Shown piece after piece: positions 1-64,000 of a stretch of DNA of 64,000 nt (positions are counted from its first letter, which is position 1; every line of letters begins with the position of its first letter). The stretch comes from Pyropia yezoensis (lineage: Eukaryota > Rhodophyta > Bangiophyceae > Bangiales > Bangiaceae): assembly GCA_009829735.1 (NCBI GenBank), contig CM020620.1, forward strand, positions 14,381,420-14,445,419, in the 5' to 3' direction. The position numbers and the translations under genes are program-made. The notes below the pieces were generated by a model, which ran no database searches, had not been told where the DNA came from, and saw nothing but the letters and a program-made list of their open reading frames with translations.

Positions 1-770
1 TCCTGGATATCCAGTCGCTTAGCCAGTTGATGAGCAAACTCATCGGACTCCATCCGCTTCAGTAGGCTCGCAGTTACCTGCGCGGTCATAGCTTCCACCA
101 CTGAAGATGGTACTTCAGGCGTCGGCACTTCGGGAACCCGAGTTGCCTGGCCTCCTTCGTCGTGGGGATACTGTGAGAGGGGACCCCCTCCGCCAATAAC
201 CGACTCTCCACCGGCGTAAGTATCCGCCGGGTCGTGTCCACGGAGTCCGCTTCGGGTGCTCCGAGCGTATCGCTCCGTGTGACTCCGTTCCAACTCTGCC
301 GACGAGTCGGATCCATACCCCATTGTGTCCGGGGGTTGTCCAGGAGTAGCAACACCGGGGTTGACCCTGGTGGACTCCGAAAGTAGTCCGGCCGGTTCGA
401 ACCGTACCGGTGTGGGAGGAACACGTCGGGGTCCCGTCGTGTGGCGTGTTGACATCAACACTGCCATTGCGTCCTCCGTCCGATCTTGACGGGCGTCGAG
501 TCCGGAGAGCCGGGCCTCGATGCGGGCCAATGATGTCATCAGGGAATCCCCTGGTGAAGGAGGCGGCGGAGTGAGGTCGGTCGACGACAGTTGAGGCGGG
601 CCCCCGCCTCCCGCCGTCCGAGCCGTGCCAAACGTCGATCCGGCACCTGAGAGCATTGGCGTCTCAATGTTGTCGATCGGGTTCCCGATCTCGGTTCCCG
701 TAGTCACCTCCGGGGTCGGCGTCGACGCCGATCCGTCATCTTGAACGTTCCCCGTCTCTTGGGTAGACAT
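1..770 (-). CDS. Element E gag N-terminal region (partial, runs off the left edge)
   Basis: The reading frame starts with ATG at 770 and stays open to base 1, giving at least 256 residues. It is rich in Pro, Ser, Thr and Gly with no strong domain, then becomes charged and helical near the edge. This resembles the disordered N-terminal arm of the Gag proteins of elements A, B and D in this window. It lies about 200 bases downstream of a primer-binding site (978-994) and an LTR (996-1324) in the same orientation, which is the position expected of Gag. The capsid and zinc-knuckle parts would lie beyond the window, so the Gag assignment rests on position and composition. Confidence 0.6.
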   Translation of the reverse strand, partial: MSTQETGNVQDDGSASTPTPEVTTGTEIGNPIDNIETPMLSGAGSTFGTARTAGGGGPPQLSSTDLTPPPPSPGDSLMTSLARIEARLSGLDARQDRTEDAMAVLMSTRHTTGPRRVPPTPVRFEPAGLLSESTRVNPGVATPGQPPDTMGYGSDSSAELERSHTERYARSTRSGLRGHDPADTYAGGESVIGGGGPLSQYPHDEGGQATRVPEVPTPEVPSSVVEAMTAQVTASLLKRMESDEFAHQLAKRLDIQ

Positions 771-977
771 AGTCACAATCAGTCAACCGACGTAACAATC
801 ACCACGAATAAGAGAGCGAGGGGGTAGATTGGGGAGAGTAACAGTAGATCACAGTCAAAGGTAAAAACTCAACACAATCGATCAGGTCGCAACACCACGA
901 GTACAAGAAAAGGACCGGATCCCTATCCGTGTGCCAGGGCCGAAGACGGCGTCACCACAAGGGTGACGGAAACCCGT

Positions 978-994
978 CCCCTGCTGCTCTACCA
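978..994 (-). other. Primer-binding site of element E
   Basis: On the minus strand this reads TGGTAGAGCAGCAGGGG and starts one base after the end of the LTR. It begins with the TGG that pairs with a tRNA CCA end. It differs at one base from the sites of elements A, B and D. I could not assign the primer tRNA. Confidence 0.7.
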
Positions 995-995
995 A

Positions 996-1324
996 TGTAG
1001 CACAATAGGGATCCGTCGCACGTCCACTCTCAGGGAACACTCACCAAGGGGGATCGGCACCAACGTCACCGGGAGGCCAAGGTTGCTGTCCTTGGAGCGC
1101 AAGCCACGGGACCAAGATGGGAGCCCAAATGGGAGGGGTTCGTTGTTCTACCTTGGCCGGCGGTGGATTCGCCGCCGGCTCCCACGTTATAAACCCTCGG
1201 AGACACTACTAACTACCCTCCACCCCAAGATGCAAGTCCCTCTGGTCATACGTAACTTATAGATACCGTGACCAGTACGAACTATCAAATTGAAAGTTAA
1301 GGGTTAGAAGTAGCCCCCCTAACA
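996..1324 (-). repeat. 5' LTR of element E (329 bp)
   Basis: On the minus strand the segment starts TGTTAGGGGGG and ends CTACA, a TG...CA pair of LTR termini, and is followed directly by the primer-binding site. Its outer edge coincides with the abrupt start of the DIRS-like reading frame at 1325, so E appears to have inserted into, or recombined with, that element. The second LTR is outside the window, so a paired-LTR check is not possible. Confidence 0.6.
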
Positions 1325-2425
1325 TTAGGGTTACAATACGGCCAACCATATTGCTACACGGGCTTCTTCTCTCTGCAGCAGCAGAACTGGCCCATCAACG
1401 TCAAAGAGGTGTGTGCCGTCCGGTTTTGGATAATGTCCTTCGGCCAGAAACTACTGGGCCGCCGCGGCGTGTTGCGGGTGCACGTCGACAGCAGGGTGGC
1501 CATGCACGTGATCAACTCCTTCAGCAGCCGGTCGCCCACACTCATGCGGGAGCTCCGCAAGCTGCACGCCGTGGTCAAGAAGTTCGGGCTCACTCTGCGA
1601 GCGGACTGGCTCCCATCCGTCGCCAACGTTTGTGCCGACCTGCTGTCCCGTCGGCGGGACCGCGACGATTGGCGGGTGAGCAGCGTTTGGTACGACCAGT
1701 TGTGCAATCGCTTCGGCAACCACACAGTCGACCGCTTTGCTTCCCCCACCAACACCCGCTGCCCTCAGTTCAACTCCCTCGTGCTCTGCCCAGGCACCGA
1801 GGCGGTCCACGCCTTCACAGTGCACTGGGGGGGGTCCGACAACAACTGGATCAACCCCCCTTTTTCGCAGGCCGGGCGGGTAGTCGACAAGGTCGTGGCC
1901 GACGGGGCCACGGCAACGGTGATCCTACCTGTCTGGACGGCCCAGGCGTGGTGGGCGCCAGCCGTCGAGCGGGCCACGGAGGCCTGGTTACTCCCCCTGC
2001 AGTCGGGAATTTTCGCTTTCGGCGTGCGGCAGACACCATCGCGCCACCCGCACTGGCGCATGGCGGTCTTCCGCTTCGTCCGCGGGGGCAAGACAAGTGC
2101 AGCCGTGCGCGCCGGCCGAGCCACCATGGCCGCCGAGGCGGGGCGTCGGCGCCAACACGGGCGCTCGGGGCCCGCTGGCGTGTCGAGGTCGGTCAGGAGC
2201 TGGCGCGTTTCGCGCCCGGAGGCGGCCCTGACCGAGCTGCGGCCCGCTTCCTGCGCAACTGGTCCGTCGCCGACGCGACGGCCGACCGCTACGACGGGCA
2301 GTGGCGCGCCTTTGCGGCCTACTGCCACAACCGAGGCGTACCGCCCCTGCCCGCCTCCATCTCAACCATCGTCGACTACATCGGCCGGGAGTGGAACCGC
2401 GGCGCCATCGTCGCCATCACGCTAA
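1325..2425 (+). pseudogene. DIRS-type pol fragment: RNase H end plus Dam-like methyltransferase domain
   Basis: The frame is open from the truncation point at 1325 to 2425. The first about 110 codons match DIRS-type RNase H: an INVKE motif, then VHVDSRVAMHVIN, then WLPSVANVCADLLSR (the terminal N..AD.LSR of this family). Next comes HTVDRFASPTNTRCPQFNS and, around 1848-1866, NNWINPPFS, carrying the NPPF motif of the Dam-like domain found in DIRS elements. The tail beyond about 2100 is low complexity and probably marks the overlap with the recombinase frame. Reverse transcriptase is absent, so this is a dead fragment. RNase H would degrade the RNA strand during replication; the role of the methyltransferase-like domain in DIRS elements is not settled. 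Confidence 0.75.
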
Positions 2426-3180
2426 AGCCGATGCTGGCGGCGATCCGCAAGCGCCACCTCGCGGCGGGCTTTGAGAACCCGTGCGACGACGACGCGGTAC
2501 GGGAGGCCAAGGCGGGCTTCCGACGCGCCGGCCTGGCCCTGCGACGGCAACACAAACCGCGACGCATCCCTCTGCCATCGGCCGTCACTTGGCGTCTGGC
2601 TTTGCTGGCCACATACTCTCCCCGCGCTCTGCGCCATCGCCTCACAGCAGTCGTGGCGCAGTTCTGGTGGATGCGCCGAGCGGGGGACATCACGCGGCTC
2701 AGGGTCCAGGATCTGGAATTCCCTGCCGACGGCCGCGTCTGCTACCAAGTGCTCGACCACAAGACGGCCGCCGCCGACGGACTTCTCGCGCGCTCACTCC
2801 CAGCGGCGGTCGACCCCGCCACTGACGTACCCCGCTTGTTGCAGAAGCAGCTGCTTGAGGACAAGCGAAGCGCGGGCGCACCCCCGACATCCCGACTGTT
2901 CTCGCGGTGCGCCCCAGAAGACGCCAGGGACACCATGACGGCGTGGCTTCGGGACGGGTTGGCGCGCCTCGGGGTGCAGGCGCCCGTCGGCACCTCGTTC
3001 TCCTCCCACTCCCTCAAAAGGGGAGGCGCGACCTCTGCAAATGCCGCCGGCGTCGGCCGAGGCGCCATTGCCGAGTTCGCCAACACGTCGGAGCAGACCC
3101 TAGCGGCATCTTACATCTCCGCTTTGGCCGTCCCGACGTGCTACGACCGGTATTTTCTCGGCCGCCTGCTTCCGGCTTAG
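2191..3180 (+). CDS. DIRS-type tyrosine recombinase
   Basis: This frame overlaps the preceding pol frame and ends at TAG 3178-3180. An N-terminal SAM-like segment (WSVADATADRYDGQWRAF) precedes the catalytic part. The catalytic Arg is in RRAGDITRLRVQD, the HxxR motif is in HSLKRGGATSANAAG, and the likely nucleophilic Tyr is the TAC at 3112-3114 in AASYIS. The enzyme family integrates circular DNA without needing target duplication. No ATG precedes the domain in frame, so it is probably expressed from the overlapping pol frame or from a lost upstream start. The domain itself looks intact, but the element cannot move alone because its reverse transcriptase is missing. Confidence 0.8.
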   Translation, partial: GQELARFAPGGGPDRAAARFLRNWSVADATADRYDGQWRAFAAYCHNRGVPPLPASISTIVDYIGREWNRGAIVAITLKPMLAAIRKRHLAAGFENPCDDDAVREAKAGFRRAGLALRRQHKPRRIPLPSAVTWRLALLATYSPRALRHRLTAVVAQFWWMRRAGDITRLRVQDLEFPADGRVCYQVLDHKTAAADGLLARSLPAAVDPATDVPRLLQKQLLEDKRSAGAPPTSRLFSRCAPEDARDTMTAWLRDGLARLGVQAPVGTSFSSHSLKRGGATSANAAGVGRGAIAEFANTSEQTLAASYISALAVPTCYDRYFLGRLLPA

Positions 3181-3212
3181 GCCGGGCGGGCGGCGCCCGA
3201 ACTCCATTCTAC

Positions 3213-3244
3213 TGGCATACGCGGCTCTCTCTCACTCTGTAACC
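3213..3244 (+). repeat. Split direct repeat, copy 1
   Basis: These 32 bases recur identically at 3683-3714, and copy 1 lies 32 bases after the recombinase stop. This is the position of the B1 repeat in PAT-like DIRS elements. Confidence 0.65.
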
Positions 3245-3682
3245 CCTACGTATTGTTTTGATTTGACGGTTATACACCCACTCAGTGGGCGTCGCCGTAC
3301 TTATTGTTATGACGGCAAGACTAAGGGCGTGGCGTGATCCGAACAGATCACACCGTGCCACTGAGGGGGGGCGCCTCCCAGCCGCAGGCTGGGAGCACCG
3401 GCGCTTCCGCCGCCACCGCGGTAGCCACACCGCGGTGGACCCCCGCTCCCTCCCCAATCCACACGCCATAAGAGGCGACGCCGCTGCGTCTCCCCCCTCG
3501 GCCGCCTGGGTCGGTACGTCCGCTTTTTTTCCGTCTCCCTCCCTCCTCCCTGGGGGGCCACTGAGTTCGTGCGCCATTGCACGAGCCATTTTGTTTTTCT
3601 GGGCGCCGGAACTCGTCCCCGCACCTACTTATCCTGCTTGTTTTTAGATCGGGGACCGACTATAAATCTTAGGAAACGTCTT

Positions 3683-3714
3683 TGGCATACGCGGCTCTCT
3701 CTCACTCTGTAACC
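3683..3714 (+). repeat. Split direct repeat, copy 2 (right end of DIRS-like element)
   Basis: Identical to 3213-3244. The 438 bases between the copies hold no gene and would be the A2 segment. The right boundary of the element is placed here. Confidence 0.6.
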
Positions 3715-3822
3715 TCTTATCATCACGGTGGCACATCCCCCGTCGCCCTCTCTGCGAACCCTGCCAGGCCCCGAGTCCTCTACTGCCCGCCCTGCCTCCA
3801 CAATGGCTGAGCAGGCAGCCTC

Positions 3823-4398
3823 TCATTCCAGCACCAAGAGGCACTGGGCAGGCCCAAACGACATCATGGGCACCCCACGATCCACGACATACATGAAAGA
3901 GGTCCAAAATTCGGTGTACTCGAACTTCCCACACTTGAGCGGCGGCTTGTCGACGACAGCGTACAGCACCCCCGGCCACCGGCGCTGGTAGTACTGGAGG
4001 TCGAGCATGTTTTGGTACTTGAGGGTTTGGTCCGAGAGGCCCTGATTAAAATGCGCCAGAAGGCCACCGCCCTCCGGCCCCGTGCATGCGACGCCGTCCA
4101 TCACAATGGCCGACGGGGGAATCGCAAAGGTCGTCCCGTTGGCGTCGTACTGCGTCGGCTGAGGGCCCGTCACGACAAGCGTCTGCGGGCACGAGGCGGA
4201 CTCGTTCGGCGCCAGACGGTAGACTATGTCGACGACGAGGGAGGCGTTGGTGCCGGGCGGGATCTCGACTGGCGGGCCAATGGGGCTGGGGCCAATGTCC
4301 ACCGCAGCCGGGGCGACAGCGGCTGCGACGAGGGCGGCGAGAGCAGCGGCGGCCGTGACCAGGCGGAGACGGCCGGCCGTGTGCGCTAAAACAGCCAT
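3823..4398 (-). CDS. Small secreted protein of unknown function (191 aa)
   Basis: The ATG at 4398 is chosen because it opens directly into a signal peptide: a short Arg-containing n-region, then a hydrophobic run (LVTAAAALAALVAAAVAP), with likely cleavage near residue 30. The frame is open further upstream to 4539, but that extension is Pro/Ser-rich and looks like leader. The mature part has several Cys, three N-glycosylation sequons (NAS, NES, NGT) and a C-terminal half rich in aromatic residues. I recognise no family. A TTAAAAG on the minus strand near 4565-4571 could be a TATA-like element. Nothing nearby suggests a partner gene. Confidence 0.55.
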   Translation of the reverse strand: MAVLAHTAGRLRLVTAAAALAALVAAAVAPAAVDIGPSPIGPPVEIPPGTNASLVVDIVYRLAPNESASCPQTLVVTGPQPTQYDANGTTFAIPPSAIVMDGVACTGPEGGGLLAHFNQGLSDQTLKYQNMLDLQYYQRRWPGVLYAVVDKPPLKCGKFEYTEFWTSFMYVVDRGVPMMSFGPAQCLLVLE

Positions 4399-4912
4399 GA
4401 TGGGCTGTGGGGATGGGCGAGGAATGGGCAGGGGGGTGTGCAAGACGGCCGCTGCCGTGCAGGTGGATGGAGCAGAAGGGTCTCGACGCCGCTGGTGGGG
4501 CGTCAAGCGAGTCGCGGATGGTGTTGGCGATGAGAACAACCGCAGCTCACACCCTCGGCAGCGCTTTTAAGCCCCGACTGCCTTCATTGTCAGGGCCTCC
4601 CATGAGGAGCCCCTTCTTAAAAAGCTGCGCGACACCCCGCGCCCACGCGCCACAGCCTCTCGTCCCTCCTCCCCTGCCACGTCCACTTACGGCCGTCCTG
4701 GACATACATACGTACGGGGGCCCATGGGCGCTCCTCACTCTGGCGGGCCTGCCATCCACGAGCGGCGGGCGCGGCCGGGCCGATGGCAGAGGCGATACTG
4801 TACGCGATCTGCAGTCAGCACTCTGCATGACATGTATGAGACATCTTATCAATCTGATACGTAAGCGCCAGCTGCACCTGCCGCCCCTCCAAAGCCCATG
4901 ACGTAGCAGCAT
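4399..4912. other. Upstream region of the secreted-protein gene
   Basis: No further gene is visible. It holds the probable promoter and leader of the minus-strand gene at 3823-4398 and ends at the left inverted repeat of the MITE. Confidence 0.4.
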
Positions 4913-5221
4913 CATATGTGGCGGACGACGATAGAAACCTCATTATTCTTGAGTCGGTCGAACGGCGATAGCGGGCTTTGAAGATTGTGCAAGTTCTAAA
5001 GTCACCACAGAGTCGGCCTGTACGGGCCCTGAGAGGGCTATTCTAAAGTCGTCGCAATGTTGAACATTTTTCTCTCCTCCATATGTCCGCGGCATCAGAT
5101 TGGATCAGATCGATTCCAACGGCATCGGAGAGGTCTCGTTCTGCTCGTCACGACGGTGTGTCTAACTCAAAAAGTGAAAAGCCATATAAAATGAGGTTTC
5201 TATCGTCGTCCGCCACATATG
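4913..5221. mobile_element. MITE with perfect 32-bp terminal inverted repeats
   Basis: Bases 4913-4944 and 5190-5221 are exact reverse complements over 32 bp, starting CATATGTGGCGGACGACG. The 309-bp unit has no coding capacity. I see no clear target-site duplication, so the superfamily is not assigned. Perfect repeats suggest recent activity or selection by a transposase in trans. Confidence 0.75.
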
Positions 5222-5240
5222 TAGACAGGGGGGGGTGCTT

Positions 5241-5341
5241 GGGGTAGCCAATCGCAGGCCTGGAGGGGGCAGATCATAGGGGGGGGTGGGGGGGTGGGGC
5301 GGGGGGTGGTGGGGGTAGCCAATCGCAGGGCTGGAGGGGGC
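5241..5341 (+). repeat. Two direct repeats of about 30 bp in a G-rich tract
   Basis: The block starting GGGGTAGCCAATCGCAG occurs at 5241-5270 and 5312-5341 (period 71), separated by a G/T-rich stretch. It looks like a local duplication. Confidence 0.7.
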
Positions 5342-7158
5342 GAATAAGACGTTTTGATGGTGGTGGCCGCAGTGATGTACCTGTGAGGGGGCACGTGGCA
5401 CTTCCTAACAATGCTGCAATGTTCCACGCGAAAGTAGCTCACGCTTACAACGATTCGCAATTCGTGACTGCAGGGTTGCTTCGTTCACGGAAACGTTAGG
5501 CGAAAACGGCGTCAATAGAGAGTTTTTGCAACCTGTTTGTCGGATCAAATGGGACAACGTGGCGCTACACGTCTACCACGTAGTGCCAAGTGGCGTCATC
5601 AACCCACGATTGCATTATTGCAGTTCCCCGAATTTTGCCTCCTGGAGACGAGAGCAACAGCGTGACAGCAAGGCCACGAGCCATCTACGTGCTGGGAACT
5701 CGCAGCGGACCAAAAGCGTGCAGTGGGACTTTCCTGTTGATCAAGCGATCATTGGCTGCAGTCGCGGCGAATCTGGTACCGAACGCTGGTTGGTCAGATA
5801 GCTGTTGTTTTCTCTCACGATCTCGGCGGATTTTCCTCTATATCGGCCCGATCCACTCAAGAGCACTGGGAGAGGTCGCACCTGGTTCCTGGGATGCCTG
5901 TTCCTTCTTCGATGTGGGCAGAAATCTCGGGAAAGGCTCATATCGCTCTGCTTCCACACGAGCGCGGAGCACTCATTGGCCAATGGTGCACCATCTGAGG
6001 CATGCCATTGGCCTGTTGTGTGTCTGTTTTCGTCATTGTCACCATAACACAAAATTTGGGGTACTGCAATACCATTCATCGGTATTGTGCATCCCCCAAA
6101 AAGTAATTCATGTATGTCGTCATGCGTGACATGCAATGGAACATGAGTCGTGCACGACCGCAGCATATCACAACCACGACCCAACGAGCAATTCACTGTA
6201 CACGTTCGGAAGTGTAACCCCGTTGTCGTCCCCGCCGTCGTCGTCACCCCCCCGCCTACCTCACTCCCCTGACGCTCACGTCTTTCTCCCGCCCTGCTTT
6301 GATCGTTGTTTCCACTCGATTTGTACAACCTGCCTTTCTTGTTTTCCAGTCCCCCCGTTGGTGCACCCCTTCGGATATCACTTTCTGCTTTTCGCATATG
6401 CTCATGTCTTGGACTACCCTCGGATGTACCCCTGGCCTCGCCCCATCTTCTTTCATACCCTGCGACCTCCCGGTGATCTCTCTTGTCTAGTTGATAGAGA
6501 CCTCTGGGATGTCGATCCCCTCTATTTCGGCCACGCCCCCATGCCTTCCTGATTAAATTCCGCTCGCTTTTCCATACCGTTGCTTCCCCGGGGCGCTAAA
6601 CGACCATGCCAAAGGTGCCTTGCCTTTGACAGAGAAGACGTCAGGCAGCCCCGCTTCGACTGAGATGAAGTGCGGGGCGAAGAAAAACTGTTGGGCCACT
6701 CTGTCGTCGCCTTTCTGCAACAATTTCGCGCGTGGGAATCTTCGCTCGGTCTTACACAGGGGTACAGCCAACCAAGAGAAATCGTTGAACATTATTTTCA
6801 TGGTACGCATGTACATGTATGCACATGTGGAATTCCCGTGAAAGTAAAACGTCAGTTCTTCACGCGCTCAGGCACTCAAGATTGGGCGTTGTCGAGCAAG
6901 GCCTGAAGCGCTACCGGCGTCCCATGGCCTTCACGGGCTTCCACAGACAGCGTTGAGGCGCAACGACATCGGGCCCCGCGATCTGAGGCGCTTCTAATTT
7001 CCCGCCGGTCTGCTCGCACAGATCTCTGCATCTGCTGGCCTCGCATGGGACACCCATGCGCTTCCAGGAGCGCGGCACCAGCTCCCTTGCGGGTGCTCGA
7101 CTGCTACAGGACCCATTGCATCCGGAGCCTGCAGGCAGAGCAATGCTTGTGCCTCTTG
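5342..7158. other. No supported gene
   Basis: Short open frames occur on both strands but none shows a domain, homopolymer-free coding bias or a consistent start. Apart from the dispersed repeat at 6082-6217, I see nothing that can be named up to the LTR of element A. Confidence 0.5.
6082..6217 (-). repeat. Dispersed repeat, copy 1
   Basis: Its reverse complement is closely similar to 50049-50188. Shared blocks include GAACGTGTACAGT, CGGTCGTGCACGAC, GCATGTCACGCATGAC and GGATGCACAATA. The copies are in opposite orientations about 44 kb apart. The type of element is unknown. Confidence 0.7.
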
Positions 7159-7627
7159 TGTGGCAGTATTGACCCCCAGGTAGGGGGGCAACACGTGCCA
7201 TGCAAGGGGCGGCAGGCCATTAGCCTGACCCGTTCCTCCCCCTGCATTTGGGTTCATATTCCCTTAGTTTGGGATAGTTAGCTTAGTAGTAAATCCAACT
7301 TGGATTTGAGGGTTTTCTGCATTTATCGTCTTGAATTGTCGTGTGGCCCGGTGGGCAGGTGCTGGGGTGGGAGATTCTGATTGGCGAGATTCTGAGGGGA
7401 CCCTGGGGGGATAAGGGGAGGGAAAGCGGGGCTTGGCCTCGCTTCCCCGTCCCGACCAAGAAACTGTTGGCCCACACACCATCTTCTTGTTTGGCAGTGG
7501 GGGGATTGCCCCACAACAGGGACAGAGTCAGTGCGACTTGCACTTCTTCCGGTTCCCACGACACGGGAGGCAGCCCTTGTGCACCGCCCCAACTTGGGTG
7601 TCGCCTGTGCGAGTGGTTTTTGCCACA
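7159..7627 (+). repeat. 5' LTR of element A (469 bp)
   Basis: It starts TGTGGCAGTATTGACCCCC and ends TTGCCACA. It has the same length as both LTRs of element B and the diverged LTR at 17085-17553. Confidence 0.9.
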
Positions 7628-7629
7628 TT

Positions 7630-7646
7630 TGGTGGAGCAGCAGGGG
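7630..7646 (+). other. Primer-binding site of element A
   Basis: TGGTGGAGCAGCAGGGG lies two bases after the LTR end and is identical to the sites of elements B and D. Confidence 0.8.
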
Positions 7647-7746
7647 ACAGAGGTAAACTTTACCTTCAGGTGCACCCGGGTGTAGGGGGCCCTCTGTCTC
7701 AGAGGAACGGTGGACTTGGACTGTGTCATACGGATCGTTAGCCAAC

Positions 7747-9689
7747 ATGGCTGGTTCGGACCCCCCGTCATCCGGGGAGTACACGGGTGACGCACGTACT
7801 TCAGTGCCTTTGAATACTGGTGAGACACAGGTAGGTGTACCTGGGGTCGCAGAGGGACTAGAGGTCCCTCAAGCCAGCAGGACTGGGAGTACGAGCGGGC
7901 AACAGGCCACCCCGACTCAGTCGGGAGTTCATCCGGGTGACACTTCTGATGTTGGTGGGTCGAAGTCTGGCCACCGTGTGGTACACTCAACGGGAACGTC
8001 CCAAGGTGAGAGGACTGTCCCCGCGGGTTCCACTCGGGTTTGAGCCAACTTTGGCTTGGAGCCGTCGCCAACTAGGCTTTCGGAGGACGGCGGACCTCGT
8101 TGGTCGGCGATGGGCTCGCGCCCATGCCCCCGGTTGAGAACTCTGAAGACCGTGGTTACCCCTCAGGTGGACTCCCGGAGGCGGACCGAGACTCAACTGG
8201 AGTCGATTTCCACTCCTCGATGAAACTGTCCGTCGGGAGGCAACCAATGTGTTGCGGCAGACTTTGCCGGACCTGGTGGTCACGATGGCGAATACTATTT
8301 TGAATCAGATTGTGGCGAGTTTGCCAGATGGCCTCGATGTCCAGACCGAATTGGGGCTTTCGAGCCCTCAGACGCAGGGGGAATCCCTCCCTACGCCTGT
8401 CTCGGATCGCCCCGCACCGGGGGCTACCCCTTTGACTCCCAACGAGGGAGCCACACCAATCTCTGTGGGGCGTACGCCCTTCACGGGGGAGTTCCCCTCG
8501 GAAGCACCGGTGGCTACACCAAGCTCGCCACGGCAGACGACAGGCACTGCGGGTCAACTCACCCCATTGCCCCAGCGGCTTTTCCCTCAACGTGAGGTGC
8601 CGCCCAAGATCCAGGTAGCCAACCCGGTCTACCAGAGGATCTTTGACTGTGAGACCTACGCCCTCCACAACAAGTCGGTGGCGTACGGTCCTATTCAGGC
8701 CCGAGCTATGGGCCGTGCCAAGAAAAATGCACTTTACTCTTTTGGGCACAAAGCAGAACGGGATGGAACTCCCCCCCTCCGTGTCCTTGAGTTTCTACGT
8801 CGTTTCACAAAAGCCTGTGACGACAATGCCATAAGTGAGGGCATGGCTGTCTATATGCTACAGGAGTTTACCAAGGGCGACCTACGGACAGAACTAATGT
8901 CCGTCATGCCCAGCTTCTCAAGTGGAGGCGCTGGTGAGGTGACGTCCTACTTGGAGCTCGTCAACTGGTTGTTAAGAGCCATGGTGGATGAAGCAGCGTT
9001 GGCTTCTCAAATCCAGGAGATTACGCAAGCTCATCAGGAAGAGACTGAGGACGAGTTGTCCTTTGCGGAGCGGGTTCGTAAGCTCAACAATCTTGTGGCT
9101 TTTTCATCCACGAGCTGTGGTGAAGAGTCGGTTTGTGGAGGGACTCTATTGGTCAGTCCGTATGGAGACCCGGGAGCATAATACTGTCCGGGCGACACTG
9201 GCCGAGTTGGCTAGGTTCGCCTACCGCAGAGGTGAGGCCTTCCGCAAGTTGCGGGAGGAACAACGCCAGGAGCGTCAGGCCGAGTTAGCCAAGGAACGAG
9301 AGGAGGCGCGCCAGGCCAGAGAGCTACGAGAGGCTCGCCAAATCCGCAAGGAGAGGGTAGTAGCTGCCGTGGGAACTTTCCAGGGTACCTCATCTACTTC
9401 CCAAGTCGGGAAGACTCCTCCGGGAACTGACCATCGGTGTTGGAACTGCAACTCCGATGGACACAGGGCATATGATTGCCCTTTGTTGAGTAAACGCATT
9501 CAACAACTCGTTAAGAACGCGAGCAAGAAGACCGCTACGAACGAAGTACGTTCACGCCGCGAGGGTGGACCTCGACCGGTAGTGGCGGTCGCCACACCCT
9601 CGGCGGAGGGGGCGGACACGTCGTCCTCGGACTCGTCGTCTTCCCCTTCGCCCTCGGATTCCGACGCCAAGTCGGCGGGAAACGAATGA
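7747..9689 (+). pseudogene. Element A gag, disrupted
   Basis: The ATG at 7747 sits in the context AACATGG and corresponds to the B start at 37268. Compared with B there is a TGA at 8041-8043, short deletions near 8097 and 8205, and a two-base loss near 9093-9110. The capsid-like region (FLRRFTKACDDNAISEG) and the CCHC zinc knuckle (CWNCNSDGHRAYDC) remain readable in separate frames. As in B, the stop overlaps the pol start as ATGA at 9686-9689. The protein would have been the capsid and nucleocapsid precursor. Confidence 0.85.
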
Positions 9690-12600
9690 CCGTTGGAGCT
9701 GGCCGTCCTACGCTCGCAACGGCAGCCTCGGCCAAGTGTGTCAAGAGGACGAACCAACCCTGCCGGATGCTGCGGCGACCTAAGGGAGTCCGCCCACCTC
9801 GGGTAGGACTCCCCAAGAACGTAAACCCACGTCGGGTCATCGCGGTGCTGACGGGTGAGAACTTCCAGGTGGCTGGACGGGTGCAACTAGCCCCCGGCCG
9901 TGCCTGTTGTGCCCGTATCGTACTTGATACCGGTTCAGGAGCCTCCTTGATACGCAAGTCGCTATTACCGAAGGAGGTGAAGCTCCAACGCTGGAGGTCC
10001 AAAGCTGACCATATGATTGACATCAATGGTGGGGTACTTCCCATCGTTGGTGCCGTGACCCTACCAACTAGGTTGGGGACCCATGAGGTCGACGTGACCT
10101 ATGGCGTAGTTGAGAATATATCGGTACCCCTGCTTCTGGGTACCCCTTATGTTGTTACACAAGTGCCTCTGATTTGTGGCCCTGAGTATTGGGTCAAGTT
10201 GATGAATGGGGAGACCATCCCCATTCTTGGTCAGGGAAAGTCTGTGGCTCCTGTGACAGTCTCACAGTCGAAGCCTGCTTGCTCCGTGAGAGAAGGGTTC
10301 ACTGCTACTCTGCGTTTAGCCCGTAAGGTCACGTTGCCCCCCAACTCGGTGGCGCACGTTGACGTTGCAACTGATTATACGGGTAACGGGTTGGGGCACC
10401 CTCGCCCCCGTCTTGCTCGCAAGCACCAAGTGCATGTTGCCCTTGGCACGATGAACTCCAAAGCCGGAGTCCCGTGGAGGATCCAGGTGATGAACCTGAG
10501 CTCTTCGCCCCAGTACTTCAAGTCGGGAGCCAAGTTCGGCTATATCGACCAACATGAGGGACCAGTAGTAGCGGTCACCCTCAACGCGGGCGTGAGTAGC
10601 GACCAGAAGTCCGGAAAGGAGAAGCACCAAGCCAAGCCGGCCGCCTCTCCTCGACCCCATGTGAACATGAAGAATGTCCTACCCAGGTTGAGGGTTCAAA
10701 TTGAACGCCTCTTGGACCAATATCACAAGTTGTGGGATGGTCAATTGGGACTCATGAGAGCCACCTAACACCGGATCGAGTTGAAACCTGGTGCACCCCC
10801 TATACGCCAACAACCGTACAGGGGAGGGCCCCGTTCAAGGGCCCTCGTCAAGGAGCAAGTCGCTCGCATGGAGACCCTCGATGTGATTGAGGCCAGCAAC
10901 GCCGAGTGGGCGAGTCCGGTGGTCATTGTCCCCAAAGTTGATGGGACCCCCCGGTTCTGTATCGACTACCATAAGCTCAACGAGAGCACGGTGAAGGACA
11001 GTTATCCCCTACCTAGGATGGACGACTGTCTGGACTCTCTGGGGGAGGCTAACGTGTTCCCTACCCTAGACTGTAACGGGGGGTATTGGAAAATTACCAT
11101 TGCCCCGGAAGACAGGCATAAAACTACCTTTACCTGTCACTGTGGTACCTACGAATGCAAACGACTACCGTTTGGACTGTGCAACGCGCCGGCAACTTTC
11201 CAGCGCGCCATGGACATGATTCTGGCCGGAGTACGGTGGCAGCTCTGTCTTGTGTACCTAGACGATATCATTGTGTTCTCCCGAAGTCCGGAGGAGCACA
11301 TTGGCCATCTTGGCCAGGTGTTCAAGCTACTTGATGACGCCGGTGTGTCACTGAAGGCGAGCAGGTGCCACCTCATCACTCAGGAGGTGGAATACTTGGG
11401 ACATGCTGTCCGTCCGGGGCGCCTCAGTGTCAACGAGAAGAACTTGAGGGCCATCCGTAAGGCTCAGCACCCCTGGACCCAGACCCAGATGAGGAGCTTC
11501 CTCGGGATGTGTGACGTGTACCGACGTTTCACTAAGGGCTTCGCCAAGGTGGCGAAGCCGCTGAATAAGCTAGTTAGCTCGACGCTACCGAAGAACCTGC
11601 GCCAAGCCGGGTGGAGCAGGAATCCTTTGAGATTCTTCGGGACCTACTGCTCAAGCCCCCTATCTTGGCTATTCCCAGGTTGGGAGGCCACTACATCTTA
11701 GACGTGGACGCTAGAAACGACCAACTTGGTTGTGTGTTGCTTCAGCAGCAGCCGGATAAGGAGTACTTGCCGGTAGGATACTTCAGCAAGGGGCTGAACT
11801 CAGCTGAGAAGAGCTACGGAGTCACCGAATTGGAAGGACTCGCAGTGGTGTGGACGGTGCCGTCACATCGTCTCTACCTAGAGGGTGAGAAGTTCCTCAT
11901 CCGCTGTGACCACCGCGCGTTGCAGTTCATCTTCAAGACGGATTGCACGAACACGCGCCTCAACTGCTGGAGGGTGCGACTGGCACCCTTCAACTTTGAT
12001 ATTGGGTACCGACCTGGCAGGCGACATGCCCTTGCCGATGGCCTTTCTCAAGTACCATCCGAGGGGCTGGGCACTAACTCAGTCGATGAAGACATCCCCA
12101 TCGTGGGCGTAGTCACGCGCTCGGGTCAGGCGTTGGACCCTGAGGCGCCGGGGAACAAGAAGTACTTGCCCCTGTCCCTGGACGAGGTGGTGAAGGCCCA
12201 GGCCGAGGACTCCTTCTGCAAGTCGCAGAGGGATACGCTAGATACGGAGGCGGAGACACGGTTCTTCATCGGAGACGATGGCCTCCTCTTGAGGAGCGGG
12301 GTCATTCAGGGGACCGAACAACTTGTCGTCCCCGCATCCCTCAAGGACAGTATCCTTGAGAGGGAGCATAACACTCCCACAGGTGGACACCTGGGGTCTA
12401 GTGAACTGAACCAGACCCTGAGAACCAGGTACTACTGGCCGTCCATGGTGGTGGACATCTACAGTTGGGTGGCTACCTGCACAAGTTGTGCGCAGAGCCG
12501 TCCGATGGAACGGCGGCCTACTACGGCTATGTTACTGTTCCCGGCCAAGGAGCCGTCTGCCGCGTTGGCAATGGACATCCTTGGGCCCCTGCCAGTGACC

Positions 12601-13532
12601 GAGGAGGGCATCCAGTACCTCCTGGTCATCTGCGATCGCTTTACGGAACTTACGCGAGCGATCCCTCTGGCAGAGATCATGGCCATGTCGGTCGTGTCAG
12701 CCTTCCTAGATCACTGGGTTGCCGCGTATGGCATCCCGGACAGTACATTATCGGACAATGGACCGCAGTTTGCGTCCGTACTGTTTCAGGCAATGCTGGA
12801 TATGTTGGGGGTTCAGGCAAACTATGCCACCCCCTACCACCCACAAACTAATGGGCAGGTGGAGCGCTTCAACAAAACTTTTGTTCGGCAGCTGCGCCAC
12901 TATGTGAGTGAGCACGTGAAAACGTGGGACCAATACATTTCTATTCTTACGACTGCCTCCAATTCGCAGGCTCACTCATCTACCGGGGAAGTACCCCTCG
13001 CTTTTGTGACCCCCCGTCGCTTGCGGTCTATTGCCGTACGACGGCCGTTCCCAACTAGGGAGGCCGATGGCAGTATACCTACTCCCACTGAGAGTAAGGC
13101 GGAGTTCGCTGCTAGGCTCGAAAAACTCATCCCTAAAGTCAGGGCTGACATGGACAAAGCGCAGAAGCGCTACAAGCGTACTTTAGACAAAAAGGTGCGT
13201 AACGCCAAGCACGTTCCCGAGCAGGGTGACTGGGTACTGGCTCACTCACACACCCCAACTGGGGGTAAGTTGGTGTTCCAGACGAAGGGGCCATACCAGG
13301 TCCTTCGTGCAGATGGACGGCGGTTCACCATCAAAAGTGACGATGGGGTCCGCACAGTAAACAGACAGGACGTGGTGAAAGGTGCACCGCCTCCTGCAGG
13401 CGACCCGGCTTGGGCCTGTGCGCTGAGAGCGTGGCGCCTGCCTTCGCTACCTGCGGCCAAACAGGGCCCGCAGGAGTACGTGTTCGATAAGTTCATCGAC
13501 CACGGGTGGGATGAGGACACTAACCGCCTCAT
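9686..13532 (+). pseudogene. Element A pro-pol, disrupted and truncated
   Basis: Order: aspartic protease (DTGSGASLI, near 9928), reverse transcriptase (YLDD near 11259), RNase H, integrase with an HHCC zinc domain and DDE residues (AMDILGP, SDNGPQF, NGQVERF), and the start of the chromodomain (EYVFDKFIDHGWDED). A CAA-to-TAA change at 10766-10768 and a loss of about four bases near 11598 break the frame. Where B continues with the rest of the chromodomain, A is cut at about 13532 and reads a few foreign codons to a TGA at 13552-13554. The protease frame is intact here at the place where B has lost a base (39570). Confidence 0.88.
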
Positions 13533-14163
13533 GGAGGTAGGAGCACCGGTTTGAAGAGAGTCAAGGTAGAGGGTGGGATGCGTTCCGTCTTGTTCGTGAC
13601 TACACGAACCTTGGCGTCCAAATGCTCCAGCACCGGTGACACAAACCCATGGTTGAACTGCACCTTTCCTTCTCCGGGCAGGATACTCTTGACATGCTGT
13701 TTCTGGAAGTGCTAGCCTAGGATGAGGGGGACTGATACAGTCTTGACTACTAGAAAGGGAAAAAGCATTGGTTCATTGTTGACACAGATGGCGACGGGAA
13801 GACGGCCGAGCGGTCGTAGGGTTTGACTCGAAGCGTCGACAATATGGGTCCTGGTAGGCGCTCTCCGGGCATGTCGACGCCAGCCCAGGGGTAGCAGGTT
13901 CTCAGTGATGACGCTTGGTCCGGCTCCCGTGTCAACCACCGGAGTAGCAGCTTGGGGGAGACTATCCCCCACACGCATACGAGCATTAATCTTGAGGTTT
14001 TCCTTACGCAGGACAAGCAAGGTCCTCTTGAACAAACAATGCGTCCAGGCGGCTACCAGTTGAGCAGGTAACTGCCGTCCTTTCTCCCGGCACGCAAGGG
14101 GAGAACGGGTAGAAGTTCCCTGTCGTCGGAGATTCGGGAAGACACTTGGGGAGAGCGCCTGCC
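13533..14163 (-). pseudogene. Element D pol start with aspartic protease, disrupted
   Basis: Frames change near 14030, and an in-frame TAG lies at 13712-13714. The protease motif DTGAGPSVI and the downstream VSVPLILG match DTGSGASLI and MSVPLLLG of element B. The next stretch, to the truncation point, aligns weakly with the segment before the B reverse transcriptase. No polymerase domain remains. Confidence 0.7.
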
Positions 14164-15923
14164 CTACTCGTTTCCCGGGTCCGAGGAGTCCTTAGAGGTT
14201 TCGGTCTCCAGGTCAAAGTCCGTAGGAGCTTCCCTTGCCAGGGCCTCCGTGGTGCTCTGCAAGGTTGCCACTCGGATTGCGTGTACCTGTGCCTTGTCCA
14301 TCTTGGAGGGTGCTCGCCGGTCAGCCCCGTTGACTGCCTTTGCAAACACCAGTCCTTGAGGCTTGAGCTTCTCCTGGAGGTCCTTGGGAATGATCGGGCA
14401 CTGGTAGGACATGTGGTCCTTCTTCTGGCACAGCCAACAAGACCGGAATCGCTGGTTCTTGACCTGCTCGGGGGCGACTAGGGAAGGTTGCTCCTTAGAA
14501 ACGAAGCCGCCCCACTTGTCTCCTGACCCCACGGGTGAGGCCTTGCCAACTGCGAGTACCGGTACAGGGCTATCACCTCCCTTATACTTGTCGGGTCCGG
14601 GACGAACTCGCGACAACAGCTTGGGAGTTGACATCATGGGAGCCTGGAGTGCCTTGGCTTGCCGGTACTTGCCCTGGGTGTAGGCCATCAACTGCTGGAA
14701 GGTATGTTCTTGGTGTTCCTGGTTGTAGTTCTCCGCATCCACTTGAAGATATTCAGGAAGCCCTTCCGAGAAGATCATCTTGAGCCTGTCCTCTGGGTAA
14801 ACGTTGCCACAAGCCTCGCTCATCTCATGGACACGGCGGGCGAAGGCCTCTGGAGTCTCTTGTCGTTCTATGGTTGCCCGGTTCAACCTGCCCACTGCCT
14901 TGCGCAGGGAGTCCGCGTCAGCGTAGTTGGACAGGAGCCAGTTGACCGCCTCCGGATAACTCGCGACGGTACGTCCGACAATGTGTCCGGCAGAGTCTGG
15001 TAGAACCTGTGCGAACCGCTGTTCCGCTTCTCCGGTCATGAAGTTAACCAGGAGGTGGAGTGCCTTGCCCTCGGACACATCGTTGTCGTTGCATGCCTTG
15101 ACAAACCGGCGCAGGAAGGCAAAGATAAGCGCCGGTTTGTTCCCGGAATTCTTAGGGTGTCCCCCGAAGCTCGGCTGCATTCGCCGGATCAGGGATGCCA
15201 TCTTCTTGGTCATCTTCCGAGTGTGACCTTGGTCTTGGTTCTCCAGCCGGTAGTTACCCAATACGTGACCTTGTTCAGGGTGGCATCTCTCACATGGTGG
15301 GCAGGGATGTCAAACTCGACTAGCCTGCGCCGGGTGGGACCAGGGGATGCATCCCAGTCGTATCCCTCCTCAGAGCTGGAGGAACTAGTCTCGCTGGTGC
15401 TAGAGCGACGACGACGATGCCGACGCCTCCGGCTGCTCCGGTTACCGGTCTTGGAGCTCCCCGCCCCATAGGACGCAAGGAGAGGAAAAGCTTGGCCGGT
15501 CCCACGAGTCGAGGTCTCAGGGTGACCCGTAGAACCAGTTACAGCGGTGCCTCTGGCACTGCTAGTGCCCACAGGAAAAGGTGTATACACCCAGCTGCCA
15601 TGTGTGGGTCCAGGAGTAAAAACACCAGGGGCTATCCCTGGAGGTCGAGGAGTAGAACCGACAGGAGGGAGACGTCTGCTGCGAGCGGACTCAAACGCCG
15701 TTGACCCCGGGGTTGCTCCCACAGGAGGAACAGCCGTAGGAACGGGAGCAGGAGGTACTTGGCCGCCTGTAGACTCCAGTCCGTCACCGGGTGTCACGCC
15801 CAGGTCTGCTTCACCCGTAGGGAGATCGCCGGGTTGGCCACCGTCCCCCGCGGTGACCAGGGATGCGTCAAGGGACGCGGGGTCTACCCCTTCGGGCACC
15901 TTCGTGCCAGGGAGGGTAGCCAT
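14164..15923 (-). pseudogene. Element D gag, one frameshift
   Basis: The ATG at 15923 has a good context (AAAATGG) and lies 188 bases after the primer-binding site. The N-terminal half is Pro/Gly/Thr-rich with an Arg/Ser stretch. Near 15258 the frame shifts by one base. The capsid-like region then reads FLRRFVKACNDNDVSEGKA, close to the A and B Gag, followed by a CCHC knuckle CWLCQKKDHMSYQC (spacing 2-4-4). It ends GNE then TAG, whereas A and B end GNE at an overlapping ATGA, so the stop-start junction is lost here. Confidence 0.8.
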
Positions 15924-16111
15924 TTTGGTCACTTGACAGCCACAGTCCAGTTGCCTGCGTGTCCAAAGATCGCAAGACCACAAGAGAGGGGTTGGAGAGC
16001 CAGGAATGGGGTTCCCGTGAACGGGTGCAAATAATTCCCAAACCACAGAAAAAGACAGAACAGGAACAACCCAACCGCTGCTCCCAAACGTCTCTTCTCA
16101 AACACTCCAAT

Positions 16112-16128
16112 CCCCTGCTGCTCCACCA
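16112..16128 (-). other. Primer-binding site of element D
   Basis: The minus strand reads TGGTGGAGCAGCAGGGG, identical to elements A and B although the LTR is unrelated. It starts four bases after the LTR end. Confidence 0.75.
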
Positions 16129-16132
16129 ATTA

Positions 16133-16405
16133 TGTGGTATAAAACTCGATCCTCTCATACACGTGTCAATATCCCGCGGGGGAATGGGACAGGTAACACA
16201 GAAAGGGGAACTACGAGAGTGGTATGCCTGTTGCCTCACGTGCCTGCTCGCAGAGCAAACAGATACGCACGGTAGTGCACACGGGGAAGAGGAAAGCAAA
16301 CGCGCAGTTGTCTTTTTCCTGAGGGCGCGGGCCAAGGGCGCCTCGCTGTCCCTCTTAACGTGCATCTGGGGGAGCCTCGGCACGTTGGCCAGGTAGCCCC
16401 CCCCA
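16133..16405 (-). repeat. 5' LTR of element D (outer edge approximate)
   Basis: On the minus strand it ends ACCACA at 16133. The outer edge is set where a GGGGGGGGCTACC run resembles the GGGGGGCTACT near the start of the E LTR. No exact TG start could be fixed, so the length of about 270 bp is uncertain. Confidence 0.45.
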
Positions 16406-17084
16406 TAACCCCGAGTGGCCCCGACCCGAGTCTAACCTCGTCAGGTCGGGGGCCACTATCACTACTAATTCTATTCCCACTCACTAATCTCACACTCAAA
16501 TTCTCTCAAATCAAGTCCCTCACAAGTATGCAAAAACCCATCAGAAATCCCTCTCTCACGTGTGGGTAGCGTAGTCCACCGCATCCCAGTGCCGGGCACG
16601 GGCCACGACCGCCAACCATCACCACACGGCGGGCGTGTTCTGGCACCTGGTGCCCTCTGGTTGAAGTCCCGGGTCGGCGCCAAGTCGGGGCCATGGATGC
16701 CACACTTTCGTCACCACCTGACAACTACGGAAGTGGAAGAAGGCGGATGTGGAAGACCAGTGGGTGGGTGGACTACCAATGCTTGTTGATGGAGAGGGTG
16801 TGAACAACCGAGTGGGCATGTCGACCGGCGGGTGGCCGGGATGCAGCCAAAGGGACAATAAAGCCCGTTTCCCTGGCCAGTAGGGGCCACCCTTTGGCGC
16901 AGACGCGGGGAGGGGGGGTCGGATGTGTGAGAGAAGAGTTCATTTTTATTGTTGTCAGAGTTCCATCGATTCTTCTCGTCTTTCCTCTCCTGCCCATGTT
17001 CTGAGGCCCTCCGGACTGTCGTCCCTTCCTCAGGTGGCTCCTCACTTTTTCTGTACCTATCCCTCCTGGGTGCTCCATCCCAGC
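16406..17084. other. No supported gene between two LTRs
   Basis: The segment includes an A/C/T-rich tract (about 16455-16555). Part of it could belong to the D LTR. No coding signal was recognised. Confidence 0.4.
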
Positions 17085-17553
17085 TGTGGCAAGACTGGCC
17101 CCACGCAGGGGGGCAGGACGCGCCATACTGGGGCGGGAGACAACTAGTCGGACCTGTTTCTCCCTTTACATTTGATCCCGAATTTCCCGAAGTCAGGGAT
17201 GCTTTGCTTCATAGTAAATCTAATATGGATTTGAGGGTTTTCTGCATTTTACTGTCTTGAATTGTCGTGTGGCCCGGTGGGCAGGTACTGAGGTGGGAGA
17301 TTCTGAGTGGCAAGATTCTGAGAGGACCCTGGAGGGATAAGAATAGGGACAGCGGGGCTTGGCCTCGCTTCCCCGTCCCGACCAAGAAGCTGTTGGCCGA
17401 CACACCATCATCTTGTTTACTGGTGTGGGGACTGCCCCACAGCAGGGATAGCGTGTGTGCGACTTGCACTTCTCTCAGTTCCCCCGACACGGGAGGCAGC
17501 CCTTGTGCACCGCCCCAACTTGGGTGCCGCGTGCGCGAGTGCTTTTTGCCGCA
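17085..17553 (+). repeat. Diverged 469-bp LTR of the A/B family
   Basis: It starts TGTGGCAAGACTGGCCCC and ends TTTTTGCCGCA, and aligns along its whole length with the A and B LTRs, with many substitutions in the first 150 bases. A primer-binding site follows at 17556-17572 (TGGTGCAGCAGCAGGGG, one change). About 40 bases of the A/B leader remain, then the similarity is lost, so this is the truncated 5' end of an older or sister element. Confidence 0.85.
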
Positions 17554-17555
17554 GT

Positions 17556-17572
17556 TGGTGCAGCAGCAGGGG
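17556..17572 (+). other. Primer-binding site next to the diverged LTR
   Basis: It starts two bases after the LTR end with one mismatch to the A/B/D site. Confidence 0.7.
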
Positions 17573-18161
17573 ACAGAAGTAAGCTTCACCTCCGGGTGCA
17601 CCCGGGTGTTGGACCATGGGCGGTCCCCGCCCACGGTCGCGAGGTCCCAGGGGCAGATAGGAGATGAATGGGGGGGGGGGATGGATACACTGGTGGTGCG
17701 CTGCGCGCGGTACGATCCGAGGAGTGCCTACTGCGTTCTCACCGAGCCTGGGAGCAAAAGCTGGTGCGGCGCGTCCAGGGCGCCGAGGTACATGATTCTT
17801 CGGGCCAGTCACCTCAAGAGGCCCTGAACCACTACATTGTATTTCTTTTGTCACCAATCCTGCCACAAACTCGGAAACTGGCGGATGTCCCGAAATGCTT
17901 GGCCTTTTGTGGAACAGAGTTTGTGGCGCCACACACTCGGTTGCCACAAACTCGGGGCGGGCCCCAAGTCGCCCGTCAGATGCCAGGAAGTATGGTGCCG
18001 TGACAGTGCGTTTCGAACGGAACGCTGACCGGCCAAGGCACTGTCAATTTCTGGTACAGTCTCCGATATTCCTCCTTCCTGACACGTCCAGTCTGGCAAG
18101 AGTAATTGATACGGGGTTGTGCCCCTTGCGGATGTCGTCCGAAATCCTTCACAAATATCAC

Positions 18162-18236
18162 ATACTTCCTTCCCCATGCAAAGGATCCACTCACTAGCTC
18201 AGATACTTCATTTTCCATGCAAAGGATCCACTCACT
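18162..18236 (+). repeat. Two direct repeats of 34 bp
   Basis: Near-identical units at 18162-18195 and 18203-18236 share CATGCAAAGGATCCACTCAC. This is a local duplication with a period of about 41. Confidence 0.75.
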
Positions 18237-21200
18237 CGTGTGATGTGGCTGATTTTGCGCCATCCACATTTTCGTCCACTCTCCGCGACGTAGTAGGTCC
18301 TATTCGTTGTGCGCTGCCCAGCCGGCACTTCTTAATCACTGGGGCAGGGCAGGCGGCCGTGGCGCAGCAGTTTTAATTCGGGCTGTACTGCCGCATGTGG
18401 AAGTTGGCTGGCGCCATCAATGGCAACCTCGCGCCCATCTGCACGCTCCGAACGAGGCTCGGAGCGGTTGCCTTAAATACTCAAACATGTGTGTATTCCA
18501 CTGAGTAATTCTTCTCGCCACTGTCGATGCGCATAAGCGCATCATAATGACGCTGTCAGGGCTCCATGCGTCAATGGTCGCCACCTGGGCGCATTAGGAG
18601 AGCGGATGGCTTAAGCCGCATGTAGCGTTGTGACCTTAATGCATCCGGAAAGCTGTGGATAAGTGGACTTCGGAGAGTATCGAATCCGTTGAGCGCCCCC
18701 AATGACTAGGCCACAGACCCTGTCCAGATGCGTCCTGAAGTTAATGCAGGGTTTTACAACCCCTCGTATTACGATCACCCACACTGGATAACGCCTGGAA
18801 ACCTCTTGCTTGGGGACATGTGGTCCATAACGCCACACCGCAGGTCAGCAGCACCCCTGTGCTTCATCAGGGCATCTGCTTTTGACGGGCGGGGGGTCTG
18901 CGCTGGAGATGTACCGTCTCAAGCTGTTCCCCGAGGACCAGCTGACTGTAGCATATCCGCCCTCCGTGCCGAATTTTGATATTTACTGACTAGTAGCCCC
19001 CCCCTCCGATTGGTGGCACTAACCTTGTTGGATTGTGACCACTTGTGCCTTGCCCTTCGAGCCACTACCTTTGTTTTGTCTTGCGCATCTGTCGTTGCTT
19101 TGGAGGAACCTTCTACGTTGATTGCCATGCTCGTGGCGATCGGCCATTCGGCCCTCGCTCGGTCGCATGACCGGCATGTTGCTTCGCCCTTATATGCGAC
19201 GCGCGGGCTCGCCGTCGCCTTCCGGCCGGCTTGCTCCCCATAGAACTTCTGGGCGCTAAAGGACGGTCTTCTTTGCCGTAACGGTCATAGCTGTCGCTTT
19301 CCGCTCTTGCGGTCGGTCGGTCCCAGTTCTTCTTAAACGATCGACGCTTATTCCACACGGACAACCGAGCGCAGACAGCTCTTCAACCACTTTGCGTCCT
19401 CTCGCCGCGCACTTGAGGCATCTGTAGATAAAGTTTTCTATGGATCCTGCCCCCCGCTCAGCCACACTCGGGGCACGTTAAGTGCCCCACCAAAGTCCCT
19501 GCGTGCGGGTCCGTCGCGGCGAGCGTAGGGCGGATGGGGTTTGCTTCCCCAAGGTGTCGCGTTCAGAAGAGGGGACTAGGCGGGAGGGGCCTCTTAAAGA
19601 GGAGGCGTCAGGGGCACCTGCCGATGTGCAAGAGAGGGCATGACACGCATGAGCACCTGGCTTCTTCGTGGACCAATCAAACGAGCCCATGCGATCAAAA
19701 TATTATCCGACGAACAGACATCGCAAAAACGGGGACTCTCGCACGAGAAAATATTCTCAAAACAATGGCCTCAAGGCGCCCGCTGGCTCCTCCCCAAAAT
19801 CGACCACCCCTCTCCCAAACGTCGGTTCCAGCAAGACCAGCTGTGCCGATTTTGTGTCACATCTTCACTCTTCGGATTTTTTTAGATGACTCACGGCCCC
19901 AGCGGTTGGCTCTTGTGAGGAACCACCCACACTTGGGCAGCCCCCAACGTACTCGTGATGGTGTCAGCGACCCGTGCCAGCCAATAGGGCGACAGGGTGC
20001 GGGGAAGAGGGTTGAGAGGGTGACGGTGGTGGGTCTGGGGAAGAAGACGGCGCGACATCGGTGGTGATCGAGGGGGGCTCGAAGGGTAAAGGCCGTCTTT
20101 GGTCTGTGTCTGTGGTTGCCCCTCCGGTCTCCCCCGGTGGCGCCGACATACACGCACTATATACTCGCGTCGGGGCACCCGAGGTGCCCCAAAGCATGCG
20201 TTTCCCCGTCGCGCCGCCGGTAGGCACAAAACGGCCCAAAAACAAAGCATGGCTTTCAGAACAAAGCATGGGCGGGCGTGCGCACTAAAGGAGGGCAGCC
20301 CCAGTTTGCCCCAAACGAAAGGGTTCGGCGTGCGGCGCCTAGTGCGCCGTCCCAGCCGGCCCCAGACGCTAGTCGGTCCGAAGGTCCGAGAGGCGTGCAA
20401 GCACGGTTCGATCGAGTCGACCGAATCGGCCAGTCGGCTAGCCAGTCACATCGCTGCAATGCTGCAGCGAGGAGATTCTGACGGACTCGCCAGCTGTGGC
20501 AGATGTGGCTCTTTATGGGTGCTGACGTTGGCGCCCTTCGACATGCCATGATGGGCTGTTGATGGCTGCTATCGTGCGGCCAGCAGACACCGTGAGACAG
20601 CGGCTGACTCACCTTGAGTCTGAAAGGTACACCGCGTCATGCCCCACAATACAAGGCGTTGATCCATGTTGCCAGGACTTCGTTCGGCAGGATCTGTAAG
20701 GAGAGGTCCCAGATATTATCTCTTAGGTATGAGGCATGGGATTAGGGGGGAATTCCTTACAGCTCTAGATACTTGTGCATATTTTCTTTTGAGTCGAGTC
20801 TCTTCACAAAAGACGGGATAGACCAGGAGCTCGACCCAACGAGGTCCGTTTGGGGTGGCCTCTGCTTTAACCCAGTAGCTTCGTCGCCTTCCCTCCCGCC
20901 AAGATCACCTGCCAAGCGCGCTGTCGTGATGTTGGACCGCACTGCTGACTTCAAGTTCGTGTATACGATATAGACTGGGACTTCTCTGTCGCAGCGCTGA
21001 AACGCGCCTTGCCGAGACCCCCGCTCCACCGCGAGCTCCCGTTCTGCAACTGCGCACGCCCCGCACGCCCCGCGGTCCACACCCCCACGCCAAGCCGACG
21101 AGTGCTGTGTCCCTGCTCGTTCATGACGCCTTCGTGAGCAATTCGGGTGCGTCTTCCAGCGCGCTTCCCCAGTCCCGACGTACCGCTGTCTGGGCTTGCT

Positions 21201-23674
21201 TCTTCCCAACGCGGGCGAAATCTTCCCGCGGGTCCTCCGCATACGGCCCAGTAAGAGCCATCCCCAGTCTTCTTTGCTCGTCAACTTGCTCTTCTCTATT
21301 TGCTCCGCCCCCGCGTGGCCTCACCCCCATCTTATCTTCTCTTCGTCGTGGACGCCAATCCGCTCCCTCGCAGGCGCCCAACCATGTGTGTCATATCCCA
21401 TTGTCAAACTTGTCTTTGCGCGCCTATGATGTAAGGCGATGACCGCCGGCATGTTGCGCTTGCTCCGAAGACCAGCGTTTGCGGCAATCCACTCATTGTT
21501 GAGCACGTGTGACGCGATCTGACCCTAAACGTTGGTACAGGGCCGCACCCCTGAAGAGGCTCATAGCACATGAGCCCGACTCGACCCCCGAGCAGCGCAA
21601 AAAACAATCCGAAAAGACAAACCCCACTTCAAGGTTGTCAAGAATAGAGGTCCACTCATGGCGTCCCTGAGAGGGGTACGCCGGCCAGGATACCAAAAGT
21701 CCTTGTGAGTTCGCCAGGAGCTCTTTGATCCCAGTGTCAGGATGGCGGCCGTGGTCCCCGTCACGCCCGGCTTCCGTCCTCTGGCCGAGCGGAGAAGAAC
21801 ATCGATGTATCTCTATATGCAACGTACCATACTGGCAAGTCCGCCAAAAGGTGTACATGCGCGTGGGCGGGTCTCCGACGCGCATCAAACTGTTTTGTGA
21901 TCTGGCGTTTCACTAGTTGTCCAATGAAAGGCCGAGCGACCTGCCCCTGTAGCGGACCATGCCTGGAGCTGATCGCTATCCCCGTTGGTGATGGGGTCAG
22001 ACCCTCGTAGCGGTAGTCCGGTGGACCTGCGAGTCTGCCCGTCGGAACATTACTTCGAAAGAATGCATCAGCAGACGATCCGGCGAGGTCCACCGCTTCC
22101 CGTCACACCAATCAGAAGCACCCCTGCGAGCCATCAGGCTCCCCAGCCCTTCCCTGACGAAAAGATCACCCTCCAAGATAACCCAGGAACCACAATAGTT
22201 CCTGAAAATAATGGGCCCCCGTGTTAGGCGCGAGCAGCCCGATTCGAGCCCCCCCCCGTCCAAGCCAGAATGAGGACGTGCCCGGGTGGCTTATTGCTCG
22301 ATGAGCCATAGCTCCTGAACAGGTTCTCTCTTGGCTGTGTTTCTATTCACAGCGGTCCCCACACAGGGGCGCACTGGACGATGATTAGGCTGGAAGGCCC
22401 ACTCATGCGCTTCGAAACTGCGACCAGAGCCAAGTTTCGCCTGGCTCGCGGATGGCGAGGCATCTGGGGGGGGAGGGTTTTCAGGTCATTTTCCACGTCT
22501 ATACGTTTGGGTGGACGCGTAATGTCGGGTGCACGTTTGCATGTTGTGCGTCCCGTGGAAATTGGACGTAGACGAGACGGGATCGTATCAAAAATCGGCC
22601 ACTAGTCCAATCAAGCCCACCCTGCACGACACGTACGCGTCCACTATTTACGGGTCGCACTATTTCTACATACAGTCACGACCCGGCAATATGGCACCCT
22701 TGCGCAATATGTATCCCCCTTTCCAGCGATGCAGAGTCCTTGCGCCGGGGCCCAGGAAACGCCGTGTGTCGCAGTCCGGCCAGCAATCGTTCTCTCTTCA
22801 ACGGCGATCACGGGTGATCCAGAGTTCAGATCACTGTCGATCGCGTGAATCTGACACGGACCGGACCGTATGCTTTTGGTCGACCGCACCGAGACGTAAC
22901 CAATTCCATATTCGAGACGCAGTCGCAGCAGGGCCGGGACGTCGTTCACAACGCAGTCTTAGCAGATCCACCCAGCAACTCGAGCAGAGAACGATGGGAA
23001 GCACCCACGTTCCACCTGCCCAAGTGCTGCAGCATCTTGTGCTGCGCCTTCTTGGCAGCTGGGACTCGTGTACACACGCACGAAGGAAGCGGCAAAAAGA
23101 AAGGAAATGAGTCACTTACTGTCGCTGCCGGACGATGTACCACCGTCACTGCCACCCTCGACACCCCTCCAACTACTCTCAAACACAATCGTGTCTACCG
23201 TCGCAGCCCTCACCCCCTCGTCGTCCTCAATCGTCAGCGAGCCCTCCACAGCCCGCTCCTTCGTGGACACTGGGGTGTCCTCAGACGCTTGCTCAAAGAG
23301 ATACCGCAGAACATTCGCATGTAACTGCCGTGAGGGATCGTAAACCGCTAAATGGCGCCAGTGCGGGTGGCGTATGTGGGCGGAGAAGCGCCCGGGAAGC
23401 CCCCTATGGTCCCCCCAATCATACCGCCGTGCTCTTCCAGAATTCTAATTACCTGTAATTTCGCAGTATGACGGACGATCGTTTGGAGGCGATCGACTTC
23501 TGCGAGAACGGCCGCAACGATACTCGCAGATATATGGCAGGGTGCCATATAACTGGGAGGCATATAACCGGGTCATGACCTGTATATACCCATCCAGAGG
23601 GCGCATCGGATACAGTTTTACAGCTGTGGATGAAGTTTTAGATCTCCTGTTAGACTTGCGCCGCTGTATCCGTC

Positions 23675-23713
23675 TGACACCAGTTTTTTACAAGTGACAC
23701 CAGTTTTTCACAA
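23675..23713 (+). repeat. Two 19-bp tandem repeats
   Basis: TGACACCAGTTTTTTACAA at 23675 is followed by a one-base variant at 23695. No function is evident. Confidence 0.75.
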
Positions 23714-25684
23714 CTTCGGCTTACATAGAAAATCCACAGTGTTTACATACGAGAACCCGTTCCGAACGGCTGCAGAAGTCGGCGGCAGCCGCAAGGCAAC
23801 TCGCACTAAACTATGATCCTGTGCGAGGGGGTGTACGTGAGTCGCACCGTTGGGTGCGCCAGCTCACAGGCTCTTCGACGATATAAGAAGAAAAGAATAG
23901 GAGCACAGGTGCGCGACCGTAGCCTCACGGGCGGAAAAGAGAGCGCTCCTGCAGAGGTCAAATTGGTTCTAATTACCACCCCGGAACGCTCATCTGACTT
24001 ATTGTTGGCCCGAATCCGACTTCTTGGCAACGCATCCGTGCGTCCGCTCGCCCCACCTGTGCCACGCTGCCCTCTTCTTCCTCCTATCCCGGGTTTGAGC
24101 ACCTTGGCAGAGTCACCAGAAGAGCAGAACACGTCTGTGAGCCTGTCCCGGCCTATCAGTACCTCTCTCTTTGCTGCAGTGGGCTGACGGTGGCGCAATC
24201 GCCTCTTCCCACGTGCCCTCACCCACCCCATTTTCCCCCCTTAAACCCCCCCGGCTGTTCTCGATAGGGCGTTGGCGGGAGCCAGCAGGCGCGCCCCACA
24301 CCGCTACACAAGAATAGTCCGCCCCACGCTTTCCCCAGCACGTCCACTCCCCCTCACGGACGCGTCGCAGTCAGCGAGGGGCGAGGGAGGAGTTATCATC
24401 AGGCTCATTCAAGTGCGAAAAGAGCATCTGCTCCCGCGTTCTTTCAGACGCGAAGTGCTGCCCGTGGAGCAGGCGAGCATCTCTACCAGCCGCAAGTACC
24501 AGCGAGCTCTGTCGTTGTTGGGGGGCGGGGGGGGGGACGTAACCACCCCGGAGGACGGGGGGATGCTTTTTGGAGCTCACGGGCTGTGATGCCGAACGTC
24601 ACGATCGCGAAGGGGCCATGCTGCTTCAGCTCTCATTGGTCGACGGACGTGAAAAGATGCTCCACGACAACAAATACAATCAGGATATTTCAGCTGTATC
24701 TCTGTAAGAAGTGCCCCAGATGGCTGCCCTGATATGTAAACGAGAGTTGTGAAAACTGGTGTACCCCCCAAACGAGGGTGCATTTTTTCCTCAGCAACCA
24801 GGCATCGCCCGCAGAAACGGACAAGACGGTCGGACTCCTGAGGTGCTGCCGAGTCCGCTAATATATTTGCCGTAGTGTGTCGTGAGCACATGGCCTGTGC
24901 CTGGGCGCCATGGCCATATCCCAGTCCCGCCCAACGCCTGTCCAGCTGTGTGGCTCGGGTGAAAGACCGCTTCTGTAAGGAGCCCCCCCAGTACGGGCCC
25001 TCCATCGCTCACCGCCGCCGCCGCGCGGTTTGCGGCCTCTCCTCCCCCACAAGCCGCCCCCACCCACGAAGAGAGGCGGCGTCCCCCCCTCCTCCTGAGG
25101 TGGTCTAGGTGCGGCGGTTGCGGCGGCGCGCGACGCGGCCTGCGCGCGGCTGCGCGCGTCCCGCCCGTGTCGCCCCGTGTGTGGCACGCTCCCCCCCCCC
25201 CCCCGTCAGACCCCGTCCGCGCTCCCCCACCCACCCACGCCGGCGGCGGCGGCGGGCGCCCCTCGCGTGCCGTGCGCGCTGCCGCCCACCAACTTGCCCG
25301 TGGTGAGTTCCTCTCCCCCCCTCCCCCCACGCACCCTCCTCGCCGACGCGTTGGCCGTGGCTGCCGCCGAGCCCCGCCGAGACGCTGCCGCGCCTCGGTG
25401 CTCACCGGCGGACACGACCGCGGTCTGTCCCGGCGGCCGCCGCGCGCGGCCGACGTGCGACGCCGTCGCCCGCGTTCATCCCCACCCTCCCCCACCCGAC
25501 CCCTATTCCCCCTTTCGCCTTTTTGCCCTCCGCCACGGCCCACACGTCCCCCCCCCGCGCCTTGCCACCGCCCGAACCCCCCCCCCCCCCCCCCCCCCCC
25601 TGCCGGCCGTCTCCCCAGCGGCGGTCCCCCTCCTGGGGCGCCGCCACTGCGCGCGCGCCCCCGGGCGGGGGCGCTGCTGGGTCC

Positions 25685-28600
25685 ATGCAGCCGCCCGCGT
25701 CGTCGGCGCCACCGCCGCCGCCACCGTCTCCACGGCGACGGGTTGGCCCGCCCGCCGACGGCCCGTCGTCGCCAACGGCGGCTCCACGCGCCCCTTCGGC
25801 GGCGCTCGTGGCCGCCGCTGCCTCCAGGAGTGCGGGTGGCGGCATGCTGGGTGGCGGGGCGAGTGCGCTGAGTGGCGGAGGTGGCGGCGGTGGGGTGAGT
25901 GGCGGGGGTGGGGTGGGTGGTGGAGGTGGGGTGGACGCTGGCGGTGGTGGCGGTGGCGTAGGTCCCGGAGGTGTTGGGGTGGCGGCTGTGGCGGTTCCCG
26001 CTGCACGCCGGCCTGGCGACTTTGCTGCCGGTGGCGGCGGTGGCGGCGGCGGCCAATCGCGGGTGGAGGGCCCGCTACCAATTGGCTATTACCCGCCCCA
26101 CGGGCCGCCGTACGGGGCGGCCATGAACGGAGGGGGGGCGGCACTCGGCGACGGCCTGCCGCCGCCGCGCTTTGCCCCACCGTCTGGCCTAGTATCGACG
26201 CTGCCGCCGGGTCACGGCCTCGCGTCGACTGGATCGCTGCCGGGGGTGGGAGTTGAGGACCCGCTGGCGTCCACCGCCAGCTATGGCAGCTTGTTATGGT
26301 ACCTAGGCGGCCGCGGCGGTGGTCCCGGCGGCAGCAGTGGGAGCCTGATGGGCGGCCTGAGCGCGCCGCTGGTGGGGGGGGGGTGGCGGGCGGCGGGGGG
26401 CTCGGGCCTCTCGGCCTCCGTCGCCCGCCGCCGCCGCCGCCGCCGCCCGCGGGGGTGGCGGGGGCGGCCGGCGGCGTCGGGGGGGGTGTCTCGAATGGGC
26501 GGCTCCCGGCCCGTGCCCCAGGCCTCGCGTACTCAAACGCCATGCCTGGTCCGCTGGCGTCGATGAGCATGGCCGGAGGTCTGGGCGCACCAGGAATGAT
26601 GGGAGTTGGCATGATGTCTCTGGCCTCTCTCGGGCCGTATGGTGCGATCCCGGGGGGGGGGGCGGGCGCTCCCGCGGGGGCGGGCGCTGCCGGCGTTGGG
26701 CCGGCGACCGGTGGAGGTGGAGGTGCCGGCGTACCCGTTGGCGTTCAACAGCCGGTCGTGAGTGTTCCCGAAGTGGGGGTGCCGCTGCCACCTGGCGTGG
26801 TGACGTATGGCCCGTATCCCGTTCCGGCTGTGCCTGGCATGACCTGGCCTGCTGCCGGCGGCAATGGCCTTGTCTTGGATGACGCGGGCGCCAGTGGTGG
26901 TGGCGTTGGCGGTGTTGGCGGTGCCGGCGCCGGCGGTGGTGGGCGTGTCGGGGTCAGTACCGGTGGTGCTGGTGACGGCGGTGGCGGCGGCGGCGGCGGG
27001 GATCCAGCGCACCCCCCGCCCGGGGGCGGTGTCTATGCTTCCCCTGGCAACCCTGGGGCGGGCCTTGCCGTTGCTGGTGGCGGGTGGAATGCGCTGGCCA
27101 CAGCGGGGAACAGTTGGCCAGCGAGTGGCAGCGTGGACGTGTCCTTTTCTGCTGTCACGACCACGGGCGCGAGCAGCGGCCTACTGAGTGGTGGGTACGG
27201 GCGCCCACCAACCCCATTAGCAGGCATTGGCGCCGGTGGTGCGGCGATGGCCGGCGCTGTCCCAGTGGGCGCCGGACATGTCGGTAGCGGTGCGATGGGT
27301 GACGCCCTGGGCATTGGTAGCGGCAACGTTGGAGATGATGGAACTGTTGGCGGAGGGCGCCGCGGCCTTATCCCGTCGCCCGCGCGGCCATCCGATGACT
27401 CGGACCTGGAGCTGGACGAGAGTCCCGAGCCGCGGCGTAACACGCCTGGTGGTGTTGGCGGCGGCAGTGGGCCACCGCCCGGGCCAACTGCCGCTGCTGC
27501 TGCTTCTGCTGGTGGCCGTTCCCACATTCGAGTGGGCGGGTTGGCGAATGGAGGCGCGGGAGATCGCGGCCGCCCTAACTCCTCTTCGTCCGCCCTTCGG
27601 TGGGGCGGAGCGGGCGCTAGCGGTGGCAGCGGCGGAGGTGCCAGTGGCAGCGGCGGGCTCATCTCCCCTCGTCCATCTGGGCTGTTGCCGTCAGGTGCGG
27701 GGGCGACGCCGACGGTTGAGAGGCCGCCACCCGGCGGCCGCGCGTCCCCATCTGATCGAGCGGCTGCCGGCGGCCTGGCCGCGTCGATACGACCAGGGGG
27801 GCCCTTCGGCGGGGTGTTGCCGCCGCCGAAGCGGGCTGCCTCGGGCGCCGCGGCAGGGGGCGCGGACGGCAACAAGCGCCGTTGTCAGCGGTCTCCCGCA
27901 GTGGGCGGGCCGGCGGCTTCAGCTGCGGCGGCGGCGGCGGACGCGGCTGCTGCCGCAGCCGCAGCCGCCGCGGTTGTGGTGGCGGCTGCGAAGTCTGCTA
28001 GCGGTGGTGGCGGCAGCAACGGCGGTGTCCTGGCTGGCAATCACGAACGGGCTGTCGTATCCCCGTTGGTGACTGGCGCGGGCGGGGCGGAGCGCTCCCC
28101 CTCATCCTCGGCGGCGCTACTCGAAAGTGGAGCACACAGGCGTCGGCGGCCGTCCACCAAAGTGGATGCTTCCCGGCGTCCGCGGTCACGGGCAGTATCT
28201 GCGGGGATGTCCGCGGCTGGAGCAGTCGACGGCAGTGTTCGGTCCCCTGGCGTTGGCACCGCTTCTGGCAGCGACCGGCGGCGAGCCTGCGATCCCCCTG
28301 GTGTCCGGCACGGATCGGCGGTTGGCGCGCCTGCCGTGGCTTCTCCTAGTGCTGCCGCCGCTACCGCTGCTGCTGCCGCTGCGTGGACGGGGACGGCCTC
28401 GTCGGCGCCCTCTTCTGGACCCCCCTCCCCCGGACACCAGGGCAGCGGCGCGGCGCCCGAGTCGCGGCCCGAGAAGAAGCGGCTGCGGGAAAAGCGGCGG
28501 CGCGAGGCGCTCAACGTCCGCTTTGAGGCCCTGCAGACGGCTATTGGCTGCGGCGCGTCGGCACGGATGGACAAGGAGTCTGTGCTGGAGGAGGCCGTCT

Positions 28601-28824
28601 ACTTCTTTCACGCGCTAGACACCAAGCTCAGTACCCTCGCCACCCGCAACGAGAGCCTCGCGGCGGAACTGGCGGACCTTCGCGCTGAAAAGGCAGACTT
28701 GCGCGTGGACAAGACCGCCCTCCGCAAGGAGGTGGCCGCCCTGGAGGAGCAGCTCGCTGCGATCAAGGGGGATGCCGGCGAGACGGGAGGGGTACGAGCC
28801 GCCTCGTCATCAATGGGGAGCTAA
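25685..28824 (+). CDS. bHLH-leucine-zipper transcription factor, plant subgroup IVc-like
   Basis: The C-terminal end holds a basic region and helix-loop-helix (REKRRREALNVRF, then MDKESVLEEAVYFF; nucleotides about 28471-28610). A zipper follows directly (DLRAEKADLRVDKTALRK, then VAALEEQLAAIKG, to about 28770). The basic Glu and Arg for E-box contact are kept; the usual His is Lys. The Lys/Glu-rich heptads after the second helix closely resemble plant bHLH subgroup IVc (ILR3 group), which regulates iron responses; that role is only inferred here. The upstream about 900 residues are Gly/Ala/Pro low complexity, including a poly-Ala run near 27920-27980. The start at 25685 is the first ATG in the open frame. 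The frame changes at a run of ten G (26374-26383), so the ORFs 25685-26566 and 26296-28824 are read as one gene, most likely split by a one-base assembly error. Confidence 0.8.
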
Positions 28825-29494
28825 CGGCCGGCGAGGGAGGCGGGGCGGGGGGGCGGGTCATGGGGGTGAGGCGCACAAGAAACCAGGGGCTTTGGGGGTA
28901 CAGGGGGCGGGGGGCGGGGGTGGGCCCAAGGGAGCTTGATGTATTTGGGGAGGGGGGGGGTGGGAACGCCCTGTGTACGGTGGCTGCTCGCCAGCCCACG
29001 GATGTGGCCATCCCACGCCAAGGCGCCCCTTTGTGTCGATGCCTCGTGGATGCTATCCCCTCTTCTATTTAAAATGATGTGTATCCCCCCAGATAACCAG
29101 TCCTTTCATGTGTTGCTGCTCCCTGTGCTTCTTTTGGAGACAAGGTTTGTCTTTCGCACACTCATTGGTCCATATCCACTGCGTTCCGAAGTTCTAGCCA
29201 ATCGAGCGCTCGGATTCCGGGCCTGGGAGGGCTGTCGACCGAAAAGACCTAAAGACCTTTGGTTCATTGCCTGCGGATCCCTCGCAAGACCGTGAAGTCG
29301 CGAGACGGCCGCCTCAGACCGATTCCAGCTTGAGCGGCCTCTCCCTGGCGGCCGTCTTCTTTCTTGTTCCCGTGCGCCGCCTTCCCCCACGGGCCCCTCT
29401 CCAACCATGGTTAGTGGTACCACCTCTCCGCCTCACCACCAACACATCCATCCACCCACCCCGCCCCCCCTCCCCGGCCCACCCGTGGCCGCCC
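28825..29494. other. Intergenic region between the bHLH and TyrRS genes
   Basis: No gene is seen. CATTGG and CCAAT motifs near 29162 and 29199 could be promoter CCAAT boxes for the downstream gene, but this is not testable here. Confidence 0.4.
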
Positions 29495-29663
29495 ATGCTC
29501 CGCACACTGACGCGCCACGTCATGGCCAGCCCCGCGTTTGCCCCCGCCGGGCCCGTCTTGCTCCGCGGCCGCCACCGGCCGGTGCTGGCCCGCTGACACG
29601 GGCGGCGGCGTCGGCACCGCCCCGGTAGGCGGGCAGGGGGGGCTGAGCGGCCCCCCGGCGGCA

Positions 29664-29718
<55 letters not shown>

Positions 29719-31306
29719 CGGCTGCCCGCGGCCGTGGCGGCCGCGCCGGGCGGGCGGTGGGCCCGGCGCGCCTTCGAGGCGGCTGTGGCGGCCGCCTCCG
29801 CCACAGCCGCCTCTGCCGCCGCGGGCCCGTCGTGTGACGAGGACGACGTGTACGCGCTGGCGCCCCCCCCCCGCGAGGGGGTGTCCCCTGCCCCTGATGG
29901 GGCGGCGGCCGCCACGGCGACGGGCACGGCCGCCACAACAACGTTGCCCGGCCACCCGCGGTTCCTCTCCCCCGCCGACGGCGTTGGCGGCAAGCGCCCC
30001 AACATTGTGGACGTGCTGCGCTCCCAGGGCCTCGTCGAGGCGGTGACGGGGGAGGGGGACACGCTGCGGGACGCGGCGCGGGAGCCCCTTACCGTGTACG
30101 TAGGGTTTGACCCGACGGCGGACTCGCTGCACCTGGGCAACCTGCACGGCATCCTGACGCTAGCGTGGCTTGCCCGCGCCGGTCACAAGCCGGTGGCGCT
30201 GGTGGGGGGCGCCACGGGGCGGGTGGGCGACCCGTCGGGGCGGTCGACGGAGCGGCCGCTCCTCGACGGCGCCGCGATACAGCGCAACCTGGACGGCATC
30301 GCCGCCAACATCCGGCAGGTGCTCGACGCGCAAGGCGGGGCGGGAGGGGAGTCCGTGGTTGTGCTCAACAACCACGACTGGCTCGGTGGCACCTCCTTCC
30401 TCGACTTTTTGCGTGACGTTGGCAAGCACACCTGCGTCAGCGGGATGCTGGCCAAGGACACGGTGCGGACGCGCCTGGCATCGGACGATGGGATGAGCTT
30501 TACGGAGTTCACCTACCAGCTGCTCCAGGCGTACGACTATGCCTACTTGTCCGACCCGCCCCACAACGTGCGGGTGCAGGCGGGCGGGTCGGACCAGTGG
30601 GGCAACATCACCGCCGGCACGGAGCTGACGCGCAAGCTCCGCGGCGGCCGTGTCGTGCACGGCCTCGTCTTCCCCCTCCTCACCCGCTCCGACGGCAAAT
30701 AGGTGCGCAAGAGCGACGCGGGCGGTGCCACGTGGCTCACCGCCTCCAAGCTTTCGCCCTACGAGTTTTACCAGTACTGTGCGAGTGCCCGACGCGGACG
30801 TGGTCGGCTTCCTCCGCTCCATGAACTTCCTCCCGTTGGAAGAGGTGGACGCCATTGCCGCCGCCGCCGCCGCCCCCGGGGCGGTGCCCAATGGTGCACA
30901 GCGCCGGCTGGCCGAGGAGGTCACCCGCCTCGTCTACGGGGAGGCGGGGGTGGCGGCTGCGCTCGCCGCGACGGCCGTTGCCGCGCCCGGTTGCACCGGC
31001 GCGGGCGCCGACGCGCGCACCGCCGACGCGCTCTAGGCGATTGCCGCCGACGTGCCGGGCTCTGTGCTGACCCGCGCCGACGTGGTGGGGCGCTCTGTCG
31101 TCGACGTGATGGTCGCTGCTGGCCTGCAGTCGTCCAAGGGGGAGGCCCGCCGGCTGATCAAGAATAGGGGGGCGAACGTCAACAACGCCAAGGTGCCCGC
31201 GGTGGACGCGGTGGTGGGGGTGGCCGACGTTATTGACGGGCGGCTGCTGCTGCTGGGAGCGGGGAAGGAGAACAAGATGCTCGTGTGGGTGGTGCCATCG
31301 AGTTGA
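29495..31306 (+). pseudogene. Tyrosyl-tRNA synthetase, bacterial/organellar type, disrupted
   Basis: The catalytic core reads VYVGFDPTADSLHLGNLHGI (HIGH motif as HLGN), GGATGRVGDPSGRSTERPLL, FTYQLLQAYDYAYL and QAGGSDQWGNITAG, all typical of class I TyrRS. The KMSKS region should follow SDGK but meets TAG at 30700-30702 and then reads VRKS. The frame resumes (WLTASKLSPYEFYQY), shifts near 30779, continues to a second TAG at 31034-31036, and ends in a clear S4 RNA-binding domain to 31306. A possible transit peptide starts at ATG 29495 (MLRTLTRHVMASPAFAPAG), but it is in another frame, separated by a GCG repeat tract. The enzyme would charge tRNA-Tyr in a plastid or mitochondrion. Two nonsense codons, a frameshift and a changed KMSKS loop argue for a decaying copy. 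Sequencing error at all sites is the alternative. Confidence 0.8.
29664..29711 (+). repeat. GCG trinucleotide repeat
   Basis: About 16 nearly uninterrupted GCG units lie between the possible transit peptide and the TyrRS core. Such a tract is prone to length change and may hide a frame change. Confidence 0.8.
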
Positions 31307-32403
31307 CGGGAGTGGCGGTGCGCAGGGCAGCGGGCGGTATTGTGGGCGATGCGACGTGAACGGCGTGCGAGTGTTGGTAGCGTTACCGGTACCGAACTGG
31401 CTGTGACAGTGGCGGCCGGGGGCACCCCGCCGCCCTTGCCAACCCCAGCATGTTGATCCCATTCGTCTGTTGCCGCCGTCTGTGCTGCCTCGTCGCGGTC
31501 GCCGTCGCCGGCGGGGCGTAACCATCCCCCCCGTCCCCGCCGAGGCGCTGCCGCTGACCGCCTTTTGTCCCCGTCGCGGTATGCCCTACACAGTCGCCCA
31601 CGGCGACGACTGCGAGCACCTGTGGGTGGTCCGCGACATGCGGGCCCCGGTGGGGTGGGCAGGGGGGGACCCGCAAGGTGCGCGCGGCCTACCCCTCGGC
31701 ACTGGCCCGCGCGCCGCGGCGGCTGAGACAGTGTCCGGTACGTGCGATGGGGGGGAAGGGGAGGGCGCGATGGGGGGAGGTGGACTTTGGGGAGAGGGGG
31801 CGGGTGGGGCTGCGCGCCGCTGGCCGCCAAAGGGTAGGTCGGCTATCGTCCCGTGCGCTGTGTCGCTCACGCGTCTTTTTGGGCACAGGTAACGCACTGT
31901 CGTAGGCCTGCAAAACGAATGTCACAGACCTGTCGCCGAAGTAGGGCCCAACCCAGCTCTCACAGGCACCACTGAGAGGCGTGGATTCTCGACGGCGCAG
32001 TATCTGGCGCCAAGGACACCAAACAATGACATGTCGTACCGTGTCACCTGTGCAGAGACTTGCTGACCTCCTATTTCTGGGCTGCTTTTTTTTTCTTCCC
32101 TTCTTGCTCTTCTCTCCCCGCCGGGCGGAGGCCAAGTAGAAAGGAGGGGTACCTGTCTCTACGGAGTCAAAATCGTCGATTACCCCCTCAATGAACGTTT
32201 CCAGGGGTGGTCCAGCGTTTGTCTATATATGGATGTAGGTGACGTCTGCACTGTAGGTCACGACAGATTGGGGCATGGGTTAGGATTGGCTGAGTTTTAA
32301 TTCGGAATCGACAGAGGTCCAACCTAATCAAACGTTCAAAATTCAACAGGCCTTGCTCCACGCGGGCCCGTTGGTGGAGATCCACGCCCATCCTCCCTCA
32401 GGC
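31307..32403. other. No firm gene; possible non-LTR retrotransposon debris
   Basis: On the minus strand near 31990-32060 a frame reads TGDTVRHVIVWCPW, which resembles the C-terminal knuckle after a LINE reverse transcriptase (pattern T..H....CP). It is isolated and too short to call. Nothing else is recognisable. Confidence 0.3.
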
Positions 32404-33492
32404 CATCGTCACAAGAGTCTGTTTTTTCAACGAGGCCCAACGAGAGGCCCTCGTTGGCAATCGAGCATCAAAACGGGGCTTCGTTGAGGGCTCGAATCGC
32501 CAATCGAGGCCCCTGGGTTGCGTCAACGAAAGCGCTTTTCGATGGGCCGTTTCATTCGCTTAGACCCGCGCGAACGCCTGTCTGAGGCCTCCGTGTTCGC
32601 AATAAATCGCGTGCTGCGGCCGCGCCGCGATCAGTTCTGAGCCCTCATTGGCTACCAGTCTTCCGCCCGTCAGCCTCCAGAGGAGACTCCTGGCGCGCAC
32701 ACCAGCGAGAACTCCAAAGTGAGCACACAGGGGCCTTCGACTGCCCGTTCGGTGCACTCGTTAGTGCAGTCGGCCGTCAGCAGGCTCAGCACGCGCAGGC
32801 AGACGACAATCTTCGGGAATCTCCTACGCGCGCTGTGGGCACGGGGCCTTCGCTTCCGTGTCGAACCACATCAAATCTAACTACTCCATGAACTACAGTC
32901 ATAGGTAGGTCAAAGGGAGGGTGGAGTTTGCCCGCCCACCTGCGATACCGCCTTACTCGCGCACCAGAGGGGCCCCCCCCTCAGGGGCACCAGGAAGAGG
33001 GGCGCCCGGTGTGCTTGGGCAGCAGCCCCTTGAGCACGTGCGCGCTGTCGCGTGGAGCCTCGCCGTATAGGGCGGCGCGTACGTGTTCGTACGTTTTGCC
33101 TTGAGGGCGTGGGCGAGGGCGATGGGGGGGGCGCGTGCGTGGGCGTGGGCGTGGGCGTTGTTGCGGTCGGGGGGGTCGGACAGCGGGAAGAATTCAGGCT
33201 GGACGCTCGCAGTAGTTCAGAACTGTACTCTATTTCACCGACGTATGAAGTACAATTGTCGGCAACCCGCGCCGTCGACGGCATTGCGGTTCTTTGTTGC
33301 GGCGTGCACTATACAGCCATCCAAGGAGGGGGATATCGAGATTGTAGCCGTTTTGTGTCAATGAGCACGCCTGAACGAAGCCAAAACCTCTCCGAGTAAC
33401 CCCAACGATCAACATCGAGCACCTCCTTCGTTGACCAACGCAGGCCTCAACAAAACTGGCCTTCGTTGAGAAAACATACTCTTGTGACGATG
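32404..33492. mobile_element. Non-autonomous DNA transposon with about 34-bp TIRs
   Basis: The left end 32404-32437 starts CATCGTCACAAGAGTCTG. The right end 33458-33492 is its reverse complement with a few mismatches. Short CAACGA/TCGTTG motifs recur many times just inside both ends, as in elements with subterminal transposase-binding repeats. The 1089-bp interior has no transposase. No target-site duplication was clear, so the superfamily is unassigned. Confidence 0.65.
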
Positions 33493-34218
33493 CTGCACCC
33501 CCCTCTCCACCGCCGCGGAGCGCGCCCGGCTTGGCCGCCCAGATTAGGCCATGTGGCCAGCCGCGGGAGGAGATACGGCGCCGCCGCAGGGGACGACGGT
33601 GGTGACGAGGAGGGGGAGGTTGGGGGTGTCGGCGCAGGGGGGCGGCGGAGACGAGGAGGGCGCGTCAGGGGCGGAGGGGGGGGGGGGTGTAAGCCTCGCC
33701 AGGCCAAGCAGGGTGGGCAGGCTGGCCAGAGGCGGGTTGGGGGGTCATCTCGAGGTATGTGTAGGGTTGGGTGCTAGGGTGCGTGATCGTGCACAGGGAG
33801 AGTCTGCAGGTTGACGGCTGACCGAGCCGGCTCGATCAGACAGCATTCCCACGCTATTAAGTACACTGAATGGGGCGTTCGGTGCCATCTTGGCAGCGCA
33901 GCGGCCCATGCGACGGGCTGTGATCAAACAGCGGGGTACTCTGTGGACATGCGCCTATTTTTGGTTATGTATCATAGTAGTGAGAGGCGTTTCTCCCGGC
34001 TCCACGCCGAGCTGCGGTGCCTTGCAACTGTCACGTGCCCCTCTATCCTGGGATTTTTACGGCGTGCACCGCTTTGGGTGCTCCTCGCGCGACCGCCGAG
34101 CCTCCGAACGGCGCTGCTGGTGGCGAGAGGGCGGCCGCCGCGGCTTCGCGGCGGACCCCTCTCTCCTGTCCCCGCCGTTGCAAGGTCGGGTGGCCTACTG
34201 TGTACTGCATGTAGGAAC
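33493..34218. other. No supported gene
   Basis: The segment begins with a G-rich purine tract on the plus strand (about 33590-33690). Overlapping short frames show no domain. Confidence 0.4.
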
Positions 34219-34431
34219 GCGAGAAAAAGCCCACCCTCGGAAATTTTGCAAGGGGGTCGAACCCCCGTGCTGGCGTCTCAGAGCTCCTCAGCTCGCCGCC
34301 TCGAGTGGCGAGCGCGCCTCCGGCGCAGTGCCCCTTAATGAGCGACCAAGGAAATCGTTGTGCCGGCGGTGTAATCGGGCCGCAACGATTGGCGGACCCC
34401 CTTGCATAACCCTGTGCCAGCGCTTTTTCGC
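34219..34431. mobile_element. Possible 213-bp MITE with imperfect TIRs
   Basis: 34219-34258 and the reverse complement of 34395-34431 share GCGA(G)AAAAAGC and TGCAAGGGGGTC with mismatches between. There is no coding capacity. Confidence 0.4.
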
Positions 34432-34479
34432 TTATTTTTTTGCGTTCAGTCGTCCTCGTAGGTTGCGCACGCCCAGACA

Positions 34480-34700
34480 GTGGCGGGCTTGTGCACCGTG
34501 GAGCGAATCAAGCACGCGTATGCGGCCAAGAGAACTCCACAAGAATCTCTGTCGCGAAACGTGCTGTCCCAAGGCTTTGCGTGCCTTCGCAGACGACAAC
34601 CGCAAGGTAGTGCGGGAGGTCCACAAAGACATGTGGCATGGTGTCCGTGGCGGGAAATCTCCCAATAATACGGAATAAATGTTGCGCAGACGCGGTGTCC
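34480..34700 (-). pseudogene. Possible LINE reverse-transcriptase C-terminal remnant
   Basis: One minus-strand frame reads TDTMPHVFVDLPHYLAVV, like the degenerate zinc-knuckle end of non-LTR retrotransposon proteins and similar to a shorter remnant near 32030. The frame is broken on both sides. The evidence is weak. Confidence 0.25.
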
Positions 34701-35229
34701 TACGTAGGAACCGTCCATGAATGAGGCGGGGTGCCCGGAATGCGCTTCTGTTCCACGTGCCACGAAGGCGACTGCTTATTGGTCCTCTCATAGATTGACT
34801 TCGTTGCGCGTCGATATTCGTGACAGGAGATATGGCGCAGCAGAGGCTCAAACTGGGGAAGCCGCAGAAAAATGTGGACCCGCAAATCTCCTTGCGGTTG
34901 CCACATGGTTTGCGGCAAACGGAAGGCAAGTTTCTCAAGCAAATCGGGCCTTGCGTTTGGTCCCCCTTTTAGGTGCGCACTGCGCGGCGAGCCCGCGACA
35001 GCGCCGCGACCTCCTCACATGTCAGGCGCGGTCACTTGGATTCTCAGCGAAACCCACATTATCTGTTCATGTGCGTCTACCGTTGGTGCCTGTGCGTCTC
35101 TTCGAGTCACAAGCGCGGCGCGCGTCAAAATCTACCGCATGGCGGGCTGCCGGGAGCGGGCCAGGGCAGGCTGCATCTGGTTGCCCATCCGTACCGCTGG
35201 TCTGGGCTGGCATCCCCGCCACGGATGTG

Positions 35230-35291
35230 CGCGGTTCGGCCTGGAGTCGGGGTCGTACTCCGCGGTTAGGCCTGGAATCGGGGTCGTACTC
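35230..35291 (+). repeat. Two tandem 31-bp units
   Basis: Units at 35230-35260 and 35261-35291 differ at two bases. They contain CGGGGTCGTACTC. Confidence 0.8.
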
Positions 35292-35776
35292 CGAGGCTCA
35301 GGTGCCATGCACATACGAGATTCCCAATTCAGCCGGCCAAAGGAATCTGACCTCTCTGTTAACGTGGGGACCTCGTGCCCCGCTCTCGACCTATCCTGGC
35401 CGCACGTGTTAACGGATGGCACGCAGCGCAGCAAGGTCGTCGGGCATCAGCCTATAGAATCCTTGGGATAACACTTTTACTTCATGACTTCGACCACCGT
35501 AAAAAATGACACAAAATATAACGTAGTATTGACTTTTGGAGCACATGTTGGCATGGGGTAGGTTTCGAACTGTCGCCTCCCGTCACCGTCTTGCCACCTG
35601 GGCTACGCCCACCTGTCCGCCCCTGCACCCGCCCCATCTCTCACTGTCCAGTCTCGCGCTCTTCATCCACAGGCACCCCAGTCGCCCCCCCGCATCACGC
35701 ATGCGGGGAGGCCTCCGTTCTCCTGCCACCCCTCCGAGAGGCGCTGGCACGTCCGCAGCTATGTGTACACATGAGT

Positions 35777-36184
35777 TTAGACAGCCAGCGACCAAGGCAT
35801 ACCCCGGCAGCGGCTGGTAGTCCCCTGACAACCAGCCCTCCGGAAACTCCCTCCGTCTCTTCCCCACTTTCGTCGCCTCTCACCCATCCCCCTTCCCCCC
35901 TCCTCCAAGCTGTTCCTAAAATTTATTTCTGCCCGCCCTACGCGCCGAAGGCCAGACAGCACCTTGCGGCCGTTGAACGGCTGCGTGGGCCGCTCCGTCA
36001 GCACCACCACAACCGATTCGAGGAGCGCGCGGCCGGGGCGATCCAGCTGTGCCTGGCTCGCCGTGATGACCTTCCCCGGCATAACCCAGGTGATGCCCTC
36101 GGAGTACGGCGTGGTCGTCAGCGCGTGCCAGGCGGCGGGACGGCCGCGACCCACGCATACACAGCCCACTCCCCCGCTTTCCAC
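35777..36184 (-). pseudogene. Coding-like fragment, unknown family
   Basis: The minus-strand frame includes YSEGITWVMPGKVITASQAQ followed by a Leu/Val-rich stretch and LTERPTQPFNGRKVL. Its composition is unlike the low-complexity shadows around it and suggests a real beta-rich protein segment. Both ends fade into Arg/Gly-rich sequence, there is no convincing start, and no family is recognised. It could be one exon or a gene relic. Confidence 0.3.
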
Positions 36185-36679
36185 ATAGCCTCACCAATTT
36201 CTACATTGAACAGCACCCCCCCCCCCTCCCCTCGCCTTCACTCTTCTCGCGTCGTTCTCCTCGAGTCATCTGCGAGAGCTGCCCGAGGAAGCCACGCGCC
36301 GACGCCGCCATCAAACCCCGTATGTAGATGGCGCCCCCTCCTCACCCGCATAGCGCACCCTCTCCACCATTGTATATCTCCGCTAGAGTGCTCCTCATGG
36401 AGGTCCAAAAACGTCAGTCCTACACGCCGCTCCCTTCACTGCATGCCAGATAGATACATAGCGAGCAGGAAAAGTACTCAAATATTTCAAACTTTTCAGG
36501 TGTTACGGGAAGCTCCAATAAAAAGAATCAAAAGCGTCCCTAATCAAAACACAAATCTCGCATGTGCATGGCACCCGAGCCTACTCCGATGACCATGGGC
36601 TCCGCACAGCACGCCTGGGCCGCTAGTGTCTAGTCTACCTCAAATAAAGGCTCAAATGAGCCGGTGCTGAGGCTCAAAT

Positions 36680-37148
36680 TGTGGCAGTATTGACCCCCAG
36701 GCAGGGGGGCAACACGTGCCATGCAAGGGGCGGCAGGCCACTAGCCTGATCCGTTCCTCCCCCTGCATTTGGGTCCATATTCCCTAAGTTTGGGATAGTT
36801 AGCTTAGTAGTAAATCCAACTTGGATTTGAGGGTTTTCTGCATGTATCGTCTTGAATTTTCGTGTGGCCCGGTGGGCAGGTGCTGGGGTGGGAGATTCTG
36901 AGTGGCGAGATTCTGAGGGGACCCTGGGGGGATAAGGGGAGGGACAGCGGGGCTTGGCCCTGCGTCCCCGTCCCGACCAAGAAACTGTTGGACCACACAC
37001 CATCCTCCTGTTTGTCAGTGGGGGGTTTGCCCCACAACAGGGACAGAGTGTGTGCGACTTGCACTTCTTCCGGTTCCCCCGACACGGGAGGCAGCCCTTG
37101 TACACCGCCCCAACTTGGGTGTCGTGTGTGCAAGTGGTTTTTGCCACA
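36680..37148 (+). repeat. 5' LTR of element B (469 bp)
   Basis: It starts TGTGGCAGTATTGACCCCC and ends TTGCCACA. It differs from the 3' LTR at about eight positions. Confidence 0.92.
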
Positions 37149-37150
37149 TT

Positions 37151-37167
37151 TGGTGGAGCAGCAGGGG
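37151..37167 (+). other. Primer-binding site of element B
   Basis: TGGTGGAGCAGCAGGGG, two bases after the LTR. Confidence 0.8.
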
Positions 37168-37267
37168 ACAGAGGTAAACTTTACCTCCGGGTGCACCCGG
37201 GTGTAGGGGGCCCTCTGTCTCAGAGGAACGGTGGACTTGGACCGTGTCATACGGATCGTCAGCCAAC

Positions 37268-39214
37268 ATGGCTAGTTCGGACCCCCCGTCATCCGGGGAG
37301 TACACGGGTGACGCACGTACTTCAGTGCCTTTGAATACTGGGGAGACACAGGTGGGTTTACCCGGGGTCGCAGAGGGACTAGAGGTCCCTCAAGCCAGCA
37401 GGACTGGAAGTGCAGGCGGGCAACAGGCCACCCCGACTCAGTCGGGAGTTCACTCGGGTGACACTTCTGATGTGGGTGGGCCGAAGTCTGGCCACCATGT
37501 GGTACACTCAACGGGAACGTCCCAAGGGGTGAGGACTGTCCCCGCGGGTTCCACTCGGGCTGGAGCCAACTTTGGCTTGGAGCCGTCGCCAACTAGGCTT
37601 TCGGAGGACGGCGGACCTCCGTTGGTCGGCGATGGGCTCGCGCCCATGCCCCCGGTTGAGACCCCTGAGGAACGTGGGTACCCCTCAGGTGGACTCCCGG
37701 AGGCGGACCGAGACTCAACTGGAGTCGCCAATCCACTCCTCGCGGAAACTGTCCGTCGGGAGGCAACCAATGTGTTGCGGCAGACTTTGCCGGACCTGGT
37801 GGTCACGATGACGAATACAATTCTGAATCAGATTGTGGCGAGTTTGCCAGATGGCCTTAATGTCCAGACCGGATCGGGGCTTTCGAGCCCGCAGGCGCCG
37901 GGGGAATCCCTCCTCACGCCTACCTCTGGTCGCCCCGAACTGGGGGCGACACCTGTGACTCCCAACGAGGGAGCCACACCATACTCGGTGGGGCGTACGC
38001 CCTTCATGAGGGAGTTCCCCCCGGAAACGCCGGCGGCTACACCAAGCGCGCCGCGCCGGACTACAGGCACTGAGGGTGAACTTACCCCAGTGCCACTGCG
38101 GCTATTCCCTCAACGTGAGGTGCCGCCCAAGATCCAGGTAGCCAACCCGGTCTACCAGAGGATCTTTGACTGTGAGACCTACGCCCTCCACAACAAGTCG
38201 GTGGCGTATGGTCCTGACCAGGCCCGAGCCATGGGCCGTGCCAAGAAGAATGCATTTCACTCTTTTGGGCACAAAGCGGAGTGGGATGGAACTCCCCCCC
38301 TCCGTGTCTTTGAGTTCCTACGTCGTTTCACAAAAGCCTGTGACGACAATGCCATAAGTGAAGGCATGGCTTTCTACATGCTACAGGAGTTTACGAAGGG
38401 AGACCTGCGGACAGAACTTATGTCCGTCATGCTCAGCTCCTCAAGTGGAGGCGCTGGTGAGGTGACGTCCTATTTGGAGCTCGTCAACCGGTTGTTGAGA
38501 GCCATGGTTGATGAAGCGGCGCTGGCTTCTCAAGTCGAGGAGTTTACGCAAGCCCATCAGGAAGAGGCGGAGGACGAGTTGTCCTTTGCGGAGCGAGTCC
38601 GTAAGCTCAACAATCTTTGTGGGTTCCTTCATCCACAAGCTGTGGTGAAGAGTCGGTTTGTAGAGGGGCTCCATTGGTCAGTCCGGATGGAGACCCGGGA
38701 GCATAACACTGCCCGGGCGACCCTGGCCGAGTTGGCTAGATTCGCCTACCGCAGAGGCGAGGCCTACCGCAAGTTGCGGGAGGAACAACGCCAGGAGCGT
38801 CAGTCCGAGTTGGCCAAGGAACGGGAGGAGGCGCGCCAGGCCAGAGAGTTGAGAGAGGCACGCCGTTTCCGCAAGGAGAGGGTGGTAGCTGCCGCGGGAA
38901 CTTCCCAGGGTATCTCTTCGTCTTCCCCAGTTGGGAAGACCTCTCCGGGAACTGACAATCGGTGTTGGAACTGCAACTCCGATGGACATTGGGCATATGA
39001 TTGCCCCATGTTGAGTAAACGCATCCAACAACTTGTTCGGAATGCGAGTAAGAAGTCGGCTACGAACGAAGTACGTTCACGCCGCGAGGGTGGGTCTCGA
39101 CCGGTGGTGGCGGTCGCCACACCCTCGGTGAAGGGGGCGGACACGTCGTCCTCGGACTCGTCGTCTTCCCCTTCGTCCTCAGATTCGGACGCCAAGTCGG
39201 CGGGAAACGAATGA
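37268..39214 (+). CDS. Element B Gag polyprotein (648 aa)
   Basis: The ATG at 37268 (AACATGG context) is preferred over an in-frame ATG at 37244 because the same start is used in copy A. About 270 Pro/Gly/Thr-rich residues precede a capsid-like helical region (PLRVFEFLRRFTKACDDN, then SYLELVNRLLRAMVDEAAL). A long charged helix follows, rich in Arg and Glu (RKLREEQRQERQSELAKERE), then a CCHC zinc knuckle CWNCNSDGHWAYDC (38963-39004) and a Ser/Asp-rich tail. It would form the particle and bind the RNA genome. The frame is intact. Its TGA overlaps the pol ATG (ATGA, 39211-39214). Confidence 0.9.
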   Translation: MASSDPPSSGEYTGDARTSVPLNTGETQVGLPGVAEGLEVPQASRTGSAGGQQATPTQSGVHSGDTSDVGGPKSGHHVVHSTGTSQGVRTVPAGSTRAGANFGLEPSPTRLSEDGGPPLVGDGLAPMPPVETPEERGYPSGGLPEADRDSTGVANPLLAETVRREATNVLRQTLPDLVVTMTNTILNQIVASLPDGLNVQTGSGLSSPQAPGESLLTPTSGRPELGATPVTPNEGATPYSVGRTPFMREFPPETPAATPSAPRRTTGTEGELTPVPLRLFPQREVPPKIQVANPVYQRIFDCETYALHNKSVAYGPDQARAMGRAKKNAFHSFGHKAEWDGTPPLRVFEFLRRFTKACDDNAISEGMAFYMLQEFTKGDLRTELMSVMLSSSSGGAGEVTSYLELVNRLLRAMVDEAALASQVEEFTQAHQEEAEDELSFAERVRKLNNLCGFLHPQAVVKSRFVEGLHWSVRMETREHNTARATLAELARFAYRRGEAYRKLREEQRQERQSELAKEREEARQARELREARRFRKERVVAAAGTSQGISSSSPVGKTSPGTDNRCWNCNSDGHWAYDCPMLSKRIQQLVRNASKKSATNEVRSRREGGSRPVVAVATPSVKGADTSSSDSSSSPSSSDSDAKSAGNE

Positions 39215-42200
39215 CCGTTGGAGCTGGTCGTCCGAAGCTCACAACGGCAGCCTCGGCCAAGTGGGTCAAGAGGACGAATCAACCGTGCCGGATACTGCGG
39301 CGACCAAAGGGAGTCCGCCCACCTCGGGTCGGACTCCCCAAGAACGTAAACCCACGTCGGGTCATCGCGGTGCTGACGGGTGAGAACTTCCAGGTGGCTG
39401 GACGGGTGCAACTTGCCCCCGGCCGCGCCTGTTGTGCCCGTATCGTACTTGATACCGGGTCAGGAGCCTCCTTGATACGCAAGTCGCTATTACCAAAGGA
39501 GGTGAAGCTCCAACGCTGGAGGTCTAAAGCTGACCATCTGATCGATATCAATGGTGGGGTACTTCCCATCATGGTGCCGTGACCCTACCAACTAGGTTGG
39601 GGACCAATGAGGTCGACGTGACCTATGGTGTAGTTGAGAATATGTCGGTACCCCTGCTTCTGGGTACCCCTTATGTCGTAACACAAGTGCCTTTGATTTG
39701 TGGCCCTGAGTACTGGGTCAAGTTGATGAATGGGGAGACTATCCCCATCCTTGGTAAGGGAAAGTCTGTGGCTCCTGTGACAGTCTCACAGTCGAAGCCT
39801 GCTTGCTCTGTGAGGGAAGGGTTTACTGCTACCCTGCGTTCAGCCCGTAAAGTCACGTTGCCCCCCAACTCGGTGGCGCACGTTGATGTTGTAACTGATT
39901 ATACGGGGAACGGGTTGGTGCACCCTTACCCCCGTCTTGCTCGCAAGCACCAAGTGCATGTTGCCCTTGGCACGATGGACTCCAAAGCCGGAGTCCCGTG
40001 GAGGATCCAGGTGCTGAACCTGAGCTCGTCGCCCAAGTACTTCAAGTCGGGAGCCAAGTTCGGCTATATCGACCAACACGAGGGACCGGTAGTAGCGGTC
40101 ACCCTCAACGCGGGCGCAAGTAGCGACCCGAAGTCCGGAAAGGAGAAGCATCAAGCCAAGTCGGCCGCCTCTCCTCGGCCCCATGTGAACATGGAGGGTG
40201 TTCCATCCAGATTGGGGGTTCAAGTTGAACGCCTCTTGGACCAATATCACAAGTTGTGGGATGGTCAATTGGGACTCATGAGAGCTACCCAACACCGGAT
40301 CGAGTTGAAGCCCGGTGCACCCCCTATACGCCAACAACCGTATAGGGGAGGACCCCGTTCAAGGGCCCTCGTTAAGGAGCAAATTGCTCGCATGGAGGCC
40401 CTCGATGTGATCGAGGCCAGTAACGCCGAGTGGGCGAGTCCGGTGGTTATCGTCCCCAAAGTTGATGGGACCCCCCGGTTCTGTATCGACCACCGTAAGC
40501 TCAACGAGAGCACGGTGAAGGACAGTTATCCCCTACCTAGGATGGACGACTGTCTGGACTCTCTGGGGGAGGCAAACGTGTTCTCTAACCTGGACTGTAA
40601 CGCGGGGTACTGGCAAATTCCCATTGCCCCGGAGGACAGGCATAAAACTACCTTTACCTGTCACTGTGGTACCTACCAGTGCAAGCGCCTACCGTTTGGT
40701 CTGTGTAACGCGCCGGCAACTTTCCAGCGCGCTATGGACATGATTCTGGCCGGAGTACGGTGGCAGATCTGTCTTGTGTACCTAGACGATATCATTGTGT
40801 TCTCCCGAAGTCCGGAGGAACACATTGGCCATCTTGGCCAGGTGTTCAAGCTACTTGCTGACGCCGGTGTGTCGCTGAAGGCGAGTAAGTGCCACCTCTT
40901 CACTCAAGAGGTGGAGTACTTGGGACATGTTGTCCGTCCGGGGCGTCTCAGTGTTAACGAGAAGAACTTGAGGGCCATTCGTAAGGCTCAGTACCCCCGG
41001 ACCCAGACCCAGATGAGGAGCTTCCTCGGGATGTGTAACGTGTACCGACGTTTCACCAAGGGCTTCGCCAAGGTGGCGAAGCCGTTGAATGGGCTAGTGA
41101 GCTCAACGCTACCGAAGAACCTGCCTCCCCCAAGTCGGGTGGAGCAGGAATCCTTTGAGACTCTTCGGGACCTTCTGCTGAAGCCCCCCATCTTGGCTAT
41201 TCCCAGGTTGGGAGGCCACTACATCCTGGATGTGGACGCTAGCTACGACCAACTTGGTTGTGTGTTGCTTCAGCAGCAGCCGGACAAGGAGTACTTGCCG
41301 GTGGGATACTTCAGTAAGTGGCTGACCTCGGCCGAGAAGAACTACGGAGTCACCGAGTTGGAAGGACTCGCAGTGGTGTGGGCGGTGACGTCACTTCGTC
41401 ACTACCTAGAGGGTGAGAAGTTCCTCATCCGCTGTGACCACTGCGCGTTGCAGTTCATCTTTAAGACGGACTGTACGAACACTCGTCTCAATCGGTGGAG
41501 GGTGCGACTGGCACCCTTCAACTTTGATATTGAGTACCGACCTGGCAGGCAACATGCCCTTGCCGACGGCCTCTCTCGGGTACCTACCGAGGGGCTGGAC
41601 ACTAACCCAGTCGATGAGGACATCCCCATCGTGGGGGTAGTCACGCGCTCGGGTCAGGCGTTGAACCCCGAGGCGCCAGGGAACAAGAAGTACTTGCCCC
41701 TGTCCCTGGACGAGGTGGTGAAGGCCCAGGCCGAGGATCCCTTCTGCAAGTCGCAGAGGGATACACTGGATACAGTGGTGGAGACGCGTTTCTTTCTGGG
41801 AGACGATGGCCTCCTCATGAGGAGGGGGGTATTCCAAGGGACTGAACAACTTGTCGTCCCCGCATCCCTCAAGGACAGTATCCTTGAGAGGGAGCATAGC
41901 GCTCCCACGGGTGGACACCTGGGGTCTAGTAAACTGTACCAGACCCTGAGGACCAGATACTACTGGCCGTCCATGGTGGTGGACATCTATAGTTGGGTGG
42001 CTGCCTGCACAAGTTGTGCACAGAACCGTCTGATGGAACGGCGGCCTAGTACGGCTATGCTATTGTTCCCGGCCAAGGAGCCCTTCGCCGCGTTGGCAAT
42101 GGACATCCTTGGGCCACTGCCAGTGACCGAGGAGGGCAACCAGTACCTCCTGGTCATCTGTGACCGCTTCACGAAACTTACGCGAGCGATCCCACTCGCA

Positions 42201-43193
42201 GAGATCACGGCCATGTCGGTCGTGTCAGCCTTCCTAGATCACTGGGTTGCCGCATATGGCATCCCAGATAGTACACTATCGGACAATGGACCGCAATTTG
42301 CGTCTGTACTGTTTCAGGGAGTGCTGGATATGTTGGGGGTTAAGGCAAACTATGCCACCCCCTACCACCCACAAACTAATGGGCAGGTGGAGCGCTTCAA
42401 CAAAACTATTGTTAGGCAGCTGCGCCACTGTGTGAGTGAGCACGTGAAGACGTGGGACCAATACATTTCTATCCTTACTACTGCCTACAATTCGCAGGTT
42501 CACTCATCTACTGGGGAAGTACCCCTCGCTTTTGTGACCCCCCGTCGCGTGCGGTCTATTGCCGTGCGGCGGTCGCTCCCAACTAGGGAGGGTGGTGGCA
42601 GTACGCCTACTCCTACTGAGAGCAAGGCGGAGTTCGCTGCTAGGCTTGAGAACCTCATCTCTAAAGTCAGGGCTGAGATGGATAAAGCACAGAAGCGCTA
42701 CGAGCGTACCTTTGACAAAAAGGTGCGCAATGCTAAGCATGTCCCCGAACAGGGTGACTGGGTGCTGGTTCACTCACACACCCCAACGGGGGGTAAGTTG
42801 GTATTCCAGACGAAGGGGCCGTACCAGGTCCTTCGTACTGATGGGCGGCGCTTCACCATCGAAAGTGACGATGGGGTCCGCACAGTGAACGGACAGGACG
42901 TGGTCAAAGTTGCACCACCGCCTGCAGGCGACCCAGCTTGGGCGCGTGCTTTGGAAGCGTGGCGCCTCCCCTCACTGCCTGCGGCCAAACAGGGCCCGCA
43001 GGAGTACGTGTTCGATAAGTTCATCGACCACGGATGGGATGAAGACACTGACCGCCTCATGTTGAGGGTGCGTTGGTTTGGCTACAAAGCCAAGGACGAT
43101 ACGTGGGAGTATGTGGAGGACCTTCCCGCTGAGAAGGTCCGGGCGTACTGTGCCCGGAATGAGATAGACCCTAACAGCCCTTCCTCAACGTGA
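39211..43193 (+). pseudogene. Element B pro-pol with one frameshift
   Basis: It begins at the ATG overlapping the gag stop. The protease motif DTGSGASLI starts at 39451. Near 39570 one base is missing compared with copy A, giving a stop at 39582. The rest is one open frame from 39579: reverse transcriptase (YLDD 40779-40790), RNase H (DVDASYDQLG, ELEGLAVVWAV), integrase zinc domain (H..H, CTSCAQ), catalytic D at 42102, D at 42282 and E at 42390. A C-terminal chromodomain follows (EYVFDKFIDHGWDEDTDRLM, VRWFGYKAKDDTWEY), which in chromoviruses steers integration to marked chromatin. The long intact frame of 1204 codons suggests a recent lesion or an assembly error. Confidence 0.9.
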
Positions 43194-43304
43194 GGGAAGG
43201 CCGAGCAACAGTGCCAAGAGAATGCTTCAAGTCGCAGTGGTACGCAGAGTGGCTTTTAACTACAGCCCTAACCCTCACACTCGCACAACAAAGGCAGCTG
43301 CCAA

Positions 43305-45419
43305 CTAGGCACGCATGCTAGACTCTCCCACTCCACGGCCCTCGCCCTCACGTGGAGGCGAGCGGCGAGACCCACGCCGATAACGGTCTCCACTCGTTGG
43401 AAGGGGCGGCGGCTCCAAGTCAGAACCGTCGCGCCCTTCACGGTCGCGCAAGTGGCGCCGACCGTGGCTACTCTTCTGCCTGGTCTTGCGCGCAAGTTTG
43501 CGACGCAGACGCTGGACAGACTCCGTCTCCGACGGGGTAGAGGACTCCGAGACAGTATAAGACAACTCGTCTTCCGACACGGAGGGAGAGCGCCGCGAGT
43601 GTCGGCGACGACGGCGAGGAGGCGAGTATGCCCGGCTCGCGCGACGTTTGCCACGCCCAAGTGGGGCAGGCTGGGGCATAATAGCCCCAATGCGAGCCAA
43701 CTCGGCTGTCATAAACTCCGCCACCGACTCGCAAATCGCGGTCGCCACTGCAGTACGAGCTCGCTCCTCAAGTTGAGGAGTCTCGGAACTTTGGAGGGTT
43801 GCGGTCGACGCGGCCAACCAGGAAATGGTGCGCACCAACGTGGTGATCATCATCTCCGAGGTTAGAGGCGTGGGCGGTAACACCAACTTGGGGTATACCG
43901 TCAGGAGGGTGGCCCCCAAGTTGGGGGACACCGGGGTGGATGACTCCACGGCCACACTGATCGGGATGTTCCCGTGAGGCTGGAAAGGAACAGGAGGAAG
44001 CGGAGGGGCACGCCGAGGTGGCGGTACCCGGGTGTAACTGCGACCCCGACTTGGGGCCCCCGCAGTAGGTTGAGTCATATGGTCATCATATGAGGGCACA
44101 GCCATAACTATGGGCTTGTCCGGGGGTGGCGCAGTGTGGCGATCCACCCCCGGGGCATACGGGTAGTCCCCGATGCCCAACCCCTCTCGTAGGACCACAC
44201 GGCCGTCGTGAAGTTCACGAGCGACCCACACGAACTGGCGAAGTGCGCCATCGTCCTTGGGCCCACGAGTGGGGCGGCGCAACTTGTGCTCAATGCTCTC
44301 CCACTCGATGAACTTATGGAGCCGGAGCATCTCCTCAAGTAGAGTGAGTTGTCCTGATGAGCACCCCTCAGCAACTAGCTGAGGGGTGAGCTGTTCCAAA
44401 CCTTGAATGAGCCGGAGGGGGAGATGCCAGAGCATCCCCCGCCGCTGAACACAAGACACCCAGGTCGACATGACCTCGAGGAGCCACTGGGTGGCCAACA
44501 TGGCCCACACCAGGTGATCAGGGCCAGCCGTCAACATGACGGAGCCGAAGTGGTCAAGCAACCGTGGCAGCAACGCCGGGAACCCGTAGGGGACCTCAAC
44601 TTGAGGCCACCACTCGGGCTTCTTCGGATAGTACTGCTCCTTACTGGCAGCAGACTGTTGAGGAAACTCAAGTTGAGCCGAGGTCACCAAGTAGGGACCT
44701 CGCCGGAAGTCTTTCTCCATCCGCACATCAAAGTGATGAATGTGCGGATCGGCCTCGTGGAGGTACGGGGGGCGAGTTGCCACCGCGTCCCAAGTAAAGG
44801 TCGGCAAGTCGCCGGGACCCGGGATAGTTCCCCCGCGGTCCACCATGGCCTTGGCACGCTGAACGTCCTCAACCTCCTCATCGTCCAGGAAGGCAAACTG
44901 GTCCGTCCTGAAGCCGGCAGGGAACCCGACCCTACGGGGACACTTCTCCCGTAGGCGGTCCCATACCCGACCCATCGCTGCGCCGAGTCGGCCACAGCGA
45001 AGAACAGTCAACCCCTTCTCATAGAGAGGCCAAGCGGGGTAAAACCACCGCCCCAAGGCCTCACGCGGGACAACTTGTCCCGCCTCCGGGGGAGATCCCG
45101 CCGTCAACCCAAAGCCGGTTGACGCGGGAGTCCCATCCCCCGGAGCGATCGCGGAGCCCCCGCCGGAAGTCCCGGCGGGTGCTGCACCGTAGGTGGTGTC
45201 CTCCATACGCTCATCTAGAGAGTCCGTCTCCACTCCCGGGGTCGCCATGGCCCTCCCCAAGTTGGGGAGAGACGCTCTGGCTATCGCGGCACGAGACCCG
45301 CCTCGAGTTGAGGGGGACTCGGATCGTGGGTATACGGGTGGCCTCCCCAGCGTGGGGCGGCCCAGTGGAAGGTGAAGGGGAGGTGGTGGTGATGGTGAAG
45401 TGTGAACTGAGGAGAGCAA
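43305..45419 (-). CDS. Antisense accessory ORF of element B (704 aa), unknown family
   Basis: It lies between the pol stop (43193) and the 3' LTR (45587), on the strand opposite to gag-pol. Starts are possible at 45419 or at an internal Met near 45249. The first about 120 residues are Pro/Gly-rich. A globular segment (about 185-425) contains the landmarks WWPQVEVPYG (270-279), FG (291), W305, W312, GMLWHLPLRL and DYPY (418-421). A Pro-rich linker, a second helical stretch (about 520-585) and a basic Arg/Ser-rich tail (RRRRRHSRRSPS and similar) follow. The segment aligns colinearly with the antisense ORF of element C. I recognise no domain. The RS-rich tail suggests RNA or nuclear binding. The long intact frame in a copy with a mutated pol suggests coding function. 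Confidence 0.75.
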   Translation of the reverse strand: MLSSVHTSPSPPPPLHLPLGRPTLGRPPVYPRSESPSTRGGSRAAIARASLPNLGRAMATPGVETDSLDERMEDTTYGAAPAGTSGGGSAIAPGDGTPASTGFGLTAGSPPEAGQVVPREALGRWFYPAWPLYEKGLTVLRCGRLGAAMGRVWDRLREKCPRRVGFPAGFRTDQFAFLDDEEVEDVQRAKAMVDRGGTIPGPGDLPTFTWDAVATRPPYLHEADPHIHHFDVRMEKDFRRGPYLVTSAQLEFPQQSAASKEQYYPKKPEWWPQVEVPYGFPALLPRLLDHFGSVMLTAGPDHLVWAMLATQWLLEVMSTWVSCVQRRGMLWHLPLRLIQGLEQLTPQLVAEGCSSGQLTLLEEMLRLHKFIEWESIEHKLRRPTRGPKDDGALRQFVWVARELHDGRVVLREGLGIGDYPYAPGVDRHTAPPPDKPIVMAVPSYDDHMTQPTAGAPSRGRSYTRVPPPRRAPPLPPVPFQPHGNIPISVAVESSTPVSPNLGATLLTVYPKLVLPPTPLTSEMMITTLVRTISWLAASTATLQSSETPQLEERARTAVATAICESVAEFMTAELARIGAIMPQPAPLGRGKRRASRAYSPPRRRRRHSRRSPSVSEDELSYTVSESSTPSETESVQRLRRKLARKTRQKSSHGRRHLRDREGRDGSDLEPPPLPTSGDRYRRGSRRSPPREGEGRGVGESSMRA

Positions 45420-45573
45420 GCTGCCGAGTGGGCAAGCTTGAGGAGAGGGGCGGTCAACGTGACCGCCTCCACATCCGCGTTACGTACTCGATGGGGGACA
45501 GCAAGTCGCGCCCCCAACGCCGAGACGTGCGTTTACGCACCCCCTCACAGGGCCGACCGGGTCGGTCGGTACT

Positions 45574-45586
45574 GAGGAGAGGGGAG
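45574..45586 (+). other. Polypurine tract of element B
   Basis: GAGGAGAGGGGAG lies directly before the 3' LTR, as needed to prime plus-strand DNA synthesis. Confidence 0.8.
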
Positions 45587-46055
45587 TGTGGCAGTATTGA
45601 CCCCCAGGTAGGGGGGCAACACGTGCCATGCAAGGGGCGGCAGGCCACTAGCCTGATCCGTTCCTCCCCCTGCATTTGGGTCCATATTCCCTAAGTTTGG
45701 GATAGTTAGCTTAGTAGTAAATCCAACTTGGATTTGAGGGTTTTCTGCATTTATCGTCTTGAATTTTCGTGTGGCCCGGTGGGCGGGTGCTGGGGTGGGA
45801 GATTCTGAGTGGCGAGATTCTGAGTGGACCCTGGGGGGATAAGGGGAGGGACAGCGGGGCTTGGCCCTGCGTCCCCGTCCCGACCAAGAAACTGTTGGAC
45901 CACACACCATCCTCTTGTTTGTCCGTGGGGGGTTTGCCCCACAACAGGGACAGAGTGTGTGCGACTTGCACTTCTTCCGGTTCCCCCGACACGGGAGGCA
46001 GCCCTTGTACACCGCCCCAACTTGGGTGCCGTGTGTGCATGTGGTTTTTGCCACA
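45587..46055 (+). repeat. 3' LTR of element B (469 bp)
   Basis: Same ends and length as the 5' LTR. It is followed at 46056 not by host DNA but by the integrase C-terminus of element C. Confidence 0.92.
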
Positions 46056-46528
46056 AGAAGGTCAAGGGTCCCTATCGTATCGTGGACCGGGACGGGCACA
46101 CATTCACGGTTCTGGTAGAGGGGATCTGTGACAGGGTAATCAGTGACCATGTGGCCCGGGCACCCACGCCTGCTGGACACACTGACTCCATGTCCCGTTT
46201 ACACGGGCCACAAGACCCGGTGGTACCTATGGACTACGAAGACTCAGGCACCCCTTTTGTCTGGGAACGTTTTGTGGGCCACGACCGGGACAGTGATGGG
46301 AACCTATGGCTCCTGGTCCGCTGGTGGGGGTACGCCGAGTCCGAGGACACATGGGAACCGTGCCATAAGTTCGACAGGGCTAAGGTTGTTCAGTACTGTG
46401 AACGTGTTGGTACCGAGCCCCCACTGCGGGAGGAAGAGGCCGTGGCACTACTGGAACCCTGTAAGGCTATCTATGCTGTGTGGCCCTGGAACCTTGAACC
46501 GGGTGCGGATCTGTGGCCCCGTTATTGA
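46056..46528 (+). pseudogene. Element C pol C-terminus with chromodomain, 5'-truncated
   Basis: The frame enters from the B LTR and reads KKVKGPYRIVDRDGHTFTV, the integrase C-terminal module (B has TKGPYQVLRTDGRRFTI). A chromodomain follows: FVWERFVGHDRDSDGNLWLL, then VRWWGYAESEDTWEP. It ends at TGA 46526-46528. Sequence divergence from B shows this is a different chromovirus family. Everything upstream is missing. Confidence 0.85.
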
Positions 46529-46663
46529 CCCTGAAAGGGAAGCATAAGGGCAGGCATGATGGTCCGTCAATGGAACGAAGGGAAAGTCATCGGGAGGGGG
46601 CAACAAAGAGGTCAGGGGTTCAACTCGGGTAGGTGGGGAAGACATCTAACCCACGGGAGGAGT

Positions 46664-46669
46664 TTTATT
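46664..46669 (-). terminator. Candidate poly(A) signal for the element C antisense ORF
   Basis: The minus strand reads AATAAA about 280 bases past the stop of the antisense ORF (46947). It lies between the two convergent reading frames. It could equally be chance. Confidence 0.35.
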
Positions 46670-46946
46670 GATAATGATTTTTTGGAATGGAGATTTACTT
46701 CGTCCCCCTTGGATATGAACTCCCCCGTTTCCTCCCCCGTTCCCTTTAGTTCCCCATTTCCCAGTCTGGGCTAGTACGGGTCCCATTGAACCAGCTATGC
46801 GGCTAAGTCGGAAGGAGGTTCCTACGGTCAACACTGAAGGAGGGGTCCCAAGGAAGCTGACAAACAAAGAGACTTTATGAGGTCTTGGATCAACATCATA
46901 TGCAAGAACAACCCATGGTCCCCCGGGTCCCTCCCCTCTGTGTGAC

Positions 46947-48686
46947 TCACTGGTAACGGGCCCGGCTCTCGGCACGCGGGTCAGTGTCTTGGTCCATATC
47001 GTCCCGACCTCGGACCCGGGAGCCCTCACGAACCCCATGCCAACTCTTACGGGCCTCCTCCTCGGCCGTGGCCAACTCTGACCCCAGGTCCCCACGGACA
47101 CCATTACGGTCCACGATCGCCAACAGGCCCTTGTAGTCCGGCGTCGTGGAACCCGCCTGGACCCGGGTCCATTCAGCTACACGGGACCCAATGTTGACTG
47201 TGGTATGGAGGGAAGCCGATAGCAAGGGCCCCACGTGAGCATGGGCCAAGACGTCCGCGGACCCGCCAAAGAAACTACGGAGCCCCAGAACGGTTGAGGT
47301 AGCCAGGTTGCCCTCAAGGTCCCGAAGTTCCTCATCAGGTAACTCGCCATGGGCCAACAAGTTGGCCACAAAGACGGTACGGCTTCCCAGCGCAGGGTCA
47401 CGTTGAACAAGGGAGCCCGACGACCGGGCACCAGGGGCACCAGGGGCACCAGGACCACCGGACCCACTTCCAGGCACAATCTCGTCCGACTGGCCCACGT
47501 TCCCGTCCTTGGGCCCGACAAACTCCCGCGCGCCCAAGATGTCCGTCGAGTAAGGAAGGTCCAAAGGAGCCAGGTCCTCGTCCACGAGCGCTGCCCAGGT
47601 CCCTTCCCGGGTCTCGAACCGTACCAAGACGTAGGAAGCACGGTCCTTGCGGTTGGAAGGCGCCTGACCCAAACGTGAACGGAGTCCAGGGGCCCCGACC
47701 ACCCGGTCGCTAAGAACCATGAGTGCCTTGAGGTCCCGCGCCGCTCCCTCGTCCACGCCACCGGGACCCTTGCAGATATCAGGGACCCCGACACGCTCGA
47801 TCCAGGTCCGAAGGAGACGAGGAAGGAGACACATCTCACCGGAACCACGGGCCCGCTCCAGCGTATAAAGGGCACAGTTCGTGGCCCACTCGGTCCGGAA
47901 CACGAACCAGGCAAAGGGGTCCGAGGCACGAAGGAGGTCCCCGAAGCAGCACTGGACCGGGGGCAGTTCCACCAGAGCCCCAAAAGGAACCTCAACGTGA
48001 CCGAACCAGTGCGGTACCCGGAGGTAGTGGAGCCCACGGAGGGTAGCCGGGCAACTCAGGAGCTCTTGCTGGTGCCAGCCGACCAGGATCCCATTCTTGT
48101 CCCGATGTAGCCGACTGATCACAAGGTCCCCATGGGACGGCTTGAAGGAAGTAGGGTCCAAGTAGGGAGACGGGAGCACGATGTAGTCGGGACTTGGGGC
48201 CGCAGGCAGGGTCCCCTTGGTGACCTCGTCCCGGATGCTCGTGAACCGCTCCACGTACCCAACTTCTCCCGCGTGCCGGACCACCGTTATCGACAGGGAC
48301 CGATCGGCCTTAACCGGGATCCGCGCTTGGACCATCGCGGTCATCTGCTTCCGGAACGCGTTCCCGGGACAGGACCCGTCCACGACTCGAAGGACCTTAT
48401 GGGCCAGGGTACCGGTGACCCAACCGCGGGCCTCTTCCCGGCGCCAAGCGGTGACCGTCTCGGGACCAAAGTCCTCGGGTACCGTGCCATGGACCGTGAC
48501 GTACGCTTGACCCGCACCACGTTCCTCTTGTTCCATGTAGTCCCCACCTGAGCCCGCGACCGGTACGCCTTGACCGCCGGGAGCCCCTTGACCCGCTGCG
48601 CCTTGAACGATGGGACCGCCTTGGGCCCCAGGTACCGTCGAGCCCTTGCCAGCCGACGCGCTCTTCGCGGCGCGGCCGGGCTCCAT
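46947..48686 (-). CDS. Antisense accessory ORF of element C (579 aa), same family as in element B
   Basis: It is opposite to pol, starting at ATG 48686 and stopping 418 bases beyond the pol stop. After about 60 Gly/Ala-rich residues comes a globular region. Landmarks match the B ORF in order and spacing: HWFGHVEVPFG (226-236), FG (248), W260, W267, GEMCLLPRLL, and LPYS (377-380). VEVP-to-FG is 17 residues in both. The following segment SYVLVRFETREGTWAALVDE also aligns with B. Unlike B there is no Arg/Ser-rich tail; the end is acidic and charged. No known domain is recognised. Confidence 0.75.
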   Translation of the reverse strand: MEPGRAAKSASAGKGSTVPGAQGGPIVQGAAGQGAPGGQGVPVAGSGGDYMEQEERGAGQAYVTVHGTVPEDFGPETVTAWRREEARGWVTGTLAHKVLRVVDGSCPGNAFRKQMTAMVQARIPVKADRSLSITVVRHAGEVGYVERFTSIRDEVTKGTLPAAPSPDYIVLPSPYLDPTSFKPSHGDLVISRLHRDKNGILVGWHQQELLSCPATLRGLHYLRVPHWFGHVEVPFGALVELPPVQCCFGDLLRASDPFAWFVFRTEWATNCALYTLERARGSGEMCLLPRLLRTWIERVGVPDICKGPGGVDEGAARDLKALMVLSDRVVGAPGLRSRLGQAPSNRKDRASYVLVRFETREGTWAALVDEDLAPLDLPYSTDILGAREFVGPKDGNVGQSDEIVPGSGSGGPGAPGAPGARSSGSLVQRDPALGSRTVFVANLLAHGELPDEELRDLEGNLATSTVLGLRSFFGGSADVLAHAHVGPLLSASLHTTVNIGSRVAEWTRVQAGSTTPDYKGLLAIVDRNGVRGDLGSELATAEEEARKSWHGVREGSRVRGRDDMDQDTDPRAESRARYQ

Positions 48687-48974
48687 GGGACGGGGTAACG
48701 GGACACGGTGTGGGAAGGTGGGGTTCCAAGGGAAACGGGTGCGTGGGAACGTTGGAAAGAGGAACGGGTAGAGGGAACGATTGAGGAGCCCACGGGGAAG
48801 CGTAGCGGGGAAGATGGTGCGTTGGGGTCCCGGTCGCGGGGAACGAGGGAGCCCGTGAGGGCCCTCTTATCCCTGCGCCCCCATTCCGACGGAACCCAGG
48901 CTGCGCCCGTGTGCCGCCGGCCCCCGTCCGAATCCGGACGCCACCTCACCCACCCCACGGGCCGAGCGCCACAT

Positions 48975-49902
48975 GGGGAGGGCGAGGGGAGGAGGAATGC
49001 AGGCGGGCGGCCGGCGCGGGCTGCGCCACACCCCCCTAGTTACCCTGTGCGTGGCCCTCGGTCCCTCCCGTACCGCCCTGGTCAGTCTGCCCGGGCCCCT
49101 GTGCCTCGCGACACTTGTCGGGGGGGACCCTGTTTGCAGACACTGGCCCCACGTCCCGTTCGTTTTGACCCTGGTGTAACCCTGTCGGACCCTTTCCAGT
49201 CCCTCTCCCCGGTTTCCCTGTTGGCCGGCGGGACGCTCGGCCCTAGTGAGGGGGCCATGTGGCGTTGTAGCCCTCAGGTACCGTTGGGACCCGGTAGGCT
49301 GACTTGGGACCCGGCTGGCAGCGTTACGTGGAACCACGCGCTGGCTTGGGATCCCTGCATCGGTGGCCCGGAGCAGTGGCGGCACGCCCGGTGCCCTGAT
49401 TGGTCCCCCCGGAGAGGAGGACTTGCCGGGTTGGGGCATACTGACCTTCGGGTTATTTGTTTGATTTTTCGCATTTGTTTTCCTTGCGTGATTTCGTGTC
49501 TTTCCCCTTTTTCCCACTGGGTTTTTTTTGGGGATTGACATTTGTGTGTGGGGGGATTTCGCTTGCTTTTCGTGTGTTGGCCCGGTGAGCGGCCGGTGCC
49601 TTGCTGGCACTTGGCCCGCTGGGGGCGCCCTCTGGGGGCCTCGCTCTGGGCCCCTGGAGGGGCCAGGGGGGGAGGTTCTTGAGGGGTGCTCCGGGGTTCT
49701 CCCCGGGGCCATCTTGTAAAATCAACAGTGCTTTGGGTTCCTTCTCCCTCGGGCTTTTGTCCTGTTTACCTTTGCCTCGTATCGTGGCGGGCGAGTGAAC
49801 CAGCAAGGGCTCTTACCTGTTCCTTCCTGGGCTTCGGACTGTGGTCTCTGTGTGTGTGTTGGTGGTTTGTGGTTTCGGGAACCTGGGTTCCATTACGCTA
49901 CA
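48975..49902 (+). repeat. Candidate polypurine tract and 3' LTR of element C
   Basis: A purine tract (48975-48997, one interruption) lies upstream of the C antisense ORF start and is followed by TGCAGG. A TG...CA span from 48998 to CTACA at 49902 would make an LTR of about 905 bp. The distal half is T/G-rich and unlike coding DNA. With no second copy in the window the limits are guesses. Confidence 0.25.
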
Positions 49903-50048
49903 AGCGGCATCGAGGACGGGGGCGGCGACGACGCCGACAGGCGGGGTGGCGGACGCGTGCGGTGATGACCGTCGGTGGGTGGTCTGGTTTTTCACATGGG
50001 GCGACGGCCGAATTTTCGTACGAAGCTTCATGTCGATCGCCCACCTGC

Positions 50049-50188
50049 TTACACTTCTGAACGTGTACAGTACAGTGAGCTACTCGATTGGTAGTATTTG
50101 TGACATGCCGCGGTCGTGCACGACATATGTTGTACTGCATGTCACGCATGACAACATACATGAGCTACCTTTTGGTGGATGCACAATA
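50049..50188 (+). repeat. Dispersed repeat, copy 2
   Basis: Similar to the reverse complement of 6082-6217. It lies about 50 bases left of the Tc1-type element. Confidence 0.7.
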
Positions 50189-50382
50189 GCAGGCTCCCAT
50201 CGAGCAGGCTCCCTTCGCGTCGTCCTACTTTCATATGTACAGTTGGTACCCAAAATTACTTGCCCACCCTGACGGGTCACTTTTGCACCAAATCGATCAC
50301 CGACGAGATCCAAAAAGCGGCCTCAGTGGTGCCGCTCTGGCGCACTGCAGTCACTTGGGCGCAGCGTTGCGGGGCATGATGT

Positions 50383-50389
50383 TATAAAG
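50383..50389 (+). promoter_or_regulatory. TATA box of the element G transposase
   Basis: TATAAAG lies 47 bases before the ATG at 50436. Element F has TATAAAA at a matching place. Confidence 0.5.
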
Positions 50390-50435
50390 AAACACCCATA
50401 GCTTCTCCTAGCGAAGGAAAAAAATAAGCAGCACC

Positions 50436-51575
50436 ATGGGGGGCAACGGCAGGACCCCCCTATGCCCCCAGGAAGTCGGCGCCATCAAGACCATGGTCGC
50501 TTACAAGAAGTCCAATAGGGCCCTCGCCACCGCGCTCGGCATCCCCAAGACGGTGGTCAGCTACCACGCAGCCAACGCGCGGCGGGCGGCGGCCACTGCG
50601 CGCCAGGACAACCGAGGTCGGCCGAAGCTCCTCAGCCCTCGAGAGCTGCGCGGGGTCCGCCGGGTGGTGGACGGCAACGCTTTCGCCTCAACGGCGGAAA
50701 TCGCCGAAAAGGTCAACCAGGGACGAACCAGCACTGCAGTCGGGCCCCCCCTCCGCAAGGTGTCCGTCAGCACGGTCCGGAGAGCCATCAAGGGCCTCGG
50801 GCTGTCATCCTGCGCCCCCGTGCACAAACCGATCGTGTCAGGCATCAACAAGAAGAAGCACCTGCAGTGGGCCAAGGAGCATCGGTCTTAGACTTACCAG
50901 TGGGCTTGGGTACTGTTCTCCTACGAGAGCGCTTTCCAAGTGCTCCAGCCAAAGTCGCGTCGCGTGTGGCGCCAGTCTGGCGAGCGCTTCGCGCCCGAGA
51001 ACCTACGACCCACCTTTAAGAGGGGACGCGAGAGCGTCATGGTCTGGGGCGCCTTTTCTGCGCTCGGTCGGACCCCCCTGGTGCGGATCGTGGGGTCCAT
51101 GACGGGTGCTTCCTACGTTGAGCTCCTCGAGACCGTGGTGGTGCACTACATGTTCGCCGACTACGGCACGCCCGACGGTGCCATCTTCCAAGAGGACCTG
51201 GCGCCGTGCCACACGGCCAAGGTCGCCAAGGCCTGTGAGGCGGCGCTGGGGCTCAAGGTGTTGCCATGGGTGGGGCAAAGCCCGGACTTGAACCCGATTG
51301 AGAACGCCTGGGCTGAGCTCGAGGGACGCCTGCGGGCGCGCCCAGTGGCCCCCAAGACGAAGGACGAGCTGTTCACTGCCCTGCAGGAAGAGTGGGCGTC
51401 GATACCGAGCGCCTATTTCAAGCAACTGACCGAGAGCATGTGCCGCCGTGTGCGGGGGGTGGTGGCAGCGAACGGGTCCGGCACCCAAGTAGAAGTGCGT
51501 TTCTTGCTCTGGAAACGGACGGTCGCATCGAGTCAATATAAATCTCAGGATCTGACAGTTGGGGTGGGCAAGTAG
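50436..51575 (+). pseudogene. Tc1-type DDE transposase, inactivated
   Basis: The N-terminus has paired helix-turn-helix features (NRALATALGIPKTVVSYHAA, then VSTVRRAIKGLG). TAG at 50889-50891 interrupts the frame, which then resumes in the same register. The first catalytic block reads FSYES where the family has FSDES, so the first Asp is missing. The second Asp is in FQEDLAPCHTA, and the third block is SPDLNPIENAWAELE. The C-terminal tail (DELFTALQEEWASIPSAYFK) is typical. The enzyme would cut and paste the element at TA. The stop and the Asp-to-Tyr change together make it non-functional. Confidence 0.85.
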
Positions 51576-51743
51576 TTTTGGGTACCAACTGTACAATCGC
51601 CGGCCAAAATCGTTTGTCCACCGTCGAAAATCCCGGGTCCCATGCCTGGACTTTGCTGCAATCTCGTGGTATATCTCGCTCAGGCGCACTCAGGACCACA
51701 TTTTTCCGGGGAAGCGCCGCCACACAAGGCGACTGCCGACCGG

Positions 51744-51750
51744 TATAAAA
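51744..51750 (+). promoter_or_regulatory. TATA box of the element F ORF
   Basis: TATAAAA lies 50 bases before the ATG at 51800, matching the arrangement in element G. Confidence 0.55.
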
Positions 51751-51799
51751 ACGTCCTCTACATGCATCACGGCTGAGGAAAAAAAAAAAAATCGCAACC

Positions 51800-52129
51800 A
51801 TGGCAGGTCACAACCGGGTGTCCCTGACGAGCCAGCAGACCGCTGCCATCAAGGAGATGGCGTCCGAGAGCAACAGCAACGGGGCCATTGCGGCCGCGCT
51901 TGACGTCAAGAGGAGCACCGTTGCCCATGTGGCCAAGATGGTGCGCAGGGGCGCCGGTAGCCGGCACGTGAGAACCGAGACCGCCCCCAAGAACAATGAC
52001 GACCTCTTTCTGGCACTTTGTGAGGAGTGGACGGCCATACCGGACGCGTTCTTCAAGACCCTCATTGACTCCATGCCCCGTCGAGTAGCGGCTGTCATCG
52101 CCTCCAAGGGCAACGGGATCAAATATTGA
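51800..52129 (+). CDS. Truncated Tc1-type transposase: DNA-binding N-terminus joined to C-terminal tail (109 aa)
   Basis: The ATG is in a strong context (AACCATGGC). Residues about 1-55 match the helix-turn-helix start of the G transposase (AIAAALDVKRSTVAHVAK against ALATALGIPKTVVSYHAA). From about residue 62 it matches the extreme C-terminus (PKNNDDLFLALCEEWTAIPD against PKTKDELFTALQEEWASIPS). All three catalytic blocks are gone, but the junction is in frame and the ORF is clean. Such a protein could bind the inverted repeats without cutting, and so act as a repressor or be a passive deletion product. Function is inference. Confidence 0.7.
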   Translation: MAGHNRVSLTSQQTAAIKEMASESNSNGAIAAALDVKRSTVAHVAKMVRRGAGSRHVRTETAPKNNDDLFLALCEEWTAIPDAFFKTLIDSMPRRVAAVIASKGNGIKY

Positions 52130-52540
52130 GATGGGGTAGGCCTCGCTGTCTTGTTGGCTAGTGCGTGCGAGGGCGGTTGTCTCATTAATGGTTGGTGGTG
52201 TTGAGGATGGGGGGGGGGGGGGGGGGGGGAAGGGGTGCCATCGGATTCTACGAAGTCGCAGGCTCTGGCTGCAAACCCAGCGCGCCTGGGCAGGGTGCAG
52301 ATCGTGACAAATTAATTCTTGGATTTTCAGCTCAAAAGTGGACAAACGATATTGGCCACTGGCTGTATATGCTACTGTCTTGCGGCCGTCCGGTTCACCC
52401 ACCGTCTCCTCCCACCCTGTTCCCCACTTCTGTTCCCGCCCTATGTTCCCACCCTCCTATTCCCCCTTTTCACCCTCCCCCCTTTCCTGGGCGGCGATCT
52501 CTGTGCGGCGGTTGGCACGCCGCGCCCCGCACCCGCTTCC

Positions 52541-53351
52541 ATGGGCCGCCAGACGTTCGGCGGCACCGCCGGCGGCGGCAAGCGCGGCTCGGACCTCCAC
52601 TTTGTGCGGCGGGTGCCCGCGTTTCTCCGTCGGGCTGGTGGTGCCGACGACGGCGGCAGCGACGGCGGCAGCGACCGCAGCAGCGGCGCCGCCGGTGGGA
52701 GTGGCGGCGGGGGTGGGGGCGGGGGTGGGCGTCCCGGGCGTGCGCCCCGGGGGGGGGGGGGCCAGGCGCACGACGTCGACGACGCGACGGCCGGGGAGGG
52801 GCGGCTCGTCGCCACGGAGGGCGACGTGGGCGGGGTCACGGGGGAGCTCGCCGCCCTGCGCGCGGCGGGCTTCCGTGTCGACGACGGCGACGGCGGCAGC
52901 GGCAGCAGCGGCGGCGGCAGCGACGCTGCCGTGCCGCCGCCGGCGGGCGTGTCTCTGTCGGCAACCGCGGCGGCGGCGGCGGCGGCGGCGGCGACCGGCG
53001 GCGCCGCTGCCGACGTCGACGACGCCGTCGCGACGGCGCGGCTGCTGGCCGCCGCGGCGGCCCGCCGCGCGGCGGCCCGCGGCGACCGTCGGCGGGGCGG
53101 CGGCCGGCCGCTGCTGCGGCGGGCGGTGGGTGGGGGGGCGGTCCCGCCGGCGGCGGCGGCCGCCCCCGTGGGGGCGGGCGGGTGACCAAGCCGGGGGTGG
53201 GGGCGTTGGGGGGGGGTGCGGCGGCGGCGGCGGCACTGCGGGGTGCCCCTCGGGGGGACGAGCCGGCTGGCCGCCAGCGGCTGTCCTTTTCTTTTTCCCC
53301 CGCGGGGGGGGGGACGCGGACAGTGATGACGAGGAGGAGGACGACGCGTAA
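52541..53351 (+). CDS. Probable DUF4604/KIAA1143-like protein, frame changes at G runs
   Basis: The ATG at 52541 opens MGRQTFGGTAGGGKRGSDLH followed by FVRRVPAFLRRAG. This resembles the N-terminal Y/FVR..PAFL motif of the KIAA1143 (DUF4604) family. A later VATEGDVGGVTGELAALRA resembles the family's KKGDLS block, and an acidic end (DADSDDEEEDDA, stop at 53349-53351) preceded by RLSFSF resembles the LLSFD...DE tail. The three parts lie in different frames separated by long G or C runs, so small homopolymer errors are likely. Poly-Ala and Gly inserts lengthen the protein compared with animal members. The function of the family is poorly known. The assignment is tentative. Confidence 0.5.
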
Positions 53352-54382
53352 GGGGGGGGGGGGGGGGGGGTAGGCGTGAGACAAGGGCGGGTGTTGGAGG
53401 GGGCGATGGGAGAACTGGGCAAGGGGCTCGGGGGGGATGGGGGGGGGTTGGGGCGGCGGGGTGGGGAGGGCTGGGGGGGACGCCGCTGCTCATCCTCGCC
53501 CCCCTCTGGCCAGACGGCCCTGCTCCCCCCTACGGCTCTACCGTGCCTCGCGCGTGGCGTCGCCCCCACCCGCCGCCCCCCCCGCCCCCACACCCGCTAT
53601 GTATGCAGTCGCCGGGGGCGGGGTGCGGGGGAGAAGCGGCGACCGCTGCCACGCGGGCGGGCGTCGGCCCCCTGGCCAGACTGCCCTGCCCCCTCCGTTC
53701 CGGGGCTGGGCGCCCGCGCTTGTCGCTCTCCCCCCCCCCCCCCCCCCCCCCCCGCGGCCCCCCCCCCCCCCCCCCCCCGGGGCCCCCCGCCGCGCGGGGG
53801 GGCCCCCCCCGTTGGCGGCGCGGCGCCCCGCCCGCGCGGCCGGGCGGGGGGGAGAGGGGGGGGGGGGGGGGGGGCGGCAGTGGGGGGGACGCACCAGTGG
53901 CGGCGGCCCCGACGCCGCCACCTGCGGGTGTCGTCGCCCCACCGCGTGGGGCGGGGCAGGGCGGCGGCACGTCGCGGAGCTGTGCTGGGCGGTAGTGCAG
54001 TGTGTATGTACAGTACAACCGCCGACCGTGCGCGTCGGTGGTACTGTACCCCCCCCGGGGCCGCTCGGAGGCTCTGCGTCCCGCGCCGCGCGGGGATACG
54101 GCCGCGTGCTGCCCCGCATGGCGGCCGGCCCCCCACGGCGGGCATAGACGCGGGTGCCCGACCGACGGCGACGGCGGTGGCAGCGGCGGCGCCAGCTGCA
54201 GCGGCGGCGTCAGCTGCGGCGGCGGCGTCAGCTGCGGCGGCGGCAGCAGCGGCGTCGGCAGCAGCGGCGGCGGCGGCGTCGGCGTCGGCGTCGGCGTTGG
54301 CGGCGCGCCGCCTGGCGCCCTGGCCGTCGTGTGGGGCCGGCGGGCCACCACGGCCGCCGCCACAGCCACCGCCACCGCCGCC

Positions 54383-54420
<38 letters not shown>

Positions 54421-57400
54421 GTCGCGCGGCCGCCGACGCGGCGTTGTGGTGGGCGCTCGGTCACGGCGCGACGCGGCGGCGGGCGGGCGCCGCCGGGCGC
54501 GCCGCGCGTCCCGCGTACGCGCCCCCGCCCGCTCGCCCGCCCGTTTTTTTCCCCACCGCCGTCGCAGCAGCGGCGCGGCGGCCCCCCTGTAAACGGCCAC
54601 GACGGCGGCGGCGGGTGTGACGGCGCGCCGCCCATTGGGGGCGGCGCCGCCCCGTTTGGTTGGCGCCAGCCCGTCGGCGCCCTCCTTTGACCCACTGCCG
54701 GCGCACCGCGCGCGCCTCCACCGGCGGGGCGCGGTGGTCCACGCAGGTCATTCATTCCCTTCCCCCCTTCCCGACCGACCCCCCCCCACCCCCCCCCACC
54801 GGTGGGGGGTGGGGAGTCGGTGCACCCCTCCTCCCCCCCCAGGCGTGCGCCTCCCCGTCGCCCCATGGATCGCTCGCTCGCTCGCATCGTGGCGGCGTCA
54901 GGGCCTCCCGCCGCGACAAACGCCACCACCACCACCCACCACCACCACCACCGCCATCATTCCCCACCCCACCCACCGCCGCCACTGTCGCCGCTGCCGT
55001 CGTTGCCGCAGAGGCCGGCCGGCCGCCGCTGTGTGTCGCCGTCGCGGCGCACAGCCGCCCTTCCACCCCCTCCTTGACCCCCCCCCTCAAGCTGAGGGAA
55101 GGGGGTGCTGCGGGCAGAGTCACTGGCGTCCCAGCCGCAGCGGGCGGGTGTTTGTTTCCCCATATGATAGAAAAAATCCGCGTGTGACGAGGGTGCATGG
55201 CCGGCTCCCCCATCCCGACCGCGCAAGGGGTGTGGGTGGGTGTGTGGGGCGGGGGGCGGCCGAGGCGTGGCAGCGCCACGACGACACGCGGTGGTCGCCG
55301 GTGCACCCCCCTCCCCTTCCGGCCTCCCTGCCCCCCCCGCCTCAACCCCGCGGCCGAGGCGCGGGCGGTAGTGTCAGGCGCACGCCGGGTGCGCCGGCCG
55401 GCGGCGGGCGCCCATGCTCCGTGCGGGGGAGGCGATGCCCCCTTGCCCTGACCTGCCCGCCTCTTTCTCCCTTTCGTCTTTCCCGCCGCTGCCCCCCCCC
55501 TTGTTCGTTTTTCCTATTCCACCCCACGATGGCGTCATGATCATGGACCCACGCGCTGATGCTCGTACACTAGGTACACACATATCTATCCTTCAGAAGA
55601 ATCTCCTCCCTAGCGGCCTCGCCGGCGGGGACACGGGCGTAGCGCAGGATGAGCCCCCTGGGTAGGAACCGCGGGCGGCGCCACGGGGGTGACGCCGCTA
55701 CGTTGCACCCGCGGGACGCGTCGCGCGGTTTGGGGTGGGGGTTGCCCTCAGCCGGCCCCCATTTGCGGCACCGCCCCCCCCCCCCCAGGCCCCCCCGCCA
55801 GCGCCGACGGCTGACCCGCCGCGGGCGAGTTTGCCCGGTGTGTGGCCCCGCCGCTGCGGTCCGCAACGTTGGGCCGCGCCCCCGCCCCGGGCCGCCTGAC
55901 GCCCCCGCGTGGTGCCGCCCCTGTGCCCACGAAACGACGGAGTGCGCGCACGCATTTTCATGGTGGAGCCGCCACCGCCCCCCCCTCCTCACACGCCTCG
56001 AGCCCCTCGCACGCTCCCAGGCGGCGCGCCCGGGTTGCGAGCAGCGGGGAGAGCAAAAAGAAGGAAGAAAACAACTTCAGGGCACACGCTCCGAGCTGAG
56101 GTGGGGTTTTCGCTGCGGCTGGCCGGGCGTGTCCCCTCGCCCGCTGTGGCGAGGGGTCCCCTCGGGCGCCGTCGGCGGTCTGTGTGGAGCGGGGGTTGGG
56201 GGGCTGGGCATCGGCGCACCGCCCCTCTTGCTGCAGCGACCAGCCGTGTCTGCTGGTCATCGCACACTCACACACGGCCCCCCCCTTCCTCCTCCTCTTG
56301 CCCCACTGTATGTACACGGGTCTGCCTACCAGTCGTGGAGGGGTGTTGGGGGGGGCAGCAGGCAGAGGCTGCTGCTGTGCGGCAGCGTGCCGCCTAGCCA
56401 GGCGGCAAGCGGGGACAGTACGCCGCTGGGCACGCCCGCCTGGCCACAGCCGCCGCGCGGCGTGCGCCCCCCCGACGTTGCCAGCCGCGGCCACGCCCCC
56501 CCGACGTTTCCAGCCGCGGCCACGGCGGTGGCAGCGGCGGCGCCGGGCGTCTGGCGCCGCGCCCACCCACGGGGTGGTGTGTCCTTTTTTGCCTTAATCT
56601 TGTTCTGCCCCCTTTATCCCCGCGCGGGCGGCGGCTGTGTCTACCAGCAGTCGCCGAACGCCGCGGGCCGGCGGCGGCCAGGGCGAGGCACACCGCCAGC
56701 CCCGCCCCACCGCCACAGGCGGCGACGCCCAGCAGGCCGCCACACAGCCGGCCGTCGACGCCCCCTTCCCTTCCCTTCCCCTGCCCCGTGGGCCCCCGCG
56801 GTCGCGGTCGGCGGCCGCCCCCCCGCTGGCGTACAGCACCCGACGGTACTGTACGCCCTACTCCCCCCAGTGGACACCTCGGGGAGGGGCCGACCAGCAG
56901 AGGTTGCGTGTTTTGTTTTGTTTTTTTTTCTTCCCGTCGGAGGACACAAGCCCCGACGCCGCCACCGCCGCCGAGCTCTGCCGTACCCCTGCCCCCCCCC
57001 CCCCCCCCCCCCCCCCGCTTCTCCGCGCTTCCGAGCCGCGACGGAGGTGCGTTTGGTGGGGGCCCCCCCTCTTCCCACGCCGTCTGTTTGGCGACACGGG
57101 CGGCGCGAGCCGTCGCCGCCGTCCTCCCCCGCCCCCCCTCCCGCCGCCGTCGTGACGCACCGCTGCGGGGAGAAGAAGAGCGGAACCGCGGGCCGTGACG
57201 CCGCCTGACAACGCGGCCTGCGGCCACACGCGCCCCCACCGCCCGGGCCCCCCCGCCGCCGCCGCTGCCGCCGCCCCCCTGACTACCTGCCTCCCGCGCG
57301 CGCTGACGAAGGGGGGGAGGGTGGGCGCCCCTCTCTGACTGCCCGCGTGGGTGGGGGCGGCTGTCCCTACCGGCTCCCCCCCCCCGCCTGCCCCCCTCCC

Positions 57401-57643
57401 CTTTTGTTGTTCCCCTCTGGCGGCGCTCACCCGCCCACTCCCCCCGCCGGCGTGGTCCCCCCCACCCCCCTTCCAGGTGGCCCCCACCGCCGCTGTGCTG
57501 GCACACCCCAGGGCGGTTGACGTCCCGCGTCCCCCCCCCCCTTCCCCCCCTACCCCGGCGGGCCACCCCGCACCCTGACCGGCAGCCCACCCCGGAACGG
57601 CCAGGCCCGCCACCCCCCCCCCCCCCCCCCCCTCCACACCACG
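53352..57643. other. 4.3 kb of extremely GC-rich DNA without a supported gene
   Basis: Long open frames occur on both strands at once, made of Arg, Pro, Ala and Gly, as expected from high GC and absence of AT-rich stops. Poly-C, poly-G, CCG/CGG and GCA-type repeats are frequent (for example 53729-53780 and 54180-54430). No conserved domain was recognised. A real but fast-evolving gene cannot be excluded. Confidence 0.5.
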
Positions 57644-60600
57644 ATGGGCAGCGGCGGCGACGCGCCGGCCCCCCCGCGGCCGCCGTCCCCCCCCCCCCAC
57701 CCCTACGCCATCCTGGGCGTCCACCCCACCGCCGACGCGGCGGCCATCCGCGCCGCCTACCGCCGCCGCTGCCTGACCCTCCACCCCGACAAGCTGCCGC
57801 CGCCGCAGCGGGCCGCCGCGGCGGGGCGGTTTGCGGAACTGGCCAACGCCTACCACGCCCTCCGCACGCCCGCCGCGCGGGCGGCGGTCGACGCGGCGCT
57901 CCCGCCGGCGGCATGGCGGGTGACTGACGCGGACGTTGGGGAGGGGGGGGGCGCGGCGGGCGGGGCCGCCAGCGGGGGGCGGCGGACGCCGCCGCCGCCG
58001 CCGCCGACGGCAGCAGCAGCGGCCGCAGCGGCGGCGGCAGCGGCAACGGCAGCGGCAGGTGGCGGCGGCGGCGGTGACCCGACGACGGCAGAGGCGGCGA
58101 CAGCCACCGCAGCGGCGGCGGCGGCAGCGGCCGCAGCCGCCGCGTCGGCAGCGTCGGCAGCGACGGCCGCGGCGGCAGCGACGGCGCCCCCACCGGCGGC
58201 AGCGGCGGCGGCGGCGGCGGCGCCCCGGCGGCGGGGCACGCCCCCGCTGTCCCGGTCTGGGGGTTCCACCCGCTCGGCGGGCGCCGCGACGTTTGCGTCG
58301 GGCCTCGGCGGCGGCGGCGGCGGCAGCAGCAGCAGCAGCCGCCGGACGCCCGCCTCCCCCCGCCACTCCCGCTCGCGCAGCGGCGGTGACGGCGGCGGCG
58401 GCGGCGGCAGCGGTGGCAGCGGCGGCAGCGGTGGGCGGCACCACAAGGCGCGCCGGTCGGCGGGGGCCGCCACGTTTGGCGCCTCTACCAGGCGGGGCGG
58501 CAGCAGCAGCAGCGGCGGCGGCAGCGGCAGCGGCGGCAGCGGCGGCGGCAGCGGGGCGCCCGCCGCCGGCAGCAGCGGCAGCAGCGGCAGCAGCACCCGC
58601 CGGTCGGGGGGGCGCCCCCGCGGCGGCGGCAGCAGTGGCGGCCGGTCCACCACCCCGCCCGCGGCGGCCGACAGCAGCAGCGGCGGCGGCGGCGACCGGC
58701 CGCCGCGGCCGACGCGGCGGCCCGCGGCGGCGTCGGCAACGACGCTCGCCGCCGACGGCGACGACCCCGTGGCGCCCACGACGGCATCGACCGCGGGGGC
58801 AGCGGCGGCGGCGCCGCCGCCGCCGCCGCCACCGCCACCGGCAGCGGCGGCCGGCGGCGGCGCGCCCGCAACGGCGCCGTCGACGGCCGCCGCGGCGGCG
58901 GCGGCGGTGGCGGCGGCCGACGCGGCGGCCGCCGACCGGCGGGACGCCGACGCCTACCGCGCCGCCTTTATCCGCTCCTTTTCCTTTGCCCGCCCCCGGG
59001 CGGGAGCGGCGGCCGCCGCCGCCGCCGCCGCGGCGGCGGCTGCGGCCGCGGCGGCAGCGGAAGGGTCGACGGAATCGACGACGCCAACGACAACGGCGAC
59101 AACGGCTGGGGGGGGTGCAGCCGCTGGTTCCGCTGCCGCTGTCGGTGATGAGGTGGGGGGCGGTGGTGGTGGGGCCGCGGCCGGCGGCGTGCTGGCGGCG
59201 GCGGCGGCGGCGGCGGCGGCGTCTGCCGGCAGGGAGGAGGGTGCGGCGGCGGCGGCGGCGGCGGCGTCGGCCGAGCCGTGGGCCATCCCCCCCGGCGGCC
59301 GCCGCGGCGTGCCGTCTGCGGCGGCGACCGTGCCGCCCGCCTCGGCAACGACGGCCGCAGCAGCAGCCGCGGCGGCAGCAGCCGCAGCAGCAGCCGCATC
59401 CGCGGCGGCAGCGTCGTCGCCCTCCCCCGCCCCCTGCCTCTCCCCCCCCCCCCGGTCGGCATCGTCCCCGACGGTCGTCCACGTGGAGCTGCCGCTGACG
59501 CTGGAAGAGTACGCGAGCGGCACGCGCAAGACCGTGGCGGTCCCCCCCCCCCCCCCCCCCCCCCGACGGCACCCCCCCCCCCACCCCCCCCCCGCCTCCC
59601 TCACCGTCCCCATCCTCCGGGGCTACCGCCCCGGCGACCTGGTGCGCTTCCCCGCCCCCCCCCCACGCCCGCCGCCCCCCACCCCACCGAGGTGGTCGTC
59701 ACACTCGCGGCGCTGCCGCACGCCCGCTTTGCGCTCCCCCCCCCCCCCGCCCCCCCCGAGGCGCTCGCCACCACCCTCTCCCTGCCGCTGGCCGACGCGC
59801 TTACCGGCTTTACCCGCGCCCTGCCGCTGCTGGGCGGCGGCACCGTCCTGCTGTGCGTGGCGGGGGTGTCCCCGCCGGGGGCGGTGCACGTGGTGGCGGG
59901 GGGGGGGCTCCCGCGGCGGGGCGCCGCCGCGGCGGTGCTGCCCCCCGGGGGGGGCGGGGGGGTCCGCCCCGACTGTGGGGACCTCCACGTGGTGGTGGAG
60001 GTGGTGTGGCCGCCGGCCGTCACCCCCGACGCGGCGCGGCTGGTGCGGGCGGCGCTCGCGCCGCGTGCGTATGGGGGGGGGGGGGGGGGGGGGGGGGGCG
60101 CCCCGCATGCCAGGGGTGGGGGGGGGGAGGGGTGGCGGCGGGAGGGGGGGCGGCGGCATCGTCGACGACGGCGGCCTTGACGGTGGGGACGGGGGGCGCG
60201 GGGGTGGCGGCGGTGGTGGCGGCGAGCCTCCCCGCCACCCGCGCTCCCCGTCCATGCCCGTCCGCGTCGGCGGCGGCGGCCGCCGCGCGTCGGCGGGCGC
60301 CCGGAACTACTCCATGATGGAGGGCCGCGGCGCCGCCGCCCGCGCCGCCGCCGCCAACGGTGGTGGCGGCGGTGACGGTGGCGGCGGCGGCGGCGGTGGG
60401 GGGAGGCGCCGCCCAGACGGCACGCCCGCCGCCGGCGGTGGGGGGATGGGCAAGGGCGACGGCGCCGGCGCCGGCGGCAAGGGCGACGGCACTGGCGGGC
60501 CTGCCGGCGGGGGGGCGGGCGGCGGCATGGCCACCCTCCGCGCGTCGACCGGCCGCGCGCTGCGGGCGGGGAGCCGCCGGCTGGCGGGCGCGAGCCACCT

Positions 60601-60646
60601 GCCAAAGATCCGCCACTTTTTGGGCGACGTCTTTGGCAGCTCCTGA
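57644..60646 (+). CDS. Type II DnaJ (Hsp40) co-chaperone with a very long low-complexity linker
   Basis: The J-domain lies at residues about 19-85 (PYAILGVHPTADAAAIRAAY, HPD at 47-49, FAELANAYHAL) and would stimulate Hsp70. About 500 residues of Ala, Gly and Ser follow instead of the usual short G/F linker. C-terminal domain I reads VHVELPLTLEEYASGTRKTV and VPILRGYRPGDLVRF (about 59477-59650). Domain II (VVVTLAALPHARF, LADALTGFTRALPLLGG, DLHVVVEVVWP; about 59692-60030) is in another frame, entered at a C-rich stretch near 59655-59690 and left at a long G run near 60067-60100. These look like homopolymer errors. There is no Cys-rich zinc domain, hence type II. The C-terminus is Gly-rich with a final basic segment. 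Confidence 0.8.
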   Translation: MGSGGDAPAPPRPPSPPPHPYAILGVHPTADAAAIRAAYRRRCLTLHPDKLPPPQRAAAAGRFAELANAYHALRTPAARAAVDAALPPAAWRVTDADVGEGGGAAGGAASGGRRTPPPPPPTAAAAAAAAAAAATAAAGGGGGGDPTTAEAATATAAAAAAAAAAAASAASAATAAAAATAPPPAAAAAAAAAPRRRGTPPLSRSGGSTRSAGAATFASGLGGGGGGSSSSSRRTPASPRHSRSRSGGDGGGGGGSGGSGGSGGRHHKARRSAGAATFGASTRRGGSSSSGGGSGSGGSGGGSGAPAAGSSGSSGSSTRRSGGRPRGGGSSGGRSTTPPAAADSSSGGGGDRPPRPTRRPAAASATTLAADGDDPVAPTTASTAGAAAAAPPPPPPPPPAAAAGGGAPATAPSTAAAAAAAVAAADAAAADRRDADAYRAAFIRSFSFARPRAGAAAAAAAAAAAAAAAAAAEGSTESTTPTTTATTAGGGAAAGSAAAVGDEVGGGGGGAAAGGVLAAAAAAAAASAGREEGAAAAAAAASAEPWAIPPGGRRGVPSAAATVPPASATTAAAAAAAAAAAAAAASAAAASSPSPAPCLSPPPRSASSPTVVHVELPLTLEEYASGTRKTVAVPPPPPPPRRHPPPHPPPASLTVPILRGYRPGDLVRFPAPPPRPPPPTPPRWSSHSRRCRTPALRSPPPPPPPRRSPPPSPCRWPTRLPALPAPCRCWAAAPSCCAWRGCPRRGRCTWWRGGGSRGGAPPRRCCPPGGAGGSAPTVGTSTWWWRWCGRRPSPPTRRGWCGRRSRRVRMGGGGGGGGAPRMPGVGGGRGGGGRGGGGIVDDGGLDGGDGGRGGGGGGGGEPPRHPRSPSMPVRVGGGGRRASAGARNYSMMEGRGAAARAAAANGGGGGDGGGGGGGGGRRRPDGTPAAGGGGMGKGDGAGAGGKGDGTGGPAGGGAGGGMATLRASTGRALRAGSRRLAGASHLPKIRHFLGDVFGSS

Positions 60647-60935
60647 GGGAGTGGGGGAGGGGGTGCGCACCGGGGGGGGGGGGGCGGGGGGGTAGTAGGT
60701 GGGACGTGGGGACGTGGGGCGTTGGAAGGAGCGAGCGAGGAGGGGGGGTGGGCCGCGGCTGTAGGGCGGCCTTGCCTTGTGCCTTGAGAGCGACGTCCAC
60801 GCACAGCGGCGCGACTGGCCACAGCCACCAGGGGCGAGGCGGGACACGGGGGTGACAAGAGCTGGCGCGCAAGCCGAAAACTACAAGAACGAGGAAAAAA
60901 AAAGGAGACCCCTTTTTACTGCGCCTGCCGCCTCC

Positions 60936-63296
60936 TCATGCGTACTCGTCCCCATACTTCTTGAGGATCCACTCGGAGCAGCTGCCGACAGTGAGGCCTG
61001 GGTGGGAGAGCTGCCACCTCACCTGCTGGTTCATAATTTCCCCAACGAGGGGGCCCCGCGGCAGCTTGGGCAGCACCTTGGCCACCGCCCGCCCGTCGAC
61101 CAGTGGCCGCACCGACCACGCCTCGCCCAGGTCGTGGTACTCCACCCGCTGCGCCACCCGCTCGTAGGAAGCCACCACCGCGTCCGTGCCGGCCGCAAGA
61201 GACACGGCGGGGATGTCGTCGCCGTCGAAAAAGTTGGCTGCCGCAACGCCCAGCGGCAGGTCTGCGATCAGCGCAGTGAGCAGCGCTACCCGCCAGTGAC
61301 AGCCCGCGTTGCGGATCACCATCCCCAGCGTCAGCCGCTCCTCCTCCAGACCGGGCAGGGAGGAGGATGATGGCACCGTAGTGTCAATGCTGCAAGCCAA
61401 CTTGGCCCCCATGAAGAGTACCCCCGAGGGGCTGACCGACTTGGCAAGCTCCTGGAACGAGTCGACCGCCTTGTGCACCCCCACAACTGCAGATACATCG
61501 CGGGTGGCCATCCGCAGCTCCTCGTGGAGCACAAACTCGGTCGCAGACATCTCTCGTACCCGCTTCTTGGTGACACGCTCGCCACTGCCACTGGCCCCAT
61601 TGGGCGAAGCCTTGCGGCCGATGAGGGGGAGCGTCAGGGCAGCGTAGCGGGCAAGCCGCACATCCTCGGGTGATAGTGCCGCGGGACCCGACTTCCAGCC
61701 CTGAAAGTCGCGTGAAAGCAGCGCCTCGAGCGAGGCAAGCGCGCCCAAAGAGGCCGCAGAGAACTGGGCGGGTGCGGACGAGGATGACAAGACATCATCC
61801 ACCGGCCGCTTGGTCGGCGACTCAGGCGCGCCGTCGCTCACCTTATCACTCACATTGTCAGTGCGAAAGACGAGTGGGAAGAGGCCCAGCTCCGACAGCA
61901 GCCCGACTCCCCGTACCGCAGACGGCGCGCGGATAATGGCGTCGACCTCAGAAAACACCCGCTCGCGCGAGATCTTGGAAGAGAAGGCCGCATGCACATC
62001 GGCGTCCTGACAAGCAGTGATGAGCTCTTCGTCCATAGAGAACCGAAGCCGCGCCGCAAAGCGCACAGCCCTAAGTGCACGTAGCGGGTCGTCGAGAAGG
62101 GTAGTCCTCGGAGGAAGGGGGGTGCGGACGATGCGACGTTGAATGTCATTGACACCCTGGCCAGTCCAATCCTCAACGACGCCCGTATTAATGTTGTAGA
62201 AGAGCGCATTGATGGTGAGGTCACGGCGCATGGCATCCTCCTGCGGAGAGCCGAGCTCAATGTTGGGAATCCGCGAGTCGTGGGTGTAGGTCTCGGTCCG
62301 CAGGTTGACCAGGTCAACCCACAAGCCCATCACCTTCATGCGTGCCGTCTCCAGGTGCTTCGACTGCTCCGGGTTGCGCTGGATGACCCCGATCGAGTGC
62401 TGGGGCTCCCCCGTCTCCAACTCCAGCCATTCATTAAAGAGCTCGGCAAACGAGGCGCCGAGCATGGTGTCCACCGCAATGTCAATGTCCACCTCAGGCA
62501 TGGGGCCGCCAATGAGCTTATCGCGCACCCATCCACCGGCAACGCGCAACGTTGTGTCAAGCTTCTTCTCCGCTACCACGCGCTGAAGCTTGGAGAACAG
62601 CTCCTGCTCCAACTCAGTCAGCATCAAGGGCACAAATCCGCACGACGGGGGGTCCATCTTGAGCAGACCCACCGTGCCTGGCGGATAAGAGGCAGGGTCG
62701 GCCGTCGCAATCCTATCCATAGCCACCGCAAGACTGGCCGCAGCGGCTGCTGCCGCGGCGCCCGCAGTTGGCCCTGGCGACCGAAGGGGCGACCCTGCCA
62801 GCGACGACGTGTTGGATGCAGACGTCGTGGACGCAGATGCCGACGCGGAGGCAGCGGCAGCCGACGCGCCCACAGTGGTGGCGCCACCAATGGCCAGCTT
62901 GGACGCCGCGACGCCCGACCCGGCCAAGCGGGACGTCACCGCCGCTGCGCCCAGACGTGCAGGCGCCACGTCCGATACAACCGAGCGAGCTGCAGCCGCG
63001 GGCAGCGGGTTGTTGCCGCAAAAAGCAGTCCGCAGCGACGAACCGGGCAAGCACCGGGAGCACGACCGCTGCGACGCGGCACGGCGGCCCGCCGGTGGGG
63101 TGGGGGCGGTCCACGCAAACGCGGGACGCCAAGGGGCGGACGCAGAGGGAGAGGGGGTGGTGGCAGCGGCGGCGAAGGGAGTGGCGGGCAAAGGAGCCGG
63201 AGCGGCAGCAGCAGCGGCAGCGGGAAGACGTGGGCCGAGCGACGGGGTCTTCTTGGACGCCACAGACGCAAAAGCGCCCGTCTGTCGCACGAGCAT
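60936..63296 (-). CDS. CCA1: CCA tRNA nucleotidyltransferase
   Basis: The enzyme adds CCA to tRNA 3' ends. Class II motifs in order: LRVAGGWVRDKLIGG and VDIDIAVD (metal-binding Asp pair, residues about 269-271), RRDLTINALFYNI, then DPLRALRAVRFAARLRF. The catalytic N-terminal half is followed by a helical C-terminal half. The ORF is 786 residues. The first about 190 are Ala/Ser/Arg-rich and may hold an organelle transit peptide. Met at about residue 193 (62720) could start a shorter cytosolic form, since one gene often serves several compartments. It is convergent with the DnaJ gene, 289 bases apart. The frame is unbroken and composition is less extreme than its neighbour. Confidence 0.92.
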   Translation of the reverse strand: MLVRQTGAFASVASKKTPSLGPRLPAAAAAAAPAPLPATPFAAAATTPSPSASAPWRPAFAWTAPTPPAGRRAASQRSCSRCLPGSSLRTAFCGNNPLPAAAARSVVSDVAPARLGAAAVTSRLAGSGVAASKLAIGGATTVGASAAAASASASASTTSASNTSSLAGSPLRSPGPTAGAAAAAAAASLAVAMDRIATADPASYPPGTVGLLKMDPPSCGFVPLMLTELEQELFSKLQRVVAEKKLDTTLRVAGGWVRDKLIGGPMPEVDIDIAVDTMLGASFAELFNEWLELETGEPQHSIGVIQRNPEQSKHLETARMKVMGLWVDLVNLRTETYTHDSRIPNIELGSPQEDAMRRDLTINALFYNINTGVVEDWTGQGVNDIQRRIVRTPLPPRTTLLDDPLRALRAVRFAARLRFSMDEELITACQDADVHAAFSSKISRERVFSEVDAIIRAPSAVRGVGLLSELGLFPLVFRTDNVSDKVSDGAPESPTKRPVDDVLSSSSAPAQFSAASLGALASLEALLSRDFQGWKSGPAALSPEDVRLARYAALTLPLIGRKASPNGASGSGERVTKKRVREMSATEFVLHEELRMATRDVSAVVGVHKAVDSFQELAKSVSPSGVLFMGAKLACSIDTTVPSSSSLPGLEEERLTLGMVIRNAGCHWRVALLTALIADLPLGVAAANFFDGDDIPAVSLAAGTDAVVASYERVAQRVEYHDLGEAWSVRPLVDGRAVAKVLPKLPRGPLVGEIMNQQVRWQLSHPGLTVGSCSEWILKKYGDEYA

Positions 63297-64000
63297 GGAG
63301 GCGACGGGGGGGGAAGACGTTCCACAAGTTAATGCACACCCCGTACGCCGATCAACGGCGACGGCTCAAGACGGGACTGCAAAAAGCGGCCCGAGACAAA
63401 CAGGGAGGAAGATGGGGTGGAACACACGGTCAGTGTGGTCGTCGCTGCCGCTGCGACCGCATGCGAGGTGGTGCCCGCGCACGCCGGTCGTGGACCGAGC
63501 GCAGGGCGCGGTGCACGGGGGGGGAGAGAGGGGTGGCGCCTGCGCGCACGGAAAGGGGGCAGAACGGTCGGGAACGCCGCCACAGCTGGGCCGCCGTGGC
63601 TGGGGCCCCACAATTTGGGGAGGGGCAAACGCGGCGCGCCTGGGCGCTCCTCGCGACCGAGCGGGGCCCGCCCAGTCGGGCCCGCGGGATTCGCGAGATA
63701 CTGGCACCACAACGACTGGGGCACATCCAAGTTGCCACCGACGCCAGGGCCGCTGGTGGAGCCCTCCGCCTGGGGTCACCCGCCGCGAGGGGCGGTGAAC
63801 GCACGCAGACAGCGGGGCACACGAGAGGAGGGTTGGCGAGCGGCAACGTCCCGAGCGAGATGAGGTCAGGAGCGCCCTCGGGCCCCAGACTGGGCCGCCG
63901 CCATCATGGCCGTGATGATCACACTTTTGGGGAGAGCGCCGGCGCTCGCGGCACGTTGCGCGCCACCCCCTCTCGCCCTGCTATCTGTGAGGGGTGGTAA
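63297..64000. other. Upstream region of the CCA1 gene
   Basis: It is GC-rich with open frames on both strands but no recognised domain. It probably contains the CCA1 promoter and perhaps the edge of a next gene beyond the window. Confidence 0.4.

Follow-up and report, generated by a model that had tools for sequence, protein, structure and literature searches.

Two adjoining retrotransposons of the Ty3 type, here called B and C, lie within a 64,000-nucleotide stretch (the window) of the genome of Pyropia yezoensis, a red seaweed eaten as nori, and each carries a long open reading frame (ORF) on the strand opposite to gag and pol, between the end of pol and the 3' long terminal repeat (LTR). 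Are these ORFs genes, do they descend from a common ancestor, and what might their products do for the elements that carry them? The length of the ORFs alone is weak evidence, since long ORFs, overlapping one another in several frames, are numerous in this G+C-rich window.

Two elements with an antisense ORF

Element B (36680-46055, plus strand) is an LTR retrotransposon of the Ty3 type whose chromodomain is divergent, and is delimited by a pair of LTRs (repeats D3 and D4; 36680-37149 and 45587-46055) whose TGTGGC...GCCACA ends can be read directly from the sequence. The two LTRs are 98.3% identical, with 8 mismatches in 469 positions, and the flanks, CAAAT and AGAAG, form no target-site duplication. 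Its gag gene (37244-39214, plus strand) encodes a zinc knuckle (Pfam PF00098, E 1.6e-5) and is followed by a pol gene (39579-43193, plus strand) encoding reverse transcriptase, RNase H, integrase and the divergent chromodomain, with Pfam matches to RVT_1 (1e-34), RT_RNaseH, Integrase_H2C2 and rve.

Element C is present in the window as a 3' fragment (46056-49902, plus strand) made up of the pol end, its antisense ORF and its 3' LTR. The pol remnant (46056-46528, plus strand) is truncated at the boundary with element B and comprises the last 157 aa, an integrase tail with a chromodomain-like region, 93% identical to the pol end of a full C copy in locus L031. The 3' LTR (49258-49902, plus strand) was recognized by its similarity to the LTR of a full C copy in L032 (97.4% identity over 643 bp, 49258-49900), and its last two bases, again read from the sequence, are CA. 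With pol proteins that are 44% identical, B and C belong to different Ty3 families, as the initial annotation had proposed. The Chromo domain scores 19.7 bits in element B and 17.9 bits in pol of the complete L031 copy of C, both below the cut-off of 25.1 that element L039 of the same genome clears with 54.5 bits; no Chromo domain is listed at E 0.01 in the available pieces of families D and E.

Both antisense ORFs lie on the minus strand where the initial annotation had placed them. The open frame of the antisense gene of element B (asB) extends over 43305-45419 and encodes 704 aa from a TTG. The more likely start is the ATG at 45248 (43305-45248, 647 aa), because P0005, a relative from the protein databases, starts at this point and the copy in L034 shares the Met. 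The antisense gene of element C (asC) encodes 579 aa from an ATG (46947-48686). Between each start and the 3' LTR lies a stretch that, by its position, is a candidate antisense promoter region (45249-45586 in B and 48687-49257 in C, both minus strand). In a comparison of one C copy with one copy of the related family C', the latter stretch is 76% identical and the gap between pol and the antisense gene 50%, although the former adjoins the LTR, which is itself even more alike between C and C'.

A family of related proteins under selection

The initial annotation had linked the two proteins through shared motifs. The VEVP[YF]G motif, the span from it to a later FG (19 residues in both proteins) and the nearly equal total length all stand, but one motif was written slightly off and should read GMLWHLP in asB and GEMCLLP in asC. 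The profile–profile comparison suggested with the original claim is significant: in hhalign, residues 181-426 of the 704-aa asB ORF (44142-44879, minus strand) align with residues 140-384 of asC (47535-48269, minus strand), two cores of nearly equal length, over 237 columns with a probability of 95.9 and an E-value of 6e-9. BLASTP of asB against asC gives E 1e-7, an HMM built from ten C-type proteins scores asB at 46.7 bits, where the highest-scoring of 2000 shuffles reaches 7.3, and Smith–Waterman alignment of the two cores scores 102, compared with a maximum of 56 among 300 shuffles. As a control, the C-type profile was compared with the Gag of element B and gave a probability of 0.3 and an E-value of 0.21. 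Judged by these alignments, asB and asC are homologous, with a similarity beyond chance, and the antisense gene predates the split of B from C.

Further copies, also sought at the suggestion of the initial annotation, are found both in this genome and among database proteins. asC has 76 matches in the genome, and 24 of the 43 near-full-length ones are free of stops. Among the best 30 of these 76 loci, a convergent pol end is found at 28 (three as partial hits) and was not found at L013 and L018. In four full copies, the LTR pairs and pol ends likewise place the ORF between pol and the 3' LTR. The LTR pairs are 98.3-99.5% identical, and the elements have therefore been recently mobile. Element A of the window has no antisense ORF that could be found. 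Between C and C', pol is 87% and the antisense protein 65% identical; the corresponding values are 76% and 50% between C and D, and 44% and about 21-24% between C and B. The order of divergence across the families is thus the same for the antisense protein as for pol. The antisense genes share ancestry, position and strand, and would have been inherited together with pol. A third Ty3 family, E, possibly has a relative at the same place, on mixed evidence. Searches of protein databases returned seven relatives, of which a single one names its organism, Pyropia vietnamensis, where it is annotated as a hypothetical protein. Another, P0004, is located on a 2.5-Mb contig.

The antisense ORF is a real protein gene under purifying selection. 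Among stop-free copies, the pooled dN/dS within families is 0.31, 0.42 and 0.31 (21, 36 and 28 pairs), and between families it is 0.24-0.35, including 0.24 for C against C' (63 pairs), all well below the value near 1 that the initial annotation had named as a refutation. In four alignments, pN/pS is 0.33-0.48 in the antisense frame and 0.98-1.53 in four other frames; the single other low frame (0.39-0.66) carries 14-17 stops per sequence. By codon position, variable sites number 39/46/94, 81/75/126 and 209/170/290. In one pair of elements, the dN/dS of pol is 0.08, at a dS similar to that of the antisense gene, and that of gag is 0.13, at a lower dS. The amino acid sequence of the antisense protein changes about three times faster than that of pol, a rate that would suit a protein in contact with host factors.

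Possible functions of the antisense protein

The proteins are roughly 550-650 aa long, with a variable N-terminus, a helical core and a conserved C-terminal part. AlphaFold2 gave a usable model from the C core only (residues 110-395), which is mostly helical. No credible match to the antisense proteins was found in Pfam, NCBIfam or the PDB, and a fold search with the C core model, including the PDB and BFVD, returned no significant match. Likewise, nothing in the literature searched describes the family, in keeping with the initial suggestion of an undescribed accessory gene. asB includes a strongly basic stretch with a charge of +12 in 30 residues.

The class as such is already known, from Grande, Retand and Boty; it is the red-algal family that looks undescribed in the literature searched. 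Retand of flowering plants has an antisense ORF with a Transposase_28 domain (PF04195), whereas HMM searches at E 10, the filters of which drop most weak matches, found no PF04195 in 12 members of the red-algal family or in the genome. Retand also belongs to a non-chromovirus lineage, while the Pyropia elements have a divergent chromodomain-like region. For the antisense proteins of Grande and Retand, a regulatory role has been suggested. HBZ of HTLV-1, a known regulatory factor, likewise comes from an antisense gene close to the 3' LTR, here in a human retrovirus and so again in a reverse-transcribing element, and no sequence likeness is claimed. Both PMC11963269 and PMC7264820 refer to antisense genes of HTLV. 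GENE23 of Grande in maize and aORF-3R of RIRE2 in rice have the same place and strand as asB and asC, and GENE23 is reported to be a nuclear protein whose gene has a promoter of its own (PMC7264820). In the fungus Botrytis, the Ty3 element Boty/BcGypsy1 is likewise described as carrying an additional gene in antisense, brtn (PMC8365987, PMC7264820). Both likenesses are drawn from descriptions of these genes.

On balance, we favor, with moderate confidence, an accessory protein gene of a red-algal Ty3 group that is transcribed antisense and whose product is regulatory or counter-silencing; the best guess for the product is a nuclear protein of this kind. The promoter would lie within the 3' LTR or the adjacent 340-570 bp, and a reverse promoter in the LTR and a promoter of the gene's own appear equally possible. 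By analogy with Grande, Retand and HBZ, the protein may control how the element is transcribed, exported or integrated.

It is unlikely, though worth serious consideration, that the protein mainly defeats host silencing by small RNAs or chromatin instead of regulating the element. The threefold faster amino acid change than in pol at similar dS and the presence of the gene in several families would fit such a role, but relaxed constraint accounts for the rate equally well, and the Pfam, NCBIfam and fold searches revealed no known suppressor fold or motif. The mostly helical model of the C core might instead suggest a second structural or capsid-like protein that enters the particle, which is improbable given that the C-type profile is unlike the Gag of element B in the control comparison and that neither the PDB nor BFVD holds a significant match.

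That the gene was captured from the host and travels as cargo is slightly more doubtful still. Gene capture by retroelements is on record (PMC7264820); however, the pol end beside the gene at 28 of the 30 loci examined and an origin older than the B–C split argue against cargo, and none of the seven database proteins is by name a cellular homologue, most of the names being uninformative. An extra ORF before the 3' LTR occupies the position of env, but an Env-like or movement protein is very improbable for a gene on the opposite instead of the sense strand whose products lack a membrane span (best KD19 1.09-1.48). It is just as hard to credit that only the antisense RNA matters, or that the ORF is a side effect of high G+C content: long overlapping ORFs do abound in the window, but neither the dN/dS of 0.24-0.42 nor a codon-position pattern that fits the antisense frame would be expected.

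Significance for Ty3 elements

With the accessory gene as the favored reading, we tentatively suggest that one whole red-algal branch of chromodomain Ty3 elements (families B, C, C' and D, perhaps also E) is marked by an ancient, fast-evolving antisense gene whose product has an undescribed fold, and that the genome also contains chromodomain elements without this gene. The family adds a group of proteins without a Pfam match, and one to mask in the annotation of red-algal genes. The function of the antisense extra genes in plant elements and in a fungal element is still unsettled, and a separate red-algal family under clear selection, with divergent element families and recently mobile copies, offers a second comparable system for asking why elements keep an antisense gene. 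If the antisense gene is indeed such a hallmark, flowering plants, fungi, retroviruses and red algae would each represent a separate gain of antisense regulators by reverse-transcribing elements, pointing to a general advantage of having one gene read from the opposite strand.

Anatomy of the elements and their neighbours

The genome searched comprises 107.5 Mb, with three large contigs of 43.6, 34.3 and 29.4 Mb, and the window lies within the contig called C3 here. According to the published account, repeats make up nearly half of the Pyropia yezoensis genome, and LTR retrotransposons are chief among them (PMC7423979).

Element B is a Ty3 element (36680-46055) bounded by LTRs that are 98.3% identical, with 8 mismatches in 469 positions. 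Its gag (37244-39214) and pol (39579-43193) are followed by an antisense ORF at 43305-45419, encoding the protein asB, which likely starts at the ATG at 45248. No target-site duplication was found in the flanks of B (CAAAT in 36669-36679 versus AGAAG in 46056-46065), and B directly adjoins the cut end of element C, for which reasons the junction was probably rearranged by recombination. Element C, of a different Ty3 family, is a 3' fragment consisting of the final 157 aa of pol, an antisense ORF (46947-48686, encoding asC) and the 3' LTR (49258-49902). Full copies of the C type are found elsewhere in the genome. From LTR to LTR, they measure 9512 and 9509 bp in C, 9435 bp in the related family C' and 9485 bp in family D, with LTR identities of 98.9-99.5% (the second C pair compared over 592 bp), and the carriers have been recently mobile.

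Element A (7159-17547) is another B-family copy, 90-96% identical in matched stretches, in which an antisense gene was sought and not found. Between its pol end and an LTR piece at 17248 lies minus-strand sequence (13538-16046) from the gag and pol-start of a further Ty3 element, whose identity to C is 34-49%. Adjoining C is an ORF that by eye resembles a helix-turn-helix part, together with a DDE_3 transposase ORF (E 1e-11); we take this stretch (50436-51575) to be a Tc1/mariner-like DNA transposon. Three further stretches are presumably host genes, judged by eye: part of a tyrosyl-tRNA synthetase (29734-30702), a J-domain protein (57644-60646) and a CCA-adding enzyme (60936-63296). On contig C1, two pairs of RT copies of equal score on one strand, 6.2 and 6.6 kb apart (39368555/39374759 and 23119020/23125666), look like tandem elements with a common LTR, too short to hold an antisense gene.

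Common descent and distribution of the antisense proteins

The initial annotation had proposed that the ORFs between pol and the 3' LTR of B and C belong to one family, and the two proteins are indeed homologous. BLASTP aligned asB with asC at E 1e-7, and a profile of ten C-type proteins matched asB in hhalign with a probability of 95.9 and E 6e-9 over 237 columns (Gag control, E 0.21). A C-type HMM scored 46.7 on asB, with 2000 shuffles reaching no more than 7.3, and Smith-Waterman alignment of the cores scored 102, where the highest of 300 shuffles reached 56. In these proteins the N-terminus varies, whereas a core (C residues ~140-390) and the C-terminal region (residues 436-579) are conserved. 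asB carries a strongly basic stretch in its final fifth, with none as strong in asC; a search for a membrane span found none in these proteins. The AlphaFold2 model of the core, of middling confidence (pLDDT 55.5, pTM 0.65), consists of helices and a beta hairpin and had no significant match in structure comparison, and searches of Pfam, NCBIfam and PDB sequences gave no credible match.

A genome search with asC, in which 75 of 1857 first-look candidates were scored, returned at least 76 matches. Among those listed, 43 span at least 500 of the 579 residues and 24 of these are stop-free: 7 of 13 of the C type (93-100% identical to asC), 9 of 14 of the C' type (62-66%) and 8 of 16 of the D type (39-51%). 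Position and strand are conserved as well, since a C-type pol end is directed at the antisense ORF in 28 of the best 30 of the 76 loci, those examined with flanks, including three (L014, L015 and L025) with partial matches only. No such pol end was found at the other two, L013 and L018; at L018 this may be because a different chromodomain element adjoins the ORF. Family E has an ORF convergent with its pol (C1:7014122-7016218), on whose kinship with asB the tests were divided, some supportive and others not. Databases hold at least seven different related proteins, one from Pyropia vietnamensis; as no search scored more than 8000 candidates, relatives not returned from other organisms are not proven absent.

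The pol and antisense-protein trees give the same order of B, C, C' and D. In the latter, support is incomplete at two forks (93/99 and 88/95), and the sequence entered for E is in the wrong frame; a tree of the cores upheld C+C' and did not resolve D.

Selection on the coding sequence

Long ORFs are common in the window, so length is poor proof of a gene. Selection, by contrast, shows that the antisense ORF is a gene. Pooled Nei-Gojobori dN/dS, from the 24 stop-free near-full-length copies and the shorter L054, was 0.31 within C (21 pairs), 0.42 within C' (36) and 0.31 within D (28), well away from the neutrality against which the initial annotation had set its proposal, with individual pairs spread over 0.19-1.27. 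Comparisons across families yielded 0.24-0.35, at a mean dS of 1.0-1.6 and hence near saturation. One B pair gave dN 0.018 and dS 0.047, and asC residues 436-579 gave a ratio of 0.14 in one C-C' pair.

Variable sites are commonest at third codon positions. The pN/pS was 0.33-0.48 in the antisense frame, free of stops by choice of copies, and 0.98-1.53 in four other frames; in the -1 frame, which mirrors third positions, the ratio was 0.39-0.66, but every sequence contains 14-17 stops. In codon usage the antisense gene is close to both gag and pol (r 0.75-0.90). The protein is under selection, yet evolves faster than pol and gag, since dN/dS between C and C' is 0.24 (63 pairs) versus 0.08 in both pieces of pol and 0.13 in gag (one element pair).

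Possible LTR exchange and a proposed role

Comparison of one C copy (L031/L032) with one C' copy (L035/L036) gives an identity of 94% for the LTR but of 86% for gag, 82% for pol, 69% for the antisense gene and 50% for the gap between that gene and pol; the dS of gag is 0.50 and that of pol 0.86-0.94. These values suggest LTR exchange between the two families by recombination.

Antisense extra ORFs are already known as a class. Among the papers listed from a literature with few subscription journals, none deals, to judge by title and abstract opening, with such ORFs in red-algal elements, which is weak evidence that the family is new. In position and probable role, the red-algal genes resemble those of Grande, Retand and Boty and the antisense genes of retroviruses, a parallel that carries no claim of homology. 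An antisense transcript would be made from the element, and its protein would enter the nucleus, where it may have a regulatory or counter-silencing role.
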